Origin: a gamma proteobacterium HTCC2207
GTDB lineage: Bacteria > Pseudomonadota > Gammaproteobacteria > Pseudomonadales > Porticoccaceae
DNA length: 64,000 nucleotides
Direction of reading: 5' to 3'
Assembly (NCBI GenBank): GCA_905182855.1
Contig: CAJJDA010000009.1
Coordinates: 253,309-317,308 of the forward strand
The notes beneath the pieces are model-generated. The model did not search any database. It saw nothing but the letters and a program-made list of their open reading frames with translations, and was not told the DNA's origin. Below, one piece after another: positions 1-64,000 of this stretch (position 1 is the first letter of the stretch; each line of letters starts with the position of its first letter). A program made the position numbers and the translations under genes.

Positions 1-746
1 ATCGGATTTCGTCTCAAGCAGAGCCCTCCATTGACCTGTAGATTTTCTCCGGTCATAAAGCATTCGTCGGAGGCCAAAAAGGTAGCCGCAGCGGCGATAT
101 CTTCGCTGCTGCCAATACGGCCCAATGGGTAGCAGCTCTCAAACTCGGCCAGCAGTGCTGCACTCTTGAGCGGCTCTGCTGTCATTGGGGTTTCGGTCAG
201 TCCTGGGGAAATACTGTTAGCACGAATACCCTTAGGGCCATATTGATTCGCCACACAGCGAATAAGATGATCGGTACCGGCTTTGGTGCCCATATAGGCA
301 GCATGGTCGTCGAGCATGATGTTAGCGGTAGCAGAGGAGATTTGAATGATCGATCCACCAGTGGCGCTCATCGTCTGAACGAGCTTTTGCAACCAAAGAA
401 ATGGCCCCTTGAACTGCAGGTCGATCATGTCGTCTAGGTCCTTTTCAGAATGTTCAGTCCAGGGAACCAACAGACCCCATCCAGTGGCGTTGACCGCAAC
501 ATCTAAGCGCGAATGACGCTCAATAATAGTATCTATCATTCCATAGATAGAGGTCTTTTGAGTAAAGTCACAGAGCACCCAATCACCCTTGATTTCTTCA
601 GCGAGACTCCTTAAGGCGGCCTCATTACGTCCGGAAACAATGACTTTTGCTCCCTCTGCCGCAAAGCGCCGAGCCATGACCTGACCCATGTTATCTTCAC
701 CTGCAGCACCAACAATGGATATTACCTTTCCATCTAAACGACCCAT
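1..746 (-). CDS. SDR-family oxidoreductase, 3' end cut by window edge
   Basis: NAD(P)-dependent short-chain dehydrogenase/reductase, substrate unknown. Read on the minus strand from an ATG at 746, the frame stays open to base 1 (about 248 residues) and already contains the C-terminal SDR signature ending in QVNGG, so only a few residues are missing. The catalytic Tyr-x3-Lys is visible as YMGTK, preceded by the Ser strand IIQISS. The cofactor loop is unusual: GAAGEDNMGQ near residue 11 replaces the common TGxxxGIG. It lies downstream of the TetR gene on the same strand, about 400 bases away. The family is certain, the reaction is not. Confidence 0.85.
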   Translation of the reverse strand, partial: MGRLDGKVISIVGAAGEDNMGQVMARRFAAEGAKVIVSGRNEAALRSLAEEIKGDWVLCDFTQKTSIYGMIDTIIERHSRLDVAVNATGWGLLVPWTEHSEKDLDDMIDLQFKGPFLWLQKLVQTMSATGGSIIQISSATANIMLDDHAAYMGTKAGTDHLIRCVANQYGPKGIRANSISPGLTETPMTAEPLKSAALLAEFESCYPLGRIGSSEDIAAAATFLASDECFMTGENLQVNGGLCLRRNP

Positions 747-1144
747 AACCCACTCCTCATAGCTTAATGGCTATAATTATTATGCTTTGATATTAGCAAT
801 GACAGGATTTCACCCTATAAAACAGTCAAGGATGTTTCTTTTATAGATCATATTATCAAACTAGGTAGGCTGCAACCCATTTGTCTGAAGACGTGGCTGC
901 CCGCGGGACAACACAAATCAGGTTAGTGAGATTTCAGCTGACATTAACTAACCGGAGACAAAGCTCGCTTGCGCAGGCTTCTAGATACGCCGGATGTTAG
1001 GACGAGAAGAAAATAGCGAAACTGATATAGCATAAAAAGCCCCTAGACGGGGTCTATAGGATTTAGGTCAGTCTTGTTAGAGAAGATATTAGGCCTTTTG
1101 GCATGCCGATGGCGGTCGCAGCTATCTCCTGCAAACCGCCCACT
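747..1144. other. Intergenic region between SDR and TetR genes
   Basis: About 400 bases with no convincing gene on either strand. It must hold the promoter of the SDR gene (minus strand) and holds one weak terminator-like hairpin close to the TetR stop, listed separately. I see no repeat or RNA gene here. Confidence 0.5.
1034..1054 (-). terminator. Weak intrinsic terminator after the TetR gene
   Basis: On the minus strand, CCCC and GGGG (1052-1049 and 1043-1040) flank a five-base loop and are followed by C and five T. It lies about 90 bases past the TetR stop. The stem is short, so this is tentative. Confidence 0.35.
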
Positions 1145-1852
1145 TTAATCGGCGATTAAGTTTGCATCTCGGTAAATATTGTAGAGCATATCCGCAAGAG
1201 AGGTAATCACCACCTTTGCCCGCGCATGTCTTTTCATCGACATATGGCTCAACGCCATGCCTTGCATGACAAAATTAACCATATCATGCGCACCAGTAAA
1301 ATTTTCTAGATTCTTAACGTGAGGGAAGACCGACTTAGCTGCGTTCAGAAACTGTTTTTCAAAATCCTTTTCTACCGGACCAATTACCTTTTCTAGCTCG
1401 GCATCAGTTCGTGATGCAGCCATTAGTTCCTGATAGGCAATAAACGAGGGCAAATTAACGTAGTTCCAAGCAGCCTCAACTGACTTGAAGGTAACCTCAT
1501 AGGTCAAAGAAACACGCGGATCATCAATATCTGACATCATTTCACGATACTCCCGCAAACGCAGGACATGAAGGTAATCAACCGCGGCCTTAATCACCGA
1601 CATACGAGAGGGAAAGTGGTGCATCATCGCACCTCGAGAAACACCGGCATAGTTGGCTATCAATGCGGTGGTGGTATTTGCATAACCCAACTCTAGAAGG
1701 CATTGAATTGTCGCCTCGAGAATCGCCGAACGCGTCATGGCGCTCTTTTCGGCCTGCCAACCTTTTTCGTTGCGCTTAGGTCGTTTGCTGCTCGCGACTG
1801 GAGACGATACTGCCATTGCCTCAGTGCCCGCAGTCTTGTTTGATATTGCCAT
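1145..1852 (-). CDS. TetR/AcrR-family transcriptional regulator
   Basis: DNA-binding repressor of 235 residues. The helix-turn-helix is near residues 40-85: TRSAILEATIQCLLELGY is followed by the recognition segment GVSRGAMMHHFPSR, typical of TetR proteins, and the rest is the variable ligand-binding domain. A basic, disordered N-terminus of about 35 residues precedes the HTH; a shorter start at an internal Met is possible. It is followed by an SDR and preceded by a phosphotransferase/acyl-CoA dehydrogenase pair on the same strand, so it may control fatty or hydroxy acid breakdown; that is inference from position only. Confidence 0.88.
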   Translation of the reverse strand: MAISNKTAGTEAMAVSSPVASSKRPKRNEKGWQAEKSAMTRSAILEATIQCLLELGYANTTTALIANYAGVSRGAMMHHFPSRMSVIKAAVDYLHVLRLREYREMMSDIDDPRVSLTYEVTFKSVEAAWNYVNLPSFIAYQELMAASRTDAELEKVIGPVEKDFEKQFLNAAKSVFPHVKNLENFTGAHDMVNFVMQGMALSHMSMKRHARAKVVITSLADMLYNIYRDANLIAD

Positions 1853-2061
1853 TATCTCAACGCCTATTGTCTCGTCTAATGCGGTTATCCAGCGCTCCTT
1901 GCCAGTATAAAACCTTATTTCAGAAAAACCATCAAAGGTTTATTATTTTTCTAAGTGCATCTATCATTCCTAATACACACCTTCATGCTTACTTTCTTGA
2001 GCTCTAGCTACCAACGCCATCAATACCTTCGGCATACCAACCTCAGGCTTGAATAAGATTA

Positions 2062-3090
2062 CTATCGCCCACAAGATATTAATTCAACGGCCATTTTGGC
2101 GAGAGGCTTTACTAGCAGACCCATTTGGCTGGCTTTTTCACTGGAGGCATTTCCCTCTTGAGCACGTTTCCCTACACCCTGCAGAATCGATGCAAAACGG
2201 AACATACTGAAAATAACATAAAAGTCCCAGTTTGGAATACTCTCTAAACCCATGCGTTCACAATACAGCGCTACATAATCTTCTTCGCTGGGAATACCCA
2301 GCGCCTGTCGATCAATACCACCTAAGCCCGCGAGTATACTGCCATTATCAAGGCGTAACTGCATGCACTGATATGCTAGATCTGCAAAGGGATGACCTAG
2401 CGTCGAAAGTTCCCAGTCGAGTAAGGCTAGCGGCCTTGGCTCAGAGGGGTGGAACATAATGTTATCCAGGCGGAAGTCACCATGTGCCAATACCAATCTG
2501 CCATCATCCTCTGGCACATTCTGCGGTAGCCATTCGATAAGGCTATCCATGTCCGCCATTACCTCGGTTGCAGAGGATCGATACTGCTTTGACCAGCGAT
2601 CAATCTGGCGCGCAAAATAATTACTTGGCCTGCCGTAATCTGCCAGACCAACCGCATCAACGTCCACTGAATGCAGTGACACCATCACCTGATTCATTTG
2701 GTCAAAAATAATACCCCGTTCGGCATTGGTTGCCTCTGGCAGCGCCGGGTCCCAAAACACCCGACCCTCTTTAAATTCCATAAGGTAAAACATGCTACCA
2801 ATCACCGCGTCGTCTTCGCACAAGTGATATACCTTTGCAACCGGTACGTCACTGTTGACTAGCGCCGACAACACTCTAAATTCTCGATCTACGGCATGCG
2901 CTGATTTTAATAGTTCCCCTGGCGGTTTGCGCCGCAATACATACTCACCCCCTGCGGTGGTAATCTTGTACGTGGGGTTGGACTGGCCACCCGGAAACTT
3001 ATCCGCAGTCAATGGGCCTTTAAAATCGGTTACATAGATTTCAAGATAAGCGGCCAACTTAACGGCATCAAAATCAAAGGTAGCTGACAT
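2062..3090 (-). CDS. Aminoglycoside-phosphotransferase-fold kinase, ACAD10/11 N-terminal-domain type
   Basis: A 342-residue APH/choline-kinase-fold phosphotransferase. The catalytic loop LAHGDFRLDNIMF (HGDxxxxN) and the metal-binding segment LLDWELSTLGHPFADLAY are intact. This subfamily lacks a role in antibiotic resistance. It is the free-standing equivalent of the kinase domain of mammalian ACAD10/ACAD11 and of LvaA in the Pseudomonas putida levulinate pathway, which phosphorylate 4-hydroxyacyl-CoA. Its start overlaps the stop region of the acyl-CoA dehydrogenase at 3090, so the two are translationally coupled. Exact substrate chain length cannot be read from the sequence. Confidence 0.87.
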   Translation of the reverse strand: MSATFDFDAVKLAAYLEIYVTDFKGPLTADKFPGGQSNPTYKITTAGGEYVLRRKPPGELLKSAHAVDREFRVLSALVNSDVPVAKVYHLCEDDAVIGSMFYLMEFKEGRVFWDPALPEATNAERGIIFDQMNQVMVSLHSVDVDAVGLADYGRPSNYFARQIDRWSKQYRSSATEVMADMDSLIEWLPQNVPEDDGRLVLAHGDFRLDNIMFHPSEPRPLALLDWELSTLGHPFADLAYQCMQLRLDNGSILAGLGGIDRQALGIPSEEDYVALYCERMGLESIPNWDFYVIFSMFRFASILQGVGKRAQEGNASSEKASQMGLLVKPLAKMAVELISCGR

Positions 3091-4319
3091 TAGGCTTTCT
3101 CACCGGAATAGCGCTCGATGATCTGCTTACCCAATGACATCTGATGAACTTGATCCGGACCGTCCGCCTGGCGACACCAGCGCGCATAGTTGAAACCCTC
3201 CGCCATGCAGTAATCAGCCGTTAGACCGCCGGCCCCATGCATCTGCATAGCGCGATCAATCACATTTTGAATTAGCAGCGGGATCGTTGTTTTGGTGGCA
3301 GCAATCATATCTATAGATGCGGCCACACCCTTTTCATCGATCTTATAACAGGTCTTTAGTACCAGTAAGCGCGCCATTTCAATCTCGGAAAACATACGTG
3401 AAATATCTTCACGTACCGACTGGTGCTTACTTAATTTGCGGCCAAACGTGCTCCGAGAAACGGCTCGCTTGCACGCTAACTCAAGAGCCCTCTGACCGGT
3501 ACCTATAAGACGCATGCAATGATGCATCCTTCCTGGCCCCAGTCGCCCCTGTGCGATTTCAAAGCCTCGGCCTTCGCCGAGCAGCACATTATCTAGAGGC
3601 ACTCGACAGTTTTCAAAAATGAGCTCTGCATGACCTATGGGCGCATCATCGTAGCCAAAAGTGGACAGTGGGCGAACTAGCGTAAGCCCCGCAGTGTCCT
3701 TTGGAACCAACACCTGAGTTTGCTGCAAATGCCGACTGGCATTACTCGGATCTGACTTCCCCATCACAATAAGAATCTTGGTGCGCTCGTTCATGGCACC
3801 CGTGATAAACCACTTGCGTCCATTAAGTACCCACGCGTCACCGTCTCTAACAATACTCATCTCTACATTGGTGGCATCACTGGAGGCTACCTGAGGCTCT
3901 GTCATGGCATAAGAGGACCGTATATCACCTGCCAGCAATGGCTGTAGCCATCTGTCTTGCTGCGCCTTGGTCGCGTAGTTCATGAAAACCTCCATATTTC
4001 CGGTGTCGGGCGCATTGCAATTAAACACCTCGGGCGACCAAATCACGCGGCCCATGATCTCACAAAGTGGCGCATAGTCAGCAAACGTCAAACCTCCGTG
4101 ATCGCAGTATTCAGCATGGGATGGCGGTACAAAAAGATTCCACAGGCCAGCGGCCTTGGCCTTTAACTTCAACTCATCCATTAATGGCATCGTCGCAAAA
4201 CGATTTTCGGCACCGTCTATCTGGCGCGCATAATTTTCTTCATTAGGGTAAATATGCTCATCGAAAAATGCATTTAGTCTCACGAGTAATTGCTGAGATT
4301 TTTCACTACTCTGGTACAT
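3090..4319 (-). CDS. Acyl-CoA dehydrogenase, ACAD10/ACAD11-like
   Basis: FAD-dependent acyl-CoA dehydrogenase family member, 409 residues. FAD/substrate motifs are visible (YAMTEPQVASSDATN, WFITGAMN). In the position of the usual catalytic YEG the protein has ADGPDQVH, so an Asp replaces the Glu, as in ACAD11-type enzymes. It overlaps the phosphotransferase gene downstream, and the pair reproduces as two genes the domains fused in mammalian ACAD11. With the kinase it probably acts on 4-hydroxyacyl-CoA: phosphorylation, then elimination of phosphate and rearrangement to a 3-hydroxyacyl-CoA. This role is by family analogy. Confidence 0.88.
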   Translation of the reverse strand: MYQSSEKSQQLLVRLNAFFDEHIYPNEENYARQIDGAENRFATMPLMDELKLKAKAAGLWNLFVPPSHAEYCDHGGLTFADYAPLCEIMGRVIWSPEVFNCNAPDTGNMEVFMNYATKAQQDRWLQPLLAGDIRSSYAMTEPQVASSDATNVEMSIVRDGDAWVLNGRKWFITGAMNERTKILIVMGKSDPSNASRHLQQTQVLVPKDTAGLTLVRPLSTFGYDDAPIGHAELIFENCRVPLDNVLLGEGRGFEIAQGRLGPGRMHHCMRLIGTGQRALELACKRAVSRSTFGRKLSKHQSVREDISRMFSEIEMARLLVLKTCYKIDEKGVAASIDMIAATKTTIPLLIQNVIDRAMQMHGAGGLTADYCMAEGFNYARWCRQADGPDQVHQMSLGKQIIERYSGEKA

Positions 4320-4557
4320 GTTGATGCTCCGTCAAGGGGGTAGAAAGCTCCTGATCAATCGATTCAACGAACCGATATTGGTGGTTAAATACGTCCATTC
4401 ACATGACTTAGACAATGGCTACTACAGGAAATTAGCCTACACTATATAACAAACATTACGGATTGTTTAATAGTATAAAAATTTATGCGTTTCTCAAACT
4501 TGCAGAACGTAGCATACATAAACCACATGACTCTGGTGTTTTTGTAGTCACGACGCT

Positions 4558-6066
4558 CTATTCTGGCCGCATGTGAGGGAACAGCAAAACATCTCTGATA
4601 GAGGCTGAATCAGTTAAGAACATCACCAATCGGTCGATACCAATGCCCTCACCCGCAGTCGGCGGCATGCCATACTCCAATGCCCGAATATAGTCTCCAT
4701 CAAAATGCATAGCCTCATCATCGCCAGCTTCTTTCTCAGCCACCTGCTGTTTAAAGCGCGCTTCCTGGTCTTCTGCATCGTTAAGCTCAGAGAATCCATT
4801 GGCGATTTCACGACCACCAACAAAGAACTCAAAGCGATCGGTCACAAAGGGATCGACATCATTGCGTCGCGCTAGCGGTGAAACCTCCGCCGGATACATG
4901 GTTATGAAGGTAGGCTGCTGTAAAAGATGCTCAACGGTCTTCTCAAATATCTCGATCTGTACCTTGCCCAGACCCCAGATAGCTTTTAATGGAATATTCA
5001 GACTCTGGGCAATCGCCCGCGCACTCGCTTCGTCACTGAGTTGCTCAGCACTGATATCAGCGTTGTACTGTAAAATTGAGTCGAAGACGGAGAGACGGGT
5101 AAATGGCACCGCAAAATCGTAATAAATTTCACTAATAACCTGCCCGTCAGAATCCTTAATAGTGTTAGTTACCTTGGTTGAACCCAGCACCTCTGTCGTC
5201 ATTTTTCGTAACATGTCTTCGGTTAGATTCATCAGATCATTAAAATCTGCGTAGGCCTGATAAAACTCCAGCATGGTAAATTCTGGATTATGACGCGTAG
5301 AAAGGCCTTCATTTCTAAAGTTGCGGTTAATCTCATAGACCCGCTCAAAACCGCCTACTACCAGACGTTTTAAATACAGCTCAGGAGCAATACGCAGATA
5401 CATGTCGATATCCAAAGCATTGTGATGGGTCACAAATGGACGTGCCACCGCACCACCGGGGATCACTTGCATCATGGGTGTTTCAACTTCTAAATAATCG
5501 GCAGCGTTAAGATAGTTTCGAATAAAGGCGACTACCGCTGAACGAATACGAAAGGTGTTGCGTACTTCTGGGTTAACAATCAGATCGACATAGCGCTGGC
5601 GGTAACGCGTTTCTTGGTCCGCCAAGCCGTGGAATTTATCCGGCAGTGGACGCAGCGCTTTGGTCAGCAGAACATAGCTGTCCATCTGCACATAAAGCTC
5701 GCCCTTACCTGACTTATGTAACTGCCCCGTAATCCCAACTATATCTCCCAGATCTAGTGACTTGGCAAAAGGACGTGCTGCTTTGGTCACATATAGTTGG
5801 ATATTAGCCGAACTATCCTGCACCACAATAAAGGCACCGCGGTCACGAATCACCCGGCCTGCGATGCTAACAATGTTGCCCAACTGCTCGAGAGCCTCTT
5901 TGCTTTCCTCTCCAAACTGCGCCTGCAAGTCTGCGGCACTGTTCTGTGGCCGGAAATCATTGGGAAACGTCGGACCCTCCTGCTCACGCAGTTCAGCCAG
6001 TTTAGCTCGACGTTCAGCGATGAGCTTATTGTCTTCTACTTTGTTTTCATCTTGTTGATCTGTCAT
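4558..6066 (-). CDS. lysS: Lysyl-tRNA synthetase, class II
   Basis: Charges tRNA-Lys in the cytoplasm. At 502 residues it has the normal length. An N-terminal OB-fold anticodon-binding domain (about residues 60-160, [15 protein letters not shown]) precedes the class II catalytic core with motif 2 ([19 protein letters not shown]) and motif 3 ([14 protein letters not shown]). It follows prfB on the same strand with a 37-base gap, the usual prfB-lysS arrangement of proteobacteria. Confidence 0.98.
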
Positions 6067-6103
6067 AGGTAGTTTTTATTCACAGTGATAAATTGAAAAA
6101 TCC

Positions 6104-7199
6104 TTAAAGGCCCGCTTTGAGCGACGCCACGATAAACTGGTCTAACTTGCCATCCAATACTGCCGCGGTATTGTGGGTTTCAACGCCGGTACGTAAATCT
6201 TTGATCCGCGCATCGTCGAGCACATAGGAGCGAATCTGGCTACCCCAGCCAATATCAGACTTAGTATCTTCTGTTGCCTGAGCCGCATCCGCACGTTTTT
6301 GTATCTCCGCCTCATAGAGCTTAGCTCTCAGCATCTGCCAACATTTATCTCGATTCTGATGCTGTGATCGCTGACTCTGGCTCTGAACTACTATACCACT
6401 AGGCTCGTGAGTCAAACGCACCGCTGAATCGGTTTTGTTAATATGCTGACCACCAGCACCAGAGGCACGGTAGGTGTCTGTGCGCACATCTGAGGGGTTG
6501 ATATCGATATCAATATTGTCATCAATTTCTGGCGAGACATAGACTGCAGAAAACGATGTATGGCGGCGACTGCCCGAGTCAAAAGGTGATTTTCGTACGA
6601 GGCGGTGGACGCCAATCTCGGTGCGCAGCCAACCAAAAGCATACTCACCACTCACCTGCACGGTGGCACTTTTAATCCCAGCCACATCACCGGCCGAACA
6701 TTCCAACAATTCAGCCTTAAAGCCTTTGTCGTCGGCCCATCGCAGATACATACGAAGCATCATCTCAGCCCAGTCCTGAGCCTCGGTGCCACCCGAACCT
6801 GATTGAATTTCCAGGTAGGCATTATTGGGATCCATTTGACCGGAGAACATCCGCCGAAACTCCAGCTTTGCGAGCTGCGCCTCAAGAAGGGCAATATCGG
6901 CTTCCACGTCAGCGACCGTATCTGCGTCATTTTCTTCAACCGCCATTGCCAACAGCTCTCGTCCATCGGCAACGCCAGAATCCAAGTCTTCTATAGTTTT
7001 GACTACCTGCTCAAGAGATGCCCGCTCGCGACCCAACTCTTGGGCTCGATCAGGATCATTCCAAACGCCAGGCTCGCCTAGCTCTAGGGAAACTTCAGCC
7101 AGCCGGTCTTTGCGATTAACATAGTCAAAGATACCCCCTCAACACGTCAGTGCGTGATTGCAGATCGTCGAGGGCGTTATAAAGTGGATTTACTTCCAT
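6104..7199 (-). CDS. prfB: Peptide chain release factor 2, with programmed +1 frameshift
   Basis: RF2 reads UGA and UAA stop codons. The reading frame starts at ATG 7199 and runs 24 codons ([14 protein letters not shown]...) to an in-frame TGA at 7127-7125. Skipping one base (T at 7127) continues as [12 protein letters not shown] through 340 more residues to the stop at 6104, for 364 residues in total, close to E. coli RF2. The SPF stop-codon recognition tripeptide ([10 protein letters not shown]) and the GGQ peptidyl-hydrolysis motif ([12 protein letters not shown]) are present. lysS follows. The protein should autoregulate: low RF2 leaves the TGA unread and favours the shift. Confidence 0.97.
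7124..7139 (-). promoter_or_regulatory. prfB programmed frameshift signal
   Basis: On the minus strand the internal Shine-Dalgarno-like AGGGGG (7139-7134) sits just upstream of the slippery CTTTGAC. This matches the canonical prfB frameshift site in spacing and sequence. Reading the +1 frame restores the family-conserved protein without a gap. Confidence 0.96.
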
Positions 7200-7362
7200 G
7201 GATACATTGCTAACTGTCTGGCTAATGAGCATGGCATTTTACCTCAGCTGACCGACCACACCAAGCGAAACCGCAAAGTCAGCAACGGCCATAAGAGATA
7301 GTTGATTTACCTCATCGCCAAGCGCACCATGAGCGTTCACCTTTAGCCCCAAGAAATTTGCC

Positions 7363-8448
7363 ATGGTAAAAGTTCTGTTTGCTACCCTAGCGGCACTAAG
7401 CGCTTATTTGACGCTCTGGCCCGTTCCCATCGATCCAGTTGCTTGGAGCGCGCCGAAAAATTCAGGTTATGTGGGGGACTTTATGGAAAACACCCTACTC
7501 GATAAAATTGAGGTTATTAAACTGGAAGCTATGCACGGACCCGAGGGCTTGGCGCTTTTAAATGGTGAAGTCTATGCGGCCACCCGGGAAGGTTGGATTA
7601 TCCGCTACAAGGAAAGTACCGGTGAAACAGTTAAATGGGTCAATACTCAAGGCAGCCCGCTGGGTCTGGCCTTCGACCGAGAGGACAACTTATTGGTCGC
7701 AGACGCCTATAGGGGGCTCCTGAGCATTAATTCCGCCGGCGATATCAGCGTCTTGAGTAATGAGATCGCTGGGGTCAGTATAGATTACGCGGACGATGTG
7801 GATGTTGCCGCGGATGGCAAAATCTATTTTAGCGACGCCTCGTCCAAATTTGGTGCCAGCAGCAATGGTGGTACCTACGCCGCAAGTCTGTTGGCTACCA
7901 TGGAGCATGGGGGTCACGGCAGGCTGCTGATGTATAACCCAGAAGACCAAACAACCAGCGTTATTATGAGCGGCCTCAATTTCGCCAACGGTGTCGCCAT
8001 GGCCGCCGATAACCGCTTCGTACTAGTTAATGAAACCGGTAGCTATCGCGTTCATAAATATTGGCTACAGGGAGATAAAGCCGGACAGTCCGAGGTATTG
8101 ATAGATAACCTTCCAGGGTTTCCTGACAACATCGTCCGCGGTCGCGATGGTCGCTTTTGGGTTGGGCTTGTCTCGCCTCGCAGCGCCCTCCTCGATGCGT
8201 TGTCTGCCTCACCTTTGGCGCGCAAAATAGTGCAGCGCCTACCCCCGAGCTGGCGCCCGCAGGCAGCCCTCTATAGCCATGTTTTTGCTATGGATGCCGA
8301 TGGTCAGGTGTTAACATCACTGCAAGACCCAAACGGCCAGCATCACACTAATACCGGTGCCCTAGAAACCGACCATTGGCTGTATATCAGCAGCCTGCAT
8401 TCAGACAACCTCGCAAGAATTAGCAGAGAAAACGCCGGTATCCCATGA
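7363..8448 (+). CDS. Strictosidine-synthase-like / SMP-30-type beta-propeller protein
   Basis: Membrane-anchored or exported six-bladed beta-propeller of 361 residues. A hydrophobic N-terminus (VLFATLAALSAYLTLWPVP) acts as a signal anchor. Propeller strands are recognisable: GPEGLALLNGEVYAATREG, PLGLAFDREDNLLVADAY, and the family hallmark ISIDYADDVDVAADGKIYFSDAS (here GVSIDYADDVDV). Related proteins (APMAP, paraoxonase-like) hydrolyse esters or lactones; true strictosidine synthesis is very unlikely in a bacterium. The stop overlaps the selO start by four bases (ATGA), so the two are co-transcribed. Substrate unknown. Confidence 0.8.
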   Translation: MVKVLFATLAALSAYLTLWPVPIDPVAWSAPKNSGYVGDFMENTLLDKIEVIKLEAMHGPEGLALLNGEVYAATREGWIIRYKESTGETVKWVNTQGSPLGLAFDREDNLLVADAYRGLLSINSAGDISVLSNEIAGVSIDYADDVDVAADGKIYFSDASSKFGASSNGGTYAASLLATMEHGGHGRLLMYNPEDQTTSVIMSGLNFANGVAMAADNRFVLVNETGSYRVHKYWLQGDKAGQSEVLIDNLPGFPDNIVRGRDGRFWVGLVSPRSALLDALSASPLARKIVQRLPPSWRPQAALYSHVFAMDADGQVLTSLQDPNGQHHTNTGALETDHWLYISSLHSDNLARISRENAGIP

Positions 8449-9911
8449 CCTCTTTTATTGACCGATTACAGCACAGCTTTTTTGATACGTTTAGGGAGCA
8501 GGGCAATCTGCACTTCAGCCCTGTTCTGCCTGCACGCCTGGTCGACCCGATCATCGTTAGCCATAACCGGCTGCTGGCAGAAGAACTGGGCATAGCAACG
8601 ACAGATTTAGACCAACCCGAAATGTTGGAGCTTATGAGCGGCAACTTTATGGCTGCTAATGTCAAACCCGTTGCACTGGTCTATTCTGGCCATCAATTTG
8701 GCGTCTGGGCTGGGCAGCTAGGCGATGGTCGCGCCATGACCTTGGGTGAACTGCCTGTGGGAACAGATGCGAGCCTTTGGGACATTCAGTTAAAAGGTGC
8801 TGGGCCAACTCCCTATTCCAGATTTTCTGATGGCCGCGCCGTACTGCGTTCGAGTATTCGTGAATATCTTTGCTCCGAAGCCATGCATGGACTAGGTATT
8901 GCGACCACCAGAGCACTCTGTCTGGTGGACAGTAAAACCCAGGTGTATCGTGAGGAAATAGAATCTGGCGCTACCGTTTGTCGTGTTGCGCAAAGTCACA
9001 TTCGCTTTGGTTCATTTGAACATTTTCATTATCGCAAAGAGCCAGATGCCGTCCGAGCTCTAGCCGACTATGTCATTCAACGACACTTCCCTGAATGGGT
9101 AAAAGATACCGATCGGTACCTAAAATTCTTTCGAAATACTGTTTTTAAAACCGCTCGAATGATTGCTCAGTGGCAGTCAGTGGGGTTTAACCATGGCGTT
9201 ATGAATACCGACAATATGTCGATCCTAGGCGACACTATTGATTATGGTCCCTTTGGCTTCCTAGACAGTTATAACCCGGACTTTATTTGCAACCATACCG
9301 ACGCCAATGGTCGCTACGCTTTTAAGAATCAGCCCTCGGTGGGACTATGGAATCTCAATGCCCTAGCCACTGCACTGACCTCACTGATCAGCAATGAGGA
9401 TTTGATAGCTGAACTGACGAAATATGAGCCCGAATTTCTACAGCAGTTTAGACAGATTATGACCACGAAATTAGGCCTACAGACCTATGCATCTGGTGAT
9501 GAACAGCTAATCAACCAGCTGTTGGATTTGATGGATACCAATCAGGTGGATTACACAATTTTGTTTCGCTCTCTGTGTGAATTTTCAGACAGCAACCAGA
9601 CATTGCGAGATCAATTTACCGATCGAGAGGGTTTTGATGACTGGGCAAAAAACTATAGTCGTCGCCTGCAGCAGCAAGACTGGACTGACCTGCAACGCCG
9701 CGAACAGATGCTGAGTATTAATCCAAAGTTTGTGTTGCGCAACTATATGGCCCAAGCCTGTATAGAAAAAGCACAGAAAGGCGATTATAGCGAAGTACAT
9801 AGGCTATTAGAGGTCATGCAAAGTCCCTATAAAGACCACCCTAAAGCTGAGGAATATGCGAGCTTGCCTCCTGATTGGGCGGGCCAGATATCCATTAGCT
9901 GCTCTTCGTAA
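8445..9911 (+). CDS. selO: Protein adenylyltransferase SelO (YdiU family)
   Basis: Pseudokinase-fold enzyme that transfers AMP from ATP to Ser/Thr/Tyr of target proteins, linked to redox stress in E. coli. The 488-residue length fits the family (about 480). Signatures include VYSGHQFGVWAGQLGDGRA, LKGAGPTPYSRFSDGRAVLR and the metal-binding region NHGVMNTDNMSILGDTIDYGP. The C-terminus ends in ISISCSS, keeping the conserved Cys near the end that is selenocysteine in animals; here it is an ordinary Cys codon. It is translationally coupled to the upstream propeller gene. Confidence 0.95.
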   Translation: MTSFIDRLQHSFFDTFREQGNLHFSPVLPARLVDPIIVSHNRLLAEELGIATTDLDQPEMLELMSGNFMAANVKPVALVYSGHQFGVWAGQLGDGRAMTLGELPVGTDASLWDIQLKGAGPTPYSRFSDGRAVLRSSIREYLCSEAMHGLGIATTRALCLVDSKTQVYREEIESGATVCRVAQSHIRFGSFEHFHYRKEPDAVRALADYVIQRHFPEWVKDTDRYLKFFRNTVFKTARMIAQWQSVGFNHGVMNTDNMSILGDTIDYGPFGFLDSYNPDFICNHTDANGRYAFKNQPSVGLWNLNALATALTSLISNEDLIAELTKYEPEFLQQFRQIMTTKLGLQTYASGDEQLINQLLDLMDTNQVDYTILFRSLCEFSDSNQTLRDQFTDREGFDDWAKNYSRRLQQQDWTDLQRREQMLSINPKFVLRNYMAQACIEKAQKGDYSEVHRLLEVMQSPYKDHPKAEEYASLPPDWAGQISISCSS

Positions 9912-10105
9912 AACCCCGATTTGAGCGTATCATATAGACAGACCCCAACGTCGCGATGGGTGAATCATTCAGCGCGAAAAAATTCAAGATGGGCTGCTAG
10001 TGTCTCGCTTTATCGACAATTGAATAATTGGTGAAGGACAATTCCAGTTTGAAGGCTATAATGGGGTTGAAGAATTCGTTTTAAGCGATACTAACAGTGA
10101 GACTG

Positions 10106-11491
10106 ATGAAAAACATTACTGCCCTGATAATGCTCTTTAGTAGCCAACTTGCTGCAGCCGATATTTTCTGGTTTGTCCGCTATGCTGACAGCAGCACCAA
10201 CTGGCAGTATGTCGCCAACTTCAGCGGAGGTATACTTATTATCTGTTTGTCGCTGACCGCTTTATGGCTGTTTTTAAGCCAGAGCAGAGCGCGACGCTAC
10301 AGTAAAGAGCTAGAAGAGATCAGAACCCAACTGGAGTTGCGCGTTAAAGAGCGCACGGCCACGCTTGAGGATGAGATCGTCGAACACCGTGATACCAGCT
10401 CACGCCTGTATCGCTCCGAGTCTTACATTACCAGTATTCTACGCTCTATGCCTTTGATGCTGATTGGTCTGAATAAAGACCACGAGATCACCCAGTGGAA
10501 TCAGCGCGCCGAAGAAATTAGCGGGATGTCCTCAGGCGATGTTATTGGCATGGATCTTTGGGCTGCCTACCCGACAATAACGATTACACCACAGCAGATT
10601 AAACAGGCACAAGACGAGGGCACTGCCCTCACTATAAAATATATTCAACGTGGTCAGTATCATTTTGATATCACTATTTACCCACTGCAAGATCAGGTGG
10701 AAACGGGTGTGGTAATTCTCTTAGATGATGTCACCCAGCGCGTGAAGAATGAAACCATGCTCATTCAGCGAGACAAAATGTCGTCGGTCGGCGAAATGGC
10801 TTCGATTATGGCCCACGATGTTAATATTCCGCTGCGGGCTATCATTAAAGATGTTCAGACCGTCAGACAAGGCCTTACGACTGATCCTATCGATGATATT
10901 GGTCTCAATGAACTGCTTGAAGATGTGATGGTTCGAGGACAACAGGCAACCTCCGTGATTTCGAATCTAGTGAACTTTTCCTCTAGTGGTGGCGGCGAAA
11001 AAAGCACGACCAGTATGGCCGGAATTATTGATCACAGCGTTGAGTTGGCTAACGATGTTCTTTCCGTCATGGCTGGCCTGCGTTTTAGCCACATCAAGGT
11101 GAATGTCGATTATGCCGATGATATCCCTGAAATCCCCTGTTACGTGACTGAAATGCAGCAGGTCTTTCTGAGCCTGTTTCGTCACTCCTGCTATGCCTTG
11201 GGTAAGATTAGCGATCCGGATCATTCGCCTACTATTAATATCGAGGTGACCAAATTCTACGAAACATTATGGGTACGTGTTCAGCATAATGGACGCGGCA
11301 TTAGCTTGGAAGACCAAAAGTTTATTTTTGAGCCATTTGCTGCCGAGGGCAAAGCCGATGGTCAGTACGACGCAGGTAAGCGCCTGTCGTTCTCATATTT
11401 TATTATCACTGAACAACATCAGGGCCAGATTTCAGTTACCTCTGACCCCGATATAGGCACTACCTTTCACATTCAATTGCCGCTCCAATAG
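10106..11491 (+). CDS. PAS-domain sensor histidine kinase with degenerate ATP-binding domain
   Basis: Membrane sensor of about 461 residues: signal-like N-terminus, one membrane segment (near residues 33-55, GGILIICLSLTALWLFL), coiled coil, PAS domain (about 110-220, SILRSMPLMLIGLNKDHEI), and a DHp helix with the phospho-acceptor His in MAHDVNIPL. The catalytic domain is abnormal: the N-box reads FLSLFRHSCYAL instead of NxxxNA, the G1 box reads HNGRGI instead of DNGxGI, and the G2 box is GKRLSFSYF rather than GxGLGL. Autophosphorylation is therefore doubtful. A GTG nine bases upstream (10097) is an alternative start. No response regulator lies next to it. Confidence 0.8.
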   Translation: MKNITALIMLFSSQLAAADIFWFVRYADSSTNWQYVANFSGGILIICLSLTALWLFLSQSRARRYSKELEEIRTQLELRVKERTATLEDEIVEHRDTSSRLYRSESYITSILRSMPLMLIGLNKDHEITQWNQRAEEISGMSSGDVIGMDLWAAYPTITITPQQIKQAQDEGTALTIKYIQRGQYHFDITIYPLQDQVETGVVILLDDVTQRVKNETMLIQRDKMSSVGEMASIMAHDVNIPLRAIIKDVQTVRQGLTTDPIDDIGLNELLEDVMVRGQQATSVISNLVNFSSSGGGEKSTTSMAGIIDHSVELANDVLSVMAGLRFSHIKVNVDYADDIPEIPCYVTEMQQVFLSLFRHSCYALGKISDPDHSPTINIEVTKFYETLWVRVQHNGRGISLEDQKFIFEPFAAEGKADGQYDAGKRLSFSYFIITEQHQGQISVTSDPDIGTTFHIQLPLQ

Positions 11492-11501
11492 CGCGGCAAT
11501 T
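11475..11501. terminator. Hairpin between convergent genes
   Basis: A perfect nine-base stem, AATTGCCGC paired with GCGGCAATT, spans the end of the sensor gene and the end of the ABC permease gene. Either direction lacks a long T run, so it may be a weak bidirectional terminator. Confidence 0.4.
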
Positions 11502-13991
11502 CTAGAGGTCCCTGAGGACCTCCAAAGGGGGTTGCACCACAGCCTTGCGGCTGTAGCCAACCCCTAGCGCACCCACTAGCACTCCGCCGGCTAGGGGGCC
11601 AGCAAGCCAAAGCCAAGGATGTAACGCAAAGGGCAAGTCGAACATAAAGCGTTGCAGTATCGCAACGGCAGCCTCAGCGCCGATCGAAGCCAGAAGACCA
11701 GCCATAAGCCCCAAGGTCGTAAACTCTACCCACTGGATACCTAGGATCAACCGCTGAGAGCTCCCTAGGGTACGCAAAATGGCACTCTCCTGTAAACGCT
11801 CTGACATGGACAGGCTAACCGCAGCGAACATAACCAATACGCCGCAGCTTAGTATCAGCAGCGTCATCACTTCCAAACCTCGCGTCACCTGCGACACGAT
11901 CGTTCTAATACGATCAATGATCTTATCCAACTCAATCACCAACACCGTAGGAAATTTGCGCAATAATTCATTGACCAGTAATTTTTTCTGCGGCGGAATA
12001 TACAGACTCGTCATGCTGGTGCGCGGATAGTCCTCCAACAGGCCTTCAGGAAACAGGAAGTAGAAGTTGGGTGTCATATTGTCCCAGTTTAGGCTGCGTG
12101 TACTGACTACCTCTGACTCAAAAGTAAGACCTCCGACGCTAAAAGTAATCCGATCACCCAGCTTTAAGCCCAATTCGGCAGCTAGTTCGTCTTCAAGCGA
12201 AACAGGTGCTATCTCCGTAGCCTGGTCATTGTCGTCCCACCATTTTCCCGCGGTAACCTTATTGCCCTCGGGCAACGCTGAGGTCCAACTTAGGTTAAGC
12301 TCACGGCGGAATGACTCATGGCTATCTTTTTGTGCTTCGGTTATCAACTCACCATTAATAGCGGCCATCCTTCCCCGCACCATGGCATACCATCCAGCAG
12401 TCTCTAGGCCCCGATCTTCCACGAGCGTTTTCACAGCCTCCAACTCGTAGGACGCAACATTAACCAAAAAGTGATTGGGTGCATCCTCGGCCAACTGCAC
12501 CCGCCATTCATCAACTAGCGAGGTGCGTACCACTACCATAATCATCAACAGCGCTATGGCGCCAGAAAAGCCGACCATCTGAATAAGACTCTGTGACTTT
12601 CTACGCCAGAGATTGTTGAGCGCCAAACGCCAGATGCTACCTAGGCGCTGGCCGTAGTTTTTAGCCAAGCGCAGCATCATCAAACCAATTATGACGGTGG
12701 CTAATGCAGTGATCGCAAAGCCTGCCAAAATAGCCAGCGACAGCATCAGGCTGTTGCTGTACCAGAGCAGCAAGCCGGCCACAGCGACAATTCCAAAAAT
12801 GCCCCGCACCGCTGCATTAACCGGTTTAACCTGAATATCCTGACGCAACACCGCCAGCGGAGACTGCGCGGGCAAATGCCAAAGCGCGGGCAATGTAAAA
12901 CCACCCAGACAGAGCAAGCCCGTTGCCATCCCGGTAATCCAAGGCCTAATACCCGCGCTGGGCAATGCTATGGGTAACCATTCTCGGACGGTAGAAATCA
13001 ATAGTTCGCTAAAGATATAACCCGCTGCAAGGCCCGCCAGTGAACCTCCTAGACCCAACCATAAACTCTGTTGCAGATACAAACTCCTGACACGTCTCGC
13101 AGAGACCCCCCAGCTTTTGAGTAGCGCGACCTGCTGCGTTTGACCCGCAGCAAAGTGATGACTGGCAAGAGCCAGTGCAATACCTGCCAACACAACACCA
13201 ATACTGCCCGCCAATAATAGAAATCGTCGGCCCCTATCCATGGTACTGGCAATACTGGCCTGCGCTTCGTCTGGGGTGATTAGTCGGTCGTGTACGCTGA
13301 GCTGAGATTCTAACCAATTAGCGTAGCTAGCAAAGGCGTCTGCATCGGTACCTGCCGCCATTAAATATTTATAGGTTACGCGGCTTCCTGGTTGCACTAC
13401 CCCAGCAGCTGCAACGTCATCCCAGTTCATCAGGACACGGGCACCAAAAAAACTATAGGAACCCCCATCGGGCTCTTCAACAATTATCTGGGTGACCTTA
13501 AGTACCGTCTCACCAAGCTCTATATTGTCTCCAAGCTCAATATTTAGGAGAGGCAATAGTCTTGCATCGACCCAGGTTTCTCCCGGCGCTGGACCGTAGT
13601 CAACGAGTTCAATCAGGGCTTCATCTAACGTGAAAGGCGTGGTTGAACGCTTAATCACGCCACGCAAAGGATAGTTGCTCTGCACAGCCTTAACAGAGGC
13701 CAAATGCATATCCGACTCGTGATACACCATGGACGCAAAACTCACCATGTGGGAGGTTTCAATGTCCTGCTGCTGTGCCTTAGTTACCCATTCCTGCGGC
13801 GTCAGCTTATTACTGCGCACCACCAAATCTGCGGCTAAAAAGGCGCTGGATTCAGCGGTTAACGCCCGCTCAATGCGTTCTGCCAGTAATGACACGGAGG
13901 TAACCACTGACACCGCTAGCACTAACGACCATACAATTAGACTCAGCTGCCCACCGCGCCAAGTACGCAGTAACATTTTTAATGCTTGCAT
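11502..13991 (-). CDS. FtsX-like ABC transporter permease (YbbP type)
   Basis: Inner-membrane permease of 829 residues, near the length of E. coli YbbP. It starts with a membrane segment (LSLIVWSLVLAVSVVTSVSLL), then a large periplasmic domain, three membrane segments with a FtsX-type core around residues 255-380, a central pair, a second periplasmic domain and a last FtsX core (VMTLLILSCGVLVMFAAVSL onward). The start codon overlaps the stop of the ATPase gene. Next to tesA, this matches the conserved tesA/ybbA/ybbP neighbourhood, thought to export lipophilic or envelope substrates. The actual cargo is unknown. Confidence 0.9.
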   Translation of the reverse strand: MQALKMLLRTWRGGQLSLIVWSLVLAVSVVTSVSLLAERIERALTAESSAFLAADLVVRSNKLTPQEWVTKAQQQDIETSHMVSFASMVYHESDMHLASVKAVQSNYPLRGVIKRSTTPFTLDEALIELVDYGPAPGETWVDARLLPLLNIELGDNIELGETVLKVTQIIVEEPDGGSYSFFGARVLMNWDDVAAAGVVQPGSRVTYKYLMAAGTDADAFASYANWLESQLSVHDRLITPDEAQASIASTMDRGRRFLLLAGSIGVVLAGIALALASHHFAAGQTQQVALLKSWGVSARRVRSLYLQQSLWLGLGGSLAGLAAGYIFSELLISTVREWLPIALPSAGIRPWITGMATGLLCLGGFTLPALWHLPAQSPLAVLRQDIQVKPVNAAVRGIFGIVAVAGLLLWYSNSLMLSLAILAGFAITALATVIIGLMMLRLAKNYGQRLGSIWRLALNNLWRRKSQSLIQMVGFSGAIALLMIMVVVRTSLVDEWRVQLAEDAPNHFLVNVASYELEAVKTLVEDRGLETAGWYAMVRGRMAAINGELITEAQKDSHESFRRELNLSWTSALPEGNKVTAGKWWDDNDQATEIAPVSLEDELAAELGLKLGDRITFSVGGLTFESEVVSTRSLNWDNMTPNFYFLFPEGLLEDYPRTSMTSLYIPPQKKLLVNELLRKFPTVLVIELDKIIDRIRTIVSQVTRGLEVMTLLILSCGVLVMFAAVSLSMSERLQESAILRTLGSSQRLILGIQWVEFTTLGLMAGLLASIGAEAAVAILQRFMFDLPFALHPWLWLAGPLAGGVLVGALGVGYSRKAVVQPPLEVLRDL

Positions 13992-14977
13992 CAGATTTCA
14001 CTACCTTGCGGTTTTGATTTAGCCTTCGCTATGGCTTTGGGCTTTGCCACCACTTTTTGCTTCACCTTGGCTTTAGCTGTTGGCGTAGCTCTGGCAATTG
14101 GTGTTCGGGCTGACTTAGGCGTGGCGGTCGGCTTTGATTCCGCTCGCCGCTGAACTGCTGGCTTAGCTTTGACCTGAGCGGCTGGTTTAGCTTTGGCTTT
14201 GGCCGCTGGTTTAGCTTTGACCTGAGCGGCTGATTCGGCTTTGACCTTAGCGGCCGGTTTAGCTTTGGCTTTGGCCGTTGGTTGCGCTTTGACCTTAACT
14301 GCTGACTGAGCTTTGGCTTGTCCAACCTGTTGACCGGCTGCCAAGACTAAACGTTGGCCGCAGCGCGCGGCCAAATTGAGTTCATGGGTAACGAGCACTA
14401 ATGTGGTGCCCTCTTCTCTGTTAAGTTCAAACAGCAAATCGTTGATCTTCTCTCCGGTACCCGTATCCAAATTACCGGTTGGCTCATCGGCGAAAAGAAT
14501 CGTTGGCCGACAGGCAAAGGCGCGAGCCACAGCGACACGCTGCTGTTCGCCCCCTGATAACTGCCGAGGGTAATGAGTCGTTCGATGATTAAGCCCGACA
14601 CGCTGTAAAAAATAGGCCGCCGTGGTCAGCGCTTCTCGATCGCCCTGCAACTCTAAAGGCAGTGCGACGTTTTCCAGAGCTGTTAAGCCCGGTAGTAGAT
14701 GAAATGACTGAAAAACAAACCCCACATGCTTGGCACGAACAGCCGCACGGCCCTCTTCGTCCATGGCCGTAATATCTTGGCCATTAAGGCGAACCAGGCC
14801 AGAACTCGGTAGATCAAGACCCGCCAAGATCCCCAATAAAGTCGACTTCCCAGACCCCGATGGGCCAACAATCGCCAAACTTTCACCGCTGGCCAAAGAT
14901 AAATTGATCTTATCTAAAATATTAAGCGTGCCTTCCGCTGTAGTGACCTGTTTACTAATATTACCGACTTCTATCAT
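13991..14977 (-). CDS. ABC transporter ATPase (YbbA type) with Lys/Ala-rich C-terminal tail
   Basis: ATPase subunit for the adjacent permease. The first 215 residues or so are a standard LolD/YbbA-like domain: Walker A GPSGSGKST, Q-loop, signature LSGGEQQRVAVARA, Walker B TILFADEPTGNLD, H-loop LVTHE. Normal family members end there (about 228 residues); this one is 328. The extra 105 or so residues are a repetitive run of KAKPAA/KVKA units, then Ser/Pro/Thr/Lys-rich sequence, resembling histone-H1-like or AlgP-like tails. Gene overlaps the permease start by one base of the stop. The tail is in frame and ends at a normal stop, so it appears real. Confidence 0.93.
   Translation of the reverse strand: MIEVGNISKQVTTAEGTLNILDKINLSLASGESLAIVGPSGSGKSTLLGILAGLDLPSSGLVRLNGQDITAMDEEGRAAVRAKHVGFVFQSFHLLPGLTALENVALPLELQGDREALTTAAYFLQRVGLNHRTTHYPRQLSGGEQQRVAVARAFACRPTILFADEPTGNLDTGTGEKINDLLFELNREEGTTLVLVTHELNLAARCGQRLVLAAGQQVGQAKAQSAVKVKAQPTAKAKAKPAAKVKAESAAQVKAKPAAKAKAKPAAQVKAKPAVQRRAESKPTATPKSARTPIARATPTAKAKVKQKVVAKPKAIAKAKSKPQGSEI
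14100..14320 (-). repeat. Degenerate tandem repeats coding for the KAKPAA tail
   Basis: The 3' part of the ATPase gene is built from imperfect repeats of the type GCTTTGGCTTTGGCCGCTGG on the plus strand, encoding alternating Lys-Ala-Lys and Pro-Ala-Ala units. Such repeats can expand or shrink by slippage, so tail length may differ among strains. Confidence 0.75.
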
Positions 14978-15051
14978 TTCAAATGTCCATTGCTAGAAAA
15001 ATTGCATACACTAAGCGCCAGGGTTTACCGACTTCTTATTAGAGATTATTT

Positions 15052-15690
15052 ATGCGGTTTTTTTTAACCACAGTGTTTTTCAGGGGCGTATGTTGCCTTT
15101 TTATTTTACTCGGCGCCAACACTTACGGATCAACTCTGCTAGTTTTAGGTGATAGTCTCAGTGCTGGCTATGGCATCACACAAAAACATGGCTGGGTGGC
15201 ACTGCTGGCTGATGATTGGGATGACGGCCATCAGGTTATTAATGGCAGTATCAGCGGTGACACCACGGGTGGCGGTTTAAACCGATTACCTCTGTTGCTG
15301 GAGACATTCCGTCCTGACTATGTGCTGCTTGAATTAGGCGGTAACGATGGGCTGCGTGGTCAGCCAATTAACTTAATGAAACGTAATTTATTGGCAATGA
15401 TTGAGCTGTGTCGCCAAGCGGGTGCCGAACCCGTTTTGTTTGGCATGCGGCTGCCTCCTAACTATGGTCGCCGGTACTCCGATGCATTTGCGGCGGTATA
15501 CCCTCTGTTAGCTCAACAGGAAGAGGTTTTGTTAATCCCCTTCCAGCTTGAGCAGCTGGCCATCACCGAGGGTATGATCCAGGAAGATGGTCTACACCCG
15601 ACCGCATTGGCGCAGCCGATCATTAAGGACGTCATTAAGGCGGCACTCGAGCCTTTTATGATTAATCAGGCTTTGATCCAGAAGCCTTAG
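15052..15690 (+). CDS. tesA: GDSL-family arylesterase / acyl-CoA thioesterase I
   Basis: Periplasmic SGNH hydrolase of 212 residues acting on thioesters and esters. After a signal peptide (to about residue 27) come the four family blocks: GDSLSAGYG with the nucleophilic Ser, the Gly block, GGNDGLRG with the oxyanion Asn, and DGLHP with the catalytic Asp and His. It is transcribed divergently from the ABC ATPase gene, as in E. coli. Confidence 0.94.
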   Translation: MRFFLTTVFFRGVCCLFILLGANTYGSTLLVLGDSLSAGYGITQKHGWVALLADDWDDGHQVINGSISGDTTGGGLNRLPLLLETFRPDYVLLELGGNDGLRGQPINLMKRNLLAMIELCRQAGAEPVLFGMRLPPNYGRRYSDAFAAVYPLLAQQEEVLLIPFQLEQLAITEGMIQEDGLHPTALAQPIIKDVIKAALEPFMINQALIQKP

Positions 15691-15729
15691 CGCCTACAAC
15701 TAATGCCTAATTATGCGATATCAAGACGC

Positions 15730-16644
15730 TTAATTAACGCCATGGGGATGCTTGATCGGATCGCCATCAGATTGTTTAAGCAGCACCTTAAGCTGGGATA
15801 CCAGGCCACCGGCCAAAATCAGACCACAGCCGACTAACTCCGGGTCGGTAAGATATTCATCGAGTAGCCACCAGCCACAGAGTGCGGCAAATACTGATTC
15901 AAAACTCAGGATAATCGAGGCGTGGGAAGCTGGCGCCGTGCGCTGTCCTATGACCTGCAGGCAGAACGCTACGCCCGATGACATGATACCCACATAGAGC
16001 AGCGCCACAGCCGCATCCAAAATCCCCTGCCAATCCCAGCTTTCAAAAATAGGCACCAGAACAAAACTGATGATTGTCGCAACCACAAATTGAACAAAGA
16101 TCAAACGAAACGGCGACGTTTGATTAGCCAGCCTGCCAGTAAAAATCATATGTACAGCAAACAGCATTGAACCCAGCAGAATCAATACGTCTCCGGTGAA
16201 TACTTCATCGCTCTCCACCTGCCCCAAAAAAAACAATCCGACCATTGCCATGGCCACACCGAGCCAGGTAGGCCATTCGGTTTTATTGCGAAAAAACAAA
16301 CCTATAATCGGGACGAAAATAATATAAACGCCGGTTAAGAAACCCGCACGACCCGCAGTGGTATAAACCATGCCCCACTGCTGTAGCAGCATGCCAGCGG
16401 TCAATACCAGACCCAATAGAGCGGCTTTTTTATTGATCGCGTTGATCGCAAAAATTTCTTTTGGCTTCTCCATCACATACCACAGCGGCAGAATAGCCAG
16501 AGCGCCGATCAAAAACCGACCGAAGGTAAATGTTACAGGACCAATATGCTCCATACCGGTACGCTGATATACGAAAGCTAGGCCCCAAATAAAAGCCGTT
16601 AGTAGCAAAACAAAATCGGCACGAAGATCGCTTTTAAAGCTCAT
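15730..16644 (-). CDS. EamA/DMT-superfamily transporter
   Basis: Ten-helix inner-membrane transporter of 304 residues with two EamA repeats (about 10-145 and 160-290). The first helix carries the usual FVLLLTAFIWGLAFVYQR pattern; the second repeat ends in the typical ESVFAALCGWWLLDEYL segment. DMT transporters move metabolites or amino acids, and the substrate cannot be told. It follows recJ on the same strand with a 23-base gap but could be separately expressed. Confidence 0.9.
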   Translation of the reverse strand: MSFKSDLRADFVLLLTAFIWGLAFVYQRTGMEHIGPVTFTFGRFLIGALAILPLWYVMEKPKEIFAINAINKKAALLGLVLTAGMLLQQWGMVYTTAGRAGFLTGVYIIFVPIIGLFFRNKTEWPTWLGVAMAMVGLFFLGQVESDEVFTGDVLILLGSMLFAVHMIFTGRLANQTSPFRLIFVQFVVATIISFVLVPIFESWDWQGILDAAVALLYVGIMSSGVAFCLQVIGQRTAPASHASIILSFESVFAALCGWWLLDEYLTDPELVGCGLILAGGLVSQLKVLLKQSDGDPIKHPHGVN

Positions 16645-16667
16645 AGTTATTTAGTCTATTATTGTTT

Positions 16668-18406
16668 CTATTGATGACACGTAATCTGTATATGCTGCAC
16701 TAGTAGCTGCAAACTTTCCTGACCACGGAACTCATTAATATCCAAGCGGTAGACGCAGCGCACAAGACCTGCGTCCTGATTTGGCCAAGCGGCAGTATCA
16801 ATATTAAACCAGATCGCGTCTATAGCCAGTTGGGGTTGGTTGTGCGGCGCCAATACTAATTTAAGATGCTTTTCACCCACAATGCGTTGCTGCATGATGA
16901 CAAATTCACCCTCAAAGCAAGGCTCGGGAAAGAGCTGCCCCCAGGGACCGGCATCGCGCAGTAGTTCGGCGGTTTGTATATTTAATTGATGATTTTCAAG
17001 GCTGCCATCGGTCACTAATTTAGCCTGTAAATCATCCTCGCCCAACGATTTGGCCACCTGATCTTGAAAGGCTTGCTCAAACGCGGCCAGATTACCCTCA
17101 ACTAAACTGAGTCCAGCCGCCATGGCATGGCCGCCGAATTTGGTTATTAATCCAGGGTTCTGTGTTGCCACTGCCTCGAGCGCGTCACGAATATGTAGAC
17201 CTGAAATTGAACGCGAGGAGCCTTTCAGTTCGCCGCTATCGCCGCGGGCAAAGGCTACTACAGGCCGATGATATTTTTCTTTGATGCGCGAGGCCAACAG
17301 GCCCACCACACCCTGATGCCAGTCTGGCTGAAACAAGCACAGCGCCGATGGCAATTCAGTGTCAGTGCCGAGAACCAGCTTTTCAACAATGGTTAGGGCT
17401 TCACGCTGCATATCCTGCTCGATCGATTTACGGTCCTGATTTAACTCATCGAGGGCACGGGCAGTCGTCATTGCCTCCTCGGGATCATCGGTCAATAGGC
17501 ACTGAATACCCAGTGAAATATCGTCGAGTCGACCGGCAGCATTGAGCCTCGGACCCAACGCAAAACCTAGATCGGTGGCCACTAGCCGCGCGGGGTTTTT
17601 GCCCGCGATGCGGAGCAGCGCTTGGATACCGGGGCGACATCGCCCAGAACGAATACGCAGTAGACCCTGATAAACTAGGGCCCGGTTAATTTGATCCAAC
17701 GGTACCACATCGGCGACAGTGCCCAAAGCGACCAGATCTAACCAGTTGGCCATATTGGGTTCCACTCTCTTTTGATCACAAACCAGTTTTGTAGTCGCAG
17801 CTCAGCGCGCAGTGCACTGAGGAGATAAAATGCCACGCCGACACCGGCAAGATTTTTACTGGGAAATTCACAGCCCGGTTGGTTGGGATTAATAATAGCC
17901 GCAGCAGCGGGCAGAACGGCACCAGGCAGGTGATGATCGGTGACAATAACATCTATGCCCAGACTATTGGCATGAGCCACACCCTCGACACTTGAAATAC
18001 CGTTGTCGACGGTGATGATAAGATCCGGTGTCTTTTGGGCGGCGAGATCAACAATCTCTGGGGTAAGACCATAGCCATAGTCAAAGCGATTAGGCACTAA
18101 AAACGCCACATTGGTGAAACCCATGGCGGTCAATGCCAACACCATTAATGCCGAGCTAGTAGCTCCGTCAGCATCAAAATCACCAACAATAGTCAGCGCC
18201 TGCTTTTCCTTGAGAGCCACAATAAGACGTTCGACCGCAGCGCACATACCTTGCATTGCGCTCGGCTTGGGCAAACAGCTGAGCTGCCGATTGAGATGGT
18301 CAAACTGGGTCACACCCCGTCCCTGATAGATTCGCCACAACAGCGGATCTAGCTGTTCGGGAAAGTCACAGTCTTTCGGGTCACTGTACCGGGTAGCGAT
18401 TTGCAT
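16668..18406 (-). CDS. recJ: Single-stranded-DNA exonuclease RecJ, interrupted by a frameshift
   Basis: 5'-to-3' ssDNA exonuclease for recombination and mismatch repair. The N-terminal DHH part (222 codons from ATG 18406) has DFDADGATSSA, the DHH motif (VIVTDHHLPG) and NPNQPGCEFPSKNLAGVGV; the C-terminal part (DHHA1 GGHAMAAGLS and OB domain) continues in another frame from about 17765. The break is at the AAAAGAG run (17767-17773). Adding one A there gives ...NWFVIKKRVEPNMANWLDLVAL, matching the family, and a protein near 588 residues. Either a sequencing error or a true inactivating indel; I favour error because both halves are well conserved. Confidence 0.9.
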
Positions 18407-18427
18407 AAAAAGGTCTCAATCATTCGT

Positions 18428-18613
18428 TTACAAGAAACCCGACTGCTTACCGATATACCAGCTAACAGCACCCAATATGGCGACCACTACCCAAAGGACC
18501 GCCAACAATCTCAGCGGACGAAAGGGCTGACGTTCTGTGCGGTTATAACCGGCATTAATCACCTGGTCAACGCGGGCCTGATCTTCTGCAGATAAACTAT
18601 TTTCTTCATTCAT
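18428..18613 (-). CDS. DUF3094-type small inner-membrane protein
   Basis: A 61-residue protein with one C-terminal membrane helix (LLAVLWVVVAILGAVSWYI). The N-terminus (NEENSLSAEDQARVDQVI...) and the RQPFRP segment before the helix match the short gammaproteobacterial DUF3094 family of unknown function. Its start overlaps the bioD stop by one base, and recJ follows 21 bases later, so it sits inside the bio-recJ transcription unit. Confidence 0.8.
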   Translation of the reverse strand: MNEENSLSAEDQARVDQVINAGYNRTERQPFRPLRLLAVLWVVVAILGAVSWYIGKQSGFL

Positions 18614-19305
18614 TAATTAGTCTCAAACTCAGCCGGGAGACAAAGGTAACTGCCAACCTGCTCCGGCGTCAGGTTTTGCAGTCTGGGTACAGTACCCAGA
18701 CAAGGCTCGTTAAAAAGCCGCTTAAGTGTAGCAATATTTTCTTCTAACCGTAGCATATCTGGGTCAATGATATTTGCCACCCAGCCAGCGATCACCAATC
18801 CGTCGGCGCGAATAGCCTCGGCAGTAAGCAGCGCATGATTTAAACAGCCAAGGCGCATGCCGACAACGATTACTACGGGGCAATTCATTTCTCGGGCCAC
18901 ATCGGCAAGGGTTTCACGGTCATTAAGGGGTACCCGCCAACCACCAGCCCCCTCGATCACGATTAGATCCAGTGGCAATAATGTCAGACCTCGGCAAAAG
19001 CCTACCAGACGCGAGGCGCTGAGAGTTTTCCCTGATTCTTGGGCCGCAATATGCGGTGCAATCGCCGCTTCAAGCGCTACTGGGTTAACCTGCTGATAGG
19101 ATAGCTTATGACTGGCAATCGCGCGCAACTGCAATGCATCGTCATTCTCTAGTCCTGCACCAGTATCCACGCATCCAGCCGCTATGGGTTTAATCGCTGC
19201 GGTTCTGAGCCCGGCCTTATTGGCCGCCGAAAGCAGTCCGGTCGCTATAGCAGTCTTGCCCACATCTGTGTCGGTTCCAGTAATAAATAGCCATTTTTTG
19301 GCCAT
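18613..19305 (-). CDS. bioD: Dethiobiotin synthetase
   Basis: ATP-dependent ring closure of 7,8-diaminopelargonate to dethiobiotin, the third step of biotin ring assembly. The 230-residue protein has the P-loop GTDTDVGKTAIATGL at the N-terminus, the catalytic Lys in AAIKPIAAGC and the EGAGGWRVPL loop. It is downstream of the bioH/bioC fusion in the bio operon. bioA is not in the window. Confidence 0.96.
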   Translation of the reverse strand: MAKKWLFITGTDTDVGKTAIATGLLSAANKAGLRTAAIKPIAAGCVDTGAGLENDDALQLRAIASHKLSYQQVNPVALEAAIAPHIAAQESGKTLSASRLVGFCRGLTLLPLDLIVIEGAGGWRVPLNDRETLADVAREMNCPVVIVVGMRLGCLNHALLTAEAIRADGLVIAGWVANIIDPDMLRLEENIATLKRLFNEPCLGTVPRLQNLTPEQVGSYLCLPAEFETN

Positions 19306-19333
19306 AAGTAGTCACCCTCAATATTAATTAATG

Positions 19334-20878
19334 CTATTGCTTCACTACAAAGCCGCTGATAATTTCCCATGTTGCGGGAATCATACCGTTGGGGAGACGA
19401 AAAGAATCATAGGCATTATAGAGTCCTTTAAGCTGTTGTTTACCCGTCAGATGATTCGCTTTTCCAGCATTATTATTATGAGCGCCGACATTTTTGAGCT
19501 CTAGTAAAAGCTCTCTAACTGATTGATGCTGTTCGATAACCCTGCGGGAGTCCAGATTAACATCACTGAAACCCGCCTCGCTCAGGGCCAGCTGCCACTG
19601 TGGCAAGCTGGCAAAGCGATTTACATGCACAGCTCCGTTAACCTCTGACCAGGCCTGTCGCAGTTCACTCAGGGTTGCCGGTCCCGGCACCGCTAGATAA
19701 ACACGGCCATCTGCCGCCAACACACGGTAAAGCTCGGCTGCCAAGGTAGGTAAATTATCACACCACTGCAAGGCAAAGTTGGAAAATATAAGGTCTTGGG
19801 AATCGCTGGCTAAGTCCATGTTTTCAGCATCGGTACATAGCCAGGTAAAGTCGGGATACTGCGCCTGGGCGTGGGCCAGCATACCTGGTGAGAGGTCCAC
19901 TCCGGTGATCAGAGACGCGGGAAAGCGTCGCTGCAACTCGACCGTATGATAGCCAGTACCGCAGCCTAGATCGGTCATGTTTCCAGCCGGCAGACCAGCC
20001 GGAATAGTCTCCAATAGCTGCTGGCCAATGCGTCGCTGTAACTGCGCTACCTCGTCATAACGCGCCGCGGCGCGGCCAAAGGACGCTGCAACTTTTTGCT
20101 TATCTAAACGGTACAGTTGATGATCTAGAAAGAGGGTGATTTTTTGCAGAACAGTATCCGCTGCACTGAGATGCGGTAGGTGGCCGGCACCAAAAATAAT
20201 AGCCGTCTCAGAATTGAATTCACTGGTGACGGCAACCGGCACCAGCGCGTCGCGGGCACCAAAAATATCTAGACTAGGACACTCGATTTTGGCCCTATGA
20301 GGTCGGTTATCCAAACCTCCAAGTAGCGCCAAAAGCGCCCCACCAGCATTGTCATCAATCTTAGAATCCATCGTGCGCAACTGCTTGATCAGCCGACGCT
20401 GCTGACTATCGCCCTGAGTCTGGAGGCTCATAAATCGCCTTAGACAGAGTGACCTATCTTGCTCCCAGTGCTGCATAAACTCGGCAAAGTCTGCCGCTGC
20501 CATAGCCTCAGGATGCTGCTCGGTGGCGACAAAATTGAGGTTGCTACTAATCGTGATGAGGCCAGCCACGCGAGTAGGATATTGGGCGGCAAAAGCGCGA
20601 CAGAGCATGCCCCCCAAGGACAGGCCCAATAGATAGCAGTGGTTGGGCAATACCTCTGCCATCCACTCAAGCAGGCTGGCTTCGGAATAGTTATCCACAA
20701 TGGGGCTCTCACCGAATCCCGGTAGGTCGAGGCTATACACCTCAATGAAAGCACTGAGACGATCGGGGATAGTTTGCCATATTTGGCTATCAGCACCCCA
20801 GCCATGAATCAAAACAATGGGATGACGTTGCTCATGACTCATAGTGCATGGATGATGGTGCAATACATTACTGGTCAA
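19334..20878 (-). CDS. bioHC: Fused BioH esterase / BioC malonyl-ACP O-methyltransferase
   Basis: One 514-residue protein joins both enzymes that start and end pimeloyl-ACP assembly. The N-terminal alpha/beta hydrolase (about 1-255) is BioH-like: IVLIHGWGADSQIW, nucleophile elbow GLSLGG, acid near FGARDALVP and the His in GAGHLPHLSA. The C-terminal part (about 260-514) is BioC: KVAASFGRAAARYDEVAQLQ, SAM motif DLGCGTGYHT and DLSPGMLAHA. The TTG start at 20878 has a good ribosome site (GGAG, 7-base spacing) inside the end of bioF; ATG 20842 is the alternative but has none. BioC methylates malonyl-ACP and BioH removes the methyl group later, so the fusion pairs first and last steps. Confidence 0.92.
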   Translation of the reverse strand: MTSNVLHHHPCTMSHEQRHPIVLIHGWGADSQIWQTIPDRLSAFIEVYSLDLPGFGESPIVDNYSEASLLEWMAEVLPNHCYLLGLSLGGMLCRAFAAQYPTRVAGLITISSNLNFVATEQHPEAMAAADFAEFMQHWEQDRSLCLRRFMSLQTQGDSQQRRLIKQLRTMDSKIDDNAGGALLALLGGLDNRPHRAKIECPSLDIFGARDALVPVAVTSEFNSETAIIFGAGHLPHLSAADTVLQKITLFLDHQLYRLDKQKVAASFGRAAARYDEVAQLQRRIGQQLLETIPAGLPAGNMTDLGCGTGYHTVELQRRFPASLITGVDLSPGMLAHAQAQYPDFTWLCTDAENMDLASDSQDLIFSNFALQWCDNLPTLAAELYRVLAADGRVYLAVPGPATLSELRQAWSEVNGAVHVNRFASLPQWQLALSEAGFSDVNLDSRRVIEQHQSVRELLLELKNVGAHNNNAGKANHLTGKQQLKGLYNAYDSFRLPNGMIPATWEIISGFVVKQ

Positions 20879-22033
20879 TCACAGACTCCAACGCATCAAG
20901 CAACTTATCTATTTGCTCATCGGTATGCATAGCCGATAAACAGATACGCAGTCTTCCGCTACCCTTGGGTACTGTAGGAGGTCTAATTGCACCCACCATA
21001 AAACCCTGGTCTCGCAACTGCTGACTGATCGCAATCACAAGCTGGTCATCATTAATCTTTACCGGCTGTATTGGCGTCTGCGAATCCATTAGGTGTAAGC
21101 TAAGCTGCTCAGCACCGGATCTAAAACGACTCACCAAGCTAACCAGTTTTTCACGGCGCCATGACTCTGCCTGCACAATTTTCAGACTAGCCGAACTGGC
21201 GACAGCCACCGAAGGCGGCAACGCCGTGGTATAAATATAGCTACGGGAAAACTGAATTAAGGTTTCTATCAATGCCTCGCTACCCGCCACAAACGCACCA
21301 AAGGTGCCGAAGGCTTTGCCGAAAGTGCCCATCACAATCGGCATGTGTTCTGCTTTAACTTGCCAATGTTCAACCGAACCTCGGCCATGCTTACCTAAAA
21401 CTCCGATAGCATGGGCATCGTCCACCATCAGAGCCCAGACTTATGCCTGAGGGTCTCTGCCACACTGACGAGCGGAGCCAAGTCACCGTCCATACTAAAC
21501 ACGCCATCGGTAACCACTAACTTGCGACTGGCATGACTGGCGTCCAATTTAGCCGCCAAGTCCTCGATATTAGAATGTTTATAACGCTGCATTTGGGCCC
21601 GACTTAAACGACCGCCATCGAGCAACGAGGCATGATTTAGGTAATCCTGTAGGACCATATCGTGGCGCCCCATGAGCGCGGTGATGACACCCATGTTAGC
21701 CATGTAGCCGGTGGAGAATAAAAGGGCTCTGGGGCGTCCAGTGAACTCAGCCAGTTGTTGCTCTAAATTTTCATGGGCCTCGCTATGGCCGCTGATAAGA
21801 TGAGAGGCACCGCTGCCTGTACCATATTGATCGGCGCCAGCTTTTAAAGCCAAGGCAATATCTGGGTGCCCTGCAAGACCTAAATAATCATTGCTACAGA
21901 AGTTATGCTGCGGCTTACCATCCACTGTAATCATGGCCGCACAACCGGATGTCAGATGGCTACGCTGGCGATAAAGGTGCTGTATGCGTCGCTCTCCGAG
22001 GGCTGCATGCAAGGTTGCATCCATAGTATCCAT
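20868..22033 (-). CDS. bioF: 8-amino-7-oxononanoate synthase, interrupted by a frameshift
   Basis: PLP enzyme that condenses pimeloyl-ACP with alanine. The first 201 codons (from ATG 22033) hold FCSNDYLGLAGHP, GSGASHLISG and the DGVFSMDGDLAPL segment. The second part continues in another frame with WALMVDDAHAIGVLGKHGRG and the PLP-Lys region MGTFGKAFGTFGAF. One missing base at about 21437-21442 separates them; restoring it gives LRHKSWALMVDDAH, as expected, and about 388 residues. It overlaps the bioHC start by 11 bases and follows bioB by 8. Confidence 0.93.
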
Positions 22034-22041
22034 GTCAGGCG

Positions 22042-23103
22042 TTATCCAGCTCGATAGAACAATGAGTGGGTCTTTGCCTCAGCAATAGTTTGTCGCAGTT
22101 GAGCGGCCTGATCTTCAGTGTCTCTATTCACCTGATAGGCTTCAGGTGTAATGCCCAGACGCTTAAATAACTGCAGGTCCGTATTGGCCGCAGGGTTTGG
22201 CGTAGTCAGCAGCTTCTCACAGTAAAAGATCGAGTTAGCTCCTGCCATAAATGCCATAGCCTGCATCTGCTCATTCATGTCTTCGCGACCCGCTGACAAA
22301 CGCACATAGGATTGAGGCATCATGAGTCGTGCAACAGCAATGGTGCGAATAAATTCAAAGGGATCTAACGCATCTAAGTCGGCCATCGGTGTACCCGGCA
22401 CTTTGACCAACATATTGATCGGCACCGATTCTGGATGTCTAGGCAAGTTAGCCAACTCGATTAATAAACCAGCACGATCTGTTTGCTCTTCGCCCATCCC
22501 TACGATCCCTCCGGCACAGACTTTCATTCCTGAGTTACGCACATTAGACAGTGTGTTAAGACGATCCTGATAGGTTCTGGTGGTAATCACCTCACCGTAA
22601 AATTCTTTTGAGGTATCGAGATTGTGGTTGTAATAGTCAAGACCGGCGCTAGCCAGTTTCTCCGACTGATTTTCACTGAGCATCCCCAGAGTCATGCAAG
22701 TTTCCAGACCCAAGGCCTTCACTTCACGAATCATATTGGCAACTTTAGGAATATCGCGATCGTGGGGCGAGCGCCAGGCGGCACCCATACAGAAACGACT
22801 CGAACCACTAGCTTTAGCCACCTTCGCCGCTTCAATCACCGCCTCAATTTCAAGCAACTTCTCTTTTTCCAAACCGGTGTCATAGCGGGCACTCTGAGGG
22901 CAGTATTTACAGTCTTCAGGGCAGGCACCGGTTTTGATTGATAGCAGCGTGCTGAGCTGTACCTGATTAGGGATTAAAGTGAGGCGGTGCGCGACCTGCG
23001 CGTTAAACAATAGATCATTGAAGGGCTGATTAAAAAGTGCCAGCACCTCTTCGCGCGTCCAGTTGTTACGAATTGTCGATTGCTCAAGGACTGCCATAGT
23101 CAT
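22042..23103 (-). CDS. bioB: Biotin synthase
   Basis: Radical-SAM enzyme that inserts sulfur into dethiobiotin. At 353 residues it has the normal length. The radical-SAM cluster motif [11 protein letters not shown] is intact, as are [20 protein letters not shown] and the auxiliary-cluster Arg region RLSAGREDM. It is the first gene of the bio operon; ATG 23103 has GGAG at 7-base spacing. Upstream lies a sigma-70 promoter overlapped by a candidate BirA operator. Confidence 0.98.
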
Positions 23104-23134
23104 ACTCCAGACATGATTGTAATCTCAGTCCGCT

Positions 23135-23162
23135 ATGATAGGTCGGGCACAGCCTCTGTCAA
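23135..23162 (-). promoter_or_regulatory. Predicted sigma-70 promoter of bioB
   Basis: On the minus strand, a perfect -35 TTGACA (23162-23157) and a -10 TATCAT (23140-23135) are separated by 16 bases. The expected start lies about 25 bases before the bioB ATG. Confidence 0.65.
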
Positions 23163-23188
23163 CCCTATTGAAAAATATTGGTTAACTG
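23156..23188. promoter_or_regulatory. Candidate BirA operator upstream of bioB
   Basis: On the plus strand the arms CTGTCAACC and GGTTAACTG are separated by 15 bases (7 of 9 positions pair). Arm length, the central AACC/GGTT and the spacing fit the BirA (biotin repressor) operator pattern of proteobacteria, and the site covers the -35 box. This predicts repression of the operon by biotinyl-AMP-bound BirA. Confidence 0.6.
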
Positions 23189-23199
23189 CCATTTAAGAC

Positions 23200-24042
23200 C
23201 TACCGACGCTGGGTCAGTCTCAAAACTCGGGCTAGATCTTTTTTAGCACGGTTAAACCAAAAATCCCAGGAAAGACGATAGATCCAATACAGTCCTCGCC
23301 ACCTGCCGGGCAGAATAATCAATGGTACATTTTTGGCCACCTGATCTAATGCCTGCTCGGCAAATTCCGCTACCGGCATGGGGTGTAATTTAGCCCAGTA
23401 GGCGGTCGCTTTTTCCGGCGTAATGCCCTTGGGTAGACGTCCGTAAACCCCACCGGTCAGTATGGGCGTTTCGATCGCACCAGGGCACAGGGCGCTGACT
23501 CTTACGCCTTTAATCTCCGCCTCAACCCGCAGTGCCTGAGAGAGTCCTGAGACAGCGAATTTTGTTGCGCTATAGGCAATCTGGCTTGCGGCGGGAATCA
23601 ATCCTGCCATGGAAGCGGTATTGACTATGTGGCCATAACCTTGGTCAACCATAAGCCGATAACAAGCCTGAATGCCATTGGTTACACCTCGTAAGTTGAC
23701 GTCGATAGTGGTGTTCCAATCCTCTAATTCGTAGTCTTCTGCCAACCCACCTATGCCGATACCAGCATTGTTGAACATATAATCTAGGCGGCCTGTGTTC
23801 GCGACCGCCTCATCAACTATGACTTGTAACGCGGGGTAGTCGCAGACATCAAGCTCTCTGGCCCAGGCTTTACCTCCATTAGATAGGATGACCGCGGCGA
23901 TCGACTCTGCAAGCGCAAACTGCCTATCGGCGAGGACAACGGTGCAGCCACGGCGCGCTAATTCGATGGCCAATGCCCTACCTATGCCTGAGGCCGCCCC
24001 GGTAATAACGGCGGTGGCGTTTTGGTATATTCGCAAGCTCAT
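23200..24042 (-). CDS. SDR-family oxidoreductase
   Basis: Classical short-chain dehydrogenase of 280 residues. NAD(P)-binding TGAASGIGRALA at 15-26, NNAG at about 91, Ser in NTASMAG and catalytic YSATK. The basic C-terminal extension with aromatic residues (PGRWRGLYWIYRLSWDFW) suggests membrane association. Located between thrC and bioB on the same strand with no clear functional link. Substrate unknown. Confidence 0.88.
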   Translation of the reverse strand: MSLRIYQNATAVITGAASGIGRALAIELARRGCTVVLADRQFALAESIAAVILSNGGKAWARELDVCDYPALQVIVDEAVANTGRLDYMFNNAGIGIGGLAEDYELEDWNTTIDVNLRGVTNGIQACYRLMVDQGYGHIVNTASMAGLIPAASQIAYSATKFAVSGLSQALRVEAEIKGVRVSALCPGAIETPILTGGVYGRLPKGITPEKATAYWAKLHPMPVAEFAEQALDQVAKNVPLIILPGRWRGLYWIYRLSWDFWFNRAKKDLARVLRLTQRR

Positions 24043-24101
24043 TAGTCAATCTCTCAAAAACTGATCACAAACCGTATAACCTTAATTCTGGTCTCGGGAT
24101 A

Positions 24102-25494
24102 CTAGCTCGATATATGATCGGCGATAAATTGTCGTACAGTCGTGTGATCATTATCCAACACGGTAAAACGTTCTTCTCTTTCGAAAAGATCTGCCATATG
24201 GGTTGGCAACGCCGGATCATAGGGATAACCCGCCTGTTTGACTGCATCGGGGAATTTAGCCGGATGCGCGGTAGCCAATACCACCATCGGAGTCTCAACA
24301 TTGGAACGGCTGTGACGGGCCGCATCTAATCCAATAGCCGTATGCGGATCCATCAGATAACCGCTCTGTTGATATACCGAGCTAATCATTTCCAGCATAC
24401 CCTCGTCATCACAGCGATAACTAGAAAACAGTTTGCGAGCTTTCGCTAAGGCTGTGGGACCAAGCTTCATGCGTCCCTCTTTAGCATCAGCCATTAGACC
24501 CGCTATCGCCTCGCCGTCGCCGTCGTAGAGATCAAATAGCAGGCGCTCAAAATTGCTCGAAATCATAATATCCATGCTCGGCGCCAAGCTCTGCTCAAGC
24601 GGCGCGTGTGTGGTCATTGCGCTAATACAGCGGTGTAAAATATCATTTTGATTGGTGGCAATCACTAGCTGCTCAATGGGCAGGCCCATTTTATGCGCCA
24701 ATAGCCGGCAAAAATATCGCCAAAATTACCTGTTGGCACCTGAAAACGATACCGCCTGATGCGGGCCCCCAAGACAGCGACGCCCAAAAATAGTACACAA
24801 TCTGAGCCATAATGCGCGCCCAGTTAATCGAGTTTACGCGCGCCAGTTGTCGACCCTCGGGCAAAAAAGACTGATCATTGAAGCTGTTTTTAACCATGTT
24901 TTGGCAGTCATCAAAATTGCCATGCATGGCGATGTTATGAATATTATCGGCAACGACGGTGGTCATCTGACGGCGCTGAACTGCAGACACTCGGTTGTGC
25001 GGATGCAAGATAAACATATCAATATTCTTACAGCGGCGACAACCTTCAATAGCAGCTGAGCCTGTATCACCTGAAGTCGCCCCCATAATGACTACCTTTT
25101 GACCTCGTTTGACCAAAATATAGTCCAACAGGTTACCCAAAAACTGCAGCGCAAAATCTTTAAATGCCAGTGTGGGCCCGTGAAACAGCTCCATGATCCA
25201 CTCATTGTGACCCGTCTGCACCAGCGGTGCCGTGCCGCCATGACGGAATGTGGCATAGGACTGATCAATTAACTTTTTAAGATCCGCTTGCGGAATCTCG
25301 CCGCCGACGAAAGGGCTGATAATTTTAAAGGCCAGATCTGCATAAGACAGTCCCGCCCACGAGGCAATTTCATCTTGACTAAAGACAGGCAAAGACTCAG
25401 GCACATAGAGGCCTCCATCTGGTGCCAAACCCGTCAGAACAACGTCCTCAAAGCTTCTTGGTTCACCGCCTCCACGCGTACTGATATATTTCAT
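24102..25494 (-). CDS. thrC: Threonine synthase, interrupted by two frameshifts
   Basis: PLP enzyme that makes threonine from O-phosphohomoserine. N-terminal part (from ATG 25494) has KYISTRGG and the PLP-Lys segment GPTLAFKDFALQF; the middle VPTGNFGDIFAGY lies in a second frame; the C-terminal AHKMGLPIEQLVIATNQND runs in a third. Breaks fall at the GGGGGCCC run (24763-24770) and at TATTGG (24700-24701). Adding one base at each restores a family-like protein of about 465 residues. Follows hom on the same strand. Confidence 0.92.
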
Positions 25495-25513
25495 GTCACT
25501 GGGTTCCTATACT

Positions 25514-26820
25514 TTACTGATCTAAATGCTCGACGCGGATAAAATTCACGCGACCACGCACAGTTTCCAATTTCTCGATATGCTCAACGGCCTCATCGAG
25601 AAACTTTTCCTTGGTCACATTGGTCAAAATAATCACGTCCACATACGTTTCACCCGCCGGTTGCTCGCGCTGGATGATCGCCTCGATACTAATACCAGTA
25701 TCACCCATAATCTTAGTAACGCTCGACAGCACTCCAGCCTGATCAAGCGCCGAAAAGCGAATATAAAAGCTGGTTTCTATATCCTGAATATCCAAGATAT
25801 TTTGGCTCTGAATGCGGATGGCACGCACCCCAGCGCCGGAACCCAGGACTCTGGACTGGACCCCATAGTCCGAGCGACGTCAACAATATCGGCAATCACT
25901 GAGGATGCTGTGGGTTCTGAACCGGCACCAGGACCATAAAATAATGTAGTCCCCACGGCATCAGCATTCACCATCACCGCGTTGGATACCCCGTTGACGC
26001 CCGCCATTAAACAGGTCTCAGGCACTAACGTCGGATGCACACGCAACTCGATACCACCCGCCGTCTGGCGCGCGATCCCCAGATGTTTAATCGCATAACC
26101 CAACTGACGAGCATAAGAGACATCTTGCGGCTCTAGCCGAGTGATGCCGTCAGTAAAAATCCCCTCAAGACTAATGGGCAGACCAAAGGCTAAGGACGCC
26201 ATGATCACTAGTTTATGGGCGGCGTCTATGCCTTCAACATCAAAGGTGGGATCAGCTTCCGCGTAGCCCTTTTGCTGAGCTTCCTCGAGCACATCAACAA
26301 AGTCACGGCCCTTACTGTCCATCTCGGAAAGGATAAAATTCGTTGTGCCATTGATAATACCAGCCAGCCAATTAATCCGATTGGCCGACAGGCCCTCCCG
26401 CAACGCTTTGATAATGGGAATACCGCCAGCTACAGCCGCTTCAAAAGCCACAATAAGATTACGCGACTGGGCTACCGCAAATATCTCAGTACCATGAGCT
26501 GCCATTAGGGCCTTGTTAGCCGTTACTACATGCTTGCCATTTTCTAATGCAGACATGACAAGATCGAGCGCCACCGTAGTACCACCGATGAGTTCGACAA
26601 TAATATCAACATCAGAATGTCGAGTGACATCGAAAATATCTCGCGAAACCTCCACGCCTGAGGTGTCACAGTTGGCGTTATCGCGGCGAGCACCTACCTG
26701 CGTCACTGTGATATTACAGTTCGCTCGCGCATTAATCTTATCCGAATTGCGTCCTAGGACGTTAAATACGCCCGCACCTACTGTGCCTAAGCCACAGATG
26801 CCAATATTTACCGATCGCAC
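25514..26820 (-). CDS. hom: Homoserine dehydrogenase, interrupted by a frameshift
   Basis: NAD(P)-dependent reduction of aspartate semialdehyde to homoserine. The N-terminal Rossmann motif GICGLGTVGAGVF, the catalytic core (TTNFILSEM, the YAEADPTFDVEGIDAAHKL block) and a C-terminal ACT domain (VLSSVTKIMGDTGISIEAII) that would mediate threonine feedback are all present, but the ACT part is in another frame. The break is at a four-base C run (25828-25831, plus strand); one extra G on the coding strand gives PALGVRAIRIQSQ and about 435 residues. Forms an aspartate-family unit with thrC. Confidence 0.93.
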
Positions 26821-26975
26821 CTAAAATTTCCCCAAGGTCGTGACGATTAACAAAGCTGCAATAATCAGCCCACGTTAAAAGCGTTAAAAAGAATGTAATT
26901 TTATACTATTACAGAAATTATTCAGGCTTATTTTAAACTATCGGATGGCGTCAGCCGCGGGCTTTCAGCGTCAGG

Positions 26976-27734
26976 CTATTCGAGCGAAAAAAGCTTGGCG
27001 AAGTCAGCGGCAGACTGGTATCCCGGAATCATACTGCCGTCCATCAATATGATAGAGGGGGTTCCAGATACTCCTATTTTTCGACCTAAGGCGAGATGAT
27101 CCGCTACCGGATTATCCGCACAGACCGACGTGGGAACGTCCTCACCATTTTTAATACGGGTCAAAGTGTCGCTTTGATTTTGAGCACACCAGGCGGTAGC
27201 AATTTTATCATAGGACTCAGAGGGAATACCCGAGCGAGGAAAGGCGAGATAGCGCACCTCAATACCATATGAATTCAGTTCGCCCATCTCAGCATGGAGC
27301 TTGCGACAGTAGCCACAGTCCACATCAGTGAACACGTTCATGACGGCTTTAGTTTCACCCACAGGCTTAAAGATGATCATGTCGCTAGTGCTTCGATCAG
27401 CGAACAGATCGCGCCGAGCTTTGCTCAGCCGTATGTCTAGCACGTCGACAAATTGGCCGGCCTTGACCTGATAAAGGCTGCCATCAAAAAAATACTCGCC
27501 ATCGGCTGACACATATAATAGCGGCCCCCCCTCAACCTGCACCTCGTAAAAACCAGCAATCGGGGACTTCCCCAGTACGCTGTAATTGAGATCAGATCGG
27601 CCACTACTCAGGCTTTGAATAATCTTGTCAGCCACGGGGCCACTGACATCAGCAGCGGCAATTGACCCAACAGAGATAGCAATAACACAGGCGACGCATC
27701 GAGCGATAAGCCGCTTTACGATAATTTTGAGCAC
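26976..27734 (-). CDS. dsbC: DsbC-family periplasmic disulfide isomerase
   Basis: Periplasmic thiol-disulfide isomerase of 252 residues. Signal peptide to about residue 28 (ending SIAAADVSG), N-terminal dimerisation domain (about 30-95), then a thioredoxin fold with the active site DVDCGYCRKLH and cis-Pro loop GVSGTPSIILMDG. Lies just upstream of hom on the same strand, the arrangement seen in Pseudomonas. Confidence 0.93.
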   Translation of the reverse strand: MLKIIVKRLIARCVACVIAISVGSIAAADVSGPVADKIIQSLSSGRSDLNYSVLGKSPIAGFYEVQVEGGPLLYVSADGEYFFDGSLYQVKAGQFVDVLDIRLSKARRDLFADRSTSDMIIFKPVGETKAVMNVFTDVDCGYCRKLHAEMGELNSYGIEVRYLAFPRSGIPSESYDKIATAWCAQNQSDTLTRIKNGEDVPTSVCADNPVADHLALGRKIGVSGTPSIILMDGSMIPGYQSAADFAKLFSLE

Positions 27735-27813
27735 ATCATAATCCTAACTAAAATGAGTTGGCGATTTGCGGGGATTACTATAACGCGGCTCCCTGCGGCG
27801 TATTGTCGAACAG

Positions 27814-27844
27814 AAAAGACAGTAGAGAAACCGAGACTACTGTC
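27814..27844 (-). terminator. Intrinsic terminator after glnK
   Basis: On the minus strand, GACAGTAG and CTACTGTC form a perfect 8-base stem with an 11-base loop followed by TTTT. It lies just past the stop of the PII gene at 27860. Confidence 0.75.
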
Positions 27845-27859
27845 CTACTAGGCTAGGCG

Positions 27860-28258
<399 letters not shown>

Positions 28259-28267
28259 TTAAGTAAA

Positions 28268-28286
28268 TTGCATCTATGCGGCCACA
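28268..28286 (-). promoter_or_regulatory. Weak candidate sigma-54 promoter of the second PII gene
   Basis: On the minus strand TGTGGCCGCATAGATGCAA keeps the GG and GC dinucleotides with the required 10 bases between them, but the rest departs from TGGCACG-N4-TTGC. It lies 70-90 bases upstream of the glnK ATG. Confidence 0.4.
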
Positions 28287-28311
28287 AAAGGCGGCGTGTG
28301 ATCGCGGGCAT

Positions 28312-28338
28312 AAAAAAACCGGGGCCAAAAGGCCCCGG
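28312..28338 (-). terminator. Strong intrinsic terminator after amtB
   Basis: Perfect hairpin CCGGGGCC / GGCCCCGG with a four-base loop, followed on the minus strand by seven T. It begins about 25 bases past the amtB stop. Confidence 0.92.
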
Positions 28339-28361
28339 CATAATCTAGATAAAACAGATTA

Positions 28362-29607
28362 TTACTTTGAGTCAAACTCTGGGTAGGCCACAATCCCACA
28401 CTCAGAGACATCAACACCTTCGTACTCTTGTTCGTCACTGACACGAACACCCATGCTGAGTTTCAGAAGGTACCAAACAATGCTGCTGGTCACGAAAGTC
28501 CAGGCGAAGATAACCGCAGCACCAGTTAACTGAGCCATCACAGTGACATCAGAGTTAATCGTTACAGCCAACAGGCCCCAGATACCAACAACGCCGTGAA
28601 CCGAGATGGCGCCAACAGGATCATCAATTCGTAGCTTGTCGAAGAAGGACACGACACCACAACAATCGAGCCACCACAGCACCAATCAGAGTTGCCATAC
28701 CGCCAGTTGCAGACAGTGGATCGGCAGTGATGGCAACCAGCCCTGCCAGTGCGCCGTTGACGGCCATAGTCAGATCAGCTTTGCCATACAGCAGTTGCGC
28801 GAGACCCAGAGCAGCCAGAAGACCACCTGCAGCAGCTGCGTTAGTATTAACAAACACGCTAGCAACGTTATTAGAAGATTCAACGCTAGACACGGCCAAT
28901 TCAGAGCCGCCGTTAAAGCCAAACCAACCCATCCACAGGATGAACATACCAATGGCCGCTAAAGGCATGTTGGCGCCCGGGATAGCATTGACTTTGCCAT
29001 CTGAGTTGTACTTGCCTTTGCGTGGGCCTAGGAACAGAACGCCAGACAATGCTGCAGTAGCACCACAGAGATGCACAATACCGGAACCCGCATAGTCAGA
29101 GTAACCCACAGTCTCGCTCAAGAACCCGCCGCCCCAAGACCAAACACCCTGCACCGGGTAAATAAAGCCCGTCATCACAACCGCGAAAGCTAAGAAGGCC
29201 CAAAGCTTCATGCGCTCAGCAACAGCACCAGAGACAATCGACATAGCGGTAGCCACAAAGACGACCTGGAAGAAAAAGTCTGAAGCACCGGCATAGTAAG
29301 TATCGCCGCCACTAGCCAGAACTTCAGCTGTAGTTGCGTTAGCAATTGAGTTACCGAACCATCCATCAGGCATTATCAGATTAGCTGTACCACCGTACAT
29401 AATGGAGTAACCCATTACCATGTACATGCAGCAAGCAATGGCATACAGCGCCACGTTTTTAGTCAAGATTTCAGTGGTATTTTTGGACCGGACTAAACCG
29501 GCTTCAAGCATAGAAAAGCCCGCAGCCATCCACATCACAAGCACACCGGACATCAAAAAATAGAAGGTATCTAGTGCGTATTTAAGTTCTACAATATCAT
29601 TTTCCAT
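28362..29607 (-). CDS. amtB: Ammonium transporter, interrupted by two close frameshifts
   Basis: Trimeric inner-membrane ammonium channel with 11 helices. The N-terminal 300 or so residues (from ATG 29607) include GGxxAGSGIVHL-type and GFNGGS segments and the FMLMxG-like start (LDTFYFLMSGVLVMW); the last helices with IDDPVGAISVHGVVGIWG, including a pore His, lie in another frame. Two one-base losses near 28671-28678 and 28650-28660 explain the break; the stretch between them reads GGSIVVV in the third frame, as the family requires. It is flanked by two PII genes, whose products block AmtB when nitrogen is ample. Confidence 0.93.
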
Positions 29608-29621
29608 GAGGATCTCCAGGG

Positions 29622-29999
<378 letters not shown>

Positions 30000-30022
30000 T
30001 TAGCAAGAGAGGGTTTGAATAA

Positions 30023-30673
30023 TTACAGAGACTTAGAAATAGTCAGAACAAACTCGTTATCGGCAAAATAAGCAGTGTCGGATTCTGACGTTGAAATCCA
30101 GCTCAGGTCGAAACCAAGGCCTACGGCTTCAGTACTCAAAGATACAGAGTAATCTTCATAGTCACCGGCATCTGCACGAGTAGCACCGTAGTGAAAGCCT
30201 AGGCTGAAGTCGTCGTTCAGAGCCATGCCATAATCACCATAGAAGTAGTCATAGTCACCGGAAGAACCATACCAGTCGCTAGAAGTAGCAAAACCAACAG
30301 TGAAATCGCTCACTGAAATACTGCCGTATACTTCTTCAAAGTCCCACTGAGTATCATTTGGATAACCGTACATAATGTAGCCGATGTCATAGCTAACAGA
30401 GTCAGAAAATGACCCGCCGTAACCCGCATAGTAATCGAGTTCCAAACCACCAGTAGAAGTGAAGTCATCAACAGATGAACCCCAAACACCGGCATATAGA
30501 CCATTTTCAAATCCTACATCAAAACCGCCAGACAGTGCCTCACCCAATGATTGATCAAATCCACGGAAAAAGTAGTCTGATCCAATAGCGACATTTCCAG
30601 AAACTTCAGCAGCCATTGCAGTGGCGCCAGACATCATTGTTGCAGCAAAAATTGCAGTTTTTAAAGCTTTCAT
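30023..30673 (-). CDS. TorF-family putative outer-membrane porin
   Basis: Outer-membrane beta-barrel-like protein of 216 residues. The start chosen is ATG 30673 (MKALKTAIFAATMM), with GGGAGA upstream and a clear signal peptide ending in AMAAEVSG. The mature part is rich in Gly, Tyr, Asp and alternating aromatic strands (SDYFFRGFDQSLGEALSGG), matching the gammaproteobacterial family often found next to glnK-amtB. It probably helps nitrogen-source passage across the outer membrane under nitrogen limitation; substrate unknown. Confidence 0.85.
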   Translation of the reverse strand: MKALKTAIFAATMMSGATAMAAEVSGNVAIGSDYFFRGFDQSLGEALSGGFDVGFENGLYAGVWGSSVDDFTSTGGLELDYYAGYGGSFSDSVSYDIGYIMYGYPNDTQWDFEEVYGSISVSDFTVGFATSSDWYGSSGDYDYFYGDYGMALNDDFSLGFHYGATRADAGDYEDYSVSLSTEAVGLGFDLSWISTSESDTAYFADNEFVLTISKSL

Positions 30674-30745
30674 AGGTACATCTCCCAAGACGTAAAAGTT
30701 ATTAAGTAAAAATACGCGAATCATTTTTTGTATTTCACTTAGGTC

Positions 30746-30764
30746 TTTGCAACTAGCATGCCAA
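30746..30764 (-). promoter_or_regulatory. Sigma-54 promoter of the torF-glnK-amtB unit
   Basis: On the minus strand TTGGCATGCTAGTTGCAAA matches the sigma-54 consensus TTGGCACG-N4-TTGCA with one mismatch, with GG and GC exactly 10 bases apart. The predicted start is near 30737, about 64 bases before the porin ATG. Half-sites TGGTGC (30825-30830) and GCACCA (30859-30864) upstream could bind NtrC but do not form a canonical dyad. Confidence 0.85.
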
Positions 30765-30973
30765 CATTAGATGGCACGAAAAATAGGGTTGTTTTCGACT
30801 TAGTTTCGATTTTTTGCCATATATTGGTGCGTAAAAAGCTCCGCAAGTATGCCGACGCGCACCAGTTTGGAAAAATGTGACCCATGACTTAAAACCTCAG
30901 CCATCATTTATCGGCCCACTGTGATTGATAGACTAAAATTTGTTACAGTAAGCCCATTAGGAGAGCCAAACAG

Positions 30974-31222
30974 ATGAAGCCAGAAGAACTAATCAATCAA
31001 TTTTCAAAACAGCTGGATCAGATCATGTCTGGCGCTGAGGGCATGGGTGCAGAGGTGCAACAGCAGTTGCGCAGTGCCATGATGTCCACGTTTAGTAAGC
31101 TCGACCTTGTTACCCGAGATGAGTTCGATACTCAACGTGCCGTATTAATGCGCTCGAGAGAGAAAATTGAATCACTTGAGCGCCAGCTCATCGAGTTAGA
31201 AGCCGCGATGGCGAAAAACTAA
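30974..31222 (+). CDS. ubiK: Ubiquinone biosynthesis accessory factor UbiK (YqiC/BMFP family)
   Basis: Small cytoplasmic factor of 82 residues that supports aerobic ubiquinone synthesis with UbiJ. The amphipathic N-terminal helix (EELINQFSKQLDQIM) and C-terminal coiled coil (REKIESLERQLIELEAAM) are typical of the family, as is TRDEFDTQRAVLMR. AGGAGAG precedes the ATG. comM follows on the same strand. Confidence 0.93.
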   Translation: MKPEELINQFSKQLDQIMSGAEGMGAEVQQQLRSAMMSTFSKLDLVTRDEFDTQRAVLMRSREKIESLERQLIELEAAMAKN

Positions 31223-31326
31223 GCCACACGTCTAAGTAAAAATACACCGCGAAAATATCAGCTGTCTGCACGAGCACCAATCCTTTCGTGACAAGGAATT
31301 GATCGCACTATAAAGGGATCTGTGCA

Positions 31327-32844
31327 ATGTCACTCGCCGTGGTACAAACACGTGCAAAACTGGGTGTGGAAGCGCCTTCAGTTTCGGTCGAAGTCCACCT
31401 CTCAAATGGACTGCCAGCATTCCATATGGTGGGCCTACCCGAAACCGCCGTTAAAGAAAGTAAAGATCGCGTCCGCAGTGCCATTATCAACGCGCATTTT
31501 GAATTCCCTGCCCGTCGTATCACTATTAACCTCGCCCCAGCAGAACTGCCCAAAGAGGGTAGTCGTTTTGACTTGGCCATAGCTATCGGTATTCTCGCGG
31601 CCTCAGGCCAGATACCTTTAGATCGCCTGCACCAATATGAATTTATTGGTGAACTGGCGCTCTCCGGTGAAATTCGCGGAGTCACCGCAGTCCTGCCCTC
31701 CGCCATCAGCTGTGCCGCCAATAATAAGGCCCTGATTATTGGCCAGCCAAATGCCACAGAAGCTTCTATGGTCGAGGGGCTGACCATACTGCCCGCCAAC
31801 CACCTACTTGAAGTGACCGCTCATCTGCACCTAAGAGACTCGTTGCAGCCCTGGCATCAGGTCAGGGCCGAGATCCCTGAGGACAGCCCTCAACTCAGCG
31901 ACGTAATTGGTCAGCAACATGCCAAGCGGGCATTGGAGATCGCGGCAACCGGTGGCCATCACCTACTTTTTTACGGACCACCCGGCACCGGCAAAACTAT
32001 GCTGGCCAGTCGACTCTCAGGCATTCTGCCTCCGCTGACCAATCGAGAAGCACTGCAGGTCGCCTCTGTTTATTCAGTAGCGGGCAAAGGTTTGCGCGAC
32101 AGAATCTGGAGTCGACCCTTTCGATCTCCCCATCACACTTCTTCAGCCGCTGCGCTGGTCGGCGGTGGCAGCACCCCCAAGCCAGGGGAAATCTCACTGG
32201 CCCACTGCGGGGTTCTGTTCCTCGACGAACTACCCGAGTTTTCACGCAGTGTCTTAGAAGTCTTGCGCGAGCCACTTGAATCTGGAGAGATCATGATTTC
32301 TAGAGTCGCAGCCCAGACTCTCTATCCAGCCAAGTTCCAATTAATTGCCGCCATGAATCCCTGCCCCTGCGGCTATTTGGGCAACCGTCGCTGTAGCTGC
32401 ACGCCCGACCAGATAGCGCGCTACCGACACAGAATATCAGGACCATTAATGGATAGAATTGACTTACAGGTACAGGTGACTGCCATCGAAAACCATCAGT
32501 TACTCAATCAGCAGATCCATGAACACCAAGCCGGTGATAGTAATCAACAGATTCAGCAACGGGTTTGCAGCGCCCGCAAAAGGCAGCTAGAGAGGCAGGG
32601 TAAGATCAACGGGCATCTTAGTAGCAGGGAGCTGCACAACGTATGTCCACTGAATAATGCCCAGCGTGCGCTTATGGATCAGGCGATTGACCGGTTCGCC
32701 TTATCAACGAGGAGCTTTTATCGGGTCTTAAGAGTGGCGCGAAGTATTGCCGATCTGGCCGGATTGGTGACTCCCGAGTTACCCCAGTACCAAGAAGCGC
32801 TTAGTTACCGAGCAGCAATAGAGTCTCACTCAGAGCAACCTTAG
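31327..32844 (+). CDS. comM: YifB/ComM-family Mg-chelatase-like AAA+ ATPase
   Basis: Hexameric helicase that promotes branch migration during natural transformation. At 505 residues it has the normal length. N-terminal Lon-protease-like fold (VEVHLSNGLPAFHMVGLPE), AAA+ core with Walker A GPPGTGKTMLASRL and Walker B LFLDELPEF, a Cys-rich segment (NPCPCGYLGNRRCSCTPDQ) and the C-terminal Mg-chelatase domain. ubiK-comM next to the PII/amtB unit is a common gammaproteobacterial order. No other competence genes are in the window. Confidence 0.95.
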   Translation: MSLAVVQTRAKLGVEAPSVSVEVHLSNGLPAFHMVGLPETAVKESKDRVRSAIINAHFEFPARRITINLAPAELPKEGSRFDLAIAIGILAASGQIPLDRLHQYEFIGELALSGEIRGVTAVLPSAISCAANNKALIIGQPNATEASMVEGLTILPANHLLEVTAHLHLRDSLQPWHQVRAEIPEDSPQLSDVIGQQHAKRALEIAATGGHHLLFYGPPGTGKTMLASRLSGILPPLTNREALQVASVYSVAGKGLRDRIWSRPFRSPHHTSSAAALVGGGSTPKPGEISLAHCGVLFLDELPEFSRSVLEVLREPLESGEIMISRVAAQTLYPAKFQLIAAMNPCPCGYLGNRRCSCTPDQIARYRHRISGPLMDRIDLQVQVTAIENHQLLNQQIHEHQAGDSNQQIQQRVCSARKRQLERQGKINGHLSSRELHNVCPLNNAQRALMDQAIDRFALSTRSFYRVLRVARSIADLAGLVTPELPQYQEALSYRAAIESHSEQP

Positions 32845-32867
32845 TCAGTGGACTTTAAAGTGATGGT

Positions 32868-33689
32868 TTAGAGACCTTGATCCGGCAGCGTCACGCCGCA
32901 GTGGTAACAATATCCAGCCTCGGGATGATGACTCGTGCGCTCGCACACGTTACAGCGGCGATGGTTACTTTCATTATTCATCTCCCGAGCAATCTCCGCG
33001 GTAAAAATACCGGTAGGAATTGCAATAATCGAATAACCGGTCAGCATCGCTAACGTCGCGATTACCTGACCAACCGGCGTTTGTGGCGTGATATCGCCGT
33101 AACCAACTGTCGTAATGGTCACGATGGTCCAATAGATACTGCGCGGAATACTGGTAAAGCCATGCTCCGGCCCCTCGACCAGAAACATCAGACTGCCAAA
33201 AATCACACTCAATACTAACACCACGGTAAAAAACACTAGGACTTTGCGTCGTGCCGCATACATCGAGCGCAGTAACAGATTCGCCTCAGACAGATAGCGC
33301 ACCAACCTGAGCACTCTAAACACACGCAGCACACGTAACAGTCGCACCACTAACCAATAGCTTGCGCCCGGCACAAATAACGCGAGGTAAGTGGGCACAA
33401 TGGAGAGTAAGTCGACTAGGCCGTAGAAACTAAATACATAGTGCAGCGGTCTCGGCGACGAGTAGATACGCATCAGATATTCCAGTGAGAACAACAGGGT
33501 AAATAGCCATTCCAAGCGAAACAACCAGAGCCCATAGTCGCGATTTACCGATTCAATTGAGTCGAGAATCACAGCCACCACGCTGACTAATATTAGGTAA
33601 ATTAACGCAATATCAAACCGCTGACCCGCAGGCGTGTCAGTACCAAAAATAACGCGGTAGATTTTGTCTCGCAGAGATACACTGACCAT
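32868..33689 (-). CDS. Voltage-gated potassium channel with C-terminal zinc-ribbon-like motif
   Basis: Six-helix K+ channel of 273 residues. S1-S4 precede the pore; S4 carries regularly spaced Arg (VVRLLRVLRVFRVLRLVRYL). The selectivity filter is TTVGYGD. After S6 a short tail holds CNVCERTSHHPEAGYCYHCG, two Cys-x2-Cys pairs that look like a rubredoxin-type zinc ribbon and could sense metal or redox state. Convergent with comM. Confidence 0.92.
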   Translation of the reverse strand: MVSVSLRDKIYRVIFGTDTPAGQRFDIALIYLILVSVVAVILDSIESVNRDYGLWLFRLEWLFTLLFSLEYLMRIYSSPRPLHYVFSFYGLVDLLSIVPTYLALFVPGASYWLVVRLLRVLRVFRVLRLVRYLSEANLLLRSMYAARRKVLVFFTVVLVLSVIFGSLMFLVEGPEHGFTSIPRSIYWTIVTITTVGYGDITPQTPVGQVIATLAMLTGYSIIAIPTGIFTAEIAREMNNESNHRRCNVCERTSHHPEAGYCYHCGVTLPDQGL

Positions 33690-33780
33690 GGTTAATTTGC
33701 CTATAGTTACCCATTATTTCATTATGCTGAATTGAGTATTATGCCATTATTCAGCCGAGTGATAACTAACAGAGAAGTTT

Positions 33781-34410
33781 ATGGATCTTTATCAAGGTTT
33801 ACTCTTGATTACCGCAATACACCTTCTGGCGGCGGCGGCACCTGGCCCAGATTTTGTCTTGGTGGCACAGCAAACTCTATGCAATGGTCAGCGCACTGGC
33901 CTGCTATGTAGTTTGGGGATTGCCCTTGGCCTGTCCGTCCATATTCTCTACTCATCCTTCGGATTGGCAGCTATTATCGCCAACTCCTCCTCAGCCCTTT
34001 GGAGCATTAAGATACTGGGCGGCGGCTATCTGATCATGCTCGGCATTAGAGGCCTTAAAGCCAAAGCCCGCAGCGCAGAACCGCTGTCTGGAGCGATAGT
34101 CAAAGAGCGGTCCGCACTAAAAACTATAGGCTTAGGTTTTTTGTGCAATGCTCTCAATCCCAAAGCCCCTATTTACTTTGTGTCCCTATTTACCGTCGTC
34201 TTATCCCAGGATACGCCGCCTCAGAATATACTGATCTATGGCCTGTGGATGATGGCCCTCCAGTTAGCCTGGTTCAGCCTGCTGACAATATTATTATCGA
34301 GGCCTGCGGTCACCCGTACGTTTCAAGCTATGGGCCACTGGATCGACCGCATTGCCGGTGGCGCGATGCTACTATTAGGCTTCAAAGTACTGGCCACAAG
34401 CGCCAACTAA
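33781..34410 (+). CDS. LysE-family exporter
   Basis: Inner-membrane amino-acid exporter of 209 residues with about six helices. The N-terminal signature AAAPGPDFVLVAQQTL and GIALGLSVHI are diagnostic of the RhtB/LysE family; NPKAPIYFVSLF lies mid-protein. First of three small exporters in a row. Substrate not predictable. Confidence 0.93.
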   Translation: MDLYQGLLLITAIHLLAAAAPGPDFVLVAQQTLCNGQRTGLLCSLGIALGLSVHILYSSFGLAAIIANSSSALWSIKILGGGYLIMLGIRGLKAKARSAEPLSGAIVKERSALKTIGLGFLCNALNPKAPIYFVSLFTVVLSQDTPPQNILIYGLWMMALQLAWFSLLTILLSRPAVTRTFQAMGHWIDRIAGGAMLLLGFKVLATSAN

Positions 34411-34431
34411 AAATCCATTAGGACTGACTCA

Positions 34432-35363
34432 ATGATAAACCAGAGTATGGCACCAAAGACTGGGCAATGTTGCTATTGCTGTCATTCCTGTGGGGTGGCT
34501 CATTCTTTCTTATTAGTCTGGCCGTAGCGGAGCTACCACCCCTAACAATCGTTCTATTAAGAGTGGGCATCGCCGCCATCACTCTTTGGACAATACTGCT
34601 GATCGGCGGCTATGAGATACCCAAATCACTCAAACTGTGGCGTACCTTTTTCATTCTGGGGTTACTCAATAATGTCATACCGTTCTCGCTGATTGTTTGG
34701 AGTCAAAACCATATAGGTGCTGGCCTCGCCTCGATTATCAATGCCACTACGCCCCTCTTTACTATCCTGATCGCGGGAGCATTTTTATCCGATGAGCATA
34801 TGACGCCGCAGAGGGTGGTCGGCGTATTGATAGGCCTATTCGGCGTAACTGTGCTGATTGACCCATCCTCACTGCGAGATTTAGGACCTAGTATGAGCAT
34901 AGCCACCTTGGCACAACTGGCCATTATTGGTGCCGCGATATCCTATGGGTGCGCTTCAGTGTATGGTCGACGCTTTAAATCGATGGGAATTAGCCCCTTC
35001 ACTACCGCCGTTGGTCAGGTGACTACAGCCACCATTATATTGTTACCCCTGGCGTTTCTGTTCGAGCGCCCTGACCAGTTACCCAACCCAAGCTTACAGG
35101 TATGGCTCTCCATTCTGTGTCTTGGGGTATTCTGCACTGCCTTAGGCTATAGTTTGTTCTTCCGTATACTTTCTTCTTCCGGTGCCACCAATGTTGTGCT
35201 GGTAACTCTTTTGGTGCCTGTTAGTGCGAGCTTTTTAAGTTGGCTTATACTGGGTGAACAATTACATGGAAGATATTTTGCCGGTATGGCCGTGATTGGT
35301 TTGGGACTCGCCGCAATAGACGGGCGACTTTGGAAAAAACTTACAGCAGTGTCGAAAGCATGA
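34432..35363 (+). CDS. EamA/DMT-superfamily transporter, probable frameshift at the 5' end
   Basis: Ten-helix transporter with two EamA repeats. The longest undisturbed frame starts at ATG 34467 inside what should be the first helix (MLLLLSFLWGGSFF), which is too short. ATG 34432, preceded by AGGA, starts a frame reading MINQSMAPK; adding one A in the CCAAAG run near 34453-34457 joins it to DWAMLLLLSFLWGG, the usual DMT N-terminus. So the gene probably begins at 34432 with one base missing from the sequence. Its 3' end overlaps the next gene by four bases. Confidence 0.85.
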
Positions 35364-35974
35364 CCATTACTTCAGCATTGATGCTCTACGCAACTATGAT
35401 CATACTTGCACTCATACCCGGGCCAGGGGTTATCGTGGTAGTGGCGCGTTCGTTAGATTCTGGTTTTCGCCAGGGTCTGGCAACGGCGATCGGCGTCCTC
35501 AGTGGTGACTTTGTGTTTATTAGCCTGGCAGTGTTTGGTCTAGCCACACTGGCTGAGTTAATGGGCAACCTCTTCGTGGTGATTAAAGTTATGGGTGCCG
35601 GCTACCTTATTTTCTTGGGGGTCAGTCTCTTCGTTTCGAAACCCACTTCCACTGAGGTTCTGAATCCAAAACCCGCCAATCAGGCTACCAACTTTCTGAT
35701 TGGGTTAGTCACCTCAATCAGCAACCCGAAAGTCATTCTTTTTTATTTTAGTTTCTTTCCCGCATTCTTTGATTTAGCTAACCTGTCACTGAGCGACGTT
35801 GCCTCAATATTTCTTATCGCTACTTTTTCGGTCGGTGGGGTCATGGCAGGCTATGCTTATGCGGCAGCAAAAACCAAATCCTCCTTTGCAGCCTCAGCCA
35901 AAACTCAGTATTTAAAAAGGGGGTCTGGTGCCCTATTGGTCTTTGGCGGTGTATTTGTGGGGTTGAGAGGCTGA
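35360..35974 (+). CDS. LysE-family exporter
   Basis: Second LysE/RhtB protein, 204 residues from ATG 35360, which overlaps the stop of the preceding EamA gene (ATGA). Signature LIPGPGVIVVVARSLDSG and SNPKVILFYFSFFPAFFD. An in-frame TTG at 35330 would add ten residues but lies within the upstream gene. Probably co-translated with the EamA transporter. Confidence 0.92.
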   Translation: MTITSALMLYATMIILALIPGPGVIVVVARSLDSGFRQGLATAIGVLSGDFVFISLAVFGLATLAELMGNLFVVIKVMGAGYLIFLGVSLFVSKPTSTEVLNPKPANQATNFLIGLVTSISNPKVILFYFSFFPAFFDLANLSLSDVASIFLIATFSVGGVMAGYAYAAAKTKSSFAASAKTQYLKRGSGALLVFGGVFVGLRG

Positions 35975-35993
35975 TGCCCAGGAAAACAATGAC

Positions 35994-36662
35994 ATGGAAG
36001 TAGTCTCAGTGAATACCTCAGCACTGCTTAATATTAAGTACGGTGAGACCACAGTTTCCACGGGAATATTTAAAACATCCGTAGCAGGACCTGTGTTTGT
36101 CGGCAGCCATAATCTAGACGGAGACAGGCAAGCAGACCTCAAAAATCATGGTGGTAAAAGTAAAGCCGTCTACGGATTTTCCGCAGACCACTATTCCTAC
36201 TGGTCGAAGACTCTCAACAGACCCGACATAAAACCAGGCACTTTTGGTGAAAACCTCACAATCTCCGGGTTCGAGGAAAGCAGAATACATATTGGTGATG
36301 ACCTCAGGGTTGGCGACTGCATACTTCAAGTATCTCAGCCTCGAGTGCCCTGCTTTAAGCTTGGCCTAGCGCTGGATAACAATGAACTGCCGCGGCTGTT
36401 CGTGAAATATGGTGCCACCGGCGTCTATTTTCGAGTCATAAAGGAAGGCATTGTCAAGGCGGGCGATACCGTGCAGATCATAAGGTCAGAGCCATCTGCT
36501 GTCAGCATTAAATCGCTATTTGATGCATACTTCAATGATCGCTCAGAAGCCGCTATCAGCGTTATTGAGCAGGCATCTCGGGTCTCGCAGCTATCTGAGG
36601 AATGGAAGAAAAAATTACCCAGTAGGCTGCATAGCCTGCGCCAGTTACATAACAGGGCTTAG
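35994..36662 (+). CDS. MOSC-domain protein, YiiM type
   Basis: Molybdenum-cofactor-binding MOSC protein of 222 residues, similar in length to E. coli YiiM, which reduces 6-N-hydroxylaminopurine-type compounds. Visible: NLDGDRQADLKNHGG, GTFGENLTISG and the conserved Cys in QPRVPCFKL that would ligate Mo. The C-terminal helical region (SLFDAYFND...) is typical of YiiM. Follows the LysE gene by 19 bases, likely in one unit. Confidence 0.9.
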   Translation: MEVVSVNTSALLNIKYGETTVSTGIFKTSVAGPVFVGSHNLDGDRQADLKNHGGKSKAVYGFSADHYSYWSKTLNRPDIKPGTFGENLTISGFEESRIHIGDDLRVGDCILQVSQPRVPCFKLGLALDNNELPRLFVKYGATGVYFRVIKEGIVKAGDTVQIIRSEPSAVSIKSLFDAYFNDRSEAAISVIEQASRVSQLSEEWKKKLPSRLHSLRQLHNRA

Positions 36663-36835
36663 GTTTATAGCGATAGATTATTTTCGGCAATTCAGGATTC
36701 ACCGTCCTTGGGGGCAACTTAGATTGGTGGGTGACCGACTTATTTTCAAGTATTGCCCCGCAATTTCCTATAAAACCATCGCCACTCCGGCTAAACTCAT
36801 CGCCTAAGTAATCCACTGTACGAGTAGAGCGCGCT

Positions 36836-37828
36836 ATGAGTTTATCGACAATACAGACCAGCATTGAAATTAGCCAACCGGGCGCGCCAGAGGTTTTAAT
36901 ACCAGTTTCAAGGCCGGTGCCTAAGCCCACAGATAGTCAGGTGCTGATTAAAGTCGCCGCCGCAGGCATTAACCGACCAGATGTATTTCAAAGGAAAGGG
37001 TTCTACCCAGCACCCCCTGGAGTTACCGATATACCCGGCCTGGAGGTCTCAGGTACGGTGGTTGCTACCGGCGCTCGGGTAGAGGACTGGCTTATCGGAG
37101 ACCCGGTCTGCGCCCTACTCCCCGGAGGTGGCTACGCCGAATATGCAGTGGCGGAACAGTCGCTGTGTTTACCCGTCCCTGCCAACCTTTCGTTAACCGA
37201 CGCCGCCGCTCTGCCAGAGACCTGCTTTACCGTCTGGCATAACCTCTTTGAACGCGCCGAATTACAGGCGGGAGAATGGTTGCTGGTGCATGGTGGCTCT
37301 AGCGGCATTGGCACCACAGCCATTCAAATGGCATCAGCCCTCGGCGTCAATGTTATCGCCACGGCAGGTTCAGACGAAAAATGCGCCGTATGTGAAGAGC
37401 TTGGGGCAGTTAGAGCCATCAACTATAATCGAGAGGACTTTGTCGAAGTCTGCCAGGCGCTTACTGGCGCAGGCGTCAATGTGATCTTGGATATGGTCGG
37501 TGGTGACTATGTACAGAAGAACTTTAGCGCCTGTGCCCCTAAAGCCAGAATGATTAGCATCGCCTTTCTGCGTGGTTCCCAAGTTCAGGTCGATCTTATG
37601 CCGCTAATGCTCAAGCAGCTGGTATTAACCGGCTCAACATTGCGCTCGCAACCTTTAGAAAACAAAGCTCGTATCGCCGCGGGCGTTGAATCACAGGTGT
37701 GGCCATTAATTGCCGAGGGTAAATTTAAGCCCATTATTCACTGTAGCTTTGCTCTTGCACAGGCCAGCGAGGGCCATGCATTGATGGAATCTAATCAGCA
37801 TATTGGTAAAATTCTTTTAATCAATTAA
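36836..37828 (+). CDS. NADPH:quinone oxidoreductase / zinc-independent MDR family
   Basis: Medium-chain reductase of 330 residues of the PIG3/TP53I3-like quinone reductase group. N-terminal GroES-like fold (AAGINRPDVFQRKGFYPAPPG), NADP-binding VHGGSSGIGTTAIQMA, and no structural zinc Cys cluster. Probably reduces quinones or enones. Upstream of SUI1 with a 12-base gap. Confidence 0.9.
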   Translation: MSLSTIQTSIEISQPGAPEVLIPVSRPVPKPTDSQVLIKVAAAGINRPDVFQRKGFYPAPPGVTDIPGLEVSGTVVATGARVEDWLIGDPVCALLPGGGYAEYAVAEQSLCLPVPANLSLTDAAALPETCFTVWHNLFERAELQAGEWLLVHGGSSGIGTTAIQMASALGVNVIATAGSDEKCAVCEELGAVRAINYNREDFVEVCQALTGAGVNVILDMVGGDYVQKNFSACAPKARMISIAFLRGSQVQVDLMPLMLKQLVLTGSTLRSQPLENKARIAAGVESQVWPLIAEGKFKPIIHCSFALAQASEGHALMESNQHIGKILLIN

Positions 37829-37840
37829 TCGAGGCATCAC

Positions 37841-38164
37841 ATGGCCAATAAAGACTCGCGACTGGTTTACTCCACTGATGCCGGGCGCATTTCCCAGCCA
37901 GACGCCCCGCTGATCCTCGAGACCGATGGCATTGTGCGTATTCGTCGTGAAACAAAAGGTCGCAAGGGTAAAGGGGTAACGACAGTTTCTGGCCTTGATC
38001 TTCCTGAAGCACAAATAAAAAGTTTGGCTAAACAACTCAAGCAGAAATGCTCTACGGGCGGAACGGTAAAAGCGTGTGTTATTGAGATTCAGGGTGACCA
38101 TCGCGAAAAACTCAAAGTCGAACTCGAAAAACTCGGCCACAATGTAAAACTGGCAGGGGGCTAA
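37841..38164 (+). CDS. yciH: SUI1/eIF1-like translation factor (YciH)
   Basis: A 107-residue protein with the eIF1/SUI1 fold, implicated in start-codon fidelity or stress repression of translation in bacteria. Key segments: RIRRETKGRKGKGVTTVSGL and the GGTVKACVIEIQGDHREKLKVEL block. One base separates its stop from the next start, so the peptidase gene is coupled to it. Confidence 0.93.
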   Translation: MANKDSRLVYSTDAGRISQPDAPLILETDGIVRIRRETKGRKGKGVTTVSGLDLPEAQIKSLAKQLKQKCSTGGTVKACVIEIQGDHREKLKVELEKLGHNVKLAGG

Positions 38165-38165
38165 C

Positions 38166-40067
38166 ATGGCACCGATTAAAAAACCTTATGGCAGCTGGCC
38201 ATCACCCATTAGTGCCGAACTAATAACCCGTGCAGCACCCAGCCTCAACTTTTTACAATCCTATGGCGATGACCTGTACTGGGTCGAGGGTCGTCCCTGG
38301 GAGGCTGGCCGCAATGTCATTATGCGTCGCGACAGCAATGGATCAATCACCGATTTACTTCCGGCGCCATTCAGCCATTACAGCCGAGTCCATGAATACG
38401 GTGGCATGGCCTACGCTCTAAATGATGACCACCTGTACTTTGTCAATGCCACAGATCAAAATATTTATAAATACTGCCTAGATGATACAAGTGCTCCTCA
38501 AGTGATCACTAACAATAGTTCACGGCGCTTTGCGGATCTAGTCGTTGACAGACAGAACCAGCGGTTAATTGCTGTATGTGAAGAACATAATGACGATCAA
38601 GAACCAGAAAATTATTTGGCCTCCATCGCACTTAATAATCAAACTCCAGCGATTGAAAAACTCGTATCCGGCGCTGACTTTTACGCCTACCCGCGGATTA
38701 GTCCTGACCAAAGTCAGCTATGCTGGATAGAATGGCAACATCCCAACATGCCTTGGGATGCTACCCAACTATGGCAGGCGACTATTAGCAATGGCAATCT
38801 TATTGAAAAACAACGGGTCGCTGGCGGCGATAATAACCAAGCCATTTTCCAGCCCCATTGGTCTCCAAACAATACTCTTTACTATGTTTCCGATATAACT
38901 AACTGGTGGAACATATACCGCTTTGAGAATGGTATAGGCGCTCCAGTACTGCGAATGGATGCAGAATTTGCCACGCCCTTATGGCAACTGGGTATGACTA
39001 CCTTTGACTTTATTGACGCCAATACGATTGCCTGCATTTGGACTGTTAGTGGTATATGGCACAGTGGCTTTATCGATGTTGCTACTGGTGTCCTGACTAC
39101 CGTACAGACCCCCTACTCGAGTATGCAGGCTGTTGCCTGCCATCAGGGCTCTGTCTATTTCGTGGCGGGTGCATCCGTATTAGCCAGCCAAATTGGGGGG
39201 GTTAATTTACAGGGCCAGGTCAGCCCGATTTATGCGCCCGCCACAGTCGACTTAGATAAGGCTGATTTAGCGCAGCCAGAGTCTATCTCATTTACCAGTG
39301 GCGACAACCAACAGGTGCATGCATTTTATTATCCTCCTACCAGTGCAAGGTATTGCGGAGATGACCGTGAGCTACCGCTGGTAATTGCCATGTGCCATGG
39401 CGGTCCAACCGGTGCCACCAGCAGCGGGCTAAACCTAAAAATTCAGTACTGGACTAACCGTGGGTTTGCTGTGGTAGATATTAACTATCGTGGCAGTGTT
39501 GGCTTTGGTCGTACCTATAGACAGGGATTGGAAGGTGCCTGGGGTATTGCTGATGTTGAAGATACCCAACAGGCTATTGCGTATTTAGCTGGGCAACAGA
39601 AGATTGACCCAAAGCGCTGTTTGATACGAGGAGGTAGCGCCGGTGGCTACACCGTGCTCTCGGCGCTGACCTTTACCGACACCTTTAAAGCCGGCGCTAG
39701 CCTCTATGGTATCGGCGATTTAGAAACTCTTGCCAAGGACACGCATAAATTTGAATCGCGCTATCTGGATAGCTTGATTGGCCCGTATCCCGAGCGCCGT
39801 GATATCTATCTAGAGCGATCCCCCATACATCACGCCGACGGACTCAACTGTCCAGTAATCTTTTTGCAAGGTTTAGAGGACAAAGTGGTGCCGCCAAATC
39901 AGGCTGAGATGATGGTTAAGTTACTCGAAGACAAGGGTATTCAGGTAGGCTATGTCACCTTTGCTGATGAAGGCCATGGCTTTAGAAAGGCGAATAATAT
40001 AATCCGCGCGATGGAAGCTGAATTAGCCTTCTATCGCGATGTGTTTAGTCTCAAAGGGAAAGCATAG
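38166..40067 (+). CDS. S9-family prolyl-oligopeptidase-like serine peptidase
   Basis: Cytoplasmic serine peptidase of 633 residues (no signal peptide), dipeptidyl/acylaminoacyl-peptidase type. N-terminal beta-propeller (about 1-370) gates a C-terminal alpha/beta hydrolase (about 380-630) with catalytic Ser in GGSAGGYT, Asp in QGLEDKVVPP and His in DEGHGF. Also NYRGSVGFGRTYRQ, usual before the nucleophile in this family. Lies tightly between the SUI1 and greB genes. Confidence 0.93.
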   Translation: MAPIKKPYGSWPSPISAELITRAAPSLNFLQSYGDDLYWVEGRPWEAGRNVIMRRDSNGSITDLLPAPFSHYSRVHEYGGMAYALNDDHLYFVNATDQNIYKYCLDDTSAPQVITNNSSRRFADLVVDRQNQRLIAVCEEHNDDQEPENYLASIALNNQTPAIEKLVSGADFYAYPRISPDQSQLCWIEWQHPNMPWDATQLWQATISNGNLIEKQRVAGGDNNQAIFQPHWSPNNTLYYVSDITNWWNIYRFENGIGAPVLRMDAEFATPLWQLGMTTFDFIDANTIACIWTVSGIWHSGFIDVATGVLTTVQTPYSSMQAVACHQGSVYFVAGASVLASQIGGVNLQGQVSPIYAPATVDLDKADLAQPESISFTSGDNQQVHAFYYPPTSARYCGDDRELPLVIAMCHGGPTGATSSGLNLKIQYWTNRGFAVVDINYRGSVGFGRTYRQGLEGAWGIADVEDTQQAIAYLAGQQKIDPKRCLIRGGSAGGYTVLSALTFTDTFKAGASLYGIGDLETLAKDTHKFESRYLDSLIGPYPERRDIYLERSPIHHADGLNCPVIFLQGLEDKVVPPNQAEMMVKLLEDKGIQVGYVTFADEGHGFRKANNIIRAMEAELAFYRDVFSLKGKA

Positions 40068-40070
40068 CCC

Positions 40071-40568
40071 ATGGGTCGTTATAGACCACCAGGCCCTAAA
40101 CGTTCGCCCTATATCACAGGCGAGGGCGCTATAAAAATGCGCGCCGAAATTCGACAATTGTGGAAAGTCGAACGCCCACAGGTTACCCAAGTGGTTCATG
40201 AAGCGGCGAAGAATGGTGATCGTTCAGAGAATGGTGACTATATTTATGGCAAACGTCGATTGCGAGAAATTGACGGCAGAGTCCGCTATCTAACCCAACG
40301 ATTGGAACACGCTACTATTGTCGAGGACAAGCCCAGAAACATCTCTAAGGTGTTCTTTGGCGCCTGGGTTACGCTTAATGACGAAGACAGCGGCGCGGAA
40401 AACATCTATCGACTGGTTGGCTCTGATGAGATTGACCCAAGCCTAAATTGGATTAGTATAGACTCTCCTATAGCACAGGCATTGGTGGGCAAGTCAGTCG
40501 ATGATGAGATTAACGTAACAACACCTGCAGGAACTCGATGTCTGGTTGTCACCGCAATTAAGTATTAG
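40071..40568 (+). CDS. greB: Transcription elongation factor GreB
   Basis: Rescues backtracked RNA polymerase by stimulating transcript cleavage. 165 residues: N-terminal coiled coil whose tip carries the acidic pair in GDRSENGDY, then the FKBP-like domain (VFFGAWVTL... PIAQALVGKSVDDE). Basic N-terminus MGRYRPPGPKRSPYIT distinguishes GreB from GreA. Three bases follow the peptidase stop. Confidence 0.95.
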   Translation: MGRYRPPGPKRSPYITGEGAIKMRAEIRQLWKVERPQVTQVVHEAAKNGDRSENGDYIYGKRRLREIDGRVRYLTQRLEHATIVEDKPRNISKVFFGAWVTLNDEDSGAENIYRLVGSDEIDPSLNWISIDSPIAQALVGKSVDDEINVTTPAGTRCLVVTAIKY

Positions 40569-40889
40569 CCCGTTGACTAGATCTTCAGTCATAAACCCTG
40601 AAGTTGGAAGGAAACCTCAATGTCTATAGGTGCCCATGAAAGAATCATCGCAGTAGCTCAGTAAAATTATCAAAAATTAAGACATTAATATCAATACGAA
40701 CTATTTACTAAACTACGTCGATATTAGTAATCTCTACCCGCCAAACTACACTAATCAATCGGTTGTAATAGTTGTGACTACTAGAATGCCTCCAGGTTGT
40801 GTTGCGGTGTTATTGACAGCCGTCGTCCACGTTTAGGGCCTCACTAGTTTTGATCGGTCTCAGCCAAATATACAAATGAAGTTTTTCAA
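40569..40889. other. Intergenic region after greB
   Basis: About 320 bases between greB and the stop of the convergent GST gene. One 14-codon frame at 40621 (MSIGAHERII...) has a GGAAGGA before it but no other support. I see no clear terminator, repeat or RNA gene. Confidence 0.45.
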
Positions 40890-41567
40890 CTACAGCCCAT
40901 AGATGGCTTTTAGATGAGCCATAAAATCTGGCATATCAGCAGCTGCGTCAGCGCGTATTTTTTGCACATGGGGTCGTTGTTCCATGCGCATACAGTAATC
41001 ATCTAGCCCAGGTACTTCTGATAATGGGTCTCTACCTAAGAATTTTTTGCCCACACTTCGCACCACTGGCAGATTCAAAATCGCGGCAATGTCGGCGAGG
41101 CCGAATTGATCACCATAGGCAAACTGCTCGAAATTGGATAGTTTCGAGAGCGCGACTACGGACTTACTGAGGCTGGCTTCGACTTCTTTTAAAACAACAG
41201 CATCTGGTTGGGTACCGGTTAGAAGATTGACAATTAAACGTCGGGCTACAAGTTCAAAATATAATTCAATAAACTGCGACAACTCCTGTACCTTGGCAAT
41301 ACCAAAAGGCGTTTCGGGCAATAGAGAGTGTTGCGGGTATGCTCGTTCGATATACTCTAAAATAGCCCGCGATTCACTAATACAGCCTTCTGGGGTTTCA
41401 AGCGCGGGTACCTTACCTAGAGGGCTTTTGTCTAAATATTCGGGTTTGTAATCTTGACTGACACCGGTGTAAGACTGAATCTCCTCAAACTCAATACCTT
41501 TCTCCAAAAAGGCAAGTTTGGGGACGTTGTAGTAATTACTGGAGGAAAAGCCATGCAGTTTCATCAT
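40890..41567 (-). CDS. Glutathione S-transferase family protein
   Basis: 225 residues: N-terminal thioredoxin-like fold (KLHGFSSSNYYNVPKLAFLEK, then LGKVPALETPEGCISESRAI with the cis-Pro and ESRAI glutathione-site Ser) and an all-helical C-terminal domain (FAYGDQFGLADIAAILNLP). Substrate unknown; isolated from other genes. Confidence 0.88.
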   Translation of the reverse strand: MMKLHGFSSSNYYNVPKLAFLEKGIEFEEIQSYTGVSQDYKPEYLDKSPLGKVPALETPEGCISESRAILEYIERAYPQHSLLPETPFGIAKVQELSQFIELYFELVARRLIVNLLTGTQPDAVVLKEVEASLSKSVVALSKLSNFEQFAYGDQFGLADIAAILNLPVVRSVGKKFLGRDPLSEVPGLDDYCMRMEQRPHVQKIRADAAADMPDFMAHLKAIYGL

Positions 41568-41959
41568 TTTATAAAGCCTTTACGGGTAATTTTAAAGCGC
41601 GGTTATCAATGTTCATCTCGCTCAATAGACATCATCGCACATCGAGCCTAACATTGTTGCCCGACACTGATCAGTCCCGACAAACAGGGCAACCGTATAG
41701 ACCAAATTATTACTACAACCGCGATGACAATAGTCGCTCTAGATGGCAAATACTACTCGGACTGCACGTACCAAACGCTACAAAACTTGCGGTGGCGGGG
41801 ATTACCGCTATTGTCCATGGAAATAACATATAAATAATATCGAATGATCTAGATATAAGTGCCAGCCCATCAGTCTCCTTTTGCAGTAACTGAGAGTTTG
41901 TCGCAAACGCTCCATCAAGATAAAAATCGCGGTTGTAACTCTACCTAGCTCATCTTCTA
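41568..41959. other. Intergenic region, nothing recognised
   Basis: About 390 bases upstream of the GST gene. Short frames on both strands look random in composition and resemble no family I know. It must carry the GST promoter. Confidence 0.45.
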
Positions 41960-42346
41960 TTAGCCGGTCGCCTCGAAATAATCTTCTCTTAGCTTGGCGT
42001 TGCCGTCGGCTTGTACCACCCATAATTCTCTATGTATTACACCACTCGCTTTATCCATTTTCCAGCCAGACTTCAGTAGCGCGCTAGAACTATCAATAAT
42101 TGTAAATTGCGGATCGATATACGCTACATCAGAGTCTCCCTCATCAACTAGATTCTGCCAAAACTGCTGAAGCTTCTCTCTGCCGTCGAACTGCCCAAAG
42201 GGCTCTGCGCGCATCGTTGCATTGTCTTCATACTGATTGGCACAGCCTTGGGCATCACCAGCATTGAATGCGGTTGTCCAAATATAGCTGCCTGCTTTTA
42301 CTGCCTTTAAAATAGTTTCATGATGATCTTTAATGGTCAGTAGCAT
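41960..42346 (-). CDS. SnoaL-like / DUF4440-type NTF2-fold protein
   Basis: A 128-residue alpha+beta barrel protein. The pattern WTTAFNAGDAQGCANQYEDNATMRAEPFG, then GREKLQQFWQNLV, is typical of SnoaL-like proteins, which bind small polar-aromatic ligands or act as isomerases/hydrolases. No catalytic assignment is possible. Stands alone in a gene-poor stretch. Confidence 0.75.
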   Translation of the reverse strand: MLLTIKDHHETILKAVKAGSYIWTTAFNAGDAQGCANQYEDNATMRAEPFGQFDGREKLQQFWQNLVDEGDSDVAYIDPQFTIIDSSSALLKSGWKMDKASGVIHRELWVVQADGNAKLREDYFEATG

Positions 42347-42726
42347 TTCTCTCTTATGGGTTGAATAATTCTATTAGTCCGCGCATAGACTAAGTTACCG
42401 ACGGCAGTGTTAGCTGTTTAGCCTTAGACCATTGGGAGCAAGAGTTTAGTAGATGCTTAGAGCTGTGTAGCTAGGAGCGAGTGGGCATTGTCAATACACC
42501 CAACAACCCAACAACCAACAACCAACATTTGAGTGAGGCACTAAGGATTGGTGAAGACGCAGCAGGATGTCTCGACTAAAATGCCTTTTTCGATCTACTG
42601 TTACCTGAGCATAGACCAAATTTGTGGCAGGTTGCTTTATCACAACTAACCCCTCAATACGTTACTGGGCAGCGTTATAGGGCCAACATAAGCACGTCTA
42701 TCGCAAGCAATTGTTGATCACAATTA
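42347..42726. other. Intergenic region with a short CAAC-type repeat
   Basis: About 380 bases without a convincing gene. At 42496-42527 there is a run of imperfect CCAACAA units. The rest shows neither a family-like frame nor a strong hairpin; it may contain decayed sequence. Confidence 0.45.
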
Positions 42727-43137
42727 TTAGTTGGAACAGTACATCTTTTCAGGTTTTAGATAGACAACGACTTCGAGATCCTTGTTCTTATCGCTTTCTG
42801 AGACTACGTCGCCATACCACCTCGCCTTCCCATAGTGGCGGAGGGTCAACTTATTAATATGTTCGATTGCACCATCTGACTCTATGTCGACTAGGGAGCA
42901 ACGTATGGAGACATAAATATCCTCATTTGCTGGGTCTACTTTGAGTATAGTCGCCTTACCAGTGCGTTTAAGACTTTTGAGCTTTGGCGCGGTGTTCAAC
43001 ATACCCACACTGATCAAACCATTGTCTAAATCGCTCCACACCAATGAGGACTGCACAGAGCCGTCGTCAGCAACAACACTTAATACGGAGGAGCCTATGC
43101 CTCTTAAAAGATCGTGGTATGCCTGCGGTATTTCCAT
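42727..43137 (-). CDS. Pyridoxamine 5'-phosphate oxidase-fold flavin/F420-binding protein
   Basis: 136 residues of the PPOX-like split-barrel family. N-terminal AYHDLLRGIGSSVLSVVADDGSVQSSLVWSD, and KLKSLKRTGKATILKVDP follow the FMN/F420-binding pattern of this group. Probably a flavin- or F420-dependent reductase; substrate unknown. Confidence 0.75.
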   Translation of the reverse strand: MEIPQAYHDLLRGIGSSVLSVVADDGSVQSSLVWSDLDNGLISVGMLNTAPKLKSLKRTGKATILKVDPANEDIYVSIRCSLVDIESDGAIEHINKLTLRHYGKARWYGDVVSESDKNKDLEVVVYLKPEKMYCSN

Positions 43138-43236
43138 AGCCTACTCCTCTGATTTGGAGACGGTAAAACAGCATACCAAGTCAACGTTGTCGCTTGCTAA
43201 TGATTAAAACACCGGCTAGTTAGACTTGGCATAGAA

Positions 43237-43761
43237 CTAGGGAATCAATGTCTCTAAACCAACGACCAGTAGCCCAAGAGCTGAAGACCAAAGAGCACAG
43301 GCTAAGACATCGATAAGACTAAATTTTAATTTGCTTATGCCACTACCGCCAACCATTATTGGCACCAGACTTCTGATAGCGGGAACGAACCGTCCAATCA
43401 ATATGGCACTGGCGCCATGGTTTAAAATATAGCCCTCGGTGCGATTCAACTGAGCCGCCCGCTTCTTGGCCCAGGCTGTTGCATGAAATTTGGCGCCGAA
43501 GCCCCGGCCAACATAAAATCCTAGGTGGTCTGCGATGCAGGCTCCGGCGAAGGCCATAGGTAATAGCTGTTGTAATATTAACAACTGCTCGCTATAAAGA
43601 AAGGTGGCAACTGACAAAAGGAGGATTCCAGACGCCAGCAGTCCGAGGCCAGGGCAGGCTTCAAGAAAGGCAAGCACAGGGATACTCATCCAGGCACTTT
43701 GTTTGTTGGCGCTAAGCCAAACCAATAATTCTTCGTCGATGAACCTAGCCCCATTAACCAA
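43237..43761 (-). CDS. DedA-family (VTT domain) membrane protein
   Basis: 174 residues with 4-5 membrane segments. The family marks are LEACPGLGLLASGILLL near the N-terminus and GRFVPAIRSLVPIMVGGSGI in the middle, with the Arg pair essential in DedA proteins. DedA proteins flip undecaprenyl or other phospholipids and support envelope homeostasis. On the short side of the family (about 200), lacking some of the final helix. Confidence 0.87.
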   Translation of the reverse strand: MVNGARFIDEELLVWLSANKQSAWMSIPVLAFLEACPGLGLLASGILLLSVATFLYSEQLLILQQLLPMAFAGACIADHLGFYVGRGFGAKFHATAWAKKRAAQLNRTEGYILNHGASAILIGRFVPAIRSLVPIMVGGSGISKLKFSLIDVLACALWSSALGLLVVGLETLIP

Positions 43762-43880
43762 TCAGCTTTTACGATACCAGATACGGCCGTTAGTGGCCGC
43801 TAACTATCGTACCTTATTTTCCGCGGAAAGATTTAGGTGACAAAGACAATTGTATTAATCTCGCCCTTATGGCTTAACTG

Positions 43881-45335
43881 CTAGCTCGGGCTCCAGGCAG
43901 GTGCGATCATACGCCGCTTACCATCATGGGTTTTGCTAACGCCATCGGCATCCAAATCTACTCGATCCCAGAGTTCGCAGGTCACCTGCTTATGCTTTTG
44001 GTCTAAACCCTCGCAGTAGTTGCTAAAGCGGCATAGCGTGGCCTGAGCTCCGTGGCCGAGACGCACCTTTTCAAACCAATCTGGGTCTGCAAGAGATTGC
44101 CGGGCAAAACCAATAATGTCGGCTTGGTCTTTCTCTAGAATAGATTCGGCTTGCATAAAGCTATGAATTCCACCAGCTGTGATACAGGGCACCATGAGGT
44201 CTTTGGCAGCCAGACTATCCCGTATATGGGCAACGGGATTAATATTGCGCCCGAAGGGCCCGAAACTATCGGAAATATAACTCGGCATACACTCATAGCC
44301 GCTCTGCCCTGTGTAGGGATAGGCTGCCCAACCAACCTTTGGCTGCTTAGCATCATCAAACTTGCCGCCCCGAGAAAAGGAGAGAAAATCCATTCCAGCC
44401 GCAGAAAATTGTTCGGCAAAAAAAGTTGCGTCATCGAGTCGACTACCCTGCTCAAAAATCTCATCAGTCAGCATTCGACAACCGACAACAAACCCCTTAC
44501 CCGTATTTTTACGCACGGCCTGATAGACCTCCAGCGGCAGGCGCACGCGTCCCTCGCGAGAGCCTCCATAACCGTCGGTGCGGCTATTGGTGGCAGACAG
44601 AAATGAGGCCATGGTATAGGCATGAGCATAGTGCAGTTCGACACCATCAAAACCTGCTAACTCTGCCCGCTTCGCCGCATCGGAAAATAATAGCGGTAAT
44701 ACCTTAGGAAGCTCAGCAACCTCATCAATGTGGGTGTCGGTTACTCGCTCTCGATAACCAAAGCACATGTCTTCCCATTCTTTGACTGTTAGCACCGTCT
44801 GCTGTTGAGCCGCAGATAGCGCTATGAGATGATCCCGAACTTCCACATCATTCGCATCGGGCATATTTAACAAGTGGCGATGAGAATCGCTGATAGTGAG
44901 GAATCGGGATAAGAATTTGTCTGGGTCAGGGCGACGACGAATAGTCATAAAATCGATAAGCTGAATAAACAAGCGAGTCTTACCCTCACTGGCAATGCGC
45001 ACAGTCTCTACGAGTTTTTTCAAGCCGGGAATATAGCGATCATCGCCTACTCTGAGCAGCGGCCCACTGGGTGTATTGCGGATACCCGTGGCCTCAATAA
45101 CAATCGCGCCAGGCTTACCCTCGGCGAAGCGCTGATACCAATCGAGAACGTCTTGAGTGACCTCGCCGTCCTCATTGGAACGCCAAGGCACCATCGCTGG
45201 AATCCAGGTTCTTTGTTTAAGGCTAATAGTACCGATATCGATCGGAGAAAAAAGACGTGACTTTGCAGCTTCACCCGCATCGGGCCATTCATCATCGAGG
45301 GCTTTGTATTTGATTCGTTCGGCGGGCTTCCACAT
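43881..45335 (-). CDS. Old-yellow-enzyme-family NADH:flavin oxidoreductase
   Basis: FMN TIM-barrel reductase of 484 residues from ATG 45335 (MWKPAERIKYKALDDEWPD); an ATG-less upstream extension of 15 codons is less likely. Seen: RLFSPIDIGTISLKQRTWIPAM, GVELHYAHAYTMASFLSATNSRTDGYGGS (active-site block) and FGRNINPVAHIRDSL... near the end; the C-terminus has a Cys series (LCRFSNYCEGLDQK) that differs from the usual 4Fe-4S spacing of dienoyl-CoA reductases. Located next to the MarR gene at the edge of the catabolic island, so it may reduce an enone in that pathway. Confidence 0.87.
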   Translation of the reverse strand: MWKPAERIKYKALDDEWPDAGEAAKSRLFSPIDIGTISLKQRTWIPAMVPWRSNEDGEVTQDVLDWYQRFAEGKPGAIVIEATGIRNTPSGPLLRVGDDRYIPGLKKLVETVRIASEGKTRLFIQLIDFMTIRRRPDPDKFLSRFLTISDSHRHLLNMPDANDVEVRDHLIALSAAQQQTVLTVKEWEDMCFGYRERVTDTHIDEVAELPKVLPLLFSDAAKRAELAGFDGVELHYAHAYTMASFLSATNSRTDGYGGSREGRVRLPLEVYQAVRKNTGKGFVVGCRMLTDEIFEQGSRLDDATFFAEQFSAAGMDFLSFSRGGKFDDAKQPKVGWAAYPYTGQSGYECMPSYISDSFGPFGRNINPVAHIRDSLAAKDLMVPCITAGGIHSFMQAESILEKDQADIIGFARQSLADPDWFEKVRLGHGAQATLCRFSNYCEGLDQKHKQVTCELWDRVDLDADGVSKTHDGKRRMIAPAWSPS

Positions 45336-45435
45336 TATTTTAACAACCTCAGACTGAATACTTAGTTCTCTGCACCGCACCCTTATATCTGTAGACTCCG
45401 ACTATCGGACTCATAGAGTGACTAACCGTCTCTAG

Positions 45436-45952
45436 CTACAGGCCAGCTATCTGTGCGGTTGCAGTATCCTTTAACTTTCCTAAAAGACGATTTAGATCCT
45501 CGACCTCGGCGCTATCAAACTGTCCGAACATACCGATGATCCACTCCTCATGCCTTGCAGCCATAGTGATAAACTCGCGTCGGCCACTGGCAGGTTAGAC
45601 TGACAATAAATGATCTTTTATCGGTAGGCACGCTGACTCGATTAATCATGCCATCCTGCTCTAATTGACGTGCAATACCCGAAACATTACCTCCAGATAC
45701 CATAGTGCGCCTCGATAGCTCGCTCATGGTTAACCCTTCCGGATTTCTATCCAGCTGGGCAAGAAAATCAAATCTCGGTAATGTAGTATTAAACTCCTCG
45801 CGCAATGAGGTGCGCAGATCACCTTCTATCAGGCTGGTGCAAGTTAATAGGCGCAACCACAGCTTGATTGAATGATGATCATCTTCTACCAGCCTCGTTT
45901 CATGGTCTGAACCGGCCAATGCGTCTGATCTTATCTCATTAGTCTCTTTCAT
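45436..45952 (-). CDS. MarR-family regulator, interrupted by a frameshift near its end
   Basis: Winged-helix repressor of about 171 residues from ATG 45952 (MKETNEIRSDAL), which has AGGA upstream. HTH LTMSELSRRTMVSGGNVSGIARQLEQDG and wing PTDKRSFIVSLT are intact. The frame then breaks: the next codons run to a stop near 45548, while an adjacent frame continues as RREFITMAARHEEWIIGMFGQ through EVEDLNRLLGKLK to a stop at 45436, as MarR proteins require. A two-base loss near 45593 (restoring SLTPASGRREF) or a one-base gain near 45583 explains it. Divergent from the catabolic operon, so it is the likely local regulator. Confidence 0.87.
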
Positions 45953-46094
45953 TTCATTTCCTATTACTCGGAGCCCCCCAAACGATACGGCCGGCATTCT
46001 AAACTGTCCTCTAGCTGAGATCCAACTGGGCCTAGCACTCAAAAGCATTAGCGTGACCAAAGAAGTCATCGGTTCATACCAGATAGACGTAAAT

Positions 46095-46138
46095 AGTATA
46101 CAGTAACTATTTTAAATATAAAGTAGTTGCTGTATGCT
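46095..46138. promoter_or_regulatory. Long inverted repeat in the MarR/catabolic operon divergent region
   Basis: Arms AGTATACAGTAACTA (46095-46109) and TAGTTGCTGTATGCT (46124-46138) pair at 13 of 15 positions across a 14-base AT-rich spacer. It sits between the MarR gene and the first catabolic gene and is a good candidate MarR operator or pair of operators. Confidence 0.65.
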
Positions 46139-46155
46139 GTGGCAACAGACAGTAG

Positions 46156-46167
46156 TTTAAGCTTAAA
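46156..46167. promoter_or_regulatory. Palindrome TTTAAGCTTAAA, shared motif site 1
   Basis: Perfect 12-base palindrome 74 bases upstream of the monooxygenase/reductase start. Close variants recur at 51930 and 63052, upstream of other genes of the island, so it is a candidate operator of one regulon. Confidence 0.55.
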
Positions 46168-46240
46168 GTTTATTTTCGCTTGTGGATACTATATGGAGTT
46201 ATCCTGCAGCGTTAATCACAACCATAGATAGAGGTTTTCA

Positions 46241-48568
46241 ATGAAGGTAGTTTGCTTAGGTGGTGGACCAGCGGGTCTGTATTTCGCTATTTCGATGAAG
46301 TTGCACGATCCTGCCCATGAAGTGGCGGTTTATGAGAGAAACCGGCCCGGCGATACCTTTGGCTGGGGCGTCGTTTTCTCTGACCAAACTCTAGATAATT
46401 TGCGCGCTAATGATCCAGTTAGTGCTGAGACTATTGAGAAAGAATTTATTCACTGGGATTTGATTGACTGTTACGTCAATGGCGGCCTAGAACGTTCAGA
46501 TGGTCATGGGTTTATTGGTTTAGGTCGAAAACGTATGCTTCAGGTGCTTTATGACCGCGCTGCCGAATTAGGTGTTGAGCTCAATTTTGAGCAAGAATTT
46601 GATCCCTCAGATATTGATGGCAGATTTGCCGATGCCGACATTGTGGCAGTCGCAGACGGCCTCAACTCTAAAGTCCGCACGGCTAATCTTGAAGCCTTCG
46701 ACTGTCAAGTTGACGTTAGGCGTAACCATTTTGTCTGGCTTGGCACCAATCAAACATTTCGCGATGCTTTTACCTTCATTTTTGAGAAAACCGATCTTGG
46801 TTGGATCTGGGCGCACGCCTATCAATTTGATGACAATACCGCGACCTTTATTGTTGAGTGCACACCAGAGGTGTATGAAGCCTATGGTTTTGAAACCATG
46901 AATCAGACGGAGAGTGCAGAGACCTGCCGTGAGATTTTTGCAAATTATCTAGGTGGTCATGACCTGATGACTAACTCTGCGCATGTGCAGGGTTCTGCAT
47001 GGATTAACTTCCCGCAACTGCTATGCCGAAACTGGGTGCTTGACGATCGCGTTGTGCTGTTGGGCGACTCGGCCCACACTGCACATTTTTCCATTGGCTC
47101 AGGTACTAAGTTAGGACTTGAAGATGCCATCGCATTGGCACAGCATTTAAATAATGATAGTCCGGTAGGTCAATCTCTGCATGCCTACCAGGCCGAACGT
47201 GAAACTGAGGCACTACGGCTACAAAATGCCGCACTCAACGCTCTTACGTGGTTTGAAAATGTACCACGGTATGCAGAAAAATTTGATCTGAAACAATTTA
47301 ATTATTCCATGTTGACGCGCAGCGAAAGAGTCAGTCATGAAAACTTGCGCCTTAGAGACAAAGACTGGCTTGAAGGAATGGAGCGTCATCTTGCTATGCG
47401 CTACACCGACGGTAAAGTCGACAAAGCCATCCCACCTATGTTTTTGCCTTTTAGTATCAAAGATATGGATCTGGTTAACCGCGTAGTGGTTTCCCCCATG
47501 TCCATGTATAGCGCTGTCGACGGCTTACCGAGTGACTGGCATCTGGTGCATTACGGCGCGCTGGCCAAAGGTGGTGCCGGTCTTGTGTTTACCGAAATGA
47601 CTGACATTTCGTCTGATGCGCGGATTACTCCTGGCTGCACGGGTATCTGGAATGCCGAGCAAGAAGCCAGTTGGATGCGTATTGTTGACTTTGTGCATCA
47701 GCAGACAGAGGCAAAAATCGCTCTGCAGATTGGTCATGCCGGCCCCAAAGGAGCCACTAAGGAACCGTGGAATTGGCATCCAGACCGTCTTGATGACCCC
47801 TTGGATGACCAGGACACATGGCCACTTTTATCGGCCAGTGCGACGCCTTACGACAGTTATAATCAGGTGCCACAGGCAATGAACCGAAAGGACATGGATA
47901 AGGTTACTCAACAGTTCGTAGCCGCAACTAAGCGCGCCATTAATGCCGGCTTCGATCTTCTCGAGGTGCACGCCGCCCATGGTTACCTGTTGTCCGCCTT
48001 TATTACTCCTCTTCTCAACCAGCGTCAGGATGAATATGGTGGCAGCCTAGAAAATCGTCTCCGTTACCCTCTGGAAGTTGTTGCCGCAGTGCGCGCAGTG
48101 TGGCCAGCGGAAAAGCCATTATCCGTGCGTATTTCCGCTCATGATTGGGTCGGCACAGAAGGTATTACTGAACAGGACTGCTTGGAAATTGCCCAGAGCT
48201 TTGCGACAGCTGGCGCCGATATTGTCGATGTGTCCAGCGGCCAGACCTCGCACCAAGGACGCCCACGTCCAGGCCGGATGTTCCAGACACCGCTTTCAGA
48301 TTTGATTCGCAATGAGGGCCAAGTTGCTACAATGGCAGTGGGTAACATCTATGAGGTCGACCACGTCAACAGCATAGTAGCGGCAGGACGAGCCGATTTG
48401 GTCTGCTTAGGTCGTCCCCACTTAGCGGATCCACAGTGGACATTACGCGCAGCCGCATCAACGGGCTACCGTGGCACTGGTGCTGCAGAGCAGAAGCAAT
48501 ATTTTATGGGTCACAGGCAGCTAGGCGTTCTAATGGAACGTGCGGCAAGTGCCGCCAATAAACAATGA
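46241..48568 (+). CDS. Bifunctional aryl-CoA monooxygenase / OYE reductase (2-aminobenzoyl-CoA or salicylyl-CoA type)
   Basis: 775-residue fusion. Residues 1 to about 390 are a flavoprotein hydroxylase: GGGPAG dinucleotide-binding at 7-12 and the second FAD motif [19 protein letters not shown]. From about residue 400 an old-yellow-enzyme FMN domain follows: [27 protein letters not shown] and [19 protein letters not shown]. The fusion is characteristic of 2-aminobenzoyl-CoA monooxygenase/reductase (hydroxylates C5, then reduces the ring) and of proteins named bifunctional salicylyl-CoA 5-hydroxylase. Surrounding beta-oxidation genes favour the former. First gene of the operon, with GAGG before the ATG. 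Confidence 0.9.
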
Positions 48569-48580
48569 TGGGATACTAAA

Positions 48581-49357
48581 ATGACAATGCATGGAGAGAT
48601 TCAACATGCCGTAGTAACGGGCGCCGGCGGCGGTATCGGGGCGGCTATCGTTACTGTACTGGTCCAGTCGGGTATTAAGGTGAGTCTTTTAGGTCGCACA
48701 CTCGAAAGCCTAGATAGGGTTCTCGATCGCTTAGGTCGACCACTCACAGCCCAAGGGGTGATGTGCGATGTCGCCAGTCGAGATCATGTGGATGCTGCCA
48801 TTAGTACGGCGACTAACGGCTTTGGCGCCATCAACTTGCTGGTTAACTGTGCAGGGATGGCTAAGACCAAGCCGTTTCATAAGATGACTAACGACGATTG
48901 GAATGACAGTATTGATGTAAATCTGAATGGCGTATTCAACTGCACTTCGGCAGTCATTAATAGCATGCGTGAGCAAAATTTTGGTCGTATTGTTAACATT
49001 GCCAGTACCTCGGCGCTAAAAGGCTATGCCTATGTCAGTGGCTACTGCGCCTCTAAGCACGCGGTATTGGGGTTAACTCGCGCATTGGCGCTCGAGACCG
49101 CCCTTTCGGGTATCACGGTCAATGCCATATGCCCAGGCTATACTGATACCAGTATTATCAGTGATGGTGTTAAGGTCATTGCTGAAAAAACTGGCCGCAC
49201 CGCTGAACAGGCCCTGCAAGCATTCACCAAGACTAATCCACAACAACGCTTAATCACGCCCATAGAAGTGGCTAACACCGTACTCTGGCTATGCGACCAA
49301 CATAGCCAGTCCATCACCGGACAGGCTCTATCACTTAGTGGTGGCGAGGTCATGTAA
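48581..49357 (+). CDS. SDR-family dehydrogenase (probable 3-hydroxyacyl-CoA dehydrogenase)
   Basis: 258 residues, classical SDR: TGAGGGIGAAIV at 15-26, NCAG, Ser in NIASTSALKG and YCASK. Twelve bases after the monooxygenase gene. In this setting it most likely oxidises an alicyclic 3-hydroxyacyl-CoA intermediate, by analogy with beta-oxidation-like ring cleavage pathways. Position-based role. Confidence 0.88.
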   Translation: MTMHGEIQHAVVTGAGGGIGAAIVTVLVQSGIKVSLLGRTLESLDRVLDRLGRPLTAQGVMCDVASRDHVDAAISTATNGFGAINLLVNCAGMAKTKPFHKMTNDDWNDSIDVNLNGVFNCTSAVINSMREQNFGRIVNIASTSALKGYAYVSGYCASKHAVLGLTRALALETALSGITVNAICPGYTDTSIISDGVKVIAEKTGRTAEQALQAFTKTNPQQRLITPIEVANTVLWLCDQHSQSITGQALSLSGGEVM

Positions 49358-49386
49358 TCCATGCAGTCATAAACGAAAGGTAATAG

Positions 49387-50202
49387 ATGATGCAAACAAC
49401 AGAGATGGCAAACTATAAAGCGCAAAACTTTTTATGGGAAGCCAACAATTCGGTCGGAGTGATCACACTCAATCGACCGGAACGTAAAAATCCACTGACT
49501 TTTGAGTCCTACGCAGAGCTGCGGGACCTATTTCGTGATTTGGTCTATGCCACTGATATCGATGTGGTCATCATCCACGGCATGGGCGGTAATTTCTGCT
49601 CCGGCGGTGATGTTAGGGAGATTATTGGGCCACTGACTGAGATGTCTATGAAAGAACTAATGGCGTTCACCCGCATGACAGGGGACCTCATTAAGGCGAT
49701 GCGTGCCTGCCGCCAGCCCGTGATTAGTGCTGTTGAAGGTATCTGTGCCGGTGCCGGCGCGATTATGGCTATGAGCAGTGACCTACGCTATGCGTCACCT
49801 ACGGCCAAGGTATCATTTCTATTTAACCGGGTCGGCCTAGCCGGCTGTGACATGGGGGCCTGTGCTATGTTACCGCGTATTATCGGACAGGGAAGAGCGG
49901 GTGAATTGCTTTATTTTGGCCGCTCACTGGGCGCCGAGCAGGGTGAGCAGTGGGGCTTTTTTAACGCGGTCACCGACGACCCGTTAGCGCATGCCAAAGA
50001 GATGGGTATGCGGATTGCTTCTGGCCCTACCTTTGCCAATGGTATGACTAAAATGCAACTGCATCAAGAATGGACTATGTCAATTGATCAGGCTATTGAA
50101 TCCGAGGCTCAGGCACAGGCAATCTGCATGCAGACGGAGGATTTTAAGCGTGCTTATAACGCCTTTATCATCAAAGATCAGCCGGTCTTTCAAGGCGATT
50201 AA
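49387..50202 (+). CDS. Enoyl-CoA hydratase/isomerase (crotonase) family protein
   Basis: Crotonase-fold protein of 271 residues. The oxyanion-hole segments [14 protein letters not shown] and [16 protein letters not shown] are present, then [22 protein letters not shown]. The two Glu residues of hydratases (GGGCELA and QPE regions) are absent: the first aligns with Ile/Met in GAGAIMA, and an Asp appears in CDMG. So it may be an isomerase, ring hydrolase or other crotonase rather than a plain hydratase. Between the SDR and acyl-CoA dehydrogenase genes. Confidence 0.88.
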
Positions 50203-50285
50203 CCTCGGAGAGCTCACACTTAAATGCGTTAGCGATCATTACATGCTGCCGCGGCGCAACAAAAACACCACCAAAGGAAACTACT

Positions 50286-51464
50286 ATGAGCGATCATTCT
50301 TATCTTGATTGGCCATTTTTAAATGATGACCATCGCGCACTCGCTGCCGAGGTGGATGGCTGGGCCGAAGACCATTTGGTGCAGCTTACTCAGCATGAAG
50401 AGGCAGATTTAGATGGCACCTGCAAGGCTATCGTCAGGGCGCTCGGGAAAGCGGGTTTATTGCGTCATGCTGTCCCTCAGAGTGCGGGGGGTGTCAATCC
50501 AAAACTGGATGTTCGCAGCCTGTCTGTCATCCGTGAAACTCTGGGGCGATATCATGCCCTCGCTGACTTTGCATTTGCTATGCAGGGGCTAGGCAGTGGT
50601 CCGATTTCCTTATTTGGCACGGAACAGCAGCAGCAGCAGTACCTGCGTCCAATATCTGAGGGTCGGTCGCTAGCGGCGTTCGCACTATCTGAACCCGAAG
50701 CTGGCAGCGACGTTCGTGCTATGACAACAACCGTCGTAGAGACCGATGATCATTTTGTCATTAACGGTGTTAAGACCTGGATTTCAAATGCCGGTTTAGC
50801 GGACTTTTACACCGTATTCGCCCGCACAGGGAGCAATGGCGGCACTAAAGACATCTGCTGCTTTATCGTTGAAGCAGATAACCCTGGGCTAGAGGTTACG
50901 GATCGTATCGAATTAATGGCTCCCCACCCGCTTGGAACGCTGGCATTTACTGACTGTAAAGTGCCCAAAGAAAATTTGGTCGGCACGTTGGGTGGCGGAC
51001 TGGGGATCGCTATGGCGACCTTGGATGTCTTTCGCACCACCGTGGCTGCGGCTGCACTGGGTATGGCTCGCCGGGCGATGGATGAAACATTGGCACATGT
51101 CAGTCGGCGTAAAGTGTTTGGCGGCGTGCTCAGTGATCTACAGCTTGTTCAAGGAAAAATCTCGGATATGGCTGTGGCCATAGATACCAGTGCACTGATG
51201 GTATATCGCTCGGCTTGGACTAAAGATTGTGTGGCAGATCGTGTCACCCGTGAGGCGGCTATGGCCAAACTGCATGCGACTGAATCAGCCCAGCTAGTCA
51301 TAGACGCTGCAGTGCAACTACATGGTGGTATAGGGGTAACTAAAGGAAATGTGGTTGAATCTTTGTACCGAGACGTTCGCGCCCTGCGTATCTACGAGGG
51401 GGCATCGGAGGTACAGCAGACAATTATAGCAAGGGAAGCACTCGCTAGCCTGAGGAAAGGCTAG
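50286..51464 (+). CDS. Acyl-CoA dehydrogenase
   Basis: FAD enzyme of 392 residues with the family motifs [23 protein letters not shown] and the catalytic Glu in [13 protein letters not shown]. Likely introduces or removes the alpha-beta double bond in an alicyclic or dicarboxylic CoA intermediate of the pathway. Last gene of the first block; convergent with the Rid-family gene 20 bases away. Confidence 0.92.
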
Positions 51465-51486
51465 CGATTAGGATCTAAAGTCGAGA

Positions 51487-51885
51487 CTAGCGGGGAATAA
51501 CCGCCGTCACTTCAATCTCGACTTTGGCTCTGTCTTCGACCAGAGCAACAACCTGAAAAACGCTCATGGCAGGATAGTGTTTACCCATAATTTTTTTGTA
51601 CGCTTGGCCTATGGGACGAAGGTTTTCGGCATATTCAGTTTTCGAGGTCAGGTACCAAGTCATGCGCGCCATATGCTCAGGTTTGGCATTGGCCTCGTCC
51701 AAAAGAGCTTTTATATTAGCAAGGGCCTGCTCTACTTGGGCGACAAAATCGTCCGATTCAAACTCACATTTTTCGTTCCAGCCAATCTGGCCGCCGAGAT
51801 AGAGAGTTTGGCCAGCATCGCATAGAACGCCGTTAGCATAACCTGATGGCTCAACCCAGTTTTCTGGTAAAAGATGAAGATGCAT
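51487..51885 (-). CDS. Rid-family (RidA/YjgF-like) protein, possible enamine/imine deaminase
   Basis: 132 residues from ATG 51885; an upstream TTG would add five. Rid fold: VLCDAGQTLYLGGQIGWNEK, QVEQALANIKALLDEANA, KVEIEVTAVIP. In RidA the motif PARS holds the Arg that binds the carboxylate; here it reads PAMS, so the Arg is missing, as in non-RidA Rid subgroups. Relatives include 2-aminomuconate deaminase. Since the ring-reduction product of 2-aminobenzoyl-CoA is an enamine, a Rid enzyme that releases ammonia would fit here. Divergent from the cyclase gene. Confidence 0.85.
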   Translation of the reverse strand: MHLHLLPENWVEPSGYANGVLCDAGQTLYLGGQIGWNEKCEFESDDFVAQVEQALANIKALLDEANAKPEHMARMTWYLTSKTEYAENLRPIGQAYKKIMGKHYPAMSVFQVVALVEDRAKVEIEVTAVIPR

Positions 51886-51921
51886 ATATTGTTGTTCCAA
51901 AGCAATTATTATTTAAGGCTG

Positions 51922-51949
51922 GATTATAGTTTAAACTTAAAATATAATC
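51922..51949. promoter_or_regulatory. 28-base palindrome with TTTAAACTTAAA core, shared motif site 2
   Basis: Arms GATTATAGTTTAA and TTAAAATATAATC pair at 12 of 13 positions around a two-base centre. It lies in the middle of the 106-base divergent region between the Rid gene and the cyclase gene and so could control both. Its core repeats the palindrome at 46156. Confidence 0.7.
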
Positions 51950-51991
51950 TATGCACCTGTTTTATGTACCCAGACCTAAAAGGAATCGACT

Positions 51992-52780
51992 ATGAGTAAC
52001 TCTTCGCTAATTAATCTCGTGCAAGACCTCGCCTCTGGCAAAGTAACCATTGTAGATCTAACCGCTACCTTAGAGCCGGCATCACCGACACTGAAGCTGC
52101 CTGAAGAATTTGGCTGGGGCAAATCATGGCCATTTAGTATTGAAGAAATTTCTCGCTACGACGAGCGCGGTCCCTTTTGGTACTGGAATAATTTTAAGTG
52201 CGGCGAGCATACTGGGACCCACTTTGACGCACCTGTGCATTGGGTAACCGGTCAAGACCACAATGATAACTGCACAGACAACATGCCAGTAGAGAACTTT
52301 GTTGGCCCAGCGTGCGTGATCGATGCCTCCGCAGAAAGTGCCGCAGACCCTGATTTTTTAATGTCGATAGACTTTATTAAGCAGTGGGAAGAAAAACACG
52401 GGATGATAGAAGCGGGCTCTTGGGTGCTTTACAGATCCGACTGGTCAAAGATCATAACGTCTGATAAGTACCTTAACATGCAGGCCGATGGTAGTCACAC
52501 GCCGGGGTGGGAGCCAGATGCCGTAGTTTTTTTAGCCGAGCAACGCAATATATTAGGTGTGGGTGTGGAAACGGTAGGAACAGACGCAGGACAGGCTGCT
52601 GTTCAGGACCCAATGTTCCCGTGTCACAATATTATGCATGGCGCGAACAAATGTGGTCTCGCCGGATTAAAAAATCTCGATAAGCTACCCGCTAAAGGCG
52701 CTATATTAATCGCGCCGCCGTTAAAAATTAAAGGTGGCTCTGGGAGTCCAACGAGAGTGTTAGCACTAGTGACATCCTAA
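51992..52780 (+). CDS. Cyclase-family metal-dependent hydrolase, isatin hydrolase / kynurenine formamidase type
   Basis: 262 residues. The metal site GEHTGTHFDAPVHW (about 72-85) is the family hallmark, with His and Asp ligands. It is preceded by an aromatic block GPFWYWNNF that resembles isatin hydrolase, where Trp residues stack on the substrate; LGVGVETVGTDAG and PCHNIMHGANKCGL complete the fold. Isatin hydrolase opens isatin to isatinate; kynurenine formamidase is the main alternative. AAGGA precedes the ATG. First gene of the iorAB block. Confidence 0.82.
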   Translation: MSNSSLINLVQDLASGKVTIVDLTATLEPASPTLKLPEEFGWGKSWPFSIEEISRYDERGPFWYWNNFKCGEHTGTHFDAPVHWVTGQDHNDNCTDNMPVENFVGPACVIDASAESAADPDFLMSIDFIKQWEEKHGMIEAGSWVLYRSDWSKIITSDKYLNMQADGSHTPGWEPDAVVFLAEQRNILGVGVETVGTDAGQAAVQDPMFPCHNIMHGANKCGLAGLKNLDKLPAKGAILIAPPLKIKGGSGSPTRVLALVTS

Positions 52781-52834
52781 GTAAGATTAATATTTTAAAG
52801 CCCAGTAATTGAGATTAATTTCAAGCGGAAACCT

Positions 52835-55024
52835 ATGGCAGAGCGGTCGTTTAAAAAAGAAGTCCTGAAACTACATGCCGGCGACGGCGACACATTTCAG
52901 GGCGAAGGGATTCTTGCGATAACCAAAGGCCTACTGCAGTCCGGGGTGGCCTATGTCGGTGGCTACCAGGGCTCACCGATCTCTCATCTAATGGATGTCC
53001 TTAATGATGCCCAAGATATATTGGGTGATCTGGGCGTTCATTTTGAGGCCAGTGGCAGCGAGGCAACTGCGGCGGCAATGCTCAGCGCGTCTATCAACTA
53101 CAACCTCCGCGGGGCTGTCACTTGGAAATCCACGGTCGGCACTAATGTGGCGTCAGATGCACTATCAAATATTGCCTCTTGCGGCGTCACTGGCGGCGCC
53201 ATTGTAATTGTCGGTGAAGACTACGGTGAAGGTTCGAGTATTATGCAAGAGCGAACCTATGCTTTTGCTATGAAGGCACAGATGTGGTTGGTTGATCCGC
53301 GGCCAAATCTAACCAGTATTGTCGATATGATCGAGCAGTCGTTTCAGCTCTCGGAAGCGAGTAATACTCCGGTGTTTTATATGATGAGGGTTCGCGGCTG
53401 TCATGTCACCGGCGAGTTTGTCGCTAAAAATAATGTGGCTCCAGAGTTTGGCACTAAAAATTCTGTAACGCCTAATCGTGAAGCTGAAAAAATAATCCTA
53501 CCACCTCATGTCTATCAGCAAGAGCAGGATAAAATTGCAAAACGCTGGCCAGCGGCTGTTGACTTTATTATAAAAAATAAACTCAATGAATTTTTCCCTG
53601 GCAAACATAAAGACTTAGGTATTATCACGCTAGGCGGTAACTACAATACCTTAATCAGAGCACTGCAGCGTCAGGGCCTAGCAGACAGCTTTGGTAAGAC
53701 TGCTATTCCTATTTATGTAATGAATGTGGCCTATCCTGTGGTACCCGAGGAAATGGTCGAGTTTTGTTTAGGTAAAAAACATGTTCTGCTTTTAGAAGAG
53801 GGACAACCGGAGTACATTGAGCCGGCAATCCATAGCATTCTTAGAAAGCGAGATATTCAAACCAAGCTTTACGGTAAAGACTTATTTCCGCGCGCAGGCG
53901 AGTACACAGCGCAGGTTACTCTGACAGGCCTGACGCGCTTTTTAGAAGTCGCAGGCTATAGTAATGACAAGCATTCACTGTCTGTAGATGATGTCAAAAA
54001 ACTCAGCTCACCACTCAGTGACGAGGAACATGAGCGTCTACTGTCTGTAGTGCCGGCGAGACCCTCCGGCCTATGTACAGGCTGCCCAGAGCGACCATTA
54101 TTTAGTGCCATCAAGCAGGTTCAGAAAGAACTTGGGCCTTTCCATATTAGCTCTGATATCGGCTGCCATTCCTTTGCAACATTGGCGCCGTTTAATCTCG
54201 GCAATACGATTATGGGTTACGGCCTTTCATTGGCAAGTTCCTCGAGTATTCGAAAAGCACTGCCACACAAGGCTATTAGCATCATGGGCGATGGTGGCTT
54301 TTGGCACAACGGTCTGTCATCTGGTGTAGTCAGTGCGGTATTCAACAAACATGATGGTATTTTGATTATCGTCAACAACGGGTATTCGGCAGCCACTGGA
54401 GGCCAGGATATTCCCTCCATGGTCGAGCCTAATAATTTGATTGCCACCACGATGGATGCAGCATCCTCAGAGCGCGACGATTCGGTATCCATTGAACTGG
54501 CCTGTCGAGGCGCTGGCGTCAAGTGGGTTAAAACGGTGAGCACTTACAGTATTGAAGAGATGAAGCAAACGCTGACTGATTCTCTGAATACCGCTGAGCC
54601 GGGACTCAAGGTAATTATTGCCGAAGGCGAATGTATGCTCAATCGCCAGCGCCGCATCAAGCCGCTGATGAAAAATGCTATCGCCAAAGGAAAGCGTACG
54701 GTTCGCGCACGATTTTACATCGACCCTAAAACCTGTACTGGTGATCATGCCTGTATTCGAATCTCTGGGTGCCCCTCCCTGACCATAAAGCCAAGTACAG
54801 ATAGTCTCCGCGAAGACCCCGTGTCCTATGTTGATAATAGCTGCGTCGGCTGCGGTGTTTGTGGGGACAACGTGCACAGTGCTGTGCTCTGTCCGTCATT
54901 TTCGAAAATCGACCTCATTCACAATCCAAGCTGGCTAGACCTAAGTGCGTCGACTGTGCGTCGATCAGTGATAGGTTGGTTTGAAAAATATGATGCATGG
55001 AAAAGACCGGGACAGATACTTTGA
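52835..55024 (+). CDS. Indolepyruvate-type 2-oxoacid:acceptor oxidoreductase, alpha subunit
   Basis: TPP-dependent enzyme subunit of 729 residues (IorA-like). Domains: pyrimidine-binding N-terminal domain (GEGILAITKGLLQSGVAYVGGYQGSP), TPP-binding GDGGFWHNGLSSG near residue 485 with NNGYSAATGGQD, and a C-terminal ferredoxin domain (about 630-695) with CVGCGVCGD and additional Cys. Such enzymes oxidatively decarboxylate aryl-2-oxoacids to aryl-CoA, passing electrons to ferredoxin or another acceptor. In this cluster the likely substrate is isatinate, 2-(2-aminophenyl)-2-oxoacetate, giving 2-aminobenzoyl-CoA; this is inference. Confidence 0.88.
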   Translation: MAERSFKKEVLKLHAGDGDTFQGEGILAITKGLLQSGVAYVGGYQGSPISHLMDVLNDAQDILGDLGVHFEASGSEATAAAMLSASINYNLRGAVTWKSTVGTNVASDALSNIASCGVTGGAIVIVGEDYGEGSSIMQERTYAFAMKAQMWLVDPRPNLTSIVDMIEQSFQLSEASNTPVFYMMRVRGCHVTGEFVAKNNVAPEFGTKNSVTPNREAEKIILPPHVYQQEQDKIAKRWPAAVDFIIKNKLNEFFPGKHKDLGIITLGGNYNTLIRALQRQGLADSFGKTAIPIYVMNVAYPVVPEEMVEFCLGKKHVLLLEEGQPEYIEPAIHSILRKRDIQTKLYGKDLFPRAGEYTAQVTLTGLTRFLEVAGYSNDKHSLSVDDVKKLSSPLSDEEHERLLSVVPARPSGLCTGCPERPLFSAIKQVQKELGPFHISSDIGCHSFATLAPFNLGNTIMGYGLSLASSSSIRKALPHKAISIMGDGGFWHNGLSSGVVSAVFNKHDGILIIVNNGYSAATGGQDIPSMVEPNNLIATTMDAASSERDDSVSIELACRGAGVKWVKTVSTYSIEEMKQTLTDSLNTAEPGLKVIIAEGECMLNRQRRIKPLMKNAIAKGKRTVRARFYIDPKTCTGDHACIRISGCPSLTIKPSTDSLREDPVSYVDNSCVGCGVCGDNVHSAVLCPSFSKIDLIHNPSWLDLSASTVRRSVIGWFEKYDAWKRPGQIL

Positions 55025-56559
55025 GTAAGCAGCAACCGAAAACTATTAATATTATTCTTGCCGCGCTCGGTGGCGAGGGTGGCGGTGTATTTACTAACTG
55101 GCTTATCGAAGTAGCTGAAGCCAATAATTGGCTCTGTCAGTCGACGTCCTTAGCTGGGGTTGCCCAGCGCACCGGCGCTACTATTTACTACATAGAACTG
55201 TTCCCCACGCAAGCTAAGGACGATAGGAAACCCGTTATGTCATTGTTTCCATCTCAGGGTGATATTGATATAGCCGTGAGTTCAGAGATAGCGGAAACGG
55301 GCCGGATGTTGCAGCGCGGTTTTGTCACTCCCGACAAAACCACATTGATTAGTTCCAGCCATCGCGTTTATGGTATCACCGAGAAGTCAGATCTGGCCGA
55401 CGGCACCATGGACAGTTCAACTGTGGTGGAGCTTGCCAATAAGTACAGCAGACAGTTTATAAGTTTCGATATGGCAGAACTAGCCAACAAACACAACTCT
55501 GTTATCAGTTCTGCTATGTTTGGCGCGCTAGCCGGTGCCAATGTTTTACCGTTCGCTAAACAGAGCTTCAGCGATGTGATCACCAATAGCGGAAAAATGG
55601 TGGCCACCAATCTTAGTGTTTTTGAAGAGAGTTATACGCAGGCACAGCAGATTGTCGCGGGCGATAACCCTGATAGAAAAACACCTCAGGTAGAAATATT
55701 TACGCCGGAGACAGCCGCAGCAACGACAGCAGGATTTTGCCTTCCATCGGCTACTTCAGAAAAGGGCGCCCTTTTATTGGAGCGTCTTAAATGCGACTTT
55801 CCCGTCAGCACTCATGAGCTAATACATCAGGGTTTAATTAGGGTGCTGGACTATCAAGACTTTGCTTATGCCACTCAGTATCTCGACGAACTCAGCGAGG
55901 TCCTCGCCCTCGACACCGGGGCTGAGCAATATAAGCTAACGACTATCACGGCCCGCTACCTTGCCCTATGGATGTCCTTTGAAGATATTCCTCGCGTTGC
56001 CCAGTTAAAAGTCAGAGCCACGCGTATGTCCGAGATTCGTACTGAGGTGAAAGCGGCCGAAGGACAAATTATCCATGTCACTGAATTTTTCAGACCCCGA
56101 GCGGAAGAGATCTGTGCCATTTTACCCAGAGCATTGGGCTCCGCTATGCTATCTAATCGCTGGTCACGCCGCCTGATAGAGCTTTTTGCAGGCGGTAAAA
56201 AGTTGCGTACTGACAGTCTGGTGGTCTATCTGGTTCTGCGCACAATGGGCTCTTTCAAGCATATCCGACGTTACAGCCTTGGCTATCATCATGAGATGAA
56301 ACTCATTCGTGGCTGGTTATATCAGATTAAGGAGCAAGTGGCCGCGAACCCTCAGGTAGCATTAGAGATCGCTTTGTGTGGTCGCCTAGTCAAGGGCTAT
56401 GGGGGGACTCGTGAACGCACCTCTAAACAGGTTTCTGTGATTTGCCAAAATGCCAGTGCTAACGAATGTATTTCTGCCGAATATATCGCCAAGCTGCGTA
56501 CCGCTGCCATGGCAGACGACACCAATGAAGCCTTCTACACTATACTTACTGAAAGCTAA
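54997..56559 (+). CDS. Indolepyruvate-type 2-oxoacid oxidoreductase, beta/gamma subunit with long C-terminal domain
   Basis: 520 residues, overlapping the alpha-subunit gene by 28 bases. The N-terminal 200 or so residues are the 2-oxoacid oxidoreductase gamma domain (ILAALGGEGGGVFTNWLIE, AGVAQRTGATIYYIEL), followed by about 300 residues of the DUF6537-type domain found in long bacterial indolepyruvate oxidoreductases. TTG 55021, with GGGA upstream, is an alternative start eight codons later. It forms a complex with the preceding gene product. Confidence 0.87.
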   Translation: MEKTGTDTLSKQQPKTINIILAALGGEGGGVFTNWLIEVAEANNWLCQSTSLAGVAQRTGATIYYIELFPTQAKDDRKPVMSLFPSQGDIDIAVSSEIAETGRMLQRGFVTPDKTTLISSSHRVYGITEKSDLADGTMDSSTVVELANKYSRQFISFDMAELANKHNSVISSAMFGALAGANVLPFAKQSFSDVITNSGKMVATNLSVFEESYTQAQQIVAGDNPDRKTPQVEIFTPETAAATTAGFCLPSATSEKGALLLERLKCDFPVSTHELIHQGLIRVLDYQDFAYATQYLDELSEVLALDTGAEQYKLTTITARYLALWMSFEDIPRVAQLKVRATRMSEIRTEVKAAEGQIIHVTEFFRPRAEEICAILPRALGSAMLSNRWSRRLIELFAGGKKLRTDSLVVYLVLRTMGSFKHIRRYSLGYHHEMKLIRGWLYQIKEQVAANPQVALEIALCGRLVKGYGGTRERTSKQVSVICQNASANECISAEYIAKLRTAAMADDTNEAFYTILTES

Positions 56560-56628
56560 ATCTACCGCAGTGCCGTATCTTAATAGCAACCAAAGCTATT
56601 GCATTGCTAAATCCTTTAGGAGCAAATA

Positions 56629-57813
56629 ATGACATCAGCATGGCCCCCCATGAATTGGGAAGACCCATTTTTACTGGACCAACAGTTAACAGAAGAAGAG
56701 CGACTGGTCAGGGATACTGCCGAGCAGTATGCACAGGATAGGCTTGCCCCGAGAATTCAGAGCGCTTATCGCAATGAAACAATCGACTTGGACATTTTTA
56801 CAGAAATGGGCTCTCTGGGCCTGTTGGGGCCAACTATCGAAGGTTATGGCTGTGCCGGTGTCAGCTATGTCAGCTATGGCTTGACTGCCCGCGCCGTTGA
56901 GATGGTTGACTCTGGTTACCGCTCTATGATGTCCGTGCAGTCTAGTCTGGTCATGTACCCTATTTATGCCTTTGGCTCCGAACAGCAAAAAGAGAAATAC
57001 CTGCCTAAACTAGCGACGGGTGAAGCGATAGGTTGCTTTGGCTTAACCGAACCCGATCACGGTTCAGACCCCAGTGGCATGTTAACTAATGCCAAGAAAG
57101 TCGCGGGCGGCTACCTGTTAAATGGCGCCAAGATGTGGATATCTAACTCGCCGTTTGCCGATGTTCTTATTGTCTGGGCCAAGCTGCGCGACGAGAATAA
57201 TGCCATCCGTGGTTTTATTCTCGACAAGGGGCTAGCCGGTCTGACCACGCCGAAAATTACCGGTAAATTGAGCCTGCGCGCCTCAACTACTGGACAGATT
57301 GTCATGCAGGATGTGTTGGTCAGTGAAGACGCCATATTGCCTAATGTGCAGGGTTTAAAAGGGCCTATGAGTTGCCTGAGTAATGCTCGTTACGGTATCG
57401 CCTGGGGATCATTAGGCGCAGCCGAAGCCTGCTGGCGTGCTGCTCGCAGTTATACTCTAGAACGCAGTCAGTTTAGACGACCGCTAGCGGCCAATCAGTT
57501 GGTGCAAAAGAAGCTTGCCGACATGCAGACCGAAATATTTATTGGTTTGCAGGCCTGCTTGCAAGCTGGGCGCCTCAAGGAGACTGATCAACTGTCCCCT
57601 GAAACGGTTTCGATGATCAAGCGCAATTCATGTGGCAAATCGCTGGCCATTGCACGGGAAGCTAGAGACATGCTCGGTGGTAATGGCATCTCTGATGAGT
57701 ACCCGGTTATGCGCCATATGCTCAACTTAGAAACAGTCAATACCTATGAGGGCACTCATGATATCCACGCCCTCATACTAGGACGAGCTATTACCGGTAT
57801 TGCTGCGTTTTAA
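56629..57813 (+). CDS. Glutaryl-CoA dehydrogenase-like acyl-CoA dehydrogenase
   Basis: 394 residues, FAD enzyme converting glutaryl-CoA to crotonyl-CoA and CO2. The start [37 protein letters not shown] and the active-site segment [20 protein letters not shown] are the glutaryl-CoA dehydrogenase pattern. Its presence suggests that the ring-cleavage route ends in a C5 dicarboxyl-CoA. AGGAG precedes the ATG. Last gene of the plus-strand block. Confidence 0.93.
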
Positions 57814-58139
57814 ACGCTTCTTGCCTATAGCGGATGTCGAGATATCCAATGACCGCGTCAGCCCATCGGCGCGTTACTCTAGTCCCTAATGGGCGCTCGC
57901 CAGTATCACGATGGTGCCTACCAGCGCAGTCGCCGCGGCTTAGGTCAATATACTTGGCACTGGAACTGCTGTCTTCTCGTGAACTTATAAATAGAGTCCA
58001 CTATCGACAGGAACCTCAAAATTTCGGCAGAGTGCCGCAATCCAAGAGGCAGGTAGCTTTTCAACTCAAGGCTCGTTAAGCGGATGATCGCCCGAGACTG
58101 ATCTAAAGGGCTCTGCCACAGGGAATGTTGTGTCGCTTA
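57814..58139 (-). pseudogene. Non-coding stretch with a possible SDR C-terminal remnant
   Basis: About 325 bases between convergent genes. On the minus strand around 57960-58060 a frame reads ASWIAALC and ends VPVDSGLYL before a stop, resembling the last strand of an SDR protein (usually VDGG). There is no start or Rossmann motif, so at best it is a short decayed end. An 81-codon plus-strand frame here looks random. Confidence 0.25.
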
Positions 58140-59708
58140 TCAGCCGGTTTTGATCAGATGTTCAGCCGTGCGATAGGCCAAAGCACTGACCGTAAAGGTG
58201 GGATTTACCGCACCGCTGGTAGGGAACAGGCTCGGCCCGACCACATAGAGATTGTCGGTACCATGCACCAGACCTAGATCGTCAGTCACAGAGGTTTGTT
58301 CTTTCGATCCCATCACCGCACCGCCCATAATATGGATAGGCGCACGTGGCCCAGTCCATACCTCTGTAGCACCGCCAGCGCGGAAGATCGCTTCACCCTC
58401 CGCCATCGCAAACGCCATCTGAGCCTCCTGTTCCGGTCCGGCATTGTGCACTGTTCGGGCAACTGGAATACCAAACTTATCTGTCTTATCACTTAGCATG
58501 ACACGATTTTCTCGTACCGAGCGATCTTCACCGACATACAGCATATTACCGAGATGCTTGGCAGCCTGAGCCATAAAGGGCTGCAGTTTTGGACCAAAAA
58601 TATCCGGCCGACTATTGGCATAACCTAGCAGTCCATTAGGTTTAACTGCATTGGCGATTAACCATTGATAGGAGCCAAAGCTATCTTTGATCGCCGTCTT
58701 ATCATCATAATGGTCATGACAGATCAACTGTCCACCCGTAGGGCCCAAATGGGGGTCAGTTTGCTCAGAGAATAAACCAAACACTGTACGACCAGCATGA
58801 GTCGTAAGATAGCGACCTAAATTATCAAACTGATTACCTAGGGCAACGCCATTGGCGCGCACTGAATTCAAAAGAATACGTACCGTCTGCACCGTAAAGG
58901 CAGCCAGCACCACCCTGCCCGCCTTAACGCGCTGCGTGTGGCCCTCTCTGTCAATATATTCCACACCACTAGCGACATCTTGACGATTCTTGTCAGTCAA
59001 TACACGCGTCACCTGTGCATCATAACGAATCTCAGCTCCAGCCAAGATAGCCTGTTTGAGATGGGTTACCAGTGGATTTTTAAGCGCACCAATTGGACAG
59101 CCGGCATCGCACCAGCCATCGTAGACACAGGATGGGTTGCCTTTATAGGGCACGCTATTAATAGCCAGTGGAATCGGTGCTGTGGTCAGACCCATGGCAC
59201 TGAAACCTTTACTGATCACCTGGCCCTGAGCAAAAACGGGTAGGGGCGGCATGGGATAGGGTTCACCTTTAGGCCGCCATATCTCGGCCTTGGCATCGCC
59301 ACTAATACCTACATCCGCCTGAACTTCATCATAGTAGGGGCGCAGGGTTTCATAACTGATAGGCCAATCGAGATTTTTACCGTGTTTAGACAGGATATCG
59401 AAATCATTGCTGTGCAGGCGCGGCCAGACACCATAATGGTGCAATGCTGAACCTCCGGCACCAAATCCAGCATTAAAACCATGGCCAATTTTGTGATTTC
59501 CCTCTTCTTCTACAGCTGAACCAGACCATTTAAGTTGCCGTGCCCACAACTGGGAACTGATCAGGTCTTTAAGATCTCGACTGGGACCCGCTTCTAAAAT
59601 CAACACCGACTGACCGGCTTCTGCGAGCTTAGAGGCGATGATGCTACCGGAGGCGCCAGAGCCAACGACGACACAATCATACTGTTGATTTGAGGTTAAA
59701 GGTGTCAT
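58140..59708 (-). CDS. GMC-family FAD dehydrogenase (large subunit)
   Basis: 522 residues. N-terminal FAD-binding VVVGSGASGSIIASKLAEAG, GGSALHHYGVWPRL, and C-terminal GMC block (HIMGGAVMG, LYVVGPSLFPTSGAVNPTFT). It has a Cys-containing stretch CVYDGWCDAGCPIGALKNP, typical of gluconate/sorbitol-type dehydrogenases. No signal peptide; the preceding gene encodes a Tat-targeted small subunit, so it is probably exported as a complex. Oxidises an alcohol or hydroxy compound in the periplasm; substrate unknown. Confidence 0.9.
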   Translation of the reverse strand: MTPLTSNQQYDCVVVGSGASGSIIASKLAEAGQSVLILEAGPSRDLKDLISSQLWARQLKWSGSAVEEEGNHKIGHGFNAGFGAGGSALHHYGVWPRLHSNDFDILSKHGKNLDWPISYETLRPYYDEVQADVGISGDAKAEIWRPKGEPYPMPPLPVFAQGQVISKGFSAMGLTTAPIPLAINSVPYKGNPSCVYDGWCDAGCPIGALKNPLVTHLKQAILAGAEIRYDAQVTRVLTDKNRQDVASGVEYIDREGHTQRVKAGRVVLAAFTVQTVRILLNSVRANGVALGNQFDNLGRYLTTHAGRTVFGLFSEQTDPHLGPTGGQLICHDHYDDKTAIKDSFGSYQWLIANAVKPNGLLGYANSRPDIFGPKLQPFMAQAAKHLGNMLYVGEDRSVRENRVMLSDKTDKFGIPVARTVHNAGPEQEAQMAFAMAEGEAIFRAGGATEVWTGPRAPIHIMGGAVMGSKEQTSVTDDLGLVHGTDNLYVVGPSLFPTSGAVNPTFTVSALAYRTAEHLIKTG

Positions 59709-59712
59709 TGGC

Positions 59713-60264
59713 TCACCAGCTGGTGGTTGGCGCTATATGCGCCATGTAGGGAATGTTGAGCGCCTCGCTACCAGCGCTGGAGCCAAAAACCACATCACAG
59801 GCGTCTGCGCGAACGACAAAAAAGAAGAAGCCTGCCGGGGGACCCTGCCATTCTTTGTCCGTACCAGCAGCAATATTTTCAGCCCAAGCTAGCGCCTCAT
59901 TCGCGGTTAAAGCCTCTGGAGATTTTTTAAATAAACGCTGAGACAGCCTATGGGCGCTACCTAACGCACTACGGTAAAACCCGGGCATAGCACTGGTGTC
60001 CACACCCAGATATTTGAGCATCAACAGGGTGTTGGGCTCGCCTAGCTGCTTATCTATGTATTGAATAATGCCCGCCTCGAGCGCCCCGGGAACAAGAGCC
60101 TCACCCAAGGCGCCTAGCGTAAGCGCTTGATCTTTGGTGAGAGCCTTGAGGGGAAGAGAAACTGCCTGAGCTTGCCTAGGACTGAGTAGCGCTCCGCCGG
60201 CGGCCAATCCGGCTAAGCCGATGCCCGTTGAGGCGATGAAGTTACGACGCGAGAGGTCATTCAT
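59713..60264 (-). CDS. Gluconate 2-dehydrogenase subunit 3-like, Tat-exported small subunit
   Basis: 183 residues with a Tat signal: SRRNFIASTGIGLAGLAAGG at the N-terminus, cleavage after about residue 35. The remainder is a helical gamma-subunit domain (LTKDQALTLGALGEALVPG, FFFFVVRADACDVVFG). Four bases ahead of the GMC gene. It would carry the large subunit through the Tat pore. A cytochrome c subunit, often third in such enzymes, is not seen nearby. Confidence 0.85.
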   Translation of the reverse strand: MNDLSRRNFIASTGIGLAGLAAGGALLSPRQAQAVSLPLKALTKDQALTLGALGEALVPGALEAGIIQYIDKQLGEPNTLLMLKYLGVDTSAMPGFYRSALGSAHRLSQRLFKKSPEALTANEALAWAENIAAGTDKEWQGPPAGFFFFVVRADACDVVFGSSAGSEALNIPYMAHIAPTTSW

Positions 60265-60381
60265 TCTCTGTATTCCTTCATGTTCAGGGTTCTTAAATTT
60301 TGTATGCTTTGTAAATCTGACTATCTTTTAAAATCTAGCATGTTGAAGATTTAACTGTTGTAGCACTTCGAACACTGTGTC

Positions 60382-60394
60382 GCTTAAAGTTTAT
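60382..60394. promoter_or_regulatory. 13-base element shared with the catabolic operon promoter
   Basis: GCTTAAAGTTTAT here is identical to 46161-46173, which includes half of the TTTAAGCTTAAA palindrome. It lies about 120 bases upstream of the Tat-exported subunit gene (minus strand). It could be a half-site of the same operator. Confidence 0.35.
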
Positions 60395-60398
60395 GAGT

Positions 60399-60432
60399 AA
60401 ACCCCTGTCGGCCGCACGACTGACAGGGGTTT
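60399..60432. terminator. Bidirectional-looking terminator after the TonB receptor gene
   Basis: Perfect 11-base stem AAACCCCTGTC / GACAGGGGTTT with a 12-base loop, starting just past the receptor stop at 60440. T runs on both sides are short (three to four). Confidence 0.75.
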
Positions 60433-60439
60433 TATTCGC

Positions 60440-62923
60440 TTAAAACTCTCGTTTTATCGATACCGAGACATATCGGGGAGCACGATAAGAGACCTCATTA
60501 CAGCCACAGAGGTTTGCTAGATCAAAGCCCTGAATACCAGCACGCTCATCAGTCAGGTTTCTAATCGCTAAGGCACCAGACAGCTTGCCATCTTGAGACA
60601 TCCAAGAGACTCGCGCATTCGCCATCACATAGCTAGAGAACTTATCTGCGTCAAAGTTACGAGCATTGTAGTAGAACTCATCAGAGTAGCTAACATCGCC
60701 CTGCACAGCCATAGTGCCACCCAGTGCTGCCCAGGCATATCGAACCATAGCCGTTGCCTGTAAATCAGGCGTATAAGCGGGTTTTACATCCCGCGAGGCT
60801 AGAGGTGAATTAATCCGTAATGGCAGATCTTTAACTGTCGCATCTATATAAGAAATATTAGCTAAAATATCTAGACCCTCACTTGGCGTCGTCTGAATTT
60901 CCAATTCAATACCCTTAGTTTCTGCATCGCGGTTGATCACGTTACCGCCCACATCAACAAACAGGAATGTCTGGTAGTCCTCATAATCGTAGTAGTAGAC
61001 CGAACCATTAATACGCGTAGTGTCATTAACCGACATCTTGAAGCCCGCTTCGTAGGACGTCAGCACCTCCTTATCATAGGGAACACTTGGGTTTCCGCCG
61101 CCACCCAAATAGGCACCAAGCAGAGGCATATTATAGCTACCCGCTTTAACACCACGCTTAATACCACCATAGATCATCATATCTTCGGTTTTCTGCCACT
61201 GCATTTGCAGATTGCCGGCCCAGAGATTATCCGAAGCCTTGTCGGTGAAACTATAGGGTGAACCTGCGCCGAAAATATTCGGAATAAAGTTGCCTTGATT
61301 AACAGTAAATGAACCGAAAGATGGATAGACCCCGATATTCACTTCGTACTCTTTTTTCTCTTTGATTCCACGAATGCCCGCAATAAGAGTCACTGAGTCT
61401 GTCATGTCATATTCATACTGACCGAATACGCTGTAGGATTCAGTTTGTAGGTCGCCCTTAGTGCCGATATCAATAGCTGCTGCTCCGCCACCTGCGCCCC
61501 CGGTAAACGCCATGTCGATAATACTATTAGCTGGCGCCTTGAGGCCATTATCCGCTTTATTATCAATATTTAGGTAATAGGCGCCAACGACCCAGCGCGA
61601 TTCATCTGTCTCGCCACTCAAACGTATCTCTTGGCTAAAAGTACTGGCATCCACACCGGCGTAGTTAGCCAACTGGTTGACAGGTGCCCCATCGACATCG
61701 ATAAACAGTAGCTTTTCATAGTCTTTAGCATCACTGATTGCGACTAATTCCATACCGTTATCTAGAATGTACTCGAGGCGAACATTGAGGCCACTAGTTT
61801 CGGTGAAACCCTGATCTTCAAAGGCAAAGTCACTAGAGAAGGTAAAATCAGAACCGTCTGGATCTCGATAACCAAAGAAGTCGCCTCCAGGGACGGGTCG
61901 GCCGGCTAGCCCTATACCAGCACCCGGTTTGAGTGTGCCTGTCGCTTGATCATAGGAACCATCGATGGCGTTACCGCCGCCGTCAGAACCGTCTGCCGCA
62001 ATAGACAGCCGAGTTTCTGTTGGGCTGGCATCGATCACATTGATCAACTCACCACCGGCATCAAGAACTGCAATAGTTGGCTTTGCCTGATAGGGGCCAG
62101 TTGACACCTTTGACTTAGCATAGTTAAACGAGGTGGCGATACTTAATTTCTCGCTTGGCTGAAAGGCCAGGCTCAGACGCACCGCTTTGGTATCGTCATC
62201 ACCCAGATCAGCACCAGCACCTGTGCCTGGGGAAACAGATCCCAAACCAGTGCCGGCACCTGCAGGGAAAAGATTTTTCAGATACCCGTCCTGTTTGTTC
62301 ATGCGCACTGCAATGCGTGCCGCTACTGTCTCGGAAAGAGGGCCGCCAACAGCCGCTTCTACTGTGGTACGCAGCGCATCGGCCTCAGAATCAAACTGTC
62401 CTACTTCAACATCGACATAACCAGACATCTCATCAAAACTTGGCTTGTTGGACTGGTAGTGAACTAGCCCGCCAGTTGCATTACGGCCAAATAAAGTGCC
62501 CTGAGGACCTTTCAGTATTTCTACTCGCTGAATATCAAACACGCCAAAGGTCTGACCCTGAGCAATAGCGATATAACCTTCATCAAGATACACCGCATTG
62601 GGCGCCTCAATGATATCGGCAAAGTCATTTTGGGTGACGCCACGGATGGAGAACTGCGTATTTTGGCCGGCCAGATTGCCACTGATATGAACACCTGGCG
62701 TAAATGCTGCGATATCGAAGCTCTCACTAACACCCATCGCCTTCATTTGCTCACCTGTATAGGCGCTAATAGCAATGGGTACATCTTGAATGTTTTGCTC
62801 TCTCTTTTGAGCGGTCACTATCACTTCTTCTAAAATACTCTGAGAGACGGCAGGCATGCTCAATGCGCCTATCGCCAAAAAGTACATGGTTCTTTTTATT
62901 AGCCGATCTTTTTTATTTTTCAT
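60440..62923 (-). CDS. TonB-dependent outer-membrane receptor
   Basis: 827 residues. Signal peptide to about 28, TonB box EEVIVTAQKR, plug domain (QDVPIAISAYTGEQM; GPQGTLFGRNATGG) and a 22-strand barrel ending in VSIKREF with terminal Phe. This CirA/IroE-like subgroup is common in marine degraders of hydrophobic or aromatic compounds. In context it could import the substrate of the catabolic island. The shared TTTAATCTTAAA motif lies 129 bases upstream. Confidence 0.95.
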   Translation of the reverse strand: MKNKKDRLIKRTMYFLAIGALSMPAVSQSILEEVIVTAQKREQNIQDVPIAISAYTGEQMKAMGVSESFDIAAFTPGVHISGNLAGQNTQFSIRGVTQNDFADIIEAPNAVYLDEGYIAIAQGQTFGVFDIQRVEILKGPQGTLFGRNATGGLVHYQSNKPSFDEMSGYVDVEVGQFDSEADALRTTVEAAVGGPLSETVAARIAVRMNKQDGYLKNLFPAGAGTGLGSVSPGTGAGADLGDDDTKAVRLSLAFQPSEKLSIATSFNYAKSKVSTGPYQAKPTIAVLDAGGELINVIDASPTETRLSIAADGSDGGGNAIDGSYDQATGTLKPGAGIGLAGRPVPGGDFFGYRDPDGSDFTFSSDFAFEDQGFTETSGLNVRLEYILDNGMELVAISDAKDYEKLLFIDVDGAPVNQLANYAGVDASTFSQEIRLSGETDESRWVVGAYYLNIDNKADNGLKAPANSIIDMAFTGGAGGGAAAIDIGTKGDLQTESYSVFGQYEYDMTDSVTLIAGIRGIKEKKEYEVNIGVYPSFGSFTVNQGNFIPNIFGAGSPYSFTDKASDNLWAGNLQMQWQKTEDMMIYGGIKRGVKAGSYNMPLLGAYLGGGGNPSVPYDKEVLTSYEAGFKMSVNDTTRINGSVYYYDYEDYQTFLFVDVGGNVINRDAETKGIELEIQTTPSEGLDILANISYIDATVKDLPLRINSPLASRDVKPAYTPDLQATAMVRYAWAALGGTMAVQGDVSYSDEFYYNARNFDADKFSSYVMANARVSWMSQDGKLSGALAIRNLTDERAGIQGFDLANLCGCNEVSYRAPRYVSVSIKREF

Positions 62924-63270
62924 TAGTAATTCTCCCCGTTATCCTACATATCTTGATGATTGTGTCTGTAAACTGTACCCCAGTATAAAGTTATATTATA
63001 AGGGAGACCAAGCACCGCCCCCAAATTATTTTAACTCTAAACTATTATTGCTTTAATCTTAAAATACTGTCAAGTAACTAAAGGTAAATGAGACTACATA
63101 CGGTTAAAAAGTAGCCGACAGAGACAGAATTATGGATTTTCCTCGATTTTAGCCACCAAATGATCTCTAAAAGCACTTTAGCTAATGATTAAGCGTATGC
63201 AATGGAAGACAAATAGGAATCACTCCAAATAATACTCAATTAGCGCTTAAGCCTATGCACTACCCAACAG
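62924..63270. other. Intergenic region upstream of the TonB receptor
   Basis: About 347 bases, AT-rich, containing the receptor promoter and the shared motif at 63052. I see no gene; phzF-like ends at 63271. Confidence 0.5.
63052..63063. promoter_or_regulatory. TTTAATCTTAAA, shared motif site 3
   Basis: Differs from sites 1 and 2 only at the central variable position (TTTAANCTTAAA). Outer bases are not palindromic here, unlike site 2. Located 129 bases upstream of the TonB receptor start. Confidence 0.5.
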
Positions 63271-64000
63271 CTAAATCTCAATTAGACCCTCGCTGACCAT
63301 CTTACATGTCCCAGAAACCCAAACATCAATCCCTGAGTCTGGCCGTTTTTTACTGCGTGCCTCAAGCACACTGGGACGCTTCATCTCCACACCCTGAGCT
63401 ATACGCCAGCCAAAGTCGCCAGTTGATTCTGTCTTGTAATGACTCAGCAATGCTGCAAGGGCGCAGTTGGCACTGCCCGTTGCCGGATCTTCGGGGACAC
63501 CGTCAAGAGGCGCAAACATTCTCGCGCGGATGTCAAAGTCGTCGTCAGACCGAACGTAAAGAAGAATATCTGGCATGACCCCAAGTTCTTGAATCTCTTT
63601 GATCACAGGCAGATAGGACCGCGCGCGCTCCAACGCCAATCGGCTGTCAAGCTCGACAATAACAAAGGGTAACCCCACCGAGGCGACTATAGGCTGATGG
63701 GTGCTCGTGACAATATCTTCAGGTACCAGCGACAATGCAGCAGCTATCAAGTCGAGGTCTATAGATTGTCCTAAAGACAGTGATTCAGGGGCTTTCAGTT
63801 CACACCAGATATCGGCGCCAACTTGACGAATTGAAATGGGCACGGGACCCGCCTTTTCCTCAAAGATAATATTGAGACCCTCATCAATATTACCTATCTC
63901 TCCAATACTTGAAAGGACAAAGGCGGTGCCAATATTGGGGTGACCGGCAAAAGGGATCTCTTGCGTCGGCGTGAAAATACGAACGTTTCTTGTATACCCA
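63271..64000 (-). CDS. PhzF-family isomerase/epimerase-like protein, 5' end beyond window
   Basis: Frame is open from base 64000 to the stop at 63271 (243 codons). The N-terminal PhzF block RIFTPTQEIPFAGHPNIGTAF and the C-terminal GVPEDPATGSANCALAALL are clear. PhzF proteins isomerise dihydroanthranilate-type compounds in phenazine synthesis, but most relatives have unknown roles. An apparent GTG start at 63843 is internal, because the conserved upstream block belongs to the same frame. The catalytic Glu lies in the missing N-terminus. Confidence 0.9.
   Translation of the reverse strand, partial: GYTRNVRIFTPTQEIPFAGHPNIGTAFVLSSIGEIGNIDEGLNIIFEEKAGPVPISIRQVGADIWCELKAPESLSLGQSIDLDLIAAALSLVPEDIVTSTHQPIVASVGLPFVIVELDSRLALERARSYLPVIKEIQELGVMPDILLYVRSDDDFDIRARMFAPLDGVPEDPATGSANCALAALLSHYKTESTGDFGWRIAQGVEMKRPSVLEARSKKRPDSGIDVWVSGTCKMVSEGLIEI

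Follow-up and report, generated by a model that had tools for sequence, protein, structure and literature searches.

By what means might an organism equipped to degrade 2-aminobenzoyl-CoA obtain it, if no aminobenzoate-CoA ligase can be recognized in its genome? The question is raised by a group of genes in the gammaproteobacterium HTCC2207 (Porticoccaceae), lying at positions 46241-57813 of a stretch of 64 000 nucleotides (here called the window). In a sequence-only reading of the window, it had been proposed that isatin is opened to isatinate, and that isatinate is converted straight to 2-aminobenzoyl-CoA by a two-subunit oxidoreductase, IorAB. Judging from the sequences, we consider it probable (about 0.73) that the island is a catabolic operon through which an indole compound would be degraded via isatin, isatinate, 2-aminobenzoyl-CoA made by IorAB, and the fused monooxygenase/reductase ABM, to glutaryl-CoA.

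The island and its extent

The island proved to be real: in ORF and profile searches every gene named in the sequence-only reading was an intact ORF of a clear family, at the coordinates below. Associated genes on either side (OYE2, MarR, GMC and TonB) had been overlooked; we include them because a genome of the same genus (G222) holds them in one run.

43881-45380, minus strand: OYE2, a second Old Yellow Enzyme-type flavin oxidoreductase, 499 aa (PF00724; ORF cluster in 20 loci including the window; adjoins MarR in G222)
45548-46069, minus strand: MarR-family regulator (PF12802/PF01047)
46095-46138: inverted repeat with 20-nt arms between MarR and ABM, candidate operator
46241-48568, plus strand: ABM, fused 2-aminobenzoyl-CoA monooxygenase/reductase as predicted from NF006101, its VioD-like and OYE-like halves, and a tree
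48581-49357, plus strand: SDR dehydrogenase (family profiles; downstream of ABM in relatives)
49387-50202, plus strand: enoyl-CoA hydratase/crotonase, ECH (NF006107, 458.7 bits, above cut-off)
50286-51464, plus strand: acyl-CoA dehydrogenase ACAD1 of the ABM module (family profiles; relatives' loci)
51487-51900, minus strand: Rid-family protein (PF01042; adjoins the cyclase in relatives, and found also in ligase-type ABM clusters)
51922-51949: inverted repeat in the divergent Rid/cyclase intergenic region, candidate operator
51992-52780, plus strand: isatin hydrolase-type cyclase (PF04199; similarity to 5nmp; catalytic residues)
52835-55024, plus strand: IorA, TPP and iron-sulfur subunit, alpha (TIGR03336, PF02775)
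54997-56559, plus strand: IorB with C-terminal DUF6537, beta (NF006179, PF01558 and PF20169; 28-base overlap with the end of IorA)
56629-57813, plus strand: ACAD2, predicted decarboxylating glutaryl-CoA dehydrogenase (593 bits to 3gnc)
58140-59708, minus strand: GMC oxidoreductase, front-end candidate (PF05199/PF00732; ORF cluster in 19 loci)
59713-60264, minus strand: Gluconate_2-dh3-type small subunit of the GMC enzyme (PF13618; ORF cluster in 19 loci)
60440-62923, minus strand: TonB-dependent receptor, front-end candidate for uptake (PF00593/PF07715; ORF cluster in 24 loci)

Nor is this grouping a matter of chance: the cyclase gene was present in 62 of 69 IorA loci (each fetched as at most about 22 kb, and chosen by likeness to the IorA of the window). 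Within the 1.64-Mb window genome (G000), the cyclase is the sole match to PF04199 in a profile search.

The MarR gene is probably frame-shifted near position 45592; similarity to relatives runs on in another frame to about 45439, with three of the four relatives compared matching in two frames and the fourth stopping at the break. Of 11 loci examined for the inverted repeat between MarR and ABM, only two (L056 and L068) preserve both of its arms, the intergenic stretch being absent from some of the 11; a single operator motif common to the family was considered and rejected.

Predicted enzymes from isatin to glutaryl-CoA

All of the reactions considered here are predicted ones, that of IorAB above all. 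The best solved relative of the cyclase is an isatin hydrolase (5nmp), to which it scores 330.5 bits, compared with 26.2 for the best kynurenine formamidase. In the isatin hydrolase LaIHA, the available text of PMC6117287 gives H69, H73 and D75 as metal ligands and H79, D193 and H207 as catalytic residues. Their equivalents in the window protein are H73, H77, D79, H83, D198 and H212, and all six are invariant in an alignment of 96 cyclase ORFs (84 distinct, the window's included), so that the sequence-only assignment to the isatin-hydrolase type holds for 84 of 84 distinct sequences. Against the Labrenzia aggregata enzymes IHA and IHB and Ralstonia solanacearum IHA, the window cyclase scores 282-331 bits with identical metal and catalytic residues. 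At the position of LaIHA Gln219 it has Ala224 (and no Glu), like LaIHB in the available part of the same account (PMC6117287). The cyclase would thus hydrolyse isatin with one water to isatinate (2-aminophenylglyoxylate).

IorB scores 572.8 bits against NF006179, above the cut-off of 348, and combines a POR-type domain (PF01558) with DUF6537 (PF20169). IorA matches TIGR03336 with an E-value of 3.9e-81 but at 273.2 bits, below the equivalog cut-off of 650.9, and is therefore regarded as a homologue and not filed as a member of that family; of the 91 IorA ORFs aligned (84 of them distinct, and the window's own among them), 90-91 retain each of its seven C-terminal cysteines. No solved relative of IorA or IorB was found by sequence, so the substrate could not be read from such a relative's active site, and that approach was set aside.

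We propose that IorAB may be an isatinate:acceptor oxidoreductase (CoA-acylating). By a TPP- and iron-sulfur-dependent oxidative decarboxylation of isatinate, with capture of the acyl group on CoA, it would give 2-aminobenzoyl-CoA, CO2 and reduced ferredoxin, with no ATP spent. Phenylglyoxylate:acceptor oxidoreductase converts an aryl-2-oxoacid to an aryl-CoA in the same way (phenylglyoxylate to benzoyl-CoA); it is likened to IorAB by reaction and not by sequence, and the window IorB has the DUF6537 extension. The marker genes are all absent from around a second IorAB clade (8 rows of the FastTree tree), which means that specificity for isatin does not extend to the entire family.

From 2-aminobenzoyl-CoA, the likely substrate, ABM would lead onward. 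It belongs to NF006101 (1164.5 bits, above the cut-off of 1078; domains at 2-324 and 400-738), being a single chain in which an FAD monooxygenase is fused to an OYE-type reductase. The Rid protein may hydrolyse an enamine or imine arising from ABM and so aid the release of ammonia. In a putative order, SDR would carry out a ketone/alcohol step after ring reduction, OYE2 a further ring or enone reduction, and the crotonase a hydration or hydrolytic ring opening, these enzymes and ACAD1 together accounting for ring reduction, opening and beta-oxidation. By its sequence, ACAD2 is a glutaryl-CoA dehydrogenase: the match to 3gnc is nearly full length (residues 7-394), and of the ten solved proteins that it matches best, nine bear the name glutaryl-CoA dehydrogenase (one as 'putative') and the tenth, 4w9u, that of acyl-CoA dehydrogenase. 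Its presence in the operon agrees with the glutaryl-CoA end product that had been suggested, and it would catalyse the final step to crotonyl-CoA.

Ligase, IorAB and the genomes that have ABM

The distribution of these genes was surveyed in a phylum sample of 398 genomes (the identity of the sample between the IorB and ABM searches being taken from genome handles), which is taxonomically uneven, with many genomes from few families, so that the Fisher p-values calculated for the contrasts below treat the counts as more independent than they are. ABM was found in 71 of the 398 overall: in 26 of the 28 genomes with IorB vs 45 of the 370 others. When IorA was divided into clades, on a FastTree tree that also displayed gene context, the isatin clade occurred in 25 of the 398 genomes, all 25 with ABM (22 above the family cut-off), whereas ABM was present in one of the three genomes with only other-clade IorA. 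Against the proposal, the cyclase was not constantly nearby in IorB-first loci: it was so in 16 of 29, and in 22 of 29 after six other-clade loci had been dropped and six later ones added.

That the window has no aminobenzoate-CoA ligase had been pointed out from the sequence alone, and the observation extends to the genome: among 10 AMP-ligase matches (two pairs of which look like fragments of one gene) none is close, the best match to the reference ligase having an E-value of 2.5e-37, and all were rejected as aminobenzoate-CoA ligases at no more than 134 bits in the loci compared. An orthologue was likewise absent from the 14 other IorAB genomes searched; the best match was at most 247 bits in all 15 distinct genomes, vs 944 and 1060 in two controls, and ABM was present in all 15 (11 above cut-off). 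In each of the 50 loci classed as ligase-type, the ligase linked to ABM scores at least 509 bits, the next such match being 274 (the threshold of 450 bits, like the context thresholds, was fixed after the scores had been seen). Among 67 ABM-first loci, the ligase was found in four of 15 with IorB or cyclase vs 45 of 52 without, and a FastTree tree of ABM has at least nine switches between a ligase context and an IorAB/cyclase context. In the neighbourhood of ABM, then, the ligase and IorAB/cyclase tend to be alternatives. Elsewhere in the phylum they coexist in some genomes: of the 24 ABM loci scored in genomes with IorB, 11 have a ligase linked to ABM, so that both routes are retained in part of them, and in Alloyangia L136 a single stretch holds the cyclase and IorAB together with ABM and a ligase linked to it. 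The companionship of ABM with isatin-clade IorA, and the missing ligase, give genomic support to the proposed ligase-free formation of 2-aminobenzoyl-CoA from isatinate, to which the induction of iorA and iorB by auxin in Bradyrhizobium (below) adds published expression data.

Could IorAB instead act upstream, converting indolepyruvate or another arylpyruvate to indoleacetyl-CoA, while isatinate goes by other means to anthranilate, to be activated by an unrecognised ligase? The family name and the profile TIGR03336 would favour this, as would the arylpyruvate reaction of an archaeal enzyme, cited in the available text of PMC3788728 for the IorAB of Bradyrhizobium japonicum. There, however, iorA is induced 30.7-fold and iorB 7.64-fold by auxin, which is downstream of indolepyruvate (PMC3788728, as available; the induced IorA may be of either clade), and auxin degradation through isatin has been reported for this organism in the part of PMC9613470 that was available. 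Moreover, six of nine annotated plasmid IorAB stretches carry the cyclase and none of the nine an annotated aromatic aminotransferase (in a gene table that is incomplete, and with aminotransferases of class V and of the DegT type encoded about 6 kb from IorA in L138 and about 9 kb from IorB in L266, respectively); the constancy of ABM with isatin-clade IorAB and the missing ligase also argue against an upstream role, which we think unlikely.

A different possibility, and a very unlikely one, is that IorAB decarboxylates isatinate to free anthranilate (or 2-aminobenzaldehyde), an unrelated ligase then making 2-aminobenzoyl-CoA. Isatinic acid, a C7H7NO compound and anthranilate have indeed been detected in Variovorax, according to the available parts of PMC9613470 and PMC12633357, and the AMP-ligase matches in the window genome are of unassigned substrate; against this stand the gap in score between ligase-type loci and IorAB genomes, and a thioesterase gene directly after IorAB in L138 and L267, which suggests a CoA-thioester product. 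The NCBIfam name of NF006101, bifunctional salicylyl-CoA 5-hydroxylase/oxidoreductase, raises the prospect that ABM is truly such an enzyme and that the cyclase opens some other lactam or lactone, the island serving another aryl compound. This seems highly improbable: genes for tryptophan 2,3-dioxygenase and Rid, nearby in 13 and 49, respectively, of 72 ABM-first loci, suggest that the substrate is an amino-aryl compound, in Arthrobacter a homologue sharing 50% identity with ABM of A. evansii has a verified anthranilate-CoA ligase as its partner (PMC3534580, in its available text), and the cyclase residues match those of isatin hydrolase.

Possible sources of isatin and comparison with known systems

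An upstream supply of isatin can be suggested for some relatives of the window. As the sequence-only reading had remarked, no indole-ring dioxygenase is visible in the window, and a search at E 1e-25 yielded no IadD-type oxygenase from the window, the rest of G000 (76% complete) or G222 (98% complete). The window genome has five Rieske oxygenases, three of them about 2-28 kb upstream of the window. These were rejected as the indole oxygenase, being only 24-30% identical to IadD and lying in a neighbourhood (SDRs, pimeloyl-CoA-dehydrogenase-like enzymes and a fatty-acid-type ligase) that looks like a different pathway. Halieaceae relatives, however, have an IadD orthologue within the same island, as well as Rieske beta, thiolase-like and zinc-ribbon (ChsH2-type) proteins, an SDR and an AMP ligase; the core is therefore common to the window island and iad-type auxin loci, in keeping with the resemblance noted earlier, and in these relatives isatin would be supplied from auxin via IadDE. 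More tentatively, at somewhat less than an even chance, the cyclase and IorAB may form a portable module, repeatedly swapped with the ATP-using ligase before ABM and fed by several unrelated front ends. That of the window genus would comprise a luciferase-like (SfnG/RutA-related) flavin monooxygenase, the GMC dehydrogenase and the TonB receptor, making isatin from some marine indole compound, and in auxin loci carbon would pass via 2-aminobenzoyl-CoA, with anthranilate as a side product.

The iad auxin loci of Variovorax paradoxus CL14 and Bradyrhizobium share with the window an isatin-type pathway, a MarR protein, IorA/IorB homologues and a hydrolase annotated as kynurenine formamidase (IadI), as far as the available texts go (PMC9613470; PMC12633357). 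The window thus has an isatin-hydrolase-type enzyme and IorA/IorB in one locus, but the Rieske oxygenase IadDE, which acts on auxin, is a feature of the iad locus and IadD is missing from the window genome and G222, so we do not file it as an iad locus. The available parts of the same papers describe degradation through isatin and isatinic acid, then anthranilate, which in Variovorax is the final product from the nine-gene region iadC-K2 (PMC12633357). A legend in PMC9613470, whose letters partly disagree with the main text available, equates iadA/iadB with IorA/IorB; since the name iadC-K2 omits these, isatinate may reach anthranilate in Variovorax without IorAB. In those texts the end point is anthranilate, and IorAB, although its genes belong to iad loci and respond strongly to auxin in Bradyrhizobium, is given no reaction, whereas in the window IorAB and ABM would lead via 2-aminobenzoyl-CoA. 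The conversion of isatinate to 2-aminobenzoyl-CoA by IorAB was not found in the open-access literature, to which the search was confined (subscription papers being outside its scope); if it occurs, it would fill an enzyme gap in the published auxin pathways.

The aerobic abm-type 2-aminobenzoate cluster of Azoarcus evansii and Arthrobacter Rue61a (PMC4539516; PMC3534580, as available) is the other system to be compared. Plasmid abm clusters of R. pomeroyi and P. denitrificans contain ABM, SDR, MarR, crotonase, acyl-CoA dehydrogenase and Rid, as does the window. They also hold an AMP-forming ligase, whereas the 15 IorAB genomes searched have cyclase and/or IorAB instead, with no orthologue, and the window genome is set apart from abm clusters by having no 2-aminobenzoate-CoA ligase. 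If our reading is correct, the ATP cost of the ligase would be saved, the travelling of isatin-type IorAB with ABM would be explained, and isatin catabolism would extend to marine gammaproteobacteria (Porticoccaceae and Halieaceae).

Gene content and the putative cyclase

The genes of the operon proposed in the sequence-only reading (core island, 46241-57813) are intact open reading frames in the window, which bears that proposal out, and the operon extends beyond the island, as seen from flanking genes and from a second genome of the same genus (G222; single contig, 98% complete). There, the island genes lie within one run of about 22 kb comprising genes for glutaryl-CoA dehydrogenase, IorB, IorA, the cyclase, Rid, a luciferase-like monooxygenase (LLM), a TonB receptor, a GMC dehydrogenase, a MaoC-like protein, the first acyl-CoA dehydrogenase (ACAD1), crotonase, SDR, the fused 2-aminobenzoyl-CoA monooxygenase/reductase (ABM), MarR and OYE2.

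Features of the window
43881-45380, OYE2, flanking the core
45548-46069, MarR, flanking the core
46241-48568, ABM, fused; above the NCBIfam cut-off (curated profile)
49387-50202, crotonase; above the NCBIfam cut-off (curated profile)
51992-52780, putative isatin-hydrolase-type cyclase (PF04199)
52835-55024, IorA; TPP domain; 4Fe-4S dicluster match weak, under the Pfam cut-off
54997-56559, IorB-DUF6537; above the NCBIfam cut-off (curated profile)
56629-57813, ACAD2, glutaryl-CoA dehydrogenase
58140-59708, GMC dehydrogenase, flanking the core
59713-60264, GMC small subunit, flanking the core
60440-62923, TonB receptor, flanking the core

IorA scores under the TIGR03336 cut-off, and for that reason is not assigned to that family. 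The last gene of the island, previously read as an acyl-CoA dehydrogenase gene, is indeed intact, but its product is more exactly classed as a glutaryl-CoA dehydrogenase (593 bits to 3gnc). The window genome (assembly of 1.64 Mb, 76% complete), the named relatives of which include Porticoccaceae and Halieaceae, has its LLM gene on a different contig (G000:C2:1981-3051, 76% identity), and the MaoC-like protein of G222 has no match within the window.

The MarR gene (45439-46069) is apparently frame-shifted near 45592, past which its likeness to relatives runs in another frame; either the break is genuine or the assembly is at fault there. Inverted repeats, candidate operators, occur between MarR and ABM (46095-46138; both arms are kept in loci L056 and L068) and between Rid and the cyclase (51922-51949). 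A further catabolic region precedes the window (G000:C9, about 224846-250872; loci L017 and L018). It encodes three Rieske oxygenase alpha subunits along with numerous SDRs, a pair of proteins resembling pimeloyl-CoA dehydrogenase and a CoA ligase of the fatty-acid/cyclohexanecarboxylate type, a gene set suggestive of alicyclic or steroid degradation.

Among solved proteins, the cyclase is closest to four isatin hydrolase sequences (282-331 bits), with kynurenine formamidases at no more than 26 bits. The residues reported to bind metal or to act in catalysis in isatin hydrolase, taken from excerpts of PMC6117287, have as counterparts H73, H77, D79, H83, D198 and H212 of the window cyclase. All six are unchanged across 96 ORFs (84 of them distinct, counting the window's own), as are the ring-stacking W65 and W84, with W63 kept in 94 of the 96. 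Where one of the Labrenzia aggregata isatin hydrolases, LaIHA, has Gln219, the window protein has Ala, as does the other, LaIHB (Ala in 85 of the ORFs, Gln in 11). We class the protein as an isatin-hydrolase-type cyclase.

IorAB, ABM and the aminobenzoate-CoA ligase

Companionship of IorAB with ABM, as the sequence-only reading predicts, was found in a sample of 398 genomes of the phylum. ABM is present in 71 (64 above the family cut-off) and IorB, counted at 1e-40, in 28; ABM accompanies IorB in 26 of the 28, versus 45 of the 370 others. The IorA tree (93 rows) contains two groups with cyclase, ABM or IadD (the auxin Rieske oxygenase of iad loci) nearby, and an eight-row clade with none of these. 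Isatin-type IorA occurs in 25 of the 28 IorB genomes (19 placed on the tree, six added later), and all 25 have ABM (22 above the cut-off; G365, G638 and G653 below it), so that both IorB genomes lacking ABM belong to the other clade, which is the only one in G417, G476 and G502 (ABM in one of the three). On a Variovorax boronicumulans plasmid (L135:11818-22394), IorAB of the non-isatin clade lies beside genes for an alpha-hydroxy-acid oxidase, an enolase-superfamily protein and an ABC transporter, a context that suggests another route, from 2-hydroxyacid through 2-oxoacid to acyl-CoA. Two loci are probably from mislabelled or mixed assemblies: L056, titled Flavobacteriaceae, has IorA and ABM 84% identical to those of the window, and L076, titled Klebsiella pneumoniae, groups with an uncultured gammaproteobacterium.

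When a collection of named species genomes was scanned with window IorA peptides, the cyclase was found in 62 of the 69 resulting loci (it was not detected in L040, L054, L055, L069, L072, L077 and L083), and ORF clustering placed ABM in 27 loci, the window counted. Parahaliea mediterranea, Kineobactrum sediminis and Haliea sp. E1-2-M8 are culturable carriers of the island. When loci were instead collected around IorB, the cyclase was present in 16 of 29; six of the 13 without it (L268-L271, L273 and L275) carry the other IorA clade, and with these dropped and six later loci added (all with cyclase) the count becomes 22 of 29. In G392, the cyclase and ABM lie together, roughly 30 kb away from IorB along one contig.

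The absence of an aminobenzoate-CoA ligase, claimed for the window alone, extends to the whole genomes searched. When the Ruegeria pomeroyi ligase linked to ABM was used as query, no orthologue was found in any of the 15 IorAB genomes searched (16 handles, the identical matches of G280 and G662 being counted once); the top match was 246.7 bits, and the two control genomes gave 1060 bits (85% identity) and 944 bits (77% identity). All 15 have ABM: 11 pass the cut-off, G099, G240 and G664 fall short of it, and in G659 the gene is in two pieces. The strongest match in the window genome is 134 bits, an absence that is weaker for this genome taken alone because its assembly is incomplete; eight of the other genomes searched are 96-99% complete.

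Starting from ABM, 73 matches in the 398 genomes gave 72 fetched loci (the window's being left out) and, with five stretches shorter than 13.5 kb set aside, 67. IorB or the cyclase lies within about 9 kb of ABM in 15 of these, four of which have the ligase too, versus 45 with and seven without ligase among the other 52. By genome, an ABM-linked ligase is found at 11 of 24 loci from genomes that have IorB and at 38 of 43 from genomes that lack it; G496 carries ABM twice, beside the ligase in L153 and beside IorAB in L170. From these counts per locus and per genome, ligase and IorAB look like alternatives at one locus that are able to coexist within a genome. Of the 99 rows in an ABM tree, 88 could be labelled (50 ligase, 38 IorAB and/or cyclase); the tree requires at least nine changes of context, and the window ABM falls in an 18-row clade, all with IorAB and cyclase. 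The name of family NF006101, 'salicylyl-CoA 5-hydroxylase', seems misleading, because genes for tryptophan 2,3-dioxygenase (near 13 of 72 ABM loci) and aminobenzoate-type ligase (at 50 of 72) neighbour ABM.

Diversity of front ends

IadD orthologues (at least 517 bits) are present in 10 of 15 genomes searched; G099 and G663 have only weak matches (no more than 153 bits), and G222, G240 and the window genome have no match at 1e-25. Since IadD was sought and not found in its genome, the window is kept apart from the iad loci. Front-end candidates in its genus are the LLM (SfnG, NtaA/DmoA and RutA are the closest NCBIfam models, every one below cut-off), the GMC dehydrogenase (nearest solved relatives glucose and fructose dehydrogenases) and the TonB receptor. 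These need not substitute for IadD, as all three occur together with it in G280, which appears to be the genome that HTCC2080 locus L066 comes from.

Beside Rid-cyclase-IorA-IorB, some Halieaceae-type loci carry extra genes for Rieske alpha (seven loci) and beta (eight) subunits, SDR (eight), and ChsH2-type zinc-ribbon (five), thiolase-like (nine) and AMP ligase (10) proteins. In steroid catabolism, a thiolase-like/ChsH2-type pair removes side chains by retro-aldol cleavage, and by analogy the pair here may convert dioxindole-3-acetyl-CoA to isatin and acetyl-CoA. The alpha subunit is an IadD orthologue: it matches the V. paradoxus CL014 IadDE structure (9o71) at 447.6 bits, with biphenyl dioxygenases reaching at most 169.

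Elsewhere, L142 (Azospirillum thermophilum) has a row of MarR, IorAB, an IadD-type Rieske pair, AMP ligase, SDR, ABM, SDR, crotonase and acyl-CoA dehydrogenase genes, with no cyclase found in the stretch seen, and in L136 (Alloyangia) a gene annotated as of the styrene/indole monooxygenase family precedes ABM, with an aminobenzoate-type ligase in the same stretch. In four Rhodobacterales-type loci (L080, L081, L092 and L102), genes for the large and medium subunits of a molybdenum hydroxylase adjoin cyclase and IorAB, apparently one more kind of front end. In L138 (Caballeronia sp. SBC1) and L267 (Shinella), IorAB is followed by a thioesterase gene, and L138 also has ABM and a gentisate/5-aminosalicylate-type dioxygenase (cupin) below both cut-offs; a differing lower route through a hydroxylated aminobenzoate, still from the CoA ester, would fit. 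Cupin, fumarylacetoacetate-hydrolase-like, carbon-nitrogen hydrolase and Asp/Glu-racemase genes lie nearby (L138:9815-22201, L267:2781-13070). From these contexts, therefore, front ends vary, while IorAB, and mostly the cyclase too, is constant.

A proposed route from isatin

The cyclase would hydrolyse isatin to isatinate, which IorAB, with phenylglyoxylate oxidoreductase as analogue, may oxidise and decarboxylate to 2-aminobenzoyl-CoA with ferredoxin as acceptor. ABM would act next, as in A. evansii (PMC4539516, in part); Rid may hydrolyse an enamine; SDR, OYE2, crotonase and ACAD1 would take the ring to a dicarboxylyl-CoA, from which beta-oxidation would give glutaryl-CoA; and ACAD2, from the function of its family, would yield crotonyl-CoA. 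We consider it probable (roughly 0.7), on the genes and their distribution, that isatin reaches ABM through isatinate and IorAB without a ligase. The inference for IorAB passed tests able to fail it, namely the companionship of ABM, the absence of ligase and the exchange of ligase and IorAB beside ABM; our confidence is slightly reduced by two points, namely that 16 of 29 IorB-first loci have the cyclase close by and that L136 holds both supplies.

Published expression data agree with this inference. In Bradyrhizobium japonicum given 1 mM auxin for 3 h, iorA was up 30.7-fold and iorB 7.64-fold (PMC3788728); for IorAB, the authors cite the reaction that the archaeal enzyme carries out on arylpyruvates. 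This species is reported to convert auxin to isatin and then anthranilate (PMC9613470), in a paper whose legends pair iorB and iorA homologues in auxin loci with the names IadB and IadA, and in excerpts of which no IorAB reaction was found. A 2025 Variovorax preprint (PMC12633357) gives reactions for iadC-J, with no mention of iadA, iadB or indolepyruvate found in its excerpts, and obtained anthranilate from a region named iadC-K2, by name without iadA and iadB, which counts against the role proposed for IorAB. As judged from its genes, the island would be a variation on known isatin and auxin catabolism, in which IorAB, previously without an assigned reaction, gains a specific proposed role.
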